DNA of 64,000 bases from Odiellus spinosus. Lineage: Eukaryota; Arthropoda; Arachnida; Opiliones; Phalangiidae. Where the stretch lies: NCBI GenBank assembly GCA_963920705.1, contig OY987237.1:15654601-15718600 (forward strand), written 5' to 3'. Shown here in pieces: positions 1 through 64,000 of this stretch. Each line of letters opens with the position of its first letter. The first letter of the stretch is position 1. The position numbers and the translations under genes were made by a program. The notes beneath the pieces are model-generated. The model was not told the origin of the DNA. It searched no databases and saw nothing but the letters and a program-made list of their open reading frames with translations.

Positions 1-160
1 GATTTGAGATTTTTGAGATTGGGAAAATTGAGACTTGGAAAAATTGAGATTGGGAAAATTGAGATTGGGAAAATTGAGATTGGGAAAAGTGAGATGGGGA
101 AAATTGAGATTGGGAAATTGAGATTGGGAAAATTGAGATTGGGAAAATTGAGATTGTAAA
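1..160. repeat. 15-bp minisatellite block, copy 1
   Basis: Units of TTGAGATTGGGAAAA with recognisable variants (an ACTTGG unit, an AGTGAGATGGGG unit, one shortened unit). The same variants in the same order recur at about 1811-1950, so this is one copy of a longer repeat of about 1,793 bp. Confidence 0.93.
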
Positions 161-180
161 AAATAAAAATGATAAATACA

Positions 181-1418
181 CCCCCTGTAAAAATACACCC
201 CCTGTAAAAATACACCCCCTGTAAAAATACACCCCCTGTAAAAATACACCCCCTGTAAAAATACACCCCCTGTAAAAATACACCCCCTGTAAAAATACAC
301 CCCCTGTAAAAATACACCCCCTGTAAAAATACACCCCCTGTAAAAATACACCCCCTGTAAAAATACACCCCCTGTAAAAATACACCCCCTGTAAAAATAC
401 ACCCCCTGTTAAAATACACCCCCTGTAAAAATACACCCCCTATAAAAATACGACACCTTGAAAAATACACCCCCTGTAAAAATACACCCCCTGTAAAAAT
501 ACACCCCCTGTAAAAATACGACACCTGTAAAAATACACCCCCTGTAAAAATACACCCCCTGTAAAAATACACCCCCTGTAAAAATACACCCCCTGTAAAA
601 ATACACCCCCTGTAAAAATACACCCCCTGTAAAAATACACCCCTGTAAAAATACACCCCCTGTAAAAATACACCCCCTGTAAAAATACACCCCCTGTAAA
701 AATACACCCCTTGTAAAAATACACCCCCTGTAAAAATACACCCCCTGTAAAAATACACCACCTGTAAAAATACACCACTTGTAAAAATACACCCCCTGTA
801 AAAATACACCCCCTGTAAAAATACACCCCCTGTAAAAATACACCCCCTGTAAAAATACACCCCCTTTAAAAATACACCTGTAAAAATACACCCCCTGTAA
901 AAATACACCCCCTGTAAAAATACACCCCCTGTAAAAATACACCCCTTGTAAAAATACACCCCCTGTAAAAATACACCACCTGTAAAAATACACCACTTGT
1001 AAAAATACACCCCCTGTAAAAATACACCCCCTGTAAAAATACACCCCCTGTAAAAATACACCTCCTGTAAAAATACACCCCCTGTAAAAATACACCCCCT
1101 GTAAAAATACACCCCCTGTAAAAATACACCCCCTGTAAAAACACACCCCCTGTAAAAACACACCCCCCTGTAAAAATACACCCCCTGTAAAAATACACCC
1201 CCTGTAAAAATTAACCCCCTGTAAAAATACACCCCCTGTAAAAATACACCCCCTGTAAAAATACACCCCCTGAAAAAATACACCCCCTGTAAAAATACAC
1301 CCCCTGTAAAAATACACCCCCTGTAAAAATACACCCCCTGTAAAAATACACCCCCTATAAAAATACACCCCCAGTAAAAATACACCCCTTGTAAAAATAC
1401 ACCCCCTGTAAAAATACA
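181..1418. repeat. 17-bp minisatellite block, copy 1
   Basis: Roughly 70 units of TACACCCCCTGTAAAAA. Point variants such as ATACGACACC, CACCACTTG and TTAACCCCC are scattered in it. The minus strand carries a run of five G in every unit. Confidence 0.95.
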
Positions 1419-1449
1419 GGAAAATTGAGACTTGGAAAATTGAGACTTG

Positions 1450-1808
1450 GAAATTTTGAGATTTGAGATTTTTGAGATTTGAGATTTTTGAGATTTGAGA
1501 TTTTTGAGATTTGAGATTTTTGAGATTTGAGATTTTTGAGATTTGAGATTTTTGAGATTTGAGATTTTTGAGATTTGAGATTTTTGAGATTTGAGATTTT
1601 TGAGATTTGAGATTTTTGAGATTTGAGATTTTTGAGATTTGAGATTTTTGAGATTTGAGATTTTTGAGATTTGAGATTTTTGAGATTTGAGATTTTTGAG
1701 ATTTGAGATTTTTGAGATTTGAGATTTTTGAGATTTGAGATTTTTGAGATTTGAGATTTTTGAGATTTGAGATTTGAGATTTTTGAGATTTGAGATTTGA
1801 GATATTTG
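1450..1808. repeat. 16-bp minisatellite block, copy 1
   Basis: A very homogeneous run of GAGATTTTTGAGATTT units, about 22 copies, entered through a two-unit TTGAGACTTGG junction at about 1419-1450. Confidence 0.95.
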
Positions 1809-1950
1809 ATATTGGGAAAATTGAGACTTGGAAAAATTGAGATTGGGAAAATTGAGATTGGGAAAATTGAGATTGGGAAAAGTGAGATGGGGAAAATTGA
1901 GATTGGGAAATTGAGATTGGGAAAATTGAGATTGGGAAAATTGAGATTGT
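1809..1950. repeat. 15-bp minisatellite block, copy 2
   Basis: Nearly identical, variant for variant, to positions 18-160. It leads into the next 17-mer block through the same AT-rich junction. Confidence 0.93.
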
Positions 1951-1967
1951 AAAAAATAAAAATGATA

Positions 1968-4900
1968 AATACACCCCCTGTAAAAATACACCCCCTGTAA
2001 AAATACACCCCCTGTAAAAATACACCCCCTGTAAAAATACACCCCCTGTAAAAATACACCCCCTGTAAAAATACACCCCCTGTAAAAATACACCCCCTGT
2101 AAAAATACACCCCTGTAAAAATACACCCCCTGTAAAAATACACCCCCTGTTAAAATACACCCCCTGTAAAAATACACCCCCTATAAAAATACGACACCTT
2201 GAAAAATACACCCCCTGTAAAAATACACCCCCTGTAAAAATACACCCCCTGTAAAAATACACCCCCTGTAAAAATACACCCCCTGAAAAAATACACCCCC
2301 TGTAAAAATACACCCCCTGTAAAAATACACCCCCTGTAAAAATACACCCCCTATAAAAATACGACACTTGTAAAAATACGACACTTGTAAAAATACACCC
2401 CCTGTAAAAATACACCCCCTGTAAAAAAATATTAAAAATACACCCCCTGTAAAAATACACCCCCTGTAAAAATACACCCCCTGTAAAAATACACCCCCTG
2501 TAAAAATACACCCCCTGTAAAAATACACCCCCTGTAAAAATATATCCCCTGTAAAAATACACCCCCTGTAAAAATACACCCCCTGTAAAAATACACCCCC
2601 TGTAAAAATACACCCCCTATAAAAATACGACACCTGTAAAAATACACCCCTTGTAAAAAAAAATTAAAATACACCCCCTGTAAAAATACACCCCCTGTAA
2701 AAATACACCCCCTGTAAAAATACACCCCCTGTAAAAATACACCCCCTATAAAAATACACCCCCTGTAAAAATACACCCACCTATAAAAATACGACACCTG
2801 CAAAAATACACCCCCTGTAAAAATACACCCCCTGTAAAAATACAACCCCTGTAAAAATACACCCCCTGTAAAAATACACCCCCTGTAAAAATACACCACC
2901 AGTAAAAATACACCCCCTGTAAAAATACACCCCCTGTAAAAATACACCCCCTATAAAAATACACCCCCTGTAAAAATACACCCCCTATAAAAATACGACA
3001 CCTTGAAAAATACACCCCCTGTAAAAATACACCCCCTGTAAAAATACACCCCCTGTAAAAATACACCTGTAAAAATACACCCCCTGTAAAAATACACCCC
3101 CTGTAAAAATACACCCCCTGTAAAAATACACCCCCTGTAAAAATACACCCCCTGTAAAAACACACCCCCTGTAAAAATACACCCCCTGTAAAAATACACC
3201 CCCTGTAAAAATTAACCCCCTGTAAAAATACACCCCCTGTAAAAATACACCCCTATAAAAATACACCCCTATAAAAATACGACACCTGTAAAAATACGAC
3301 ACCTGTAAAAATACACCCCCTGTAAAAATACACCCCCTGTAAAAATACACCCCCTGTAGAAATACACCCCCTGTAAAAATACACCCCCTGTAAAAATACA
3401 CCCCCTATAAAAATACACCCCCTGTAAAAATACACCCCCTGTAAAAATACACCCCCTGTAAAAATACACCCCCTGTAAAAATACACCCCCTGTAAAAATA
3501 CACCCCCTGTAAAAATACACCCCCTTTAAAAATACACCTGTAAAAATACACCCCCTGTAAAAATACACCCCCTGTAAAAATACACCCCCTGTAAAAATAC
3601 GACACCTGTAAAAATACACCCCCTGTAAAAATACACCCCCTGTAAAAATACACCCCCTGTAAAAATACACCCCCTTCAAAAATACACCCCCTGTAAAAAT
3701 ACACCCCCTGTAAAAATACACCCCCTGTAAAAATACACCCCCTGTAAAAATACACCCCTGTAAAAATACACCCCTGTAAAAATACACCCCCTGTAAAAAT
3801 ATACCCCCTGTAAAAATACACCCCCTGTAAAAATACACCCCTTGTAAAAATACACCCCCTGTAAAAATACACCCCCTGTAAAAATACACCACCTGTAAAA
3901 ATACACCCCCTGTAAAAATACACCCCCTGTAAAAAAAATAAATTAAAAATACACCCCCTGTAAAAATACACCCCCTGTAAAAATACACCCCCTGTAAAAA
4001 TACACCCCCTGTAAAAATACACCCCCTGTAAAAATACACCTCCTGTAAAAATACACCACCAGTAAAAATACACCCCCTGTAAAAATACACCCCCTGTAAA
4101 AATACACCCCCTGTAAAAATACACCCCCTGTAAAAATACACCCCCTGTAAAAATACACCCCCTGTAAAAATACACCCCCTATAAAAATACACCCCCTGTA
4201 AAAATACACCCCCTATAAAAATACGACACCTTGAAAAATACACCCCCTGTAAAAATACACCCCCTGTAAAAATACACCCCCTGTAAAAATACACCCCCTG
4301 TAAAAATACACCCCCTGTAAAAATACACCCCCTGTAAAAATACACCCCCTGTAAAAATACACCCCCTGTAAAAACACACCCCCTGTAAAAACACACCCCC
4401 TGTAAAAACACACCCCCTGTAAAAATACACCCCCTGTAAAAATACACCCCCTGTAAAAATACACCCCCTGTAAAAATTCACCCCCTGTAAAAATACACCC
4501 CCTGTAAAAATACACCCCCTGTAAAAATTCACCCCCTGTAAAAATACACCCCCTGTAAAAATACACCCCTATAAAAATACACCCCTATAAAAATACACCC
4601 CCTGTAAAAATACACCCCCTGTAAAAATACACCCCCTGTAAAAATACACCCCCTGTAAAAATACACCCCCTGTAAAAATACACCCCCTGTTAAAATACAC
4701 CCCCTGTAAAAATACACCCCCTGTAAAAATACACCCCCTGTAAAAATACACCCCCTATAAAAATACACCCCCTGTAAAAATACACCCCCTGTAAAAATAC
4801 ACCCCCTGTAAAAATACACCCCCTGTAAAAATACACCCCCTGTAAAAATACACCCCCTGTAAAAATACACCCCCTGTAAAAATACACCCCCTGTAAAAAT

Positions 4901-7613
4901 ACACCCCCTGTAAAAATACACCCCCTGTAAAAATACACCCCCTGTAAAAATACACCCCCTGTAAAAATACACCCCCTGTAAAAATACACCCCCTGTAAAA
5001 ATACACCCCCTGTAAAAATACACCACCAGTAAAAATACATCCCCTGTAAAAATACACCCCCTGTAAAAAAAAATTAAAAATACACCCCCTGTAAAAATAC
5101 ACCCCCTGTAAAAATACACCCCCTGTAAAAATACACCCCCTGTAAAAATACACCCCCTGTAAAAATACACCCCCTGTAAAAATACACCCCCTGTAAAAAT
5201 ACACCCCCTGTAAAAATACACCCCCTGTAAAAATACACCCCCTGTAAAAATACACCCCCTGTAAAAATACACCTCCTGTAAAAATACACCACCAGTAAAA
5301 ATACACCCCCTGTAAAAATACACCCCCTGTAAAAATACACCCCCTGTAAAAATACACCCCCTGTAAAAATACACCCCCTGTAAAAATACACCCCCTGTAA
5401 AAATACACCCCCTGTAAAAATACACCCCCTGTAAAAATACACCCCCTGTAAAAATACACCCCCTGTAAAAATACACCCCCTATAAAAATACGACACCTTG
5501 AAAAATACACCCCCTGTAAAAATACACCCCCTGTAAAAATACACCCCCTGTAAAAATACACCCCCTGTAAAAATACACCCCCTGTAAAAATACACCCCCT
5601 GTAAAAATACACCCCCTGTAAAAACACACCCCCTGTAAAAACACACCCCCTGTAAAAATACACCCCCTGTAAAAATACACCCCCTGTAAAAATACACCCC
5701 CTGTAAAAATTAACCCCCTGTAAAAATACACCCCCTGTAAAAATACACCCCCTGTAAAAATACACCCCCTGTAAAAATACACCCCTATAAAAATACACCC
5801 CCTGTAAAAATACACCCCCTGTAAAAATACACCCCCTGTAAAAATACACCCCCTGTAAAAATACACCCCCTGTAAAAATACACCCCCTGTAAAAATACAC
5901 CCCCTGTAAAAATACACCCCCTGTAAAAATACACCCCCTGTAAAAATACACCCCCTGTAAAAATACACCCCCTGTAAAAATACACCCCCTGTAAAAATAC
6001 ACCCCCTGTAAAAATACACCCCCTGTAAAAATACACCCCCTGTAAAAATACACCCCCTGTAAAAATACACCCCCTGTAAAAATACACCCCCTGTAAAAAT
6101 ACACCCCCTGTAAAAATACACCCCCTGTAAAAATACACCCCCTGTAAAAATACACCCCCTGTAAAAATACACCCCCTGTAAAAATACACCCCCTGTAAAA
6201 ATACACCACCAGTAAAAATACATCCCCTGTAAAAATACACCCCCTGTAAAAAAAATTAAAAATACACCCCCTGTAAAAATACACCCCCTGTAAAAATACA
6301 CCCCCTGTAAAAATACACCCCCTGTAAAAATACACCCCCTGTAAAAATACACCCCCTGTAAAAATACACCCCCTGTAAAAATACACCCCCTGTAAAAATA
6401 CACCCCCTGTAAAAATACACCCCTGTAAAAATACACCCCCTGTAAAAATACACCCCCTGTAAAAATACACCCCTTGTAAAAATACACCCCCTGTAAAAAT
6501 ACACCCCCTGTAAAAATACACCCCCTGTAAAAATACACCACCTGTAAAAATACACCCCCTGTAAAAATACACCCCCTGTAAAAAAAATAAATTAAAAATA
6601 CACCCCCTGTAAAAATACACCCCTGTAAAAATACACCCCCTGTAAAAATACACCCCCTGTAAAAATACACCCCCTGTAAAAATACACCACCAGTAAAAAT
6701 ACATCCCCTGTAAAAATACACCCCCTGTAAAAAAAATTAAAAATACACCCCCTGTAAAAATACACCCCCTGTAAAAATACACCCCCTGTAAAAATACACC
6801 CCCTGTAAAAATACACCCCCTGTAAAAATACACCCCCTGTAAAAATACACCCCCTGTAAAAATACACCCCCTGTAAAAATACACCCCTGTAAAAATACAC
6901 CCCCTGTAAAAATACACCCCCTGTAAAAATACACCCCTTGTAAAAATACACCCCCTGTAAAAATACACCCCCTGTAAAAATACACCCCCTGTAAAAATAC
7001 ACCACCTGTAAAAATACACCCCCTGTAAAAATACACCCCCTGTAAAAAAAATAAATTAAAAATACACCCCCTGTAAAAATACACCCCTGTAAAAATACAC
7101 CCCCTGTAAAAATACACCCCCTGTAAAAATACACCCCCTGTAAAAATACACCACCAGTAAAAATACATCCCCTGTAAAAATACACCCCCTGTAAAAAAAA
7201 TTAAAAATACACCCCCTGTAAAAATACACCCCCTGTAAAAATACACCCCCTGTAAAAATACACCCCCTGTAAAAATACACCCCCTGTAAAAATACACCCC
7301 CTGTAAAAATACACCCCCTGTAAAAATACACCCCCTGTAAAAATACACCCCTGTAAAAATACACCCCCTGTAAAAATACACCCCCTGTAAAAATACACCC
7401 CTTGTAAAAATACACCCCCTGTAAAAATACACCCCCTGTAAAAATACACCCCCTGTAAAAATACACCACCTGTAAAAATACACCCCCTGTAAAAATACAC
7501 CCCCTGTAAAAAAAATAAATTAAAAATACACCCCCTGTAAAAATACACCCCTGTAAAAATACACCCCCTGTAAAAATACACCCCCTGTAAAAATACACCC
7601 CCTGTAAAAATAC
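1968..7613. repeat. 17-bp minisatellite block, copy 2 (main block)
   Basis: About 330 units of TACACCCCCTGTAAAAA over 5.6 kb. Rare spacers such as GTAAAAAAAATAAATT and the variant CACCACCAGT mark higher-order units. The variant starts at 6204, 6685 and 7149 and the spacer at 6578, 7042 and 7506, giving a 464-bp period with one 481-bp unit that is longer by exactly one 17-mer. Confidence 0.95.
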
Positions 7614-7935
7614 AGGAAAATTGAGACTTGGAAAATTGAGACTTGGAAAATTGAGACTTGGAAAATTGAGACTTGGAAATTTTGAGATTTGGGATTTTTG
7701 AGATTTGAGTTTTTTGAGATTTGAGATTTTTGAGATTTGAGATTTTTGAGATTTGAGATTTTTGAGATTTGAGATTTTTGAGATTTGAGATTTTTGAGAT
7801 TTGAGATTTTTGAGATTTGAGATTTTTGAGATTTGAGATTTTTGAGATTTGAGAGATTTGAGATTTTTGAGATTTGAGATTTTTGAGATTTGAGATTTTT
7901 GAGATTTGAGAGATTTGAGGTTTTTGAGATTTGAG
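7614..7935. repeat. 16-bp minisatellite block, copy 2
   Basis: Four TTGAGACTTGGAAAA junction units, then GAGATTTTTGAGATTT units with small losses (GAGAGATTTGAG) that show decay relative to copy 1. Confidence 0.93.
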
Positions 7936-7939
7936 ATTT

Positions 7940-8335
7940 GAGATTTTTGAGATTGGGAAAATTGAGATTCGAGATTTTTGAGATTGGGAAAATTCAGATT
8001 GGGAAAATTGAGATTGGGAAAATTGAGATTGGGAAAATTGAGATTGGGAAAATTGAGATTGGGAAAATTGAGATTGGGAAAATTGAGATTGGGAAAATTG
8101 AGATTGGGAAAATTGAGATTGGGAAAATTGAGATTGGGAAAATTGAGATTGGGAAAATTGAGATTGGGAAAATTGAGATTGGGAAAATTGAGATTGGGAA
8201 AATTGAGATTGGGAAAATTGAGATTGGGAAAATTGAGATTGGGAAAATTGAGATTGGGAAAATTGAGATTGGGAAAATTGAGATTGGGAAAATTGAGATT
8301 GGGAAAATTGAGATTGGGAAAATTGAGATTGTAAA
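7940..8335. repeat. 15-bp minisatellite block, copy 3
   Basis: About 24 nearly perfect TTGAGATTGGGAAAA units. On the plus strand two frames read as endless IEIGK or RLGKL pentamers, because 15 is divisible by three and the unit has no stop. This is not evidence of coding. Confidence 0.95.
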
Positions 8336-8518
8336 AAAGAAAAATGATAAATACACCCCCTGTAAAAAAATAAATATTAAATACACCCCCTGTAAAAAAA
8401 ATAAATAATAAATACACCCCCTGTAAAAAAATAAATAAAAAATACACCCCCTGTAAAAAAATAAATAATAAAAACACCTGTAAAAAAAAAAATAATAAAT
8501 ACACCCCCTGTAAAAAAA
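8336..8518. repeat. Diverged 17-mer block with AT-rich spacers
   Basis: Six CACCCCCTGTAAAA (or CACCTG) cores separated by AT-rich spacers such as AAATAAATAATAAA, giving a longer unit of about 30 bp. Confidence 0.88.
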
Positions 8519-8875
8519 AGATTTGGAAAATTGAGATTTGGGAAAATTGAGATTTGGGAAAATTGAGATTTGGGAAAATTGAGATTTGGGAAAATTGAGA
8601 TTTGGGAAAATTGAGATTTGGGAAAATTGAGACTGGGAAAATTGAGATTGGGAAAATTGAGATTGGGAAAATTGAGATTGGGAAAAGTGAGATTGGGAAA
8701 ATTGAGATTGGGAAAATTGAGACTGGGAAAATTGAGATTGGGAAAATTGAGATTGGGAAAATTGAGATTGGGAAAATTGAGATTGGGAAAATTGAGATTG
8801 GGAAAATTGAGATTGGGAAAATTGAGATTGGGAAAAGTGAGATTGGGAAAAGTGAGATTGGGAAAATTGAGATTG
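8519..8875. repeat. 15/16-bp minisatellite block, copy 4
   Basis: Begins with about six 16-bp TTGAGATTTGGGAAAA units and passes into 15-bp TTGAGATTGGGAAAA units. The change of unit length by one T shows how one family arose from the other. Confidence 0.92.
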
Positions 8876-8984
8876 TAAAAAATAAAAATGATAAATACAC
8901 CCCCTGTAAAAAATAAATAATAAATACACCCCCTGTAAAAAAAATAAATATTAAATACACCCCTTGTAAAAAAAAAATAATTGA

Positions 8985-9020
8985 ATTTTTTTTACAAGGG
9001 GTACCCCTTGTAAAAAAAAT
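8985..9020. repeat. Perfect 36-bp palindrome at the array edge
   Basis: Two 18-bp arms meet at GGGGTACCCC, centred between 9002 and 9003. The arms are a 17-mer-like unit (TACAAGGGG and CCCCTTGTA) and its inverse, so the orientation of the repeat flips exactly where the array stops. Confidence 0.93.
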
Positions 9021-9246
9021 AATTGATTTTTTTTTACAATGCTATAAAAACTTTCATACCAGCGTTTGATACCACACGAATACCCTTTCGTTTGATATCG
9101 CACAAAAATGGTTTTATAGCAAAATGCACAAAATCAGGTGCGTAACCCAAGTCCTAAAGAAAATGATGAGAAAGAAACTAAGTATCAAAAATTTAACACT
9201 CGCCAAACTCTTATTTTAAAAAAGTACTGGAAATTTTCTCCTAGCT

Positions 9247-9388
9247 GCTGTGAGAAGAGACATGGTAATTTCCGACAGATAATCGAAAACGAGATACCAC
9301 CGTAAACTAGTTGGGGTGCTGTGAGAAGAGACATGGTAATTTCCGCCAGATAATCGAAAACGAGATACCACCGTAAACTAGTTGGGGT
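9247..9388 (-). repeat. 71-bp tandem duplication inside AtuA exon 2
   Basis: Copies 9247-9317 and 9318-9388 differ at about one base (CGACAG against CGCCAG). Both carry the same frame change between VYGG and YLVFDYL, so the small deletion came before the duplication. Confidence 0.93.
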
Positions 9389-9497
9389 ACTGTTAGAACA
9401 ACCCAACATATTAGCTTCCATATTTTAAAATTCGCGCAGTTTTATTACCTAAGCCTTGGTTTGTTCTTTGGAAAATGGAAAGATACCTGAAGTTGAA

Positions 9498-9505
9498 GTG
9501 TCTCC
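9498..9505. repeat. Left target-site duplication of the P-like element
   Basis: GTGTCTCC, repeated exactly at 12050-12057. Confidence 0.92.
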
Positions 9506-9994
9506 CATAGACATATGAAAAATAAGCTAGACCCACTGCCCTATGGGGGGGGTACGTCAGACCCAGGTGGCTGCCATTTGAGGGACAATCCGTTTTCCGC
9601 GCCATCTGACGGGCGAGAACTGAATTATTTAATTCACTTTCGCCCCCATATGAGCAACCCCCTTCATGTGTATGCTCGCGCCATCTGATGCTACGAATAA
9701 AAACTAAAATATGGCGAACACGTATTTCGTCTGCTATAAAAGCCGAAAGCACAGATATTGTTGAAAATTTTATATTTCTTGCCTCCTTTGTAACGGAAGC
9801 AACGTTATTTTAGATTCCTGATTCCTTTTATTATTGTTATAATTAATATTATTAGGATGCTACTTGTTAGTTTTAGTAAAAGAAGATTTATGTACCGGCG
9901 TTGAAAAGAATCCACAAAATAAATTACAGGGAAGCGGAATTATAAAGGTATTTAACAGGCTTTATTTCCCTTCAAACAAAAATAATTTTGATAG

Positions 9995-10421
9995 TTTTTT
10001 TTTTTTTTTTTTTTTTTTTTTTCTCCGGATTGTTGACGAGCTAGGGCTAATAGCCTTAGAGCTCCAGTTAGAGGTAAATAGTTAAATAGTTATAATTTGA
10101 AATAGGCACGTAGTTTTGCCTTAAAGTGGTGAACAGCACGGACCGCGACAATGTCATTCGGAAGAGAATTCCAGAGAGGGATTACGCGACGAAAGAAAGA
10201 GTACTTGAGGGGGTCTTTGCGCGAGAATTGGTGCGAGAGTTTTAGAGAGTGACCTCTAGTCGCGTTACTTGGGGGGACGCGTGTGAAATAGTTTTGAGCG
10301 GGATCACTGAGTGACTTGAATAGTGTGACTAAGTCAAAGTAGGAGTTATGGCTAATGGCTTGCTTTTTTAATTGTAGGTTCTTATCTTTGGCGAACCTTT
10401 GCGTACAAATTAATAATGTTT
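9995..10421 (-). mobile_element. 5'-truncated LINE (non-LTR retrotransposon) 3' end
   Basis: On the minus strand a frame from about 10420 to the stop at 10092-10090 reads the typical C-terminal end of a LINE reverse-transcriptase protein, with KNLQLKKQAISHNSYFDLVT, then DPLKYSFFRRVIPLWNSLP and a final AKLRAYFKL. The motif YSFF-R-V-PLWNSLP is a hallmark of this region. After about 70 bp of 3' UTR a 28-nt T-run on the plus strand (9995-10022) is the element's poly(A) tail. A stop lies just upstream of 10421, so the 5' side is lost. It sits inside the P-like element, making a nested insertion. I found no clear target duplication. The clade is not assigned. Confidence 0.85.
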
Positions 10422-10853
10422 TTCATTAATCTATTACGATGGTGTCAGAAATAGATGAACCGAAATTATCAACGAGCTATTCCTCTAACGCCACAGGCAA
10501 GTTCTCCGTTTCCCCTCTCTTAGACGACAGTTGTAGCCCCCTCCCCCGCGGAATTTCGCCTAGCCGAGAAACGTTGAATGCGCCACCTGGCTTGGTTTGC
10601 AGCCGTCGCTACGTGGGGCGATCAGTTTCCCAAGATCCTCCTCGGTATTTCATTGAGGCCGAGGAAGCCCGTTCCCCCAGTGCTTACCCTCCCCATTCAC
10701 TCCAAATAAAATGCATTTCCCAATCTAAGCTCTCGTTGATAATTTCGGTTCATCTATTTCTGATGGTGTTCGATACCAACTTCAAAATCGAACATGTGCT
10801 CTTGAAGCTCGCTTAATACATTTGCATTTACCAACTTTCGCATAACAGCAATT

Positions 10854-11737
10854 TCAATGGATAGTGAAATGTTTTTTTGATTTCATATCAACAGAAACGT
10901 TTTGCCGAATGTATGACTCTGTCAAAGCGCAGATTTGTAAAACACTTTTTGATGGCTGTTTTAATCCTCCATTAAGGATTAAATAAATTCTATGTCCCAT
11001 TGGATTCGCAGGATTTGAGAAACTGGGGTCCAAATATTCTGTATCCAAATTTGCTCCCAATGTTTTGGCCATAGTTAAATTGCTGCTTAAGCCGTCGCTA
11101 ACCAAAGGCACGCACTTAACTCCAGTGGCGTTGATCCTGGCTAAACATTCTTTCACAAGCTGCGTCAAGAGCCGCCCGGTGTACCATCAAGCAAGAAATA
11201 CCCAAGAGGTATTTTCCAACTGCAGTTGATAGCTACTAACATAAATACCAAAGTCCTGTGACGCAATAGTTTGGCTATCTCGGCTGTTATTGGAAACCAT
11301 ATCCCAGCAAACACAAAAGGTCCCAAGAGCATCCGATATGCCATAGTCAACGAAGCCGGAGAAGTATTCCCCGCACCATCCCTTTACGTTACTTTTGCAC
11401 AATCAACCACTTAATTTTAGTTATTAACCTTTGTTGGAACAATATTATCTCTAAGATAGTGTTTTCCGTTTTGAACATAAATTTCTTCCTCCTGGAAATG
11501 TTCACTACGCACTGAATCATATGAAGATGGATTCCAATTGTCTCGATCTACCACAGCTATCCATTTTCTTTGCAACTCACTATTGCCCAGAAGAAATCTT
11601 AATAATAAAAATGCACCTCGGTTATTGTACATTTTGATTATATTAAAATGTTTTTTTATACCTATGAAATGAACACTTTTGTTCCTTCCCGACTCTCTTA
11701 TTGCGTTTACATTGCAAAAAGCACAACTTTTAACCAT
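10854..11737 (-). pseudogene. THAP-type P-element transposase remnant
   Basis: The first part (11737-11417) is a THAP DNA-binding domain: CAFC near the N-terminus, a tryptophan (RDNWNPSSYDS), SEHF, and a closing VPTKV. The cysteine expected before SEHF is Arg here (VRSEHF), so one zinc ligand is lost. Further on, GFVDYG (near 11340) and LVFMLVAINCSWKIPLGYFL (about 11250-11200) lie in different frames, showing a frameshift. A third frame (11168-10854) reads VPLVSDGLSSNLTMAKTLGA and NPMGHRIYLIL, typical of the RNase-H-like catalytic core of P/THAP9 transposases. The aspartates in VDYG and SDG would be the first two catalytic acids. The later glutamate region is missing. ATTGTTCCAACAAAG followed by GTTAAT at about 11430 could be a splice donor. 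It is the decayed gene of the surrounding P-like element. Confidence 0.85.
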
Positions 11738-11921
11738 TTTTAGTCTTCTATTATTTCGCCTTTACCCAAGCTCTCAAACCTCAAAAAGTTGCTTAATCAT
11801 TTTGTAATTTCCCGCGCTTTTGCTTTTACTCAAATGGCCTATTAGCATCTTTAGGTTTCCCGCGCTTTCATAAACGAGAATTCATCCCTTCAAATTTCCC
11901 GCGGTTTTTCCCTTTTAAAGT

Positions 11922-11936
11922 GTCTGATCCTTCTTG
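11922..11936. mobile_element. Solo end of MITE family A
   Basis: GTCTGATCCTTCTTG is identical to the right end of the MITE at 12307-12595. No matching left end is nearby, so this is a fragment lying within the P-like element. Confidence 0.5.
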
Positions 11937-12049
11937 ACTAGATGGCGCTAAATACATAATGTCCCTCAAATGGCAGCCTTCGGTTCTCGACGTTTTCCCC
12001 CCCGGTTGGCCGTGAGGGTAGTGGATCTAGCTTATTTTTCATATCTATG

Positions 12050-12057
12050 GTGTCTCC
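12050..12057. repeat. Right target-site duplication of the P-like element
   Basis: GTGTCTCC, identical to 9498-9505. It corresponds to the Gly-Asp-Thr codons of the AtuA signature read on the minus strand. Confidence 0.92.
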
Positions 12058-12306
12058 CCAAAAACCAGATGCTGAACCAATTTTAATCGTCTTATTCGGC
12101 AGCGCACTGTAATTTCTATGTAGATTATTAACTAAATTAACATTTCTAAATTTAATTACGCGATACATTGTCTTAAAATTAAAACAAAACTAAACAAGAC
12201 AAGACAACCTTCGTGAATTTGTTAATCGTTACAAATTACTACTAAAATCTAACATCAGCAGACGACGCTAGTGACAGCAGGGTCGGTTTACTAGGGTTCA
12301 TGCAGG

Positions 12307-12595
12307 CAAGAAGGATCAGACAAGGAGAGGAAAAGTGGGGACGGCGCGGTTCTTACTGCGTCGGCCTAAACTCCCACTCTGGGAGAACGGGGGTAGAGAT
12401 GTTTCGTGGTAAAATGTTGTCACGTGGGTAAAACGGATCCTTTATCAGCTTCGTAGTAGCCAACGACGCTAGTGACCACGTGACAAGTTTACCTCGAGAA
12501 TTTCCTATCCCAATTTCCACCCGAGTGGGAGGTTGGCTCTTCTCTCTCTAACTCAACGCAGCCCTACTTTTCCTCTCCTTGTCTGATCCTTCTTG
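12307..12595. mobile_element. MITE family A, copy 1
   Basis: 289 bp with long terminal inverted repeats (CAAGAAGGATCAGACAAGGA at the left, its inverse complement at the right) and an exact 7-bp target duplication ATGCAGG (12300-12306 and 12596-12602). It has no coding capacity. It is close to copy 2 at 24155-24435, which lies in the opposite orientation. Confidence 0.92.
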
Positions 12596-12602
12596 ATGCA
12601 GG

Positions 12603-14914
12603 ATAAGATTTTTTTTTTTTGTCGCGCCATCTGTTTTATTTTTGAGTATATTGACCCTTGTGAATGAACCCTGCCATGGAGTAATAAAATCTGGCGAGCA
12701 AAAGCATTAAAGGGATTCAACACTTAATTTTCTAGGCAAGGTCAAATTTATCTGCTGAAAAATTGGGCCATGAAAGAGATAGACTCCACCCATAGATATA
12801 CTCCGCCCCTAGATAGACGACTCTGAGGTCCTTTAAAGAACTAATCATAATTCTTCAAATAGTTTTTATTTCTCCTCGCTGCTTACGCTCAATGTATGGA
12901 AATGAATAAATTGAAATTAATACGTGGGAAAATTATTTTCAAAAACTCTTTAAAAATGATAGACGTTACAAAGGCACAGGAATTCACTTTTTTCAGCAAA
13001 CTTATGCGTTAACATTGTTAAATTTTAGTTTCCTTGGAAGAAAATTGGCAAAAATAGCATAATTTTAACCCGATTAAAATTGAAAAATGGGAAGCCACAT
13101 ATTTTAATTTATGTACCACGTAATTTTCGTCTAACATCATTTGTATTACGTAAAAAACATGGGGTAACTGAAATATACTGGAATGCAATCAAGGTTAATA
13201 TAGACCATATAGAGAGATAAATGTAAAAAAAAATCATAATACACGGCAAAAATGTAGCGTAGAACAAATTGAAATACATTTGTATTAAATTAAGATTAGT
13301 ATTGGAGTACAGACATATTTGGGAGTCGCGAATATTAGAAAACAAAATGGGTTTTGTTACTTTTGTACCATTATCTAGGGAGGGATGCGAATGAAACCAA
13401 AGCTCATACGTTAATAACTCAACCTTCATTTAAAATATAGCGAGCTATTTAAATTTGATTCGACTAAATTATTTAAAAATTCACAAAAATAATTTTATAT
13501 TAATTTAATTTAAGAATTGAGACTTTAAGACTGGTATTTTGAAAATTGAAAAATTGTACGGATAATTTAGGTTTAGTAAAATGAAATAAAAGAACGAGAA
13601 GTCTAGGACAAGACCAACCGTCCCGCTTTTAAGACACGCGATATACTCAGCCAATAAAAATCCATTTCAATCACGATCAGTGGCGTAGCTGAAAACTCAG
13701 AGCTCCCCTTTATTCCGAGCTTGCCCCCCCCCCCATTACGTTTTTTCCTCCAGTAAATAGGCAAAGGGGTTGAAACAGTTTCTACCCCTCACAGAAAGCG
13801 TCATTCCTCAGGGGGTGTTCTAGACTTTGTTCTTTTATTTATTTTTATGTTTAGGCATACACCTAAATTTGAACTTAAAAATTCCTGATAAAATTAATCG
13901 TGGATAGTAAACAAGGACTAAAAGAAATAGCCTTTGTAGAAGCGTTGATTCACGCTGGGAACAATGAGCGCGTTCAGTAAGACTTTTCAGAAAAGTTACG
14001 AATGAGCTGCAAATGTGGGAACTTTTGAATTTGTTGACGCGTCACTAACCCCATACTCATTCGAAAACCATTAAAAAAAAAAACTACGAGGGATGTCAGA
14101 AGAACAAGAGTGTAGAAATTGGTGTCTGCACCGTGTAATCGATGACTCTTACTGAATGCACCCAGAACTCACTAAATTTTACCATCAACCTTCTAGCCCT
14201 GTTTATTATCTACGAATAATTTACGTTTATTTCGCGCTTCATTTTCTCATTTTCAATTTTCATATTAAAGTATTAATTTTATTTTCGTTTAAATTTTTGT
14301 TCAACCTTTTTTACGTTAGTATAAATGTTTCAAATAGTCTCGCATAAATGGTACGTACAAAAACTAGACTAAAGAGGGAAAATGGTTAAAATATATTTAA
14401 CAATTATTTGAATTTTTTTGGATTAAAAAAAATTGTCAGTTTTTTATATTTCTTGACTTTGCGAGGAAATGAGGAAATTTCTACGCAAAGCTTTTAGAAA
14501 CAAACCAAAAATCTCATCCTAATTCAGGAACAATTACTCCGTTAATTAATAAACTGTTCTAATGGATTAGATTGTTAACTAGACTGCGAATATTAATTAT
14601 TTTTTTGACTCTTCTCTACATATATTTACAAAATTATTTCCAAAAAATCATTATACGAATGCTCGCTTACCGTTTATCTTACAGAATATACCGCGTATTT
14701 TATAAAAACCTAGTTTTTTTACGACTAAGTTAAAAAAAGGCTGGAACTTAATATTCATTTATTTGTTTAAACTTTGCGCGTTATTTGGCAAATAAATGTG
14801 AAATATTCTAATTATCAGCTGCCTCGTGTCCCCCCCCCCCTGTCCCCCCTTGGTATTTAAATTTATCGTAACAATGCCCTTCTTCAAAGATAAAAAATTT
14901 AATCTACTTTGTAT
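12603..14914. other. Intergenic, no gene seen
   Basis: AT-rich sequence between the AtuA pseudogene and PGRMC. It contains one GCGCCATCT motif (12624-12632) and short C-runs near 13725 and 14830. A 106-codon minus-strand frame (13429-13109) is hydrophobic, has no recognisable family and sits in low-complexity AT-rich DNA, so it is not called. Confidence 0.7.
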
Positions 14915-15692
14915 TTATTCGTCTTTCGACTTGGAAGAAGTTTCGGTCGGACTGTCTTTCTTAGACGCGTTACTAGAATCTTCATCATCCGAATATTCGG
15001 TCGGTTCCTCACCGGGTTTTAATAGTTTGCCAATGTATATGTATTTTTCTTTAGGGGAGAATAACTGATTAGTCAGGAATACTAAAGGGATAGAAAATGA
15101 ATTTAATAAGATGTATATTCACCCGTAAACTGCATCTCCCATTCCCGAATCGATTCCATATCCATCGGACCTAAGTCTGAAAGATCATCGTATTCGTCAC
15201 CCTTCGGCGCTGCAACGGTAAAAGTAGCTAAACCTCTCGACGCATCCCGCCCAGCGAATGCGTTGTAAGGGCCACCTGTTTATCGAATATTGACTTATAC
15301 ATTAGTCTTTTAAAGAAAAGTGAGGTAGTTTAGCACTTACCAGGCCCGTAGAAGTCTTTTCCACGAGTCACGTCGAATATCTTTCCATTTACAGCTACGC
15401 AAACTCGACCGTCAGGTCCGAGACCGTTATATTGCCGTAGCTGGACTACAGTCATATCTTGCTTCTTGAGGGGCGGTGGTAGAGGATCTTCGGGTTCTTG
15501 TGGCTCAATTTTTTCTCGGCCGCTGAAGAGTAGTTTGTAGATTAACACGCCGCATATTCCGATTAGAACTAAATTAACAGGGCTATATATGATGGACTCT
15601 ACTATTTCTATTAACACTGATTTATTCGATTCTAACGCCTCTTTAATCGTGGACGAAGTCGCCTCGCTTCCCTCCACCGGTACTTCAGCCAT
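14915..15692 (-). CDS. PGRMC: Membrane-associated progesterone receptor component (PGRMC-like)
   Basis: PGRMC proteins are single-pass membrane proteins of the ER with a cytochrome-b5-like domain that binds haem and supports cytochrome P450 and sterol metabolism. There are three exons: 15692-15341, 15275-15123 and 15048-14915, with introns GTAAGT...ACAG and GTGAAT...AAAG, giving 212 residues. One transmembrane helix lies at about residues 39-56. The cytochrome-b5-like domain follows from about residue 79: [18 protein letters not shown], then [31 protein letters not shown] and [18 protein letters not shown]. The FYGP tyrosine that ligates haem iron in mammalian PGRMC1 is present (about Tyr115). 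The acidic, Ser-rich tail after YSDDED also fits. ATG 15692 (MAEVPVEG) is preferred, because the frame upstream has only a GTG. AATAAA overlaps the stop codon. It is head-to-head with NDUFB7, 514 bp apart. Whether it is the PGRMC1 or PGRMC2 type is not resolved. Confidence 0.95.
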
Positions 15693-16206
15693 TTTCACTA
15701 AAGATAATTTAGTTTTTTACGCCGTAATCAGCGATAAAAAAAAATTCCGGCACACTCCAAAAACTAAATGTCACTAAGCCTACTCTACTACAATAAGATT
15801 AAGAAGTACGCGACTGAGCGATGATGCAAAAATGACTTGGCAATCAACAATTTGACGATGTTCGGGATTAGGCCATCTACCAATAATTTTAATCAATAAT
15901 TTGAACAATATCCTACTTAAATTAATTAAAACTTTTCACGTTAATAAAGTCACGGGCCAAAATCACTAGACTTAAATTAAAGTAAGCTGATTTAGTTTTT
16001 CTCAAAAGTGGCAGCAATGCTTAGCGAAAGATGGCAGAAAATAAAGGTATTATTGGAAAATAGTCAAAATTCAAAAAGGGTGCTTATATTCAGCACCTAG
16101 TGCCATCTATAGGTCAATTTATACGTTTTGATTGGAAGAAGAGAGGTCAAAGAGTATAAATTAAGTTATTGCGGAGGAATTCCCAGTTTCAAATTTTAAT
16201 TAAATT
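15693..16206. promoter_or_regulatory. Divergent promoter of PGRMC and NDUFB7
   Basis: 514 bp separate the two start codons, which point away from each other. This stretch must hold both promoters. No TATA box is obvious. GATGGCAGAAAAT and GTGCCATCTAT resemble the GCCAT motifs seen elsewhere in the window. The promoter role is inferred from position only. Confidence 0.6.
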
Positions 16207-16809
16207 ATGGGCCAGGTATTTTCTTTTTCCGGACCCCTGGCACCTTTAAATTCTATTCCGGATACACAAAAACCTCCAAGCTTTGATCCTGATTATGGTT
16301 TTCCAGCTGAAAGGAATGAGAGAGGTAAATTATAGATTATAGCTGCACTATAATATAGGCCTTGGCAAAACTTACTCCTAGAAATTCGGAATTCCACAAG
16401 TATATTGTTTTATACCTAAATCCAAAGCGAAGGTCTGTATCTCCGCTATTTTTCACGTATGTAAGGTTTACGCTTACAGTTATGATTGCCACTAAAGAAG
16501 AGATGGACGCTGCGAAACTAGATCACAAGTACCGGGATTATTGCGCCCATAAGTTAATCGAATATAAAGCGTGCAGACACAGTAATTTCCCATTTCTGGC
16601 TAAATGCGGTGCGGAGAAGCATCACTATCTTGAATGCCAATACGAAGAGTGGGTCCTTTTCTTAACACGGTTTATTAATATAATAAATTTAATAATATTA
16701 AGCTTTTACTTATAATTCAATTTTCAGTTACGTTTTGAGGATGAAAGAGTTTGAAAGGGAAAGAAGATTATTAGATAGAGTTGCTAAGAAAGCTGAAATA
16801 GAAGAATAA
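16207..16809 (+). CDS. NDUFB7: NADH dehydrogenase 1 beta subunit 7 (complex I B18)
   Basis: This accessory subunit of mitochondrial complex I sits on the intermembrane-space side. Three exons, 16207-16324, 16480-16648 and 16728-16809, have clean GT-AG introns (GTAAAT...TTACAG; GTGGGT...TTTCAG) and give 122 residues, the usual family size being about 120-140. The protein starts MGQVFSF, with Gly2 available for the N-myristoylation known in this subunit. VMIATKEEMDAA and RDYCAHKLIEYKAC follow. The twin CX9C motif is perfect (CAHKLIEYKAC and CGAEKHHYLEC), as expected for a disulfide-locked CHCH fold imported by the Mia40 route. The end YVLRMKEFERERRLLDRVAK is typical. AATAAA (16805-16810) overlaps the stop. 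All key residues are present. Confidence 0.97.
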
Positions 16810-18876
16810 ATATATTTTAAAAATAGTTTGGTTAATGCTGTAAAGGTTGTAATTAAATGGTATTGCCTTTAACTTGTGTAATATTTTGAACTATGCTTAG
16901 TAATATAACAGGCCTTACAACTCTTATGAGGGTGTTTATGAAAACTTTCAAATTGAGCTGTTCAACCTAAAAGTAATAAAACATAAATCAAATTTGAAAC
17001 TTGTCAACTTGTCTTTAAGAAAACCACTTTTATTTGCAGTATAATTTAAATTTTACTTGAGAATTTACACGAATAATTTCCTGGTTCATAACTTTTAAGG
17101 CCTATAAATACACTCAATTCTAGACATCAGACAAAAATTCTAGATCACAGTGCGATAATTACACCTATTAGGCAAAAGTCAGAAAAATAGAGAACTCGGC
17201 GATCAAATTCTCTTCGTATAAAATATGATTCAAATTAGGTGCCTTATCTGAATATATTTTTTGGTCCCTCGATATTTAGCCACTGAGTTAAAGTTAAAAT
17301 TATTCAGAATGAAATATATTTTTAAACTTCTCGTTTAAATGGCAGTGCGGTTTTCAATTTAGTCGATTCAAAATTTAACCCCCTTTAAGTTATTTTTTAC
17401 AGAATTAAGAAATTTTAAAACAAATAACCAAAGATTTTAATGAAAAAGGCCTTTTTTCGGGCAGTTCAGTTAACAAGGCACGTGAATTTTTGCGCTTTCC
17501 CGCATCTTTTAATTTTTAAACTTTGTTTTTTTGCCTTTTTTTTTAGGCTTAGGTATATATTTTTATAAAAAGTTATTTATTAAACCATTGCTGCTGAAAA
17601 ATCAATAGGCCTAACCGCTTACTAGGATAGCTAACTCACGATCCATCGGTCAATTTACCTTATTTCACTTATAATAGCAATTTTCAGAGCAGAAAACCTA
17701 TTAACATTGCGAGATATTACGCAACTTACGAAAAATTAAGTAGGATCAATCATTAAGGTTTGGAAGGTTTATGAAAAAAGAGAAAATGTGGTCCGCATGA
17801 AGCTTCCAAACTTATATTGGTTCACCCTACCAGTCCGATGAAATAACGCGTGAAAATTAGTCTAGCTAGCAATTTGCGTAAAGGACACTTGAATCCATTA
17901 CCATTGAGTTGTTAAATAATACTTTCAAGAGTTGTTTCTATTCGGGTGAGTTTGGAACCTTGACTCAAACAGTGGCGCCATCTACATTACAAGCACCACG
18001 TCATAATGATAATTTTTTCTCATAAACAGAGATATTAGTTATCAACTGTCTCGTAGTTTATTCCATTTTGAATTGGCAGCACCCATTAAGCTAACCTAAT
18101 CAAGCGAAACTAATATTTGTATTCGTTACCAACCCGAGATGAAATTGATTACAGCGCCATCTTTTGCCATTGATAATCAGTGGAAAATTTTATTCGTAAC
18201 ATTAATATAGGGATAAATTAATAATGGATAATGATTACGCTATCCGCTTCAAACGGTAATTTTTGATAAACTTGTAACCACGCGACCATTTAATTTTTTT
18301 TGTTTTGTTTTTGCGGACAAACTGGCTTTTAAAAAATATTAGTGTTATTTTGTTTTGTTTGTTAAAAAATACTATTTTCGTTTCCCCAAAAAACTTTCTA
18401 TATAGGTAACTTTGTTTAAAGTTTAGCAAATATGTTGATCGTACTGTTAGAGTCTCTTTAACTAGTAAAGCTTAACATTGACAACAACAACGAAAAAGGT
18501 GTTTGTGTGGATTAACTTTCATAGTCTGTAAAAAATTGTATTCCTACATTGAGCACTGAAATAACCACAAAAAACTTTGAGACATTCCGTCGAATGCGGC
18601 TGAAAAGTTGCGAAAAAATTAATTTTCAATTTAAATTAAGGCTCTACGTGTTGAAATAACTACTGTACTTTTAGTAACGTCTTATACGGGTTTGTAACTT
18701 TTCAAAGAGAGCCTCTAAAATTGTTTTTTAAGTACTGATCTGGCGGTTTTATTTGTTTCAAAAGTTTTTTTTAAGTTTCTTTGTTCCTTTTTACAAAAAT
18801 TTTAAAACGTCGGTCAAATATTTAATTTTTTAAACTCACGGTGGGTTAACGAATTAACAAACAAACTAGACTTAGT
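16810..18876. other. Convergent 3' region, no gene seen
   Basis: AT-rich DNA between the 3' ends of NDUFB7 (plus) and the first elongase (minus). It holds their 3' UTRs, a further AATAAA near 16974 for NDUFB7, and GCGCCATCT at 17975-17983 and 18154-18162. I see no further exon. Confidence 0.7.
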
Positions 18877-21800
18877 TTATTTTTCGTTAACTTTGGCAGC
18901 CAATCTTTTCGTAACCCCGTTTTTAACACCATCTTGACTAACACCATTGATGGTCGATCCATTTTCCTTGGTTGTACCATTTTGTTCCTTGTGGGCGTGA
19001 CCATTTTTGCTATCATTGCCATTGACTGCGGATTTACCATTGACCGATTTGCTTTTTTTGGAGAATTTAGAGTTTGCAACGGCCGCGTTCATACGCTTGC
19101 TCAATGGCCGGATGTAAGAATCGCGGAAAAATTCCCAGAAAAGAAACCAGAACATGACAGCGTGGAATCCAATCCACCACATAAAACCGCGGGGATAGTG
19201 ACAGTCGATGAACAAAAGTTGGAAAGAGTGAACGAAGATCATGATGAATTGAACCTAGGATAAAAATTGGTCAAATATATTTACACTAACATCGGAAGAT
19301 TCTCACAAAGCTAGCCAAGCCTAATCCCACCATTTCCCGCGAGCAAAGTTCACTAAGCCTAATCCCACCATTTCCCGCGAGCAAAGTTCACTAAGCCTAA
19401 TCCCACCATTTCCCGCGAGCAAAGTTCACTAAGCCTAATCCCACCATTTCCCGCGAGCAAAGTTCACTAAGCCTAATCCCACCATTTCCAGCGCGCAAAG
19501 CTAGCTTAGGCTAATCTCAAAAACTCACCATTTGAATTCCAGTCATATATTTCTTCCACCAGAGATACTTGTACATGTGAGGTCCAATGGCAGCAACGCC
19601 GTAGTAGAAGTACATCAAAATGTGAACAAAACTATTGATGAAGGCAAAGAAGGTACTGTGGCCGCCTGCAATAAGTAGAAAAACAAATATTAGTAATAAT
19701 TACATTTCCCTGAAAATAAAACGAGTCTCGGAAAGTTACAGACCTGGAGTGAACTTAACACCGAACCAAACGCTCATGGGCATGACACCGTGGTGTATAA
19801 CGTGAAGGGTTGATACGTGAGTGTATTTTTTCCGTAAGACAAAAAATATCGTGTCAGCAAATTCGATGAATTTTGAGAAATAGTACCAATAAGCGGTGCT
19901 AACCATCTGAGCAAAAAAAAAAATATTAATTAAGTACTTTTAAGTATCGTAGTAATTTTAATTAAAAATTTACATTTAAGGCGTCGCTAGAATTGCTATA
20001 ATCAATTGGTTGGCATTTCCAACTGTATTTCGTGAACCACCCGTATTGACCGAGCTAAAATAGAGAACATTGATTAAGGACGAAAAAGAAATAAAAAGCT
20101 GACTAAATTCTTTCGCGAAATACTTACCCAAAAGAAAAGTAGGAAACTAACGATGACCATAGCGAAATTGTAAAAAATCATCACGCCTCTAATGTTGAAT
20201 GGTTCCCTGTCTTTCATTAAAGCTGGTCCTAATATTTTGACGAAACATACGTAGGATAGGCAAATGGATAAGGTGGGCAATGGACTCGACATCAATGGCC
20301 AATCAGCCACTCTCGTGTCTAAAAAAAAACGAAATTAATGACAGCAAATTAAAGAATATTCACTTGTTCCTCAAAGTATAAAGGCATGTCAATATAATTA
20401 TAAATTAGGTTATAATTTGTGTTAAAATAACCTAATTAAAGTTGTAATTTAAATCTAATTACTTCAAATTGGTGTACTTTAGAAATAAAAACTCCTTTAA
20501 AAGGGTTTATGACTAATTCATATTTTACTTTCAACGCGTTACTCCCGACACCGACGCAAAAACGATATAGATCATTAAACTAATTAAATGAGATTAAAAT
20601 TACGTTGTCGCGTTTTGAAATTAATTCATTTTGAATCAAAATGTTGTGGGAGATTCTGCAAACAACGTATAAATAAAAATTCTCAAAGGGATAATGAAAT
20701 TTTCCATTTTTTTACCTTCCCTTTAATAGAACTCTAACAAGACTTATAATATTACGAAATGTTTGACACTTCGAAAAAATCTGAACCAGTGTCATTGGAT
20801 TAAGTTAAATTGGAGCAAATCTTCGTGACCTAGCTTCCAAAAATATAAATTAACCGTATCCAGGTTAAGAGGTTTTGGAATTCAACTATATGCCGGTAGT
20901 TAGAATTAGAAATCACTAAAAGAGAAACTTTTTGCCGCGTTCACACTAGACTTTAGCTAGCATTTCTAAATCGATTTGAAACTATAAAATCGTTTTAAGC
21001 GTCACGTGTTCACACATGGTTATAAATCGATTTTTTATAGCTTCATCTATCGGTTATTGAAACCGAATCGGTACGAAACTGGTTCCCGAAGCCGATTCGA
21101 GAAATCGAATCGATTCGATTCTAGAAAAGACGGTTTCCCGTTCACACGGCTACAGCAAACCGTTTTGAAACGGTTTAAATCGATTCATATGTCTAATATG
21201 AACGCGGCTTTTAAAACAGGTTTAAACCGTTTGAAGCGCAAAATGGAAAATTCGGGGGTTAACTGTAGAGATCATATGTCAAATAATTTAAACATTCCAA
21301 TAAAGGTTACAAGGCGTGTACATGATTTCCACAGACCTGGTACTCCTGGAAAACCTGTACAAGCCGAGGAATTTCAAAATGGGCCTAAAATCTCAGGGAA
21401 AGTAAGAGTATTTTAAAAACTGTCCAAAAGATCAGTAATTGTACCAAACTGTGACACAGAATTACTAAAGACCATTCCAAATTAATTCCTGAATAGTTGG
21501 TATTATTAAATAACCTTGGAACGAACAAAAAGAGCCGATAAAAAAAACTTGTTTCTATGGAAGATTTTCCCTTTTTCAAGGTTGAGACGAAGTTTTATAA
21601 TACCAACTATTCAGTGACTAAGGTAAATCACAAAACTAAGGTATACAAGCTTGGGAATTTATAACGTAGCTTCACATTTTTCTCAATTTCTCATTTACGG
21701 ATCCAGGATTCACATAAATTATGTTAAAGTAGTGTGTTAAGTAGAGAATTCATAACATACACCGTAAATTACACATTACTACTAGTTTAAACGTGTAGAT

Positions 21801-24800
21801 GTAGATGGTCAAGGAAAGTCGGGGAATTTTGTAACAACCTGGGTCTAGTGCGAACTTAGCGAACAGATTTTTATCGAAAAGGGGGCCGCCTTAACTGATT
21901 TAAAAGATCAGATAAGATCCAACTGTGGATAATTTATATAAGATTAAATAAAATGATGCGCACTAGCATTTTCGAAACGGTAAAATCAAACCGATATTTA
22001 AAATCGCCAGGAATCGTCACGAGTTCACAAAAACCGCGTTCATACTAGGTCTTGGAGTCGTGTGAACAGGAAACCGTCTTTTCTCGATTTGATTCGATTT
22101 CTCGAATCGAAACTCGCTTCGGGAAGCAGTTTCATACCGGTTTGGTTTCAACAACCGATAGATGAAGCTAAAATTAATGGATTTATAAAGATAATACGGT
22201 TTGATTTTTACCATTTCAAATCGATTATGATAAGCTAGTGTGATCGTAGCTTTATTATCTTTATAAATCGATTTACTGTAACTTCATCAATCGATTGTTG
22301 AAACCGAATCGGTACGAAACCGGTTCCCGAAGCAGTTTCGAAAAATCGAATCAAATCGAGTCAAGAAACGTTTTAAATCGATTCTATGGTCTAGTATGAA
22401 CGTGGCCAGAAGCCGATGAAACCCTCCTTTGAAGTCTATTACTCCCGGGTCTTGTCTACCCCTCTCTGTATGGGTTAAGTCTCAAAAAGCGCGATTCGTA
22501 CGCCTAATAACGGTAGATATTTTCGAAGCGGGAGTTCGTCGAGCGAATATCTCTAGCAGCCTTGGAGTTCGTCAAAAAAAACGTCGTCATTTGTGGAGAG
22601 AGAGAATTTCCAATTTTCCGTAGACAGGGGGGTATGAAGTAGGACCCCTCCGATCTCGTAAAATTGTGAATTTTACCCATACAGAGAGGAGCGCTATATC
22701 GAACATTAAGAGTAGTAGACTTCAAAGGAGAGTTTCATCGGCTTCTGACGTGGCTATTGAGTCGGGTTGCGTGTCTACATTAACAAAGAAGTAACTGGAA
22801 GAAATTTTAGTAAATTTAATAATTTAAAAATACGTAATAAATCATATTTTTAGATAATTCTCTGTATTTCATAGAAGTGTTACGCCCAATAAATATTCCA
22901 TAGCGGTAATGTCATAATGGACATTTAAGTTAACCTTGGACCAAAGGATTATTGACTTTGATTTATAGCACCATAGATATCGCGCTGCTTGAACCCATGT
23001 TGAATAGGATTAAATTAATAAAATTTATGTACTTCAAAAGTTTCGTTAGAAAAATTGACGACCTAACCGCAAAAGTTAAAATATATTTTTCTGAGGTCCT
23101 ATTTTGCGGTTTTATTTCCTTTTGGAATTTTTATTGTTTGTATGTTTGGATTTCCACTCGTTTCCCTTTGCCACTCCCTTTGGAATGGCAAGCACTTCGG
23201 TCCTGGTGACTTAAGCTACGGTCACACTAGCATTTGTTAATCGATTTGAAAATGTAAAATCAAACCGATATTCAAATCGCCAGGAATCGTTTTAAGCGCC
23301 AACTGTTCACGTATTATCTTTATAAATCGATTTATCGTAGCTTCATCTATCGGTTGTTGAAACCAGCCGAATCGGTACGAAACTAGTTCCCGAAGCAGTT
23401 TCGAGAAAACGAATCAAATCGATTCGAGAAACGACGGTTTCCCGTTCACGCGTCTCTAGCGAAACGTTTTGAAACGCTTTAAATCGATTTCAAGGGCTAG
23501 TATGAACGCGGCTTTAGTGACAGTGCCTCCATGAATTTCAAATAAAGAAAATAAAAATATGAATAATAAATTTACGAAGTTTTGCGTTATTTAATAAAGC
23601 CGTGTTCACACTAGAGACTTTCAAACAGTTTTTAACAGTTTAGGAAAAGGTCAAAATAGAAAATTTCGGGTACACTTGTAGAGATCTTTGTCCACAAAGT
23701 GTAATTAATCGGTTGAAAAGTCGATTTTGATCATTTGAAACGGTTTGAAAACAATTTCAAAGTGTCTAGTGTGAACGTAGCTTTTATAATAACCCAAGAA
23801 CTAATATTCAACACTTATCTTTAATTACTTAGATAATAACATTGTATTAGTGAAGTGTTCTTATAATATTTTGTAAATGAATTTCCTTGAAATTCCCAGA
23901 CTTATTTTAAAGCCAAAATATTGCTAGAAATTTAGAGAAATAAAATTGAAAATACATAAGATTGCCAGGTCTGCTTCGAGAGATTAAAATCGCCCATTTT
24001 TCGGCTTTGAAACCGTTCTGAATGTCTTCATAAATTCGCATAAATTGAAGAGTTTATTAATTTTATACGTTCTTTTCAATCGAATGTTATATAAAGTTTC
24101 CTGGAGATCTCGCGCTATCGATGGGTTTTGCTAATTTGTAGCTGACAATTGAATCAAGAAGGATCAGACGAGGAGAGGAAAAGTGGGGCTGCGTTGAGTT
24201 AGAGAGAGAAGAGCCAACCTCCCACTCGGGTGGAAAGGAAATTCTCGAGGTAAACTTGTCACGTGGTCACTAGCGTCGTCGACTACTACGAAGCTGATAA
24301 AGGATCCGTTTTACCCACGTGACAACATTTTACCACGAAACATCTCTACCCCCGTTCTCCCAGAGTGGGAGTTTAGGCCGACGTAGTAGGAACCGCGCCG
24401 TCCCCACTTTTCCTCTCCTTGTCTGATCCTTCTTGATACAATGAATCCAGCTAAGCCTATTTTTCCTGATAAGTTTTAAACTGATTTCTAGTTTAATATT
24501 TGTTCGTTAATTTCTTCACTAGTGGATTAGATCTATTTAAACTATAATGAATTGATAAAAAAAATCGGGTAAATTATTTAACAGATCTTAGGTACAATAC
24601 GTGTTAGAAATATCAATGAAAAGCCCTTTTAACTACTAAACTATAGGTTTCCTTAATCTTGGAGAAATCTGAAGAAATAAAAATGAACTAATGTAAGGTA
24701 ATCAAGTATCTCGTATCTTTACAAAAGTTTAAATTAAAAAATAGGTTACCGGGTAAAATATTTATTCCAATCTTCATTGTAACTCAGATATAATGACATT

Positions 24801-25999
24801 ATCGTGAAAGTTTAAATTCGAGGTTGAATGAAATTGAAACAATTGGTTCAGGGGCGAGAATTGTCATTAATTTCTACGTGACTTATTTTTATGAGATTTA
24901 TTTAGAAATTTTTAATATTTGAAATTTAATATACAATTAAAAGGGGAATGCAACCAAATAACGAGTGATTTTTTATCGATTCCTTATCGTTTAAATAAGC
25001 CTAGTCCACAAACAAATATCAAAATAGGCTTAGCTGGATTCATGAACCGTTTCGCATTGAAGGGTTAGCGAACAATCGTTAGAAGTTTCATTGAGATCTC
25101 GCCTTAACGACGGGCCTTTGCTCATTGGGTCCCTGACCCTTCAATGCGAAGAAATTCGGGGGTCAGTTAATTTGATAGGTCGCCTAATTTGCTCAAAAAT
25201 GGTTCAAACAGAAAAAAACAAACTAAAGTGAATTTTTGATCGACTTTGGTTGAATTTCAGTTATTTTACGACGTATACTTGGTCGAATTTTTATAATTTG
25301 GATCATTTTTGACCAAATTTCGAGGAATAAAACACTTCGTTTCAAAGGAGAGTATGTTTAATCGAATTTAATCAGGATAATCACACTAATTTAATCATAA
25401 ATACTGAATTGTTTCGTATCCGATAATTATTTTAAACACAATTTAATCTATATGTAATTGCCCATTTCACTATCTATTGTTAATTAGAAGTATTAAGTAA
25501 CGGTAAATCTATTAAAAGCGGACAACGGGACTCAAATTTGTCAAATTATATTTTTCCTGATTGGCTAAACCTATTTCTATCGTTACTCTATTGGGAGAAT
25601 ACACACCTATGCCTATATGTTTTCAATTTATTCCTCGTGATTATATTCGCGTGCTTAAAAAGAGATCAATTCGGCCAAGGCCCGAAATGAATCGGGTTTC
25701 GATCAACTTTAAGTGTTCTCCATGTGGAAATTAACACCGAAATCCTGAAATCTGCCTCAAAAGTCGCGTTTAAATCTCAAACATTATATTTAAAAAACGT
25801 TAAAATTGCGTTTACCACCTGTTATTAATAGAAGAAATATGACCCTATATCAACAACTTAAAAAATAAATACCAATACCGGTAATTATAAATTCATTTAA
25901 GGTTTGTTTAAAAACATTTCTTATAAAAGAATAAATCTTACCAGCATTCTCCATCGTTCTGTTGTAAAAATCCGTAACTTCATCCCACAAGAACGCCAT
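18877..25999 (-). CDS. ELOVL: Very-long-chain fatty acid elongase (ELOVL), paralogue 1
   Basis: ELOVL enzymes catalyse the condensation of malonyl-CoA with an acyl-CoA at the ER membrane, the rate-limiting step of chain elongation. Six exons: 25999-25942, 20318-20128, 20054-19974, 19906-19744, 19665-19529 and 19254-18877, all with GT-AG borders, give 335 residues. The start MAFLWDEVTDFYNRTMENA is fixed by a donor 58 bp downstream. Signatures in order are LRKKYTHVSTLHVIHHG (catalytic HXXHH at residues 145-149), NSFVHILMYFYYG (175-187) and YLWWKKYMTGIQMVQF. Several hydrophobic helices fit the multi-pass fold. The C-terminal tail after the last helix is long and rich in Asn, Gly and Lys. Intron 1 is 5.6 kb and packed with MITEs. 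Intron 5 holds a 38-bp minisatellite. It resembles the ELOVL4/7 group of arthropods, but the substrate cannot be told. Confidence 0.95.
19312..19505. repeat. 38-bp minisatellite in ELOVL-1 intron 5
   Basis: About five tandem copies of a 38-bp unit that contains CTAAGCCTAATCCCACCATT and TTTCCCGCGAGCAAAG. The last copy has diverged. It lies wholly between exon 6 (from 19254) and exon 5 (ends 19529). It shares the CTAAGCCTAA core with two other minisatellites in the window. Confidence 0.93.
20934..21210. mobile_element. MITE family C, copy 1
   Basis: Ends GCCGCGTTCACACTAG and, inverted, TATGAACGCGGC. The interior is rich in ATCGATT/AATCGAT and GGTTTC/GAAACC words. It has no coding capacity; a 136-codon frame across it is a by-product. 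In ELOVL-1 intron 1. Confidence 0.8.
21960..22406. mobile_element. MITE family C, two joined copies
   Basis: Two partial family-C elements in tandem or inverted arrangement: CACTAGCATTTTCG and ACCGCGTTCATACTAGG near 21970-22050, then GCTAGTGTGATCG near 22235, and an end CTAGTATGAACGTGGC at 22406. MITE B1 is inserted in the right end and has duplicated ACGTGGC. Confidence 0.75.
22407..22747. mobile_element. MITE family B, copy 1
   Basis: 341 bp, with ends CAGAAGCCGATGAAACCCTC and the inverse complement at the right. The exact 7-bp target duplication is ACGTGGC (22400-22406, 22748-22754). It is inserted in the end of a family-C element in ELOVL-1 intron 1. Non-coding. Confidence 0.95.
23213..23515. 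mobile_element. MITE family C, copy 3
   Basis: Left end AAGCTACGGTCACACTAGC, right end CTAGTATGAACGCGGCTT, about 300 bp. The interior word order (TAAATCGATTT, GTTGAAACC, CGAATCGGTACGAAAC) is as in copies 1 and 7. Confidence 0.85.
23596..23790. mobile_element. MITE family C-like, short subtype
   Basis: About 190 bp with ends AAGCCGTGTTCACACTAG and CTAGTGTGAACGTAGCTT. The ends match family C but the interior differs. It resembles 32921-33102. Confidence 0.75.
24070..24590. mobile_element. Foldback family D, copy interrupted by MITE A
   Basis: Right arm GAATCCAGCTAAGCCTAT followed by an AAGTTTTAAAC-type arm (about 24443-24590), with interior sequence GGAGATCTCGC to the left of MITE A copy 2. 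The outer left arm is lost. Confidence 0.6.
24155..24435. mobile_element. MITE family A, copy 2
   Basis: 281 bp, same ends as copy 1 (CAAGAAGGATCAGAC...CCTTCTTG) but with the interior in the opposite orientation. The flanks ACAATTGA and ACAATGAA suggest a decayed 8-bp duplication if the ends include an extra AT. It has landed inside a foldback element of family D. Confidence 0.88.
24945..25170. mobile_element. Foldback family D, left-arm copy
   Basis: Starts AAGGGGAATGCAACC, continues GTGATTTTTTATCGATTC and AAAATAGGCTTAGCTGG, matching the left arm at 55450-55600. The right arm is missing. Confidence 0.65.
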
Positions 26000-27282
26000 T
26001 TCGGTGGGCGAATTAAAAGTCCAATTGTAGTTTGTAAAAGCACACTACACTGTTCGCGTAATCGCGTTTTTGCTCGATTCTCCAAGTTCGAAACACAACC
26101 TCTTTGGTGGATTTAGAAAATGCGAGTCCTTGGCTTGCCGAATGCCGATTCGAAATAACCTCGAATCTTCGGTGTTTTCCGAAAACCGGCTCAAGCGCCA
26201 CCTGCGAAAGAAACCTAAAGTTAAAGAAAAGTTGAAGGATATCGAAAAAAGAAAAACCCCTTTCTCAAAATCCCCCACAGTTCAAGAAAACCCATTATCA
26301 TTTAAAGGGAAAGTATATCAAACTCTGTTAAAGTTTTATTTTTACTGATAACGAGACAATCCAACTAGTTGGATAAATTACTTGGCCAAATTTCATCACT
26401 TTGATGGGATGACGTCAAGTTAATGTCAGTCAATATAGACGAAGTACCCAAAAATTTTGATTCTCAAAAGCGCGCCATACAAAACGTCGCCAAATTAGGT
26501 GGTACTACACCTTGAATATTTTCAATAGCTAAGAAAAACCAACAGGCTGGTTTTTAACAATCTCGTTTCTAAAGATTGTGAAAGTAAGTTACCAAAGAAA
26601 GCAGCGAGTGAGATGGAATTTTCAAGGTCATAGGTAAACTTAAAACTAGGATTTCAACTGATAAGACCATCTCTTAACCTTTAGATTCAGAATTCAATTC
26701 AAGCAAGCTTAAGAAGGTACTCTATTTTGGAGTTTAGAACATGGTGCTTTTGCTTCTCTATCGATTCGTTGGTGACAGTATGGCGTCTTAGGGGGTCATT
26801 TCGCCTAACCTCTTGGGAGGTGGGTTAAAGTAGTTCTCAGAGAACACTGCTTTACAAAAAATATGTACGAGAGAGGTGAAAGTCACCTGGAATTTTCAGA
26901 AAACTACGCGCTTATAAAAATTTACATTTTATTAATTGTCAAAAATCCCTACAAATAAAATATCTCCTAGGAGCCCCACAAACTCAGTCGAGAGGCAATA
27001 AAACTGTAGATGGTGCTCTACTACCACTCCGCCTCCCTATTTGATTACCAGTATCAACAAAAAGTCAACCTACAAAGGGTGCGTCCCTGTAAAGGCTCTA
27101 AGGGTAACCACAAAAAAAAACTTGGATTGGAAATTTTCCATCGATTTGTAGGAAATTTTAGGATTTTTAAGAAATATCAGAGAATTACTGAAATTAAATG
27201 AAAACCTAGGTTTCAAGTGTGAAGTTATAGTAATACCGAGGGGGCAGACACTCGCAACTACGAAAAAACTCTCGAAAAATTC

Positions 27283-27406
27283 GAGGGGCTAACCACTAGG
27301 TAAAAATTTGTACACCTGACTTCAGACGTCGCGCAAGATTTCGAAAGACTTTATCTGATTACAGATGACATTTTGTAAATCAGATTTCGTGAGTGGTTAG
27401 CCCCTC
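27283..27406. mobile_element. Small TIR element, possible Mutator-type MITE
   Basis: Ends GAGGGGCTAACCACT and AGTGGTTAGCCCCTC form a 15-bp inverted repeat. The flanks share the 9-bp word CGAAAAATT (27273-27281 and 27407-27415). One extra base on the left leaves the exact border open. A 9-bp duplication fits Mutator-like elements. About 124 bp, non-coding. Confidence 0.7.
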
Positions 27407-28750
27407 CGAAAAATTATAAAATATGCCTATCTGAGTAGCATTTTTCCAATGTTTTCGAGCGCTTTTACGGGTGTTTTATCTTGGATTAATAAAGTCAAGT
27501 CTAGCCGTCACCAAAAACAATTGACAAACACTTCGGGAAACCAGTTTCTCGTTATTAAGTACCACATTTCTATTAAATAGATAAAATATTTACGAGTAAA
27601 GATTGAGAAATAGAGAAATTAAATGATACATCACAATGATTATCAAATCACAGAACTAATGGCATCTCGGAATCAAAGAGCTATACAAGTCCTTTATAAA
27701 TGGGAAACTATAAAACTGTAAATTATCACGGGTAAATAATGCGTGAATTTACAAATATATTAAAAAATTAAACAAGGAAATATTATTTAAAAAGCTTTCT
27801 TTACGAAACACGTTCTCGTAAGTTTAAAGATTTAAAAACATAAAATATACATCTAGGCGTTTGCAAAACACATTTGAACCCTACGGATATGTTGAATATT
27901 TCCAAATTAAAATTAAGTAATTAAATCTAAATAAGATATAAAACCTATCAAGAAAAATTATTAACTAACACCCGCTTCCAAAAGCGAAACTGTAAAACGA
28001 CGTTTTCTTGAAAAGAAATTGGATTTCAAAAGAAAACTGGAATTTCCCCTCTTTTCAAAACATTTTGGCAAACGTGTATCAACGGACGCAGCTGGTATTG
28101 TCAATAGAGATCTCGCTTTAAAAGCGAAATTCCCCGGGAATTTCCAGGAATCCCTTAAACCCCATCTTTATTTCCCAACGCTGTCATACGGTTTGTGATT
28201 TGGGTCCACTTGATCTTCGAGGAAATATTTAGGAAGGATACTAGTTAACTAATCTAACCTTACTTAAGCCTTTGCCGGATGAAAGAAAATTGCACCCCTC
28301 CTTGTAGAAAATTTTGAATCCATCTTTTACAAGAAACACGTTTCGGGTAAATTTGGACAGATGGGCACTTGTATTTTAAAAACGAGGTGTTTATTACTCC
28401 ACTGTAGCGAAGTTGTTACGTAATAGAATACGTATTTTTTTTTAGGCTTACTAATCGGTCTAGAGACATTTGATACAGCCACGTGAGATAATTCATTAAA
28501 GCTAAGCGATCTAAGCTTCTAGTTATGGTAAACGTGTGTGTGAAATAATACGGTATATTAGTTAAGTAGGTAGTTTTGGAAATGAGGCAATCAAGGACTA
28601 TACAAAATCAAAACAAATTATCTAATAAAAAACCCTCAGGGCTAAATGAAATAAGAGCTTGGATTAAAACAAGAGGGCTATAGTTTATTAATTTATTCAC
28701 TAATATTTAACGAGCGATTGTGCACAGGTGAAAATAATAATAAGAGTGAA

Positions 28751-28885
28751 TGCCGCAACACGTGTCGAGGGGATTTTAATAAGCCAAAGGTAGCAGGCCC
28801 GGAGGTTCTCGTTTTAATTGAATTGCCAAAAATCAGGCTTTGATTTTTTTTTAGTACAATTCAGAGAGTTTCCGAATGTTTCACT
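28751..28885. repeat. Dispersed repeat J, copy 1
   Basis: GAATGCCGCAACACGTGTCG and ATAAGCCAAAGGTA recur at 38510-38640, and the later part (GGTTCTCG, TACAATT, CCGAATGTTT) recurs at about 31100-31270. No terminal structure is visible. Confidence 0.55.
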
Positions 28886-29386
28886 GCCCAATCACATCTT
28901 ATTTTTAAAATAGAAATACTTCCTCTTTACCCTCCCTTTAATTATTTTAGTCATGTTTTAATCACGTGGCAGCCCACTCTCTGACGTCACTAAGACCAGC
29001 GTTTATTAAAACACATAGTTTTTAGTCGCCAGCATCTAAATGTATCGAAGAAACCAAGGAAACTGAATACATTTCAAGAGCCCAAAGGCAATTCTATAAC
29101 AATCTTAGAAATATTTACTTTCATAATTGAAAAACCACGTTTCGAAATACGGAATTTAACCAATTCTAAGATTAAATAACATATTATCCTAAATAGTAAT
29201 TAATGTCATTGTTTATTTCGCAAAAAAATAACTCCGAGGCGACACTGCAAATGGAGGGAATTTTAACTTTTTCAAGAGCTGTTGGAAACCTTACTTTTTG
29301 TCCTTACGCCCGTTAAGATTGGGTATAAAACAGCCGTAACTTTGGCTTTTTTGCAAACTTTTATTGAATAGACAAGTATATAGAAG

Positions 29387-29722
29387 CAGAAGCCGATGAA
29401 ACCCTCCTTTGAAGTCTACTACTCTAATGTTCCATATAGCGCTCCTCTCTGTATGGGTAAAATTCCCAATTTTACGAGTTAGAAGGGGTCCTACTTCATC
29501 CCCCCTGTCTACGGAAAATTGGAAATTCTCTCTCTCCACATACGACGACGTTTTTTGGACGAACTCCAAGCCTGCTAGAGATATCGCTCGACGAACTCCC
29601 GCTCCGAAAACATCTACAGTTAGGAGGCGTACGAATCGCGCCTTTTGAGAATAACCCATACAGAGAGGGGTAGACAAGACCCGGGAGTAATAGACTTCTA
29701 AGGAGGGTTTCATCGGCTTCTG
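29387..29722. mobile_element. MITE family B, copy 2
   Basis: 336 bp, ends CAGAAGCCGATG / CATCGGCTTCTG, exact target duplication ATAGAAG (29380-29386, 29723-29729). A 166-codon frame spans it and is a by-product. Confidence 0.95.
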
Positions 29723-29729
29723 ATAGAAG

Positions 29730-31281
29730 TTAAAAGCAAAAGGATTAAATCGGCTTTCTAAACAATAAGAGAACCTCGACGACGTCTCCATTACTCAATC
29801 AAAAACAAAAAAAGAATAGTAAAGACAGGGGTAAAGACGAAAATATGATAATAATATGGAAAAGAAACTTTTCATCTAAGGATGACGAAACGAATGGATT
29901 TTGACGCTAATTCATCGATAGATTCAACAAGATTAAGGTTACTTTATGAAAAGGCAAAAGGTTTAACTATTTTTAATGGGATAAACAACCGAAAGAATTT
30001 ATTTAGGCCATCATTAGGGAGAAATTTGGGGAATTTGGCTCCACAGTTACCGAGGGATCAGACACTTCGGAACAACTCGGGTGTACAAAATGTTTGAACT
30101 AATGCTGGACTCGCGTGAACTCGGGTGTACAAGAAAATCGAGAGTGACGTCCCCCTCTCAGAGAAATCTAACATAAAAAATATAGGTATTTTTAGGATAA
30201 ATATACGAATTAGAGGTTTTTATAGGACCACCTGGGAATTACAGGTATTTATAGGTATTATAGGTACTCTGTTAAGTGTTTTTTATCTTTACACCTGCCT
30301 TTAAAGTGGAATTTTAGCGCGAGAAACTAAAAAATCTAATATGACGTAAAAAGCATTATTTTCTAGCTAAGCCTATCTCCCGAGAACTTATGTATGATAA
30401 CATTTTTGCCAAAATATTGAAAACGCAATTCTTCTACAGTTAAAAATATACGAGTTTACGTCAAATACCCGGATTCTTACGAGGTTTAAGACCTTGTATC
30501 AATCCACCATAGCTTTTGCTAGAGTGAAAACTTACATTGACCGTAGTCAAAAATAGTTTTTAGGACTCTCTCTCTGAACAACAATCAAAGAATTCTAAAA
30601 GAAATTGAAATCCTACACTTTTCGTCAACCTTGGAACCCACCATAATTGCTGTTAAATAGAACCCGTTTCATGGGGAAATGTACTAGTTTTCCAAGATTG
30701 GGACCATCGCATATATTCAAACTGATTGGAACTGTGGTTATACCAAAAGATAACAAAATATAATCTGTTATAAGGTCATAAGCATAACTAGCTATAGGTT
30801 AAACCCAGCTGGTATCTTGATTTGTTGACTAAAAAAAATCTACTTTCACCCTTACCCGGCTTAATATTGCGTATTATACCGCCTCAACTTTTAGCCAACT
30901 TGGACCGAACATAAATAGGGTTATAAATAATTCTTGAAAACATTTTAAAGAGCACAAAAGACACGTCAAAACCCGAAGTACATCTACAATTGAAGTGGGA
31001 GGAAACTCTCCTATCTATCCCTTCATTTTTACTAGGGAAACTTGAATGGTTTCCCAAAATCTTAAATCCCGGAGGAATTATGTAGCGGAGATCCCGCGCT
31101 CTTTGAATCGAGCTAACACTCGCTTGTTCATTTTCAAGCCTACAACAGGGCGTGTCGCGGGTATTTTACGGAAACAAAGGCGGGGAGGTGGAGGTTCTCG
31201 GTTAAATTTAATTCCAATATACAAATCTTTCCTATTTTTTGAACAATTACGTCATTTTCCGAATGTTTCAATACACTCGTC
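29730..31281. other. Intergenic, no gene seen
   Basis: AT-rich DNA. Contains a third, weak copy of repeat J (about 31100-31270) and short spurious frames only. Confidence 0.6.
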
Positions 31282-31620
31282 CAGAAGCTGATGAAACCCT
31301 CCTTTGAAGTCTATTACTCCCGGGTCTTGTCTACCCCTCTCTGTATGGGTTAGTTTCAAAAAGCGCGATTCGTACGCCTCCTAACGGTAGATATTTTCGG
31401 AGCGGGAGTTCGTCCAGCGAATATCTCTAGCAACCTCGGAGTTCGTCCAAAAAACGTCGTCGTTTGTGGAGATAGGGGAATTTCCAATTTTGCGTAGACA
31501 GGGGGGTATGAAGTAGGACCCCTCCGATCTCGTAAAATTGGAAATTTTACCCATACAGAGAGGCGCGCTATATAGAACATTAGAGTAGTAGACTTCAAAG
31601 GAGGGTTTCATCGGCTTCTG
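31282..31620. mobile_element. MITE family B, copy 3
   Basis: 339 bp, left end CAGAAGCTGATG, right end CATCGGCTTCTG, exact target duplication ACTCGTC (31275-31281, 31621-31627). Confidence 0.95.
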
Positions 31621-32354
31621 ACTCGTCTTATTTTTAATTGTAGAATCGATCAAGCTTGATCTACCATTATGTCTAAAAAATAACATCTAAATAAACGCGA
31701 GTTACTAAAAAAGACGTTCGTTAGCGGACGATTTTTCGTTTTGGACCCGCTACAACCGTACCTTATACCTCCAAGGCTAAATGCCTAAAGGTTTAAATAC
31801 TCCCTCGAGCATTCCTCATGGTACCCAGGTGTGTAACAGTTAAAACTTTTTAAAAGAATTTATTCCAAAGAATTCCGAAGATAAACTAAACTTTAAAACG
31901 GTTGATTTGACACAAGCGAAGACCCCTTTACCCGATCTAGAGATAAAAGATAGAGTATAGTTTCGCGGGTATTGATAGGTTGTCACCGTAAAAGTGGGAT
32001 AAACCCCGAGGTTAGAGGAGATACGAGACTGGATAGGAAACTTCAACGACAATAACTTTAACGGTTGTACCCCAAAAAGGTTCAATAATCTGTATTCAGA
32101 AATGGTTCATCGTGGGTGGGGTGGGGAGTTTGAATTTCCAGTGGACAACACACCTGGATTATTCAACTTTAATTATAGCCGGGCCCTGAACATGGATATG
32201 TCAACCGGTACTCTTACTCTGCAGGTGGAGCTAGGGGGCGTGTAGTTTCCGCCTAACTAAAGGTAAAGGACTCCACCTGGAGTTCTCGGTTGACATTTCT
32301 TACCCAAGATGGATGGCGTTAATTTAACACCCCACGAGTTAAGATAGTTTTTAT

Positions 32355-32624
32355 CTTATTCTCAAAAGGCACGATTCGTACGCCTCCTAACGGTAGATGT
32401 TTTCGGAGCGGGAGCTCGTCGAGCGAATATCTCTAGCAGCCTCGGAGTTCGTCCAAAAAACGTCGTCGTTTGTGGAGAGAGAGAATTTCCAATTTTCCGT
32501 AGACAGGGGGAATGAAGTAGGACCCCTTCTAACTCGTAAAATTGGGAATTTTACCCATACAGAGAGGAGCGCTATATGGAACATTGGAGTAGTAGACTTC
32601 AAAGGAGGGTTTCTTATACTTCTG
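32355..32624. mobile_element. MITE family B, copy 4, left-truncated
   Basis: Homology starts inside the element (ATTCTCAAAAGGCACGATTC) and runs to a mutated right end (CTTATACTTCTG). The left 70 bp with the TIR are missing. Confidence 0.88.
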
Positions 32625-32920
32625 ATATAATTAGAACACTGAATTTTGAAATATAATAATGTATTAAAATAATCAGTGTCGTAAAGGAAAAGGCACTATT
32701 CCTTTAATTAACATAAATAAATTAAAGATATAAAATAACAATTGGGAAACTTTTAAAAACCCGGAATTTCAATTAATATTGCTTATATCAAGGATTAGAT
32801 AACAATAGCTTATTCTCTATAAAATGTTGTCGTGAAATAATAATTTAAAGGTCAAGTTATTGTTTTATTCTTATCAAATGATTTCGAAATCATAAGGATG
32901 TTGTTAAAAAACATCATTTA

Positions 32921-33102
32921 AGCTAGGTTCACACTTGACCCTTTGGAACCGGTTTTCAAACCGTTTCGAATGTTCAAATCGACTTTTGAAGATATTATTT
33001 TGTTCCTTTATCAAAGGTCTACACGGGTGACCCTAAAATTTTATGATTTGACCTTTCCAAAACGGTTAAAAACGGTTTCAAAGAGTGTGAACGCAGCTTT
33101 TG
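32921..33102. mobile_element. MITE family C-like, short subtype, copy 2
   Basis: Ends AAGCTAGGTTCACACTTG and GAGTGTGAACGCAGCTT, about 180 bp. The interior is built of AACCGTTTC/GAAACGGTT words like 23596-23790. Confidence 0.75.
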
Positions 33103-33772
33103 ATAATTTGTCTATTTTTCTAAAAGGCATTTTTTTTTTAAAGTGGTTTTTGGAATCGGTTTCAAAAGAGAGCTTCAGTTATATCAATTACAATCTAGAA
33201 AGGGCCCAAAATTACACCGGAAAACCATGATTTTAAGGAAATTATAGTTAATTCCAAGGTTAGAATGTATCTAGAGATGTTTTTCTCAAAGTGAAATTGA
33301 CAAGAAATATTTTTCAGTTTAATTATGTGGAAGATTTAATTTCATTGGTTAGAAGAGTAGCGAATTAGCACCCACTGACGTCACACTATATCCTACATTA
33401 ATCCTTAATTATTTCACTTAATTACCGCGAGGAAGTTGACAGTATTTCCGCTTCCGCAAAGCGATTTTCACTGGATACAAGGATTACTCTTCCTCTAAAC
33501 CAGATTCAAATTTACAGTAAAATGGCCTTCAATTTTAAAATTAAAGGGATAGTGAAATGTAAAGTTTGATTTTCTTTTAAATTAATTTATTCTACCTAAT
33601 AGAAAACATTAAAACTAGTGTTAATTGATAAACAATTAGGCTTACTCGTAACTCATGTTTGTCACAAAAGAAATGAAAAAAGAAAAAGAGGAATTGGAAG
33701 AAAAGTAGATCAAATGTTACAGTTTGATATTTCCACGGATATTTTTGATTAAAATGCAGAACTTTGTATAAT

Positions 33773-34088
33773 CAAGAATCCATTCAGGTTCCATAAGAAT
33801 ATGGGAGGGCCGCGATTCAATAACCATCCTCCCAAACTTTGTAGCGAAAGTTCGTCCGCTTCGAATCGATTTTTCAAGTAAATCGCTCCTGACATCTATT
33901 ATTAACCCGCGCCACTAACGACCTTGACATAATATTTTGGGTAATAAAAATGGAGCCGCCGAAAAAAGATCTAAGCGTACAAATGTTGCGAAAATTGCGG
34001 ACGAACTTTTGTTACAAAAGTTTGGGAGGATGGTACCAGAGGCTAAAGCTACGCTCCCATATTCTTATGGAACCTGAATGGATTCTTG
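33773..34088. mobile_element. MITE family F, long-TIR element
   Basis: 316 bp with 35-bp perfect terminal inverted repeats, CAAGAATCCATTCAGG...CCTGAATGGATTCTTG. A second inner pair (CCTCCCAAACTTT / AAAGTTTGGGAGG) extends the foldback. The flanks GTATAAT and CTATAAC share 5 of 7 bases, a decayed 7-bp duplication. Confidence 0.82.
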
Positions 34089-34569
34089 CTATAACGTTTA
34101 CATTTAAATACCCAGAGACCTAAATCTATACCAATAGCGTTTAAATTTATGGTTAGGCTTAGCGGGAAGTTATCTTTTTGAAGTTAAAAATGTAGATATA
34201 CCCTTTCATCTCACCTTTACACTTCAATGGGTAGAAAACAAGCATTCCCAATCTTTAAAGCGGGTTATCATACGAGATAAATGTCACGGTTTCAAACCCA
34301 CTGAATTTTCTAATGAATTCTCGATTCTAAATAGCTAGAAAACTAAATACATAGATTTGTATTTAATACAGAAATGGCATACCATCACTTTTATCCCGTA
34401 TTTTTAATGGGTATCAATGATATATAACTGCCAATACTCCTTGGGAATGACCTATAAAACTGTGAATAAAAAAATTCACATGCAAAGTCAAGAGCATGGC
34501 CAAACTGACAAAATCGAAAGATTTTTTTTTAAAGGTACAGCGTCTCTTAATGAATTTATTTTGAAATGG

Positions 34570-34673
34570 GCTGCCAGGAGCTTGCGAGTGCAGTTCAAAG
34601 CAGATTAGTTCCAAAAACTGAACCGCTAGCCTTTCTCTCCGCTTCAGTTTGCACTCGCAAGTGGTTGGCAACA
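34570..34673. mobile_element. Small TIR element G, copy 1
   Basis: About 104 bp. The arms CTTGCGAGTGCAGTT and TTTGCACTCGCAAG are inverted, inside TGCCA...TGGTTGGCA ends. A close second copy is at 58975-59076. Confidence 0.75.
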
Positions 34674-34740
34674 CTGGTCTGGAACGGCATTGACCCCTTT
34701 AGTTAAAACTACCTTCTTAAATGTTTTTTTCAAGTTCAAC

Positions 34741-35066
34741 CAGAAGCCGATGAAACCCTCCTTTGAAGTCTACTACTCCAATGTTCCATATAGCGATCCT
34801 CTCTGTATGGGTAAAATTCCCAATTTTACGAGTTAGAAGGGGTCCTACTTCATCCCCCCTGGCTACGGAAAATTTGGAAATTCTCTCTCCACAAACGACG
34901 ACGTTTTTTTGAGGCTGCTAGAGATATTCGCTCGACGAACTCCCGCTCCGAAAATATCTACCGTTAGGAGGCGTACGAATCGCGCTTTTTGAAACTAACT
35001 CATACAGAGAGGGGTAGACAAGACCCGGGAGTAATAGACTTCAAAGGAGGGTTTCATCTACTTCTG
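34741..35066. mobile_element. MITE family B, copy 5 (mixed ends)
   Basis: 326 bp. The left end is CAGAAGCCGATG and the right end CATCTACTTCTG, from two subfamilies. The flanks (GTTCAAC and GTCATAA) do not match, so this looks like a recombinant. Confidence 0.9.
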
Positions 35067-38064
35067 GTCATAAATATGAATTTTGAAGAGTTTGAAAGAT
35101 TGCGCTTAATTTAAATCATTTACTGAAAATTAAATAAGCAATAAATATACTTATTACCATAAAATAGGCACCAAATACCGACTGAAAGTCCGTAATTCTA
35201 AGGATATTAACCAATGAAAAACATCCTAGATCGTGGCGCCATCTTTCTGAGATATCTAAAGGTTATAAGTTCGAAGGTAACGCTTCTCTACGCATTTAAA
35301 AAATATATATTAAATGATATACTACCCCTTTAATATGATTCTAATTTTATCAACCTCAGCGGCAAAACTAGCTGGGTTCAAAAACTCATTTTTTAGGGCA
35401 TAAGAGATGATACCCTCAGGCATTAGTGAACTAAAATTCCAGCACTCTGGCTACATCCGGTAAAAAGAAATTCAACTAACAGCCCGCCTTAGCGGAAAAA
35501 AAAATATACCTTTACACGTAGTTTCCAATCTAGAACTATGTAAAGACTCTGTATTTACACCAGAAAAATAAAAGAATTGTTCTACAAATTAACAAGCCAC
35601 GTAAAAAAGCTCCGCAATTCATATGCCTAGTTTATGGTTTAAATTTAATTTAAGATCTTGTTATTAATTTATAATTGGTTTCCCCAATATTAAGTACGTT
35701 TACGCTATAATTTAATTACTAATTAATATTTAAAATACCATATGTATGTATTTATAATCATGTTTGAAGCAATATTGCTCGACTTTGTTATAAATTAATA
35801 TTAAAGCTTAATTTAAATATTAAGTAGGATTTAATCTGAATAGTTTACGCAACACTGCGCGCAAAAAATTGAGTAATTTCAACGCCTTCATTGATATTAG
35901 TTTCAGAAATTCGAAAACTGGTTATCAAACAGTGTTTGAAAACCCTTCAATATCAGTATTATTCAGATTAGGACGAAAATTGAACGGTATATAATTAAGA
36001 TAATGATTAGAATTAGGTTCCTAAAGAGCTAGACATCAGACATTTTAACAAAACAATATTGAATAAGATCTATCTTTTATCTAAAAAAAATTAGATAAAC
36101 TGAAACTTCCTGGTTTCTGAAGTATGTTTAAACTATTATCAAAAACGAATAATAATATAACCAGGATTAATTCGAATATATAAAAAACTATCCTTATTCA
36201 AATCCATAATTTATTATAAGTAGCTATAATAAAACCTAGAACGAAATTAACGAGGAGGTCGATCAACCGTAAATAATTTAACGTGTCATAAAGAACATAA
36301 TCTTACGCTAAATTAAGGCGTTAATGTCGATAATTACGGCCTTGAATAGCGTTTAATCTGGAAGGTCTGAGAAAACTAGCCACCGGAAAGTCGCTAAGCC
36401 TCGGCTTCTCTTACTCAAAAATCACGGCGGGATACCCGATCCCGATATTCCAACCAAAGCGGGGCGGTTCGCCTCGATTTAGGCTTAGCTCATTTCACAC
36501 AGACGCTCAATTTTCCCCTTTAAGTTAATTGCCCGTGAAATAATAACGGTAAAAATCAAAGGTAGACTTACAAAGATCAAGAATTTGTCATTTCGCGTTT
36601 CCCAAGGTCCTACCGTCGATGGGTTTCGTTTTGAATACACTAGCGTCACGCAAAAAGCGTTCAAATTTTGAAGTTTTCGATTCAAAACGTGCGGTACGTC
36701 CTCCTACGAAATACACCGGCGAAATGCACCTCGCTTGCGGGGTAAATGTTAACGGTTAAAATTTTGATCTACGTTAGGTCTTACACAAACAAAATCTATT
36801 TTTTTATTGGGGATTTATGATAAAAAAATGAATTACACCTAATTAAACTCTAATCAAATTCATAATTAATTAAAAACCCGTAAAAAACGACGCGCGATTC
36901 GTCCCTGACCAAAGAGTGATCCGCCGACGTCAAGTCATAAAATAACAAAAAATAGAGTAGAGTTTCTATCTCGCCGCCAAGTTATAAAAAAATCGATGAC
37001 ATCATTTTTAAGAAAGAGCGGAGGAATACATCAGGGCGTAGGCTATTACAATTTGATAGGTCAGAGCGGAGGTGTGTGTCTCTTACGCTAGCGTTACACT
37101 AGGTTTCGGTCTCTACTCTCTAGAAAATTGGGGCGATTTTATAGGAGGGTTTTACACACGTGACCCGACTTCGAGAGGAAGCCGCGCAATCTACTCGCTT
37201 CGCGCCTCTCTCTCAGCGCGCGATATTAACAGGTGTTAAAAACGCGCGAAATAATCGAGGCTGAACATAAATTGTTTTAGGCCAAACGATAAACTGTCGA
37301 AAATATCCTTAAACATTCAATAAATATTAAATCTAAACTTGTAAATAGATATAAATCAAAACTATAAAAAAAAAAACTAAGTAATAATCTATTATTTCGC
37401 CTTAAAATCCGAGTAATTTATAAAAAGGATCATGTTCGATAATTCAATAACATATCGATTCTTGCTAAGTTCTTGTAATCCGATTTGATAATCGTGGGAA
37501 TTATTGAATAATCTATAACAATAGCGTCTGATTAAACATAATACCATTTCGAATACGATATCGTAAAACTCCTTGGTTTATTATTTTTAATCTTATACGT
37601 AAATAAAAAAGTGGGTTAATAGTTTCTGACTTGCACAACTAAGCCTAGATACGTGATCGAAACTGGTAGAGAGCTTTAATTACAAAGTTAGCTTTTTCAC
37701 CCGAGGACCGGAATCTTAACTAGCCTTTTCGCCAATTGAAACGAACGAATTTAAATAATAAAAATAAGAAACCTTGACTCTCATTAAAAACTTTTCGTGT
37801 ACGATATGGCCTACAATAAATCTGCGGGAAAGCGTTATTTCGAAATAAGCTGGTTTCTAGACTTTTATTTTATTGGAATGGCCCAATTTTTTCAATCCTG
37901 ACCAATGTATCAAAACACGATAGTTTAGGTAAAAGAGCTCTTCGGCTACAAGGTGTTGCGAAATTTCTCGATTGATTAATCATTATCAATGTTTTTAGAC
38001 TTTTGTCTCAAAGGACTAGGCATAATGGGAAAACCTGACGCGACTTCATACACAATGTTAATCC

Positions 38065-38151
38065 TCGCGCTTTTTGAAACTAACCCATACAGAGAGGGGT
38101 AGACAAGACCCGGGAGTAATAGACTTCAAAGGAGGGTTTCATCTACTTCTG
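38065..38151. mobile_element. MITE family B, copy 6, right end only
   Basis: 87 bp matching the right part of the family (CATACAGAGAGGGGTAGACA... CATCTACTTCTG). The left three quarters are absent. Confidence 0.88.
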
Positions 38152-38341
38152 GTAATAATTAATCAGAGCAGTCTGCGAAAGCAGGAAGTAATATTACGTA
38201 AGTTTCAACAATATATTAGAAATAAAAATCATTAAAAAAATATGCAAGACAATTTAAAATTAGGCCGGGAGCTAAGATTTCCGAAAATTGCACATTCGTA
38301 TCCAAATAAAAAACTTTCCCTTTTCAATGGAGGATGAAGAG

Positions 38342-38376
<35 letters not shown>

Positions 38377-38509
38377 AACCTTTTTTTTATCGATTTTTGA
38401 ATAATAATAAATTAGAAAAGGAGACCCTATAACTAATCAACAGACACCCCAGCTTTGGCTTCATAAAATATCCGCGGCACGATGAAATAATGAAGAATGA
38501 GATTTAGCG

Positions 38510-38640
38510 CGATTCAAAGAGAATGCCGCGGCAGGTGTCGCGGGGATTTTATTAAGCCAAAGGTACAGGGACATCTTTTGATGAGTAGTGCAGCAAAAAT
38601 CTGAAGGTTCCGATTTTCCGTACAATTTAGAGACACACAT
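38510..38640. repeat. Dispersed repeat J, copy 2
   Basis: GAATGCCGCGGCAGGTGTCG and TTAAGCCAAAGGTA match 28751-28885. Confidence 0.55.
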
Positions 38641-40421
38641 GAATGTCTTAACTTTTATTTAGGAGTTCAATACTTCATGGTTGTGAGGAGATTTCGAGCA
38701 CACTTTCCTTTTCAACCCAGATTTCACCACGATTAATAATTTTAATATCAAGCGAGTCTTATTTTTAGAATCAGAATCAATTAAAAAAATCATTCGAATT
38801 TCCTCTTCATCTTCCCTTTAAAATGGAGTCACCCATAGAAAAAGGTAAGTACAAGTTGCGAAATACCCTCTGGGTTTAGTTTTTTCACTAAAACACCGAC
38901 TAATGTATCTAGAATTAATCGCGTATTACGGATTTTCCATTTTGAGGTTAAAAGGTTTCTTTTAGTAACAATCTGAGAAATCAGTTCGGGGCTGATTCGG
39001 GAAGCAATTTGGTCAAGTCGCTTCGGTTCAATCATGGGCCAAGAAACGATAAATCCAGGACATGACTCTATAGCGTCTACTAAAAGAAACAGGCTACGTC
39101 ATCACCGTACCGTGATGACGCGTTTTTTGGGGTCAAGTTTGTACAGTCAAAGCTATGGCGTTTTAGGAGCATAGTGACGTCATATGACGTCACAAGCTGT
39201 ACGAAGGCTGTTTGTTTGGCCGACATGAGAATTTTATTCCCTCAAACAGCGAAGAGTCACGTCCTTGGCCAATGGTTCAATCCGCTTTGAAATAACGAAG
39301 CGGGGAGACAAATTTGCTGATAAATCTTAAAATAACGCGATTAAAATTTCTGTCAGAAATTAACCAACGAGTTACAAACACGATTTACTAATTAGTTTGA
39401 GATAATTATTTAAAAATTTTAAATTCTGGGCATTTTTTTTAAAACGACGCTAAGCCTTGGCTTAGGTCAAACCAGGGCGAACGGCCGCGAACCGTCTTGT
39501 CAGCGTGTGAACCAGGGAAAACGGAAAACGCCGAGTACTGGTTTTTGGAACCGATTTTGCCCTCAAGTATGAACGAGGCTTTAGTGAAGTTACGCGTACC
39601 TTAAGGAAAACCTTTGCCAGAAAAACATGTTCCCTTACGCACACTCACTAACTTTAACTGTACAATTTGTTAAGTCACCTGTTTTGCAAGGAAGGCGTCC
39701 TTAAAATGGGCTCGAAATCAAGGAAAACTTTGGACAAATTAGGCTGAGGTTTTTGGATTGGTTAATTAATGTAGTTAACCTATCCAAGCTTAGTTTAAAG
39801 ATAACCTTTACATAAAGACAGTCTATCTAAGGGTAATTTAGAACAAATTAGGCGCTTAGCTCTGTTGAAACATACAGAATGCGTTGACAAAACATACGTA
39901 AAATCGAAAAATCAATAATGAACTCAATTGTTCAGACAGCAAAGCATTAGCGAGTAATGTTTTCCGACTCAAATCCTTGAATAAAAATGTCCAACACGAT
40001 GATGGGTCGAACTTTCTACGAGGAATTATGAAACTCCATATCTTTGCTAAGTAAAATATTTGGAAATATATAAATTAACGCTCAGAGACCCTGGAAAAAA
40101 ACCTATTTCAACGGAAATCCAATATTCGCGTTTATTACGATGGAAATTCTTAATTTTATTCTAAGAATAAAAAAAGGATAAGGTCGAACTTTTTTATCTT
40201 TTAATAAAAATCTTCGTAATATTTAGTTTTACCTTCGTTTTCACTTAATATTGAAGGTTATTTAATTGGCCTAATTACCTAAATAACATTTACGTTTAAT
40301 AAATTTGATATCTAGCGGAGATTCGCTTTTTGGAACATTATAAAGGTCAAAATTAAACATATTCCAGACATTTCTATGGCCTTTCCCCCCAAATTATTAA
40401 TTCCCATGGTTAAAACAACAC

Positions 40422-40757
40422 CAGAAACCGATGAAACCCTCCTTTGAAGTCTATTACTCCCGGGTCTTGTCTACCCCTCTCTGTATGGGTTAGTTTCAAA
40501 AAGCGCGATTCGTACGCCTCCTAACGGTAGATGTTTTCGGAGGGGGAGTTCGTCGAGCGAATATCTCTAGCAGCCTTGGAGTTCGTCAAAAAACGTCGTC
40601 GTTCGTGGAGAGAGATAACTTCAAATTTTCCGTAGACAGGGGGGATGAAGTAGGACCCCTCCGATCTCGTAAAATTGGGAATTTTACCCATACAGAGAGG
40701 AGCGCTATATGGAACATTGGAGTATTAGACTTCAAAGGAGGGTTTCATCGGCTTCTG
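40422..40757. mobile_element. MITE family B, copy 7
   Basis: 336 bp, left end CAGAAACCGATG, right end CATCGGCTTCTG, exact target duplication ACAACAC (40415-40421, 40758-40764). Confidence 0.95.
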
Positions 40758-41403
40758 ACAACACGAAATGCATATCTAGATGTTTATACCGAACTTGGGA
40801 CTTTTCAGGTTTCATCCAATCATAACTCGCGCAATGAGCTTAGTTTATACGGTTGAAGGCGGGAGCCGTTGGGTTCTTCCGATTGGTTCGATTTTATAGA
40901 TTGAAACTTAACTAAAAATGTGTCCAATAAATGTTTGAATTCATTTTTTTGGGCTAGATGAAAACGGAAGTTCATTTTGAAACCCGCAAAAGCGATTTTG
41001 CGAATGTTACGTAAGGGTGTACTTGTACTCTCTATTGGAAAGCGATTTCAAACAACAAAAATCTTTGAACTTTGCGTAACCACTAGCTCATCATTCTAGT
41101 TCGTTTAATAGCGCGATGAGAACTTTAACGGGAAGTGAACGTATAGCTGTTGTTTTTACTGATAAAGGGTAGAGTCACAAAGACCGTGATTATTTCCTGG
41201 TGGTATCACCAACATCCTCATCCGACACATGTTTGACTAAAATTATTAGCAAAATTCTGTCCATAAACATTACTGGATCATTTGATATAGTTTCAAAACT
41301 ATATCTAGAATGTAATTGATTTTTCATGTCAAGAGGCAATCCACACCTCTTGCTAGACTGAATTTACAGGGCGCCAAGTTAGACCCGTAGTTTTCCGTTT
41401 AAA

Positions 41404-41743
41404 CAGAAGCCGATGAAACCCTCCTTTGAAGTCTATTACTCCCGGGTCTTGTCTACCCCTCTCTGTATGGGTTAGTTTCAAACAGCGCGATTCGTACGCC
41501 TCCTAACGGTAGATATTTTCGGAGCGGGAGTTCGTCGAGCGAATATCTCTAGTAGCCTCGGAGTTCGTCAAAAAAACGTCGTCGTTTGTGGAGAGAGAGA
41601 ATTTCCAGTTTTCCGTAGACAAGGGGGAGTATGAAGTAGGACCCCTCCGATCTCGTAAAATTGGGAATTTTACCCATACAGAGACGAGCGCTATATCGAA
41701 CATTTGAGTAGTAGACTTCAAAGGAGGGTTTCATCGGCTTCTG
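41404..41743. mobile_element. MITE family B, copy 8
   Basis: 340 bp, ends CAGAAGCCGATG / CATCGGCTTCTG, exact target duplication GTTTAAA (41397-41403, 41744-41750). Confidence 0.95.
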
Positions 41744-42699
41744 GTTTAAATAGCTATTCTTACCGAAGCTCTGTCTATAAACATCCAAATTTGGGGGTTT
41801 AATTTGTTTAATCTTTAATTTCATTACGAAATGGAGTTGTAAAATCGCTTTATTAATCGAAATTTGATGTTACTAGTCCTTTAATATCACTCGCAACTAA
41901 AGGAATGCAAAATTCTTCAAATTATTGAGCCCAAATATAAAGTTCCAGCCTTGTTACTTTAAATTATACGTTATTATACAACTTTACATTCTTCGGAAAA
42001 CCAATTGCGCGCCTATTTCTCCGAGGGTCGGAACTACGTAGAAATATCCTTCGATAAAATATTCTCATGTTTAAACCATAACTTCATAAATAATTAAACC
42101 AGAAAAAACGTCTCAACGCTCTCATTGGTCGCCGCACGGGTTCGTACTTTGGGAATTCCGATTTGAAATATCGTAACGAAAAAAGAAAAAAAGGTTTATG
42201 GCAAAATTCGCGAATACTCTTTCCGTTAAAGTCGTAAATAATCGAATCAAAAAAGTAAGAGTCGTATACACTTTCAGTTAATACCGCGTACGATACTATG
42301 GTTCTCTCTACTTAAACAGGGTTCGAACAAAATTTTCGAAGTTAATTTCCCTGACTTTTCCAGGTTTTCCCTGACCATTTCTAAATAATTTCCCTGACCA
42401 ATTTTAATACTTTTTTCACGAATATATTCTTACGAGCGAGCTGCTGGCAATTCCCATATTTTATTTGACATCGGGGTCAGCTGATAGTTTACTCAGAATA
42501 TGAGAAACAATTTGAATCTTTAGGCAAATATTTTCAGTTTGTAATAATTACGTTACAACTGATTGGTAAACCAATCATAAACAGTTCCTTGACACGTACC
42601 AAAATATTTATTTTCTCTAACCATTTGGGCTATTGTCAAATTCCCTGACTTTTCCCTGACCTTTGGGGTGACTTTCCAAATTCCCTGACTTTTCCCTGA

Positions 42700-42955
42700 C
42701 CTTTGGAAAATAGGCTTAGCGGGATTCATGGAGATCACGACCAATAATCAAAGGTCCGTCTTTAAGGCGAGATCTAAGAGAGACTTACAATAACATTCGA
42801 TTGTTCATCAATACGAAGAAATTCAGCTGATCTCCGTGAATCCAGCTAAGCCTATTTTCCGGGTAAGTTTTCTAGTTATTTGCTCGTAAATTGTTTTACT
42901 GGTGGATTAGAACTATTTCAAAAAAGCACTTGTTATCAATTAATATTCCGAGATT
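42700..42955. mobile_element. Foldback family D, copy 3
   Basis: AATAGGCTTAGCGGGATTCA at the left pairs with GAATCCAGCTAAGCCTATT at the right, with an inner GGAGATCA / TGATCTCC pair. The outer right arm GGTAAGTTTTCTAG continues as in 55700-55840. Confidence 0.75.
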
Positions 42956-43150
42956 GAGTAGCCCCTCGGTCTAATTTCCTTACCTACATATTAGGCCCAA
43001 ACCTTCCGGTTAGTTGGAAGCGACTGTTAAGTTTCCACTATAATATTTTATTAATCATACTAAATATGATGTAAATTTGCATTTTTACAAAGCGGAACTG
43101 CATTTGCAATAAATAAATAATAACCTCGCAAAAAGTAATTTCGGTTAATT

Positions 43151-43750
43151 TCACGTAAGAGTTCCGCAAATCGAGGATGAGCGTTCAACATCTACTTCTT
43201 TCTTAATAACCGGGTAACCGTCCAATCGTTTTAAACTAGGAACGGCATCCGTCACTTTTTCTCTCCAATCACCGCTCGCCGAATGTTTCTCTTCGATCGG
43301 ATTGCCCACGAAATTCAAATCTTCTAACTGGGTCAATTCGTTCAGTTTCAAAAACTCCGGCCATTCTCGTACTAAATTGTTGGACATATAAAGAACGCGT
43401 AATTTGGACAAGGACCCGATGCCTTTCATTTTCTCAATGGCGTTGTAAGATATCCACAGTTCTTCCAACGTCTCCCCAAGTACTTCCAATCCGTACAAGG
43501 ACTTGATCCAATTACGTCCCAGAGATAAACACTTCAAATTCTTTAGTCCATTCAAGTTGTTTAATTTCTCTACGAAGTTTGTTGATAGTGACAATTTCTC
43601 GCAGTTGACGAGTAAAGACAATGACGGGTCCAACATGGCAATTGGCGGACTATTACCGTTCAACTTGACTTCCTTGGCTTCGGCGCCCTTAATCCCTTTA
43701 CGAGACTCCCATTTTTTCAGAGCTTCTTTAAAAGTAACGCTTTTAGACAT
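43151..43750 (-). CDS. DNAL1: Dynein axonemal light chain 1 (leucine-rich repeat)
   Basis: DNAL1 (LC1) is a small leucine-rich-repeat protein that binds the outer-arm dynein heavy chain motor and tubulin in cilia and sperm flagella. The frame is intact and uninterrupted, 199 residues, close to the family's usual 190-200. It starts [15 protein letters not shown]. LRRs follow in order: [71 protein letters not shown]. The cap [18 protein letters not shown] is typical. ATG 43750 is the canonical start. No intron is present, although vertebrate DNAL1 is split, so an old retrocopy or complete intron loss is possible. No lesion is visible and an X-box lies upstream, so it is probably active. Confidence 0.95.
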
Positions 43751-43866
43751 GACTTTGTTTTCAATTCGTCGATAGGGTATTGTAAGTCATTAATTTTTAT
43801 TCCCTTTCAAAAACGGTAACGCGCCATCGAGGTCCCTTGATTGCCGGGGACAGAAGATATTCGGGG

Positions 43867-43880
43867 GTTGCTATGGTAAC
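43867..43880. promoter_or_regulatory. RFX-type X-box upstream of DNAL1
   Basis: GTTGCTATGGTAAC matches the ciliary X-box consensus RYYNYYATRRNRAC at all 14 positions, and also on the other strand (GTTACCATAGCAAC). It lies 117-130 bp upstream of the DNAL1 start codon, in the usual range for RFX/DAF-19 targets. RFX factors switch on ciliary genes. Confidence 0.85.
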
Positions 43881-44086
43881 CCTAACGTAAACATCAAAAC
43901 TCAACTTAGCGGCTGAATTTGGCCTAGTTAGAGAATTTTTCTTCTATTCTTTTTAACAAACACTAGCGTAGTGTTGTATCAACTCGTCACTAAGCTATAT
44001 ACTATAAGTTAGAACAAGTGATAATCTTACGATTAAATTAATGGTAGAAATACCTTGATTGAGTTGGATTAACCAATCAGAGATAG

Positions 44087-44648
44087 GCTATGGTCACACT
44101 AGCATTTCTTCATTGGTTTGAAACGGTAAAAATCAAACCAGAAGCCGATGAAACCCTCCTTTGAAGTCTACTACTCCAATGTTCCATATAGCGCTCCTCT
44201 CTGTATGGGTAAAATTCCCAATTTTACGAGTTAGAAGGGGCCCTACTTCATCCCCCCTGTCTACGGAAAATTGGAAATTCTCTCTCTCCACAAACGACGA
44301 CGTTTTTTGGACGAACTCCGAGGCTGCTAGAGATATTTGCTCGACGAACTCCAGCTCCGAAAATATCTACCGTTAGGAGGCGTACGAATCGCGCTTTTTG
44401 AAACTAACCCATACAGAGAGGGGTAGACAAGACCAGTGGAGTAATAGACTTCAAATGAGGGTTTCATCGGCTTCTGATCAAACCGATATTCAAATCGATG
44501 GGAATCGTTTTAAGCCTCAAGCATTATCTTTATAAATCGATTTAATTGTAGCTTCATCTATCCGAATCGGTATCCGATTCGAGAAAGATGGTTTCCCGTT
44601 CACACGACTCTAAAGAAACGATTCCAATGCCTAGTATGAACGCGGCTT
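44087..44648. mobile_element. MITE family C, copy 6, split by MITE B9
   Basis: Left end GGTCACACTAGCATTTC, right end CTAGTATGAACGCGGC. MITE B9 has inserted after GTAAAAATCAAAC, and the C sequence resumes ATCAAACCGATATTC. Taking out B9 and one ATCAAAC joins the element as in the uninterrupted copy at 46490. Confidence 0.88.
44139..44476. mobile_element. MITE family B, copy 9 (nested)
   Basis: 338 bp, ends CAGAAGCCGATG / CATCGGCTTCTG, exact target duplication ATCAAAC (44132-44138, 44477-44483), inside a family-C element. Confidence 0.95.
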
Positions 44649-45249
44649 ACATGTCACCTTTCAATGTTCTTACGCGCTTCGCCACTGCTTACGGGCCATT
44701 TAAAACCTATCACGCAACATATCGTACTTATTATTTTAGCTTGCTTATGGTTATACCATGGACCTTTTCTTTTTAAAGTGGTATCGCCGACACGCGAGTA
44801 TTTAGTTCTAAACAAAGAGGAAAAATGAATAGAGATTTAAGCTATAGTGGAGTATAATTTTCCACGCAACATTTACAAGATTTATCATTCCACCAATTAA
44901 ATATTCATTCGTGAACTAACGCACGAGCGACATTCAGTCTGGGAACTTCGGTCAATATTATATACAGTAGGTAAGAAGTTGGTAAACAGCTAGTGCGTAA
45001 AGTATAAACTCCCCCTGAGATTTAACGCTAATAGTTCTAACTTTTCCTACTTGCGATAAAAACTACGCCCCTAATTCTTTGAGCCACAAAAACAAAACGT
45101 TAAGCCTTTTATTTCCAAGATTTTCTTTAATCAATTTTTCAAGAGTGTAGTTAAATGCTTTCTATTTCATATCCTTATTTTCTTGCAGACGACGTTGACC
45201 ATAACAACTTCTTGTACAGTCATAGCTAGGTTGCGCGCGTAAGGGAAGA

Positions 45250-45464
45250 CGCGTTACTAAGCCTAATTTTAAGCGCGTTACTAAGCCTAATTTTAAGCGC
45301 GTTACTAAGCCTAATTTTAAGCGCGTTACTAAGCCTAATTTTAAGCGCGTTACTAAGCCTAATTTTAAGCGCGTTACTAAGCCTAATTTTAAGCGCGTTA
45401 CTAAGCCTAATTTTAAGCGCGTTACTAAGCCTAATTTTAAGCGCGTTACTAAGCCTAATTTTAA
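45250..45464. repeat. 24-bp minisatellite
   Basis: Nine nearly perfect tandem copies of a 24-bp unit containing GCGCGTTACTAAGCCTAA. Because 24 is divisible by three, one minus-strand frame stays open (KIRLSNAL repeats); this is an artefact. It shares CTAAGCCTAA with the arrays at 19.3 and 59.8 kb. Confidence 0.96.
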
Positions 45465-46489
45465 TGTTGAACAAAAGACGAGTACATGTGGAAAATAAAT
45501 GAACCTCTAGGATAGTTAAAGTTAAGCCTTTTTCACTAACAGTTCATTCTCTACCCCGAAAATAGTATCTTTGTAAGCAACGGAAACTATTATGGAAACT
45601 TCAATCTCAATTTTTTGAAAAGAATAATCGGAACGAGTGCCGCGAGTCGCAATTTTTTCCTCCTTCTATTCAGATTATTGGATATCGATCAATCTATAAA
45701 TACATTAACGGGCCATTAGCCCTTCGAGCTTTATTAGAGCAGACGACAAAGTCGCGAAACTACTCTAATCTAAACCTAGTTATTTTACGTAACATTACGA
45801 AGCCGTTTTCTTTCAAAGCAGTTCTAAATAAACATAATAATCCTTACATTTTGGGGTGAACTAGCGATCTTTGTGTTATTTTTGGGAACGATCCAAATAA
45901 AAAAATAAATTTCACGCTCCTTCAATCTTCTTAACCCTAAATTATATTTAACTCTTCATATACAGCTACAATGTTACAAATTATATTGATTTTTGATCGT
46001 TCGTTCGGTGTTATAAATGGTAGTCTATTTTGTTTCAAATGACCTTTCAAAAATGAAATTAAAACCACGGTATTTAAATAACCTTCTTAAAACTCTTCGT
46101 AAAATTTAAAAGTGAAATGTCGCGCCATCTATGGATCGGTTTTATCATACCGACCTAAAACTGATTAAATTTATTTTATGTTCGAAATAAAATTAATAAT
46201 TAAATACTAAATATTTAATTTCAGATTTAATTAAATTAATATCAGTTATAGTTTATTTAACCCCAGATGGAGTGACAGTCATTAAAAACAATAAAATAAA
46301 ACCAAGAAACAAGATGGTTAACCAGAAACATTACCTCACCCCAAAATGTTTTCAATTTTGAAGTTAATGGGCTAAATATATTCAAACTTAGACCTTCGAA
46401 TCGATTTCAACAGTTTCAAAAACCGTGTTAATGGGAAAAAATCTTTTATCGAATCGATTTCTCAAAACTGCTTCTGGAACCAGTTTCGG

Positions 46490-46745
46490 TAGGACTAGCA
46501 TTTCTAAATCGATTTGAAACGGTAAAATCAAACTGATATTCAAATCGCCGGAAATATTTTTAAGCGTCACGTGTTCACGCGTTATCTTTATAAATCGATT
46601 TATCGTAGCGTCATCTATCGGTTGTTGAAATCAGCCGAATCGGTACGAAACTGGTTCCCGAAGCAGTTACGGGAAATCGAATTCGTGAAAAGACGGTTTG
46701 TTATTCATACGACTCCAAGGCCTAGTATGAACTCGGCTCTAGTGT
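46490..46745. mobile_element. MITE family C, copy 7
   Basis: ACTAGCATTTCTAAATCG at the left and CTAGTATGAACTCGGC at the right, with the full interior of the family. A further reversed fragment (AATCGATTTCTCAAAAC) lies just left of it, from about 46390. Confidence 0.8.
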
Positions 46746-46892
46746 GACCATAACATGCCTTCAATAGGTTCTTGGTACAGTACTATAAAATAAAATAGAT
46801 ACTTCAAAGTATAAAACACTAAATCTAGTTCAATTACTCATTTTTTTTAAATATATAACGGCGTTTTCTGAAATTTCCTTAATATTTTTAGT

Positions 46893-46927
<35 letters not shown>

Positions 46928-48232
46928 AGATCAAGATAAAAGACTGGAATTTCCCGGACAATTTTTTCGTGTTTCTTTTTTATTATTTAATTTTATTTTT
47001 TACTTTCCCCAGTTCGTGATCCGAATTTTAAACGAGGAAAGCAATATCGGAAAAAGGAAAATCCGTATTTTTTTTTTTTTCACGATTTCACTAAAGAGCT
47101 AGTTACACCTAAATTTAAAATATTTTTCCAGAATTTATTAAAATAATAATACCCCGTCGTTGGGGTATTAAATTACCTATTTATCTGGGATTATTTATTT
47201 TATTTATTGAATTTAAATCTATAATGAGAATAATTTATGATATATAAATTTTTAAGTAATATATGAAACGAAAAAAAAAAAAAAAAAAACTCCGTTAGCC
47301 TAAAGATTCTACACTAACAATTACAATTTTTTTAAAAAAATTGGAGTTAATACTTCAGCTGTAGCTGACGTTGCCTCGCCCGAGAAGCAATAATTAACTA
47401 ATGATATATCGTTACAGAAGGAAAATTTGACACTTCATTAATTAATTCCGTTGAATTTGCGTGACATTTTGAGTGCATATTACGCTCGTGTCAGTGTATA
47501 ACTTTTTAACCGAATTAGGCTTAGCTAAAACACGAAATAACGCAATTTACAGAATTTTAAAAACATCGCTTAATAAGGAAGTGAAACTTATTAAATAAAT
47601 TAAGCTTCGCATACTTGTCAAACTTTAGGCTTAGCTCGTTTTTTAACAAAATAGTGACGTATGTCAAACCTCATCACTTCCAAAACATTTTAGGCATGTT
47701 TTGGGAGGTTAAATTAAATGACGTCACCAAATCACCCGCAAGATATACAAAAATGCAAGGTCTAATTCTTAATTAGGTTGTCTGACAAAGGCTTAGTTTA
47801 ATCAGGGTCTATTCAATACTGATTTTTGGAATTCGTTTTCAAACGTTCGTCCTAGGCCTATTTTTGACGCGATCAGACATCAAGGGACTTCAAGGTCATA
47901 CAGAATCTTTAGTGAAGAGCTACGATTAAGTGTGCAAAGAGGCTGGGTCGGGTACGTCGATCCCGGAACAGACGCGCGTGCTGTGGAGAAAAACCCCCTA
48001 CGCTCTTAGTCTGACGAACTACTTTGAATAACTAAAATCTTTTCGGCACAGAGCTCTAATAAACGCGTCAAAAAATAAACCCCAAATTAGAGACTAATTT
48101 GGTCCGCCAAACTAAGAGTTAAAGAGACGGTGCGGGAGATTTTTGTACATATGATGTTAAGCCTAACAGCTGGTTTGAAAATCAAAACAGTGCCTTAAAA
48201 GCATTTCAAATCGTTAAGCCTACTTTCCTACA

Positions 48233-48522
48233 CAATAGTCCTGGTCGATTTCCAAAACCGGAAGTCTAGAGAACCTCGCGAAAATTTTGGCGGGGAAAAC
48301 TTTTTGTCACGTGATCGTCCGCCATCTTTTTGTAGTGTGAAAATAGCTACAGACTAACCAACGCCTCCTATACTTTATCATATAGGAAGCGTTGGACTAA
48401 CAACTTGAATTTGGTTTGTGGGAAATAAAATTAGAAATAGTCTGGCAGCCTGTTACTACAAAAAGATGGCGGCGCGGCTACGAGACAAGGACCCATTTCC
48501 GGCAAATCGACCAGGACTATTG
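48233..48522. mobile_element. Foldback element I
   Basis: 290 bp. The terminal 19 bp are perfectly inverted (CAATAGTCCTGGTCGATTT and its inverse). Inner pairs CCGCCATCTTTTTGTAGT / ACTACAAAAAGATGGCGG and a central hairpin (48358-48395, CCAACGCCTCCTATA against TATAGGAAGCGTTGG) give a nested cruciform-like layout. A 20-bp direct repeat (48211-48230, 48536-48555) flanks it. Confidence 0.8.
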
Positions 48523-49539
48523 AGAGTAACTCAAGTCGTTAAGCCTACTTTCCTAAGGAAGTCATACCTAATATACTGAGAATATATTATCAGTCGATAT
48601 AAAAAGTCTAACCCTCAATCAAAACACACGCTTCCTTTAAGAATTCAATGTCCCTTAAAATGGTTTCACCTTCTCTTTAAAAAAGCTACAGGTTTGGAGA
48701 AAGGTCGTAAATTGTAATAGTTTTAGTAGTTGTCTTGGAAAGGGGGTAATTTACCGCGTAGTATTTAGGGAAATGAGAACGGTAGCTATATTATATTAAT
48801 ATTATCCTCAAAATGTGAAAAACCAATAAAGCTTTTCTTAGACTCTACGCCCCCGTTCGACTCGGGGTCACTAGGCTACGTATCCGGAGTTTGCTAAGCC
48901 TAAAAACTATGTTACCACCGCCGCGCGTATCTGACTCGAATCGACAAAATAAATATGTTCTACCCATTCATGATCGCGAAGAACCTTGTTGTATTCTTAA
49001 GGATCTCGAAGTCGGCCCCGAAATTGAAAAGTAAACTTGGCACTTTTTCGTACGGTATTTAAGAGGCCAAGGCCCGAAGTACGATCGTCGAGGGCCGACT
49101 CGGCCGAGGGGGAGTGTGATAACCGAATCAAATAATGTATATTTGCACTATCACTCACCTTGATCAGTCGATGGTACGTAGGAAGTAGTTAAAAGCTTGG
49201 CTCTCCATGAATTCACGATAACACTCGCAATCACATCCTGCTAACCGACTAACGCGATTAATCCAAAACCAACGTTAAAACTTCTGACCTAGACCCGCAC
49301 CAACGTCGAACTGAGTTCCGGTAACTTCCGGAGCTAGTATTATTAGCAGAAAGCTACGTCGTAAGGCCACCTAGGGTTCATTACGCTAAACCAAACGTCA
49401 AAACCTGGTGGCGATTGATGACGCGCTATACTTCTCAAGGAGCAGTTGATTTAATCACTATGTTGAATGATAACACAGTGTTAAAAAAATAGTTGGTAGT
49501 AACTTCTTGAACAATAGTATAGGTCTAAAACCTGCTCGG

Positions 49540-49757
49540 CGAACTTCTGTCTGCTAAAATGGAGTCGAAGGTTGACTTCAGCTCGCGAGTTCCGGAAGTG
49601 TCCGTAGGGAAAAATTAGTGAGGTTCAAAATGGTGTAACTATTTTTTGGGAGTAAAGCGGTGTGTCAATCCGCCACGATTTACGCCGGCCACTCGTTGTT
49701 CGTCGATTTTGCCTACCTTTCATACTTCCCCCCGAAGGGGGTTATTATATACCTCTG
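49540..49757. mobile_element. MITE family H, copy 2, left-truncated
   Basis: Closely matches the right half of the element at 54669-55086, from about TCTGCTAAAATGGAGTCGAA to the right end TTATTATATACCTCTG. The left end is missing. Two overlapping frames of 76 and 89 codons here are by-products. Confidence 0.85.
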
Positions 49758-50915
49758 GTGTTACAAATCAACACATACATTGGAAAAATTCACCCCTATA
49801 GTTATTTTCATTTTGAAATTGGGCGGCAACGCAGAAGTACAAAAAAATTTCGAAAGAAATATTATCAGCACCATTTTAACTCGAATATAATTGTAATTGC
49901 TTTCATCCTCACCTACTGGCATCGTCAATGAATATTTATTTTGAAGTTTAAAATGATTTTTAGATAATGATATTTATAATTTTTAATGCAAAAATTTGAC
50001 TTACGATATTTTACAATGTTTTACGAAAAATCTTCAACACTCAAAAAAGGATTGAAATTAATTTCATCAATTGTAACGAAAAAAAAAAAAAAAACATTCC
50101 AGATTCTATTAAAATAACAAATTTAAATTTACAAAAAAAAAATAATAATAATAAAAAATAAACACTTCCACAAAAATTAAGGAAATTTTTCTTCAACAGT
50201 TTGGAAATTAAACCCGCTTTTGATTGGTTGATTTTATTTTTAAGTTGTGGGAGTAAATGATACGCTTAGATTTCAGTTTCATAATTCATAGAAGTAATTA
50301 AGAACGTTTTTTTTTTTTTTTTTTCTCTCTAAAAAAAAACGCCCCTTTTAAGAATACGGGGGTTATTTTAAAATTACATTTATTTTCGTTAAATACTGTT
50401 GTAATATATTGATCAAATTACCTCGCCGTATTTAATTTAAATTATTTTTAAAGTAATTAAAATTAATTACCCGGTTACTAGTTTACAAATTAAACGATGT
50501 TCAAGTGTAAATTAAAAACGTCAAGCTTTTTGTTGTCTAACGAAATCACTCGCGCAAGTTCTAAGTCTTTTTGTTTCATTGTTTTTAGATTAAGTCCGAC
50601 TTAGACGTAGTATAATAATAAAAAATACCGCGTTAAACGTCATTAACTAAGAAAATTAATTGGCCACATACTTTATTAATCAATTAACACACCTTTGTTT
50701 TCAATAAAAGTGTTCTATTCTATTCGCGATTTCACTGATATCATGTGTTGAGCATTTTCTCTTGATTTCAAACGTTTCAAGAGAAAGTTTTAAAAAATAT
50801 CGTCACTAATTTCGTAATAAAATCGCGGTTTTTTTTTTAACAAATAAAAGTTTAATACCATAAATAAATCATGGGGGTCGAAGCTCGCTGAATTAAAAGC
50901 GATTTAAAAACTAAC

Positions 50916-53900
50916 TTATTCGTGTTTACCGTTGGCTTTGCTGTATCCGTTCGCGAGAACCGTATTGTAACCGTTCTTGGGAGACGTACCGTTGCTTTTA
51001 GCCAAACCATTGACGCCGTTTTGCATGACGTGTCCGTTGGTGCGATGATTCTTGCTGTCGCCATTAGCGTGGGTCACTTCGGAATTTTCCTTCTTGCTGT
51101 TGTAAGCCTTGTTGTAAAAGTTGTAGAACATAACCCAGAACAAGACGGCGTGGGCCATAAGTCCGTAAGCAAAACCAGGATGGAATCCGCAATCAAAATA
51201 CAAGGGAAGCATAGCGTGGACGAAAGCAACGACGAATTGAACCTAGATTTAGATTGTGAAATGGTTAAATTATGTTGGGTTTTGTTTCAAAGTAACAGAG
51301 GGCTTTCAATTGATCAAGGTGTATGGAAGCGTAACTTCTAACGTTCCAATTAGGGGTCTGTACATATAACCAGAAGCCGATGAAACCCTCCTTTGAAGTC
51401 TACTACTCCAATGTTCCATATAGCGCTCCTCTCTGTATGGGTAAAATTCCCAATTTTACGAGTTAGAAGGGGTCCTACTTCATCCCCCCTGTCTACGGAA
51501 AATTGGAAATTCTCTCTCTCCACAAACGACGATGTTTTTTGGACGAACTCCAAGGTTGCTAGAGATATTCGCTCGACGAGCTCACGCTCCGAAAACATCT
51601 ACCGTTAGGAGGCGTACGAATCGCGCCTTTTGAGAATAACCCATACAGAGAGGGGTAGACAAGACCCGGGAGTAATAGACTTCAAAGGAGGGTTTCATCG
51701 GCTTCTGATATAACTACCTAAACCACCCCGTAAGAAGACAAGATATTATGATACAGAAGGGCATGTGCCAAGTGTCCGACACGCGGTGTTATGTTCAAGT
51801 GATTGATTTTCAAATTATCTTCAATAGCTTAGGTAAGGCTAGTTTTTAATTATTTTTTTTAAACCAATTAATTCCACAGATAATTTGAAAATTCATTAAT
51901 TTCAAGATGGGGATTGAAATCTGAGATACCTAATAACACTTGTTTCAAAAATAACATTCATATCAAGGGTGTGAAAATTGACAATTAAATGAAGCTTCCG
52001 CGATGCGGAATACGAAAAATTATTTAAGATTTGGAGGTGTGCCTTGCTCAAAGATGTTCTAAAACCTGCTGTAGCTCCCGCTATGCTTGCATCCACCTTT
52101 ACTGTTCTAAATTTAACCACATTTCCGTGGAAAATTACTTCCAAACCAGAAAATTATCTATCCTTTATTAATAATTATCTATCCTTTATTGGCGCTAATA
52201 GTCATCGTCTTTCAAATGACCCTTCAACAATAAATATTACACTAAGTTTGAAAAATCATTCGTTAAAAATAATTTAATTTTTACGGTAAATATCTCCCCG
52301 TAAATTACGGTTAATATTATTAAAAAATATGAATAGAAAATGCCTCCAATAATTCCTCATCAGTACAGAAAAAGTCGTCGACAATGTTAAAATAACTACA
52401 ACCTGTTTTTACCGATTGATTCTATTTATTTTTATTTTGGGGGGTTGGGGGAGGACATAAACCGCAACCGAAATAATTATATAAATAGAATTCTAAGCGG
52501 AAGGAACTGCATCAGAGTCTAACAAGAACTATCCAAGGTATCCTAAATATTCCTCTACCTACATTTCCTCAATTCACGAAGATTTATTCAATAACTTAGA
52601 CAAGGCGAATGTAACTTTTTTATTTAAAACGCGTCATACATTTGAGCTTAGTTTCTTGTAACCTACTTTCGCGCCATATCGTATTTAAGAATAAAACTAT
52701 ATAAGCAGAGGGAGAAAATATGGCGCTAAAAAAGAACCCAGTTTCCGACGTTTCATTTTTATTTTTTTAACAGGTTTAAAAAGATTATTGCCCCTGTTAC
52801 AAGCTTACGAAAGTTTGGCTTAAGTGAACCCAGTCACCTGTGAACTATATATACACTAAAAAGAAACATTAAAAAACAATCTAACGGCTTTTAAGATATA
52901 ATTCTATTACGACGATTACTTTTAAATAACGGTTAATCATTAACGAAAGACACCTTATGCGGGAAATTAACTTTGACAGGGTTATAGAAATTGCACTTTT
53001 CACGAATATTGCGCATAGAGGTGGTAGAAAAATGCAAGTGATAAAGATTTTAAATACAAATTTTGTAAATTCATATTTAAAAAAAAATCTTTTTTAAGTT
53101 TTCTTGTAATGAGGTTTTGAAATGAGACTTTTAACCCTATTTTATCGAAAGAAATTGGAATTTCCAGAAAAGAGGAGTGGCCAATTTTCGCGCGATTTAT
53201 AGTTCCCGCCAAAATAGTAGCTATCTTTTTAAAAAAGCGCGCGAAAAATCTCGTGATATTTCTGATTTTTTGTTTTCCCGCCAAAATAGTAGCTATCTTT
53301 TTAAAAACGCGCGCGAAAATCTCGTGATATTTGATTTTTTTTTCCCGCCAAAATAGTAGCTATCTTTGTAAAAGCGCGCAAAAAATCTCGTGATTTTTTT
53401 TTTTTTTTTTTTTTTTTTCCCGCCAAAATAGTAGCTATCTTTCTAAAAAAACGCGCGAAAAATCTCGTGATATTTCTGTTTTTTTTCCCCGCGCGGAAAC
53501 AGTCTGTAAATTAAGTTAGGCTTAGCGGACTTAAAAAGGCAACTTTCTGGTTGTAAATTAACCTGAAACAAGCCTAAAGACTTCTTTGGAATTCGGGGAA
53601 ATAAAAAAATATGCAAAACAATAAATTATAATTTTTAATTTTCGGTACTTGCTACCCAATTTCGTGGGTGGCGCCGAATCAAGTGTATTTTTCTGAACGC
53701 ACAAAACTATAGGGTATATTTATTTATATGGAGACTACCTTGTACCACTACTGAAATTTCTAACTGGTTCCAACTAAGGAAAACTAAATTCCTGAGATAG
53801 TGACATACATCTCAAATGCTTTTAAAAGCGGTAGAAAATGATATTAAACCTTATATTCTATTGAAAGAGGGAAAAAAATTGGGTGCAAAAAAACGGCACG

Positions 53901-56900
53901 CGCCCCTGGAGAGAAGGTAAAAAAATAATCTAAAAAAGGCTTAACTCGAATAACCGTAGTCAAACTCCAACCTATATTCTTACTTTCAACTAACTTAGCT
54001 AAGCCTAATTTATATTTATAAATCATTTTTACTTCCAGTTAAGTCTAATTCAGTTTAGTGTCAATTATTCTTCTAACTAGTTGAATAATCGTTGTAGATT
54101 AGCTAAGCCTAATTCATTATGTAGGCCTGTGTTAAGGCTAACTTAGCTAAGCCTAATTTCTGTTATTTTAAAATCATTCTTCCAGCTAAGATAAATTCAG
54201 TTTAGCGTCAATTATTCTTCTAACTAGTTGAATAATAGTTGTAAGCCTAATTACGTTTAAGTTTTGGGTGGGCAGATGTAATTAAGCGACTTACCATTTG
54301 GACGATGGTGAGATACTTCTTCCACCACAAGTACTTGCGCATTCTTGGTCCGAGAGCGGCCAAACAATAGTAGAAGTACATGATCATGTGTACGAAGCAG
54401 TTAATAAAGGGAAAGAAAGCGTTGTGTCCTCCGGCACCGAACTTCATGCCCACCCAGACGCCCCAGGCAACCAACGAATGATGAACGACGTGCAATACCG
54501 TGATGTGGCTATTCTTTTTACGAAGAACGAAGAATATCTGCAAAGTCACGGTTGAAAATAAAGAATCTTTTTAGTCATTCTTTAAATATTGCGATAAAAG
54601 GGAAACATAGTTCCTTAGAACGCCTTAATCCAGAGGTGTGAAACTTAGAATATGACGCAAGATAAAACCAGAGGTATATAATAACCCCCTTCGGGGGGAA
54701 GTATGAAAGCCCCTATACTACCAATGCTAAAAATCACGAACAACGAGAGCCCGCTGCTGACTATCTAGGCCACTAGCTCGCGCTGGACTTCTCAATGTCG
54801 CTACTCTAGTAAATGGTCTTTGTATAAACAAGACGGCTCGATTTGTGTTTAGAACTTCCTGTCTCGGGAGTCAGGCTGTCTGTTAAAATGGAGTCGAAGG
54901 TTGACTTTAGCTCGAGAGTTCCGGAAGTGCGCGTAGGGAAAATTTAGTGAGGTTCAAAATGGTGTAACTATTTTTTGGGAGTAGAGCGGTGTGTCGATCC
55001 GCCGCGATTTACGCCGGGCACTCGTTGTTCGTCGATTTTGCCTACCTTTCATACTTCCCCCCGAAAGGGGTTATTATATACCTCTGATAAAACTAAAAAA
55101 TATAATCCAGTGTCAGCATCACTTCAAAATCGAATGAAAATTTACAAATTACGTCAATTCGTAATTTTACAAATAATTTTTAAGATTATTTAAAAGGGTT
55201 GTGTTGTAACAATATATTCGTTGCGTAATATTATTAAAGTTCAACTTACCGTATCGGCGAATTCGATGATTTTGAGCATCAAGTACCACCAACCCAAGCG
55301 AACCAACTATTATGAAGAAAATGAGAAAAACAATTATTAATTTATATTATTTCAAAGCTTGATTAAACTCTCGAAATCAAAAGGAATAATCCAGAGTAGA
55401 AATAATTTCGTTGTTAAAGAATTTATAAGATTTGAAAAAACAAGCTAAATCTTTAAAGGGAGAATGAAACCTAAAATCAAGTGATTTTTTATCGATTCTT
55501 TATCGTTTAAATAGGCCTAATCAACCAGTAAAAAAACATTACGAACAAATATCAAACTAAAAATGAATTTAAAACTTACCCGGAAAATAGGCTTAGCTAG
55601 ATTCGTGGCGATCCTGCACTCCCCATATAAGGAGGGCCATCGATCAATGTTATTGGTCGCTAGTCCTTATACGGGGAGTTCAGCTGATCTCCATGAATCC
55701 AGCTAAGCCTATTTTGATGGTAAGTTTTAAATTTATTTCTAGTTTAATATTTGTTCGTAATTTTTGTTTAACCGATCGATTAGGCCTATTTAAACGATAA
55801 GGAATCAAAAAGTCACTTGTAAGGTTGCATTCTCCCTCGAATATTTTCATTTTATGTTTATAAGGACGTTTTAAATAGTCGCTAGTATTGGTTTTTGTAC
55901 TAAACAAACGTCACAAGTAGCGAGATTTCCCATTGTCTCTGTGGAGAAATGAAAAGACTCAGGCCCCGTTTTTCAAAGTTTTTTTAAGCTTTTGCTTTTC
56001 CAAGAGAAGCTTTAAATACATTTAAATATCGGCTTCGAGGTCAATTGAAGCGTGTTAACGCGGGTTATGAGAAAATCTTGATCGAATCCGCGGCTCTTCG
56101 CGTCATTAGTAATCTTAATCTATTTTGACTTTTTCTTTAATTAGAAATAATAACTCACCTCTAACGAATCTGGTTCAACGCTGTAATCAATAGGTTCGCA
56201 AATCCAGCTGAATTTTGGCGATAGGTAAGTAAAGGTACCACCCTGGTATACGAAAAATAAACGCGAACGGGGATTAAATTAATGAGCTGTATTTGAGAAC
56301 AGTCGAGCGTGGGAATGGTATAATACTTACGTAAAAGAAAAAGTAACTGCTTAGGATGACCATAAGGAGATTGTAGGCTACAATTACACCCTCTATTTGA
56401 AATGGTTTTCGAGTTTTCATGTAAGCCGGTCCAGCGACTTTCACAAAGTATATGTAAAGAGCAATGATGCCCAACATGGGAAAAGGTGTTCCTAAGAGAG
56501 GCCAGCTGCTCGTCCGAGGATCTAATAAAACAAATAACAATAAAAAAAATACTTTAAAATCTGTAAACGAGAAATATTCTAACATTCACGGATATCAATG
56601 GTGGCAGCCTGTTGCGTATCCATCAAAATGGGGAGGTTATACTCCCTTTAAAATAAAAACAACGGAAAAGCAACTGATTCTTTAAATCAAATGATAATAC
56701 TATGACGTCATTGGATATTCCTAGTGTATATTACGAAATTTTCCATTGGAATATCTTTTCAACAATGCGTGGAGTACCTGGATGATTAGGTTCATAACAA
56801 TTGAATAAAATCAGAATCCGATTTGCATTCCCCTCAATGGTTTAAATAAAATTGTGCCAATGGAAACGGGCATCAGTTTTACCAGAAGCCGATGAAACCC

Positions 56901-59900
56901 TCCTTTGAAGTCTATTACTCCCGGGTCCTGTCTACCCCTCTCTGTATGGGATAGTTTCAAAAAGCTCGATTCGTACGCCTCCTAACGGTAGATATTTTCG
57001 GAGCGGTAGTTCGTCGAGCGAATATCTCTAGCAGCCTTGGATTTCGTCAAAAAAAAAACGTCGTCGTTTGTGGAGAGAGAGAATTTCCAATTTTGCGTGG
57101 ACAGGGGGTATGAAGTAGGACCCCTTCTAACTCGTAAAATTGTGAATTTTACCCATACAGAGACGAGCGCTATATCGAACATTTGAGTAGTAGACTTCAA
57201 AGGAGGGTTTCATCGGCTTCTGGTTACATCCAGGGGTAATTGTTGTAAAAGCCTGTACGAAAGTGATTTCGTAACTGCCTACATATTATCATTGTCAAAG
57301 GTTGTAATTCCAGTCGAGTAATCAGAGTACTGATTTTACAAAGTAATTAACCCCTCGATAAGAGAAATCACTCGTTGTTAGGTTGCATTCTCCCTTTAAA
57401 CGCTTTTCAATGTTACCTAATATTACACGTTTAAAATTTTAAGTAAAAAGCAATTTTCAAAAGTGACGAGACATAGTTAAGATGGCTTAGAAAAAAAACC
57501 CGGGGAATTTCACGAAGCGTGAACTAAAAGAAGTCTCGACACTATATCATCGTAATATCTATTTTCTATTAGAAAGATTGTTCACTTGACAGACAAAGCG
57601 GAAAAATATGGAAATACGCTATTGTTTGTGAAACTTTTATTTCCTGGGTTTTTGGTTCGTTTTGAAACAGACCCCTCCCCCTTTTAGAACTTATAATCGT
57701 GACGATATAATTACCAATGTCTAATAAACAAAGACACTCGTTTGATTGGAACCTGGTTGCGTAATATTACACCGAGTAATTTACGTAACTAGAGACATCT
57801 TAATAGATAAAGACAGAAGTAGATGAAACCCTCCTTCGAAGTCTACTTCTCTAATGTTCGATATAGCGCTCCTCTCTGTATGGGTAAAATTCCCAATTTT
57901 ACGAGATCGGAGGGGTCCTACTTCATCCCCCCCTGTCTACGGAAAATTGGAAATTCTCTCTCTCCACAAACGACGACGTTTTTTTGACGAACTCCGAGGC
58001 TGCTAGAGATATTCGCTCGACGAACTCCCGCTCCGAAAATATCTACCGTTAGGAGGCGTACGAATCGCGCTTTTTGAAACTAACTCATACAGAGAGGGGT
58101 AGACAAGACCAGGGAGTAATAGACTTCAAAGGAGGGTTTCATCTACTTCTGGTACAGAATAGGCAGACGATGCTATTGTTAGCTTCTACTTTTGCCACCG
58201 TAGAAACCAAGTGTTCATCTTTATCAGGAGTGGATTACTAGAAGTTTCCGAACTCCAAACCAATTTGGTTTTTGATTTTACAAATTTAAACCCAGGGAAA
58301 GCGATGGTTCTTGGTTTTTCTCGAAGGCAACCCAGCTGAACCCGTTTATTTTGATCCTGATTACGGATGGCGAAATAACGCTGGGTCTAGGCACTGTCAC
58401 AGAGGAGCGTGTAAAATTTTGTGAATGGGTAAGAGCTCTGGCGTTTTTTGTCCTGGCATCGGTTGGAAACTACTAGTAGTAATTAATTACATCTTTTGGC
58501 ATTGTTAAATAAGTAGTCGGTTACGTAAGAGCTTTAGTACGGTTAAAACTACAAGTATGTACACCTATTACTTTGATACAACCACTGCTTTTGTAGAAAT
58601 AAAATTCCAAAATATAAACCCCAATTAAAGTTAGTTTTGTTACGCTATTAATTTAATTTTAATTAGCTTACGTTAATATTTAAAAGAAAAAAAAACTTCG
58701 GATAAACTGGTTTGAAACATAATTACTACCTCACACAGTTCAAAACCATACGGCACAGCTCATTAATTTGGCGTAGGTATACAATTAGAAGAAAAAAATA
58801 AAACCTAACATTATAAAAATCACGACTTCTTAACCTCAATTTTATTTTTCACCCAACCATTCCCGAAATTCTCCGTTTAACTAAAGGTAACGAGAAATCG
58901 TTAATATTTTACTCAAGTTATACATAGTTTTCGATAAAGGAGCCCCCTCTTCCCAGCTTTACTTTCGTTGCAGGGTTGCCAGGAGCTTGCGAGTACAGTT
59001 CAAAGCAGATCAGTTCCAAAACTGAACCGCTAACCTTTCTCTCCGCTTCAGTTTGCACTCGCAAATGGTTGGCAACACTGAGGGAAAGGCATTTACCCCA
59101 TTTAATGAAAACTATGTATAAGTTGAAATTATTTTGAAAATATAAACTTCGCTAAGCCTAAATTAAATAATTCCGTTAATTTCATTTTTCCTTTATTAAA
59201 TATTTTGCCTCGTATTCAGGGTAACAATTGATAAAAGGGGGCCATTTTCGATTGGACCTAGACATTCCGAAAATGCCCTAAAAACCGAAAGGGAGAGTTG
59301 TTGACCCATATTAAGGATTACGAGACTTTTAAAAAAGATTTATAAAAAGAGGTTCTAGATAGAAATTTTTTTCCGGCCTTGCGCAAACGTCATTTAAAGA
59401 TAATCTCATTTCCTGTTTCGAATACGCTACTTTTATTTCTTTTATAGCAATAAAATGATATTTTTATGCTTTGTTTAATATTATATTTTATATAAAAAAA
59501 TATTTGCCGCGAATAGTTGCCTACCTTCAATAAATAATTATACAAATTATAATTATATGAAGATTCACTGTTTGAATATATAATGTTTTAGGAATTATTT
59601 AAAACCGGTTAAGATTTGGAAGGATACGTATCAAGGTTTAATTATTCGTATCCTGTTTAGTATAGGCGTATTAGTTGCGTTTATTTTGTCCCATTACAGA
59701 CAAAGTCTGATAGTAAAAATAATATTCTTGATCTTGAGACATGTCGATCGGTCTCTTCATTTCACTAAGCCTAATTCGAATTACGTTCTCCCTCGCTAAG
59801 ACTAATACGAATCATTTAACTTGCTAAGCCTAATTCAAATCACGTCCCTCGCTAAGCCTAAATCGAATTACGTTCTTCCTCGCTAAGCCTAAATCGAATT

Positions 59901-62900
59901 ACGTTCTCCCTCGCTAAGCCTAAATCGAATTAAGTTCTCCCTCGCTAAGCCTAAATCGAATTACGTTCTCCCTCGCTAAGCCTAAATCGAATTACGTTCT
60001 CCCTCGCTAAGCATAAATCTAATTACGTTCTCCCTCGCTAAGCATAAATCGAATTACGTTCTCCCTCGCTAAGCATAAATCGAATTGCGTTCTCCCTCGC
60101 TAAGCCTAAATCGAATTACGTTCTCCCTCGCTAAGCCTAAATCGAATTACGTTCTCCCTCGCTAAGCCTAAATCGAATTACGTTCTCCCTCGCATAGCCT
60201 AATTCAAATCACCTACCTCGCTAAGCCTAGTTTTAAATATATAACCCGCTAAGCCTAAATCATAAAGAGGAAGGTTTTCTGTACGTCACTCATTAAGCCT
60301 AACTGGAAAGTCAAATTTAAAAATGAGAATTGAAGCTAAGCTTAGCTCAATAACCATGACTCGACAAAATTTTGCATACAATTTCTTATCAATCATTTAC
60401 CGTTAGATAAGAATAATGTCAATCTTGTTAAGCCCAAAGGCCATTGAAATATCAGACGAAATAATCAAAACTTAGCGGCTATCAAATCGAAATAAAATAT
60501 AGGACGACACGTCTAGAAAAGAGAAAAGTAGGCTTAGTAGTTATTTTAGAAACGCAACTTTTCCTTTCACCGAAAAAACATCGACGCTGACGAGGCTTAA
60601 GTGTATTATTTTGGCTTAGCCTTATCTTCACGGCTATTAAAATCGCGTTCCCCCCCCCCCCCCCCCGAAACAGTCTCGAGATGGCCCGGAGCATTTTAAG
60701 TCCCTAATTCTTTAACTCTCGATTTTAATAAGAGGCCGAATGGGAAAAACCTGTTACTAAGATGGGTCCACGAACATGGCTGGCAGAACAAACTTTTTCT
60801 TTCTTCAAGTTATGTAGGCCAAGACACGAGGGGCCAAGAGCCAGATTGGTGCCATATTATTAAAGAAAGTTTAACAGTACCCCCAAAACTATCCGAATGT
60901 ATTATTAAGGAATACTAGAACGCATTTTAGAGGATCATTATATACGAAAAGTTTTACAGGGAAAAAAAGGTCTCGGTGAAAGTCGAAGTAATTTGACAAT
61001 GATGGTTGGGGTCAAAGGGTCAATTTTATTTTAAGTTAAAGATTGAAGTGTATTGATTGTTAATTATTTACTATTTTTTTCCTGGATTTTAATGTCTGCT
61101 ATTTATAAAACTTTGAAATGATGTTAGGCTTAACAAGATTTGAATTTAAGTTAATTAGGCTTAGCAGAAATGGAGTTGACAGTTAGGCCTAGGTTTAGTA
61201 AGATTGAAACGTAGTATATGGAACTAATATAGCGCAAACAACCCATTCCAATTGGTTTATTTCTAAACCATGCTAGTCACGTGGTTATTATTAAAATCTA
61301 ACATGAATGCACCGACAAGAAAATAAGTATTTACGAATAAATTAAAATTCATGTCAAGTAGGTGTTTGTTCTTTAAGTTGAGGCCATATATACCAAGTTT
61401 AACAACAGGCCCAGTACTCTGATTTAAAACGTCAATTAGTTCACGCTTAATTTAGATCGATAGGGTGTAAATAAACTTAATGAACGCTTTTTTTATAGCT
61501 AGAAGGGTGAAAAAAGTAGTAGATAGATTTGACCAGACAATTGACCTCTACCTAAGCCAAATTCATGATTATTAAATGAGCTTAATTGTGATTTATATCC
61601 CTATACCCTAATTTAGTTATTTTCAACAAACAGACTAAATTGCCAACACAGAAACAGAACTTTAAGTGTAAAGACTAAATAAATAGGCTTAGCTGAACGT
61701 TCTTTTTAAGCCTAACATTCGTTTGAATGAGAGTACAGCGCATTGATCACGCGAGATTTGTTCTAACAAAGATAGTTGCTAAGCCTAACTCAATAAAAAT
61801 TGATTTTGAATACTCGATAAATTAATTTCACCATCCCTTTAAAACGATCCAAAAATGAAACTATTATAAGATATTTCTTAAACAATGGAATCCCTTATTA
61901 TTGTAAATAGTTAAGCCTACTTCAATATTTGTTCTTAGAAATACGCAACAGAAATGGAAATTTTTACCATTGTCTTCACGTGGAAAAAACCCAAAAAATA
62001 GGCCTAGAACCTTCTTATTAAGCCTAACATTCTTTTGAAAGAAAGAATTTAAATTCGTTGCTAAGCCTAACTCAATAAAAATTGATTTTGAATACTCGAT
62101 CTTCGTAAGATTTCACCAACCCTTTAAACTATCAAAATAAATTATTAAAAGAACCGGAAAAACGGAAATATATACTTATACAATTGAGATGGTAAGGTAT
62201 TAAATGATAGAGGAAAAAAAACCGAACGTAACCCTTTACCCGAGACAAAAATAATAAAAAATAAAAAAACTTAAATCTTTGTAAATAGATTTAGAAAAGA
62301 ACAGCAAACTAAAAAAAAAAAAATTAAAACGGGAAAATATGGGCCATTGACTCCGAGTCTCCGACTAGAGTTAAGTAAGAGTTAAAAAAAAAATTATAAT
62401 ATAAAAGAACTCTCAGCGCATATTGGCACTTTAAGGAAAAAGTTCACTGCCAAGGGCCAAAACTTAAAAACTGTTAAGTTAGAAAACGAAATACCGAACA
62501 AGTATTTGAGTTTTATAATTTAAACGAGCTGACCCATTTACGCTTAAAAAAACGTCTCTCACGTTGTTACGCTCAGAGCCATAAGGAACCAAGGCTTAAC
62601 GAGCGAAGCTGAATACCTAAATAAACCTATTGAATAATTAACACAACGACAGCGGGGAATCCTAATACGAAGTTAACAGAAGCTGTGATTTGAAATACTT
62701 TTCAATTTCCTGATTGAACTATTTCGTTAATTCAAGAGAAAATAACACTATTTTCATCATGTACTCCGGTGTACAAGAACATATCATGAAACATGTCCCC
62801 CCTCGGATATATTTCAACGATGAAGAAAACGCGTGTTTTATTGGACATGTCACTAAATTACGGGTCAATATGATGACATCATTAAATTGTCACTAGCCGA

Positions 62901-63880
62901 AAATTAAGATATCTGGACACCTTTCGTTATTTACTTTTGCCAACACTGTTTGCCGTTAGTGAAAGCTTATGAACACCAAAGATAGGTGTCCATTATTGCT
63001 CCGTAAGTTGCGCGTGTGAAAAATGATCATACTAATTAGTTACATTATGTTAATTTAGCGTTATTTCAATTTCATTCGCATTAGTCACCTATTACGCGTA
63101 TTACGTATTAGGTAGAGCGACTTATCCGTCTATATTTTATAGTATAATCCCCCATCAAGCGCATTCGGGGCGGAGTCTGGGAGCTATAAAAAACGCTCCC
63201 AGACAGAGGAAAACGCCGCGTCTATTCTGGGTGTAATTGACTAAATACGAACCCACCCAGATAACTAAATTTGTAATTTTAATATGGCTTATCAAAAACT
63301 ACGTAAGCGTGTTATTTTCCGATAATACTATAACGATCTCTGTTATCTACGTGACTTAATTCTTCGGATATCTCGACTATTATCGGATTCGGTTCAAAGC
63401 GCTTAAAACTTTCACGTATAAACCTAAACAAATATTTAGTCAACAAACCATTAAATTTCAATATATGTAACGGGTCTTTAGATCGGAAATAATCGTTTTA
63501 GATAATTGATTATATCGAGCTCTAATAGTTATCTATGCTTTCCCCAACAAAAAAATGAAATTGTAAAATCTAGGAGGCAAGTGAGTGAAAGCGTAATATT
63601 TTTTATAGAAGGAATGACTTCCTATCACCACTAAAATATTTCCGACTTTCCGTTTTCCTCGTGGTACACGCGGAAGTAACCAGAATAAAAAAAAAAAAAA
63701 AAAACGAATATTTCCCGCCATTAAAAAAACGCGCAAAATATTAAGTATGCCTCGGTTGAACTAAAAATAAACCCAATTTCTTTCAATATATAAAATTAAT
63801 AATATAATAAAATTGGGCGTACCTCCTCTGGACATGACGTCGTCGTAAATATCCACCGTTGTGTTCCATAATGACTCCAT
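50916..63880 (-). CDS. ELOVL: Very-long-chain fatty acid elongase (ELOVL), paralogue 2
   Basis: This is a second ER membrane elongase. Six exons: 63880-63823, 56521-56331, 56242-56159, 55306-55250, 54537-54295 and 51242-50916, all with GT-AG borders, give 319 residues. It starts MESLWNTTVDIYDDVMSRGD. Exons 1 and 2 are 58 and 191 bp, exactly as in paralogue 1. Signatures are LRKKNSHITVLHVVHHS (HXXHH at 146-150), NCFVHMIMYFYYC and YLWWKKYLTIVQMVQF, then a last hydrophobic stretch and a hydrophilic Asn/Gly/Lys-rich tail ending SKANGKHE. It differs from paralogue 1 in having an intron after ADT and none after the GVKFTPG position. Intron 1 (7.3 kb) and intron 5 (3.1 kb) hold MITEs and tandem repeats. 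The two genes are on the same strand with only DNAL1 between, so they arose by local duplication. Confidence 0.94.
51371..51707. mobile_element. MITE family B, copy 10
   Basis: 337 bp, ends CAGAAGCCGATG / CATCGGCTTCTG, exact target duplication ATATAAC (51364-51370, 51708-51714). It lies in ELOVL-2 intron 5, only 129 bp from the last exon. Confidence 0.95.
53203..53490. repeat. Four-copy tandem repeat with E2F-like sites
   Basis: Four copies of a 66-76-bp unit, each beginning TTCCCGCCAAAATAGTAGCT and containing a GCGCGAAAA- or GCGCAAAA-type word and ATCTCGTGAT. Starts of CCCGCC lie at about 53205, 53278, 53344 and 53419. TTTCCCGCCAAAA is the textbook E2F/DP site. In ELOVL-2 intron 5. Binding is inferred from the motif only. 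Confidence 0.85.
54669..55086. mobile_element. MITE family H, copy 1
   Basis: 418 bp. Ends CAGAGGTATATAATAACCCC and the inverse complement at the right, each with a small CCCCC-TTCG-GGGGG-type hairpin. The exact 7-bp target duplication is ATAAAAC (54662-54668, 55087-55093). In ELOVL-2 intron 4. Confidence 0.93.
55450..55840. mobile_element. Foldback family D, complete copy
   Basis: Two arms of about 150-180 bp are inverted relative to each other: AAATCAAGTGATTTTTTATC... AAAATAGGCTTAGCTAG on the left and CCAGCTAAGCCTATTTTGAT ... AAAAAGTCACTTGT on the right. The core includes ACTCCCCATATAAGG / CCTTATACGGGGAGT. In ELOVL-2 intron 3. This copy shows the full family layout. Confidence 0.82.
56883..57222. 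mobile_element. MITE family B, copy 11
   Basis: 340 bp, ends CAGAAGCCGATG / CATCGGCTTCTG. The flanks GTTTTAC and GTTACAT are not an exact duplication. In ELOVL-2 intron 1. Confidence 0.93.
57814..58151. mobile_element. MITE family B, copy 12 (TAGATG subfamily)
   Basis: 338 bp, ends CAGAAGTAGATG / CATCTACTTCTG, the only full copy with this end on both sides. It defines a second subfamily. No clear target duplication (ATAAAGA against GTACAGA). Confidence 0.92.
58975..59076. mobile_element. Small TIR element G, copy 2
   Basis: About 102 bp, GTTGCCAGGAGCTTGCGAGT at the left and CACTCGCAAATGGTTGGCAAC-type inverse at the right. Nearly identical to 34570-34673. Confidence 0.75.
59762..60240. repeat. 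31-bp minisatellite in ELOVL-2 intron 1
   Basis: About 15 tandem copies of a 31-bp unit containing CGCTAAGCCTAAATCGAATT and ACGTTCTCCCT. Three central copies share the variant CTAAGCATAA, which shows local spread of one variant. Same CTAAGCCTAA core as the arrays at 19.3 and 45.2 kb. Confidence 0.95.
60651..60666. repeat. Poly-C tract
   Basis: A run of about 16 C in otherwise AT-rich DNA. Confidence 0.9.
60667..63822. other. Remainder of ELOVL-2 intron 1
   Basis: AT-rich, no further exon seen. TAAGCCTA occurs many times (for example near 61125, 61157, 61707, 61777, 62018, 62060). A strong hairpin lies at 63175-63204. A 60-codon plus-strand frame at 62714-62896 matches nothing. Confidence 0.6.
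63175..63204. other. Strong hairpin with TATAAAA loop
   Basis: The arms GTCTGGGAGC and GCTCCCAGAC pair perfectly over 10 bp around the 10-nt loop TATAAAAAAC. It lies in ELOVL-2 intron 1. It could be a structured RNA element or a promoter-like TATA box caught in an inverted repeat. Confidence 0.75.
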
Positions 63881-64000
63881 GATTAAAGGTATGACAAGTT
63901 TGATTTTTGATGACGATGACGAGAGATCTTAGAGATCCAACTCACATCCGCCTCACGACCTGAAAGAAATCGATAAAAATATTCATTAAGATTAAATAAA
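63881..64000 (-). promoter_or_regulatory. 5' UTR / promoter side of ELOVL-2
   Basis: Sequence immediately upstream of the ELOVL-2 ATG on the minus strand. No TATA box is evident in the 120 bp before the window ends. Assigned by position only. Confidence 0.45.

Follow-up and report, generated by a model that had tools for sequence, protein, structure and literature searches.

Within the window (the whole 64,000-nucleotide stretch of the Odiellus spinosus genome analyzed here), a P-superfamily element of 2544 bp at 9506-12049 lies in exon 1 of a minus-strand AtuA-like gene sequence. The features of the element and its host are:

9498-9505, no strand assigned: left copy of the target-site duplication (TSD), GTGTCTCC, a perfect match to the right copy
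12050-12057, no strand assigned: right copy of the TSD, GTGTCTCC, a perfect match to the left copy
9506-12049, minus strand: non-autonomous P-superfamily element, with transposase remnants on the minus strand and its 5' end at 12049
9506-9542, no strand assigned: left terminal inverted repeat (transposase 3' side), its first 33 bp found at 72 genomic places
12015-12049, no strand assigned: right terminal inverted repeat (transposase 5' side), found at 56 genomic places
9569-9587, no strand assigned: left arm of a perfect 19-bp subterminal inverted repeat, 63 bp inside the end
11960-11978, no strand assigned: right arm of the same repeat, 71 bp inside the end
11420-11737, minus strand: remnant of a THAP domain, followed by a stop and probably interrupted by one short intron (PF05485, E 4.5e-7, 31 bits, cut-off 23.9)
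10857-11383, minus strand: RNase-H N-terminal domain remnant, split between frames (PF21787, E 1e-7 and 4e-7; tblastn with P0121)
9993-10343, minus strand: nested insertion 1, probable 5'-truncated non-LTR retrotransposon (LINE) tail whose poly-A lies on the minus strand, its borders accurate to within a few bases
10446-10762, no strand assigned: nested insertion 2, a 317-bp MITE with perfect 31-bp inverted ends (CAGAAATAG...) and a 7-bp duplication, ATGGTGT
12050-12168, minus strand: AtuA-like exon 1 from its ATG at 12168 to the insertion, one TSD copy included (rejoined frame, protein alignment, tblastn)
9487-9497, minus strand: last 11 nt of AtuA-like exon 1, beyond the insertion (rejoined frame)
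9390-9486, minus strand: AtuA-like intron 1, 97 nt, GT..AG (rejoined frame, paralogue alignment)
9228-9389, minus strand: AtuA-like exon 2, broken, with 10 nt missing relative to the paralogue and a 71-bp tandem duplication
9060-9153, minus strand: AtuA-like exon 3 (DLGYAPDFV...SNAG) with usable splice sites (open frame, tblastn)

Large tandem arrays adjoin the AtuA fragment at 174-8981, including a 17-bp unit (AAATACACCCCCTGTAA, ~444 copies in 174-7614) and units of 15, 32 and 29 bp; they run on across the 10 kb that precede the window (L048), which are almost all satellite. Beside the fragment, at 12307-12600, a repeat of ~300 bp has the inverted ends AAGAAGGATCAGACAAGGAGAGG and shares 95% identity with 24150-24435. 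Near the AtuA locus there are also a cytochrome-b5-like gene at 15106-15716 (PF00173 below cut-off), which we take to be PGRMC-like, and an NDUFB7 exon at 16362-16715 (PF05676). Elsewhere in the window, minus-strand pieces resembling fatty-acid elongases (ELO, PF01151) scored above the Pfam cut-off at 54247-54549 and 56274-56585 and below it at 18877-19242 and 50916-51212; they perhaps belong to more than one gene, because two of them match the end of the profile. Between 22407 and 58154 a ~340-bp repeat occupies 12 places in the window, counting the reference copy; one place spans 90 bp and another 269 bp, and the copies other than the reference are 92-96% identical to it and lie in both orientations.

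When the element and one TSD copy are removed, the minus strand of the rejoined flanks reads ...IKIGSASGFWGDTSTS, then the 97-nt GT..AG intron, then VPQLVYGG. An earlier interpretation made from the letters alone (hereafter the sequence-only reading) had proposed this junction within a coding exon and had assigned the host to the AtuA family, naming a lack of AtuA/DUF1446 similarity as the result that would speak against it. Both the junction and the exon proved correct, and the rejoined exons matched metazoan AtuA proteins (PF07287) with a best E of 6e-36, at 71% identity over 88% of the query. In that search 4687 of 4774 candidates reached E <= 0.001, and the 120 matches listed carry PF07287, the highest identity among them being at most 77%. 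The AtuA invariants ASGFWGDT, PQL, FDYLxEITMSLL, GYxPDF and SNAG are present in the host piece, while the short AtuA pieces scanned alone with Pfam fell below cut-off. Our search for literature on AtuA in animals found nothing relevant.

The similarity does not extend to a complete coding gene at this locus. No AtuA exon after exon 3 was detected in the window (tblastn with five AtuA proteins) or in the preceding 40 kb. Exon 2 carries a tandem duplication of 71 bp (9246-9316 and 9317-9387, 1 mismatch), and because the 10-nt deletion is found in both tandem copies, the frame of the fragment was broken independently of the transposon. In an alignment with seven metazoan AtuA proteins, three residues are absent from the window sequence between VYGG and YLVFDYL. 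The description of a P element splitting an AtuA gene, as given in the sequence-only reading, therefore stands for the insertion in exon 1 but not for a working gene, the host being a truncated duplicate of exons 1-3 with exon 2 frameshifted; the frameshift, the partial duplication of exon 2 and the two insertions nested in the element had been overlooked.

A far more complete AtuA gene is located at C15:3396591-3404006, 12.3 Mb from the window on the same contig. Searching the genome with P0004, an AtuA protein of Nymphon, returned 10 matches (14 of 14 candidates scored), nine in this interval and one at the window locus, and with this full protein the later AtuA exons were found at one other genomic place only, the C15 paralogue. 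Its coding pieces span residues 17-629 of the 638 in P0004 with some gaps, and the gene is likely to be intact. With the element left out, BLAST aligns the window from ~12281 to 9041 to the paralogue as two overlapping segments, 89% and 91% identical and interrupted by indels. There are 5 differences among the 130 sites of exon 1 and 4 among the 97 of intron 1 (together 9/227), compared with 31/140 before the ATG and 42/325 from exon 2 onward, the higher values arising partly because unrelated ends and the duplication fall in those stretches. Any date for the AtuA duplication is rough, as the figure of ~4% covers exon 1 and intron 1 only, the whole segment stands at 89-91% with indels, and the paralogue may be constrained. 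Because introns are retained in the window fragment, the duplication took place at the DNA level. The paralogue has one uninterrupted GGAGACAC, and its single copy of the target at C15:3404114 represents the empty site; the check for such a site suggested in the sequence-only reading was thus answered by a paralogue, not by an allele.

The borders of the element follow from the duplication and the inverted ends, and here the sequence-only reading was exact. For one fixed pair of ends, identity of an 8-bp TSD has a chance probability of 4^-8 = 1.5e-5. The terminal inverted repeats are imperfect, 37 bp on the left and 35 bp on the right (CATAGACATATGAAAAATAAGCTAGACCCACTGCCCT and CATAGATATGAAAAATAAGCTAGATCCACTACCCT), with 33 of 35 bases the same plus a 2-nt gap when aligned by eye. 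A weaker inverted alignment (113 columns, 76%) runs inward from the ends and takes in the subterminal repeat. In the genome searched (443 Mb, 286 contigs), where repeat counts are lower bounds, 64 of the 72 places found for the left 33 bp at <=2 mismatches were perfect, and reversed-pattern controls of both ends gave 0. Single-copy ends had been named in advance as an argument against a transposon; both ends are multi-copy.

Two internal stretches of ~1.3 kb each are missing from the window copy relative to a full-length relative at C4. One deletion removes the HTH and the region of the first catalytic Asp, the other the GTP-binding insertion and the RNase-H C-terminal part, so that among the RNase-H domains only part of RNaseH_N is retained. 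Where the THAP pattern C-x2-4-C...C-x2-H calls for a zinc-ligand Cys, 36 of 37 copies, the window copy among them, carry the codon CGT (Arg) and the remaining one has no match, and C4 and C11 carry Cys. With two 1.3-kb deletions, the lost zinc Cys and two nested insertions, the window copy is incapable of making transposase. The protein nearest to its encoded remnants, among the 3 matches that a search gave, was an unnamed fragment of 341 aa with 69% identity over 51% of the query.

The poly-A end and the look of the translation indicate that the first nested insertion is probably a LINE tail; it had no Pfam family-model match above cut-off. It has 19 genomic matches, six of them full-length at >=95%, with the window and C14 among these. 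The MITE belongs to a family that is likewise very young, with 365 genomic candidates, of which the 40 scored were all ~100% identical. Both insertions are absent from the aligned A- and B-type copies of the element (described below), which show their empty sites. An origin of the two as native parts of the element was rejected on this ground, as they were present only in L011 among 36 two-ended copies. An open frame at 10093-10422, which runs together the C-terminal end of P and the LINE-like tail, was also discarded as a chance fusion at the insertion point.

A sister composite with both nested insertions is present on another contig, at C14:138255, with 2539 of 2541 aligned bases the same and a 3-nt difference in a T run. 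A search of the genome for the P/MITE junction pattern (<=2 mismatches) recovered the window and C14 only. The two composites share both insertions but differ in TSD (GTGTCTCC in the window, CTTTCAAC at C14), and we therefore conclude that the composite transposed after gaining both. On this sequence comparison the window copy appears young and very recently transposed. The composite stayed mobile while carrying ~670 bp of foreign sequence.

To characterize the family, the first 195 bp of the element were searched against the genome, giving 137 candidates; the 40 scored were all 99-100% identical, one being the window itself, and the other 39 were fetched. Since they were selected as those most similar to the left end of the window copy, they are biased to young copies. 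In 36 of the 39 the ends were CATAGA...CTATG with perfect, mutually distinct 8-bp TSDs, and in the other three (L022, L025, L044) no right end was found within the fetched 3150 bp. Most of the 36 are A-type (29 copies, 1861-1894 bp, median 0.27% from their own consensus; the window copy differs at 6/1868), six are B-type (2404-2498 bp, 3.1-3.6%), and one, at C14, is C-type (2541 bp). The window copy is also C-type, consisting of A-type sequence plus the LINE-like tail (with its T run) and the 317-bp MITE. The near-identity of the copies suggests recent movement of the family. Across 37 insertion sites, window included, the TSDs showed a base preference (G1 25/37, T2 19/37, A7 25/37, C8 26/37) with the consensus GT....AC. 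Palindromy over 14 bp of target lent no support, with 78 of 259 pairs against 69 +/- 7 for random 14-mers and 82 +/- 7 for shuffled partners.

Full-length relatives with the common ends were recovered at C4 (4426 bp, TSD GTTATAAC on both sides) and C11 (4393 bp, TSD AATGGAAC on both sides). Five pieces of C4 were scanned, and four of them together matched THAP, P-type HTH, RNaseH_N, the GTP-binding insertion, RNaseH_C and THAP9_C above cut-off; the fifth had no domain match. The acidic-triad positions of C4 were judged by eye against the invariant columns of an alignment (A2) in which C4 is not a row. A structure search with the RNase-H part of C4 gave 0 matches among solved structures at E <= 0.001. 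The joined C4 pieces without THAP gave 649 protein matches (7990 best candidates scored), of which 120 were listed at 33-42% identity; many of these are unnamed, and among the matches are P/THAP9-domain proteins named from octocoral, hagfish, sea spider, tick, isopod, aphid and fish.

The THAP start lies in a shifted frame in both C4 and C11, and C11 also has a stop and further breaks. Among the copies found in this family, none has a demonstrably intact transposase. Querying the genome with the C4 C-terminal half yielded 84 matches (142 of 147 candidates scored). At >=84% identity only C4 and C11 cover the first 150 residues of that half, the others being deleted copies, and the next matches belong to other subfamilies at 59-63% (C17, C8, C9). 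The longest single open frame among the 12 loci examined was 599 aa (L072). Single frames of 910 aa (C17) and 857 aa (C4) were considered and dropped, as the plain stop-to-stop frames at these places are no longer than 354 and 334 aa. The genome contains many other stretches resembling P/THAP9 transposase, for example at C17:616035-618467 and C2:29513757-29514995, with at least 70 matches to P0122 (66 of 406 candidates scored). The driving transposase may come from C4, from another subfamily or from a copy absent from the assembly.

We interpret the locus, with a probability of about 0.93, as an AtuA pseudogene fragment in which an 8-bp target within exon 1 received a non-autonomous P-superfamily element by cut-and-paste, the transposase acting in trans. 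P transposase binds close to the element termini, cleaves the DNA and connects the termini to the target strands at an 8-bp spacing; repair then produces the TSD, and copies that have internal deletions but good termini can be mobilized in trans (PMC7776569). The history would have begun with the copying of a segment containing the first three AtuA exons to the window locus. This fragment would have decayed, before or after the final transposition, first by the 10-nt deletion and then by tandem duplication of the 71 bp around that deletion. Separately, a P element of ~4.4 kb would have lost two internal stretches of ~1.3 kb to found a 1.9-kb deletion subfamily that multiplied, and one copy of this subfamily would have gained the probable LINE tail and the MITE. 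The composite would then have transposed very recently, the window copy being one of the two composites found. Both the action of transposase in trans and the order of these steps are what we infer from the comparisons above.

One could instead suppose that the insertion hit an AtuA gene that was still working, with the frameshift and tandem duplication of exon 2 coming later. Good preservation is seen in exon 1 (5/130 against the paralogue), in intron 1 and in exon 3, the splice sites are intact, and the damage to exon 2 may have come before or after the insertion. However, only exons 1-3 are found in the window and the preceding 40 kb, with the later exons at one other genomic place, and the composite is two substitutions from its sister compared with ~4% between the fragment and its source. 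Since the composite is very young and the fragment ~4% diverged, most of the history of the fragment would predate the insertion if rates are alike. A working gene as the host was rejected given the presence of exons 1-3 only, the broken exon 2 and the far fuller AtuA at C15, and we regard this course of events as improbable.

Assignment to the P superfamily, proposed in the sequence-only reading, draws on several characters. The 8-bp TSD is seen in the window and in 36/39 other copies, the multi-copy inverted repeats are short and begin with CAT (33/35 plus the 2-nt gap), and an N-terminal THAP (PF05485) is present in the window copy, its zinc Cys lost there. P-type HTH and RNase H with a GTP-binding insertion and an acidic triad (triad by eye) are found in C4. 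The GT....AC preference supports P but does not decide, because the motif of hobo, a hAT element, GTNCGNAC, resembles this consensus; the motifs in accord with it are GTCCGGAC for the D. melanogaster P element, GTTNAAC for 1360 and GTATTAC for Galileo (PMC3276498, PMC4168063). Since hobo also makes 8-bp duplications (PMC3276498), another superfamily with TSDs of this length, such as hAT, might be proposed as the source. Against this, the remnants and the full-length relative between them match THAP, Tnp_P_element HTH, TNP-like RNase H, the GTP-binding insertion and THAP9_C, including all six P/THAP9 domain models in the relative, which leaves such an origin with hardly any probability and upholds the P-like identification.

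The full-length copies recovered number just two, each with a damaged THAP start, and one passenger has become a composite carrying cargo; on this basis we tentatively raise a broader scenario, which we consider doubtful. In it, a natural P-type invasion would be under way in this host, carried almost wholly by internally deleted passengers, and the composite, ferrying a LINE tail and a MITE, would let P transposition spread copies of other elements. The borders, the duplication, the multi-copy ends, the paralogue and its empty site, and the empty sites of both nested insertions are all seen in the sequence. As one assembly holds the empty-site paralogue, the TSD and the empty sites of both nested insertions, the locus offers a clean case for border calibration. 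The view of how P elements work is unchanged by these data.

The ends of the Drosophila melanogaster P element start with CAT, as do those described here. The fly element is further alike in its 8-bp TSD, its terminal and subterminal inverted repeats, the order THAP, HTH, RNase H and GTP-binding insertion, and its internally deleted non-autonomous copies, which are 0.5-2.8 kb in the fly (PMC7776569). Its target preference, GTCCGGAC, is in line with GT....AC here (PMC3276498), so that a fly-P-like preference is present in another animal family. In contrast, the ends here are 37 and 35 bp and imperfect, whereas those of the fly are 31 bp and perfect; the subterminal repeats are 19 bp rather than 11, the full-length relatives 4.4 kb rather than 2.9 kb, and the window copy has two nested insertions.

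Zebrafish (Pdre2/THAP9) and the mosquito Anopheles (P elements with P-MITEs) already provide published cases of P-like transposons beyond flies, internally deleted copies included (PMC10983969, PMC1562414). The opinion in the sequence-only reading that readable P ends are uncommon outside flies is not borne out, considering these cases, the abundance of such ends in this genome (36/39 copies with perfect TSDs), and the 649 protein matches, P/THAP9-domain proteins from several animal groups among them. Zebrafish Pdre2/THAP9 likewise is P-like outside flies, has ends beginning CATA and an 8-bp TSD, and at least 50 P-homologous sequences, multiple of them internally deleted, are reported in that genome; the Pdre2 ends differ in being 13 bp with distant 12-bp subterminal repeats (PMC10983969). 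The Anopheles gambiae P elements and P-MITEs share perfect 8-bp TSDs and non-autonomous families beside full-length masters, with ends of 27-31 bp, but the centers of P-MITEs are unrelated to P, whereas the deleted copies here retain transposase remnants (PMC1562414). Galileo of Drosophila willistoni, also of the P superfamily, is similar in having other elements inserted inside it (17.3% of 191 copies) and in its TSD consensus GTATTAC, and differs in TSDs that are usually 7 bp and ends that are sometimes very long (PMC4168063).
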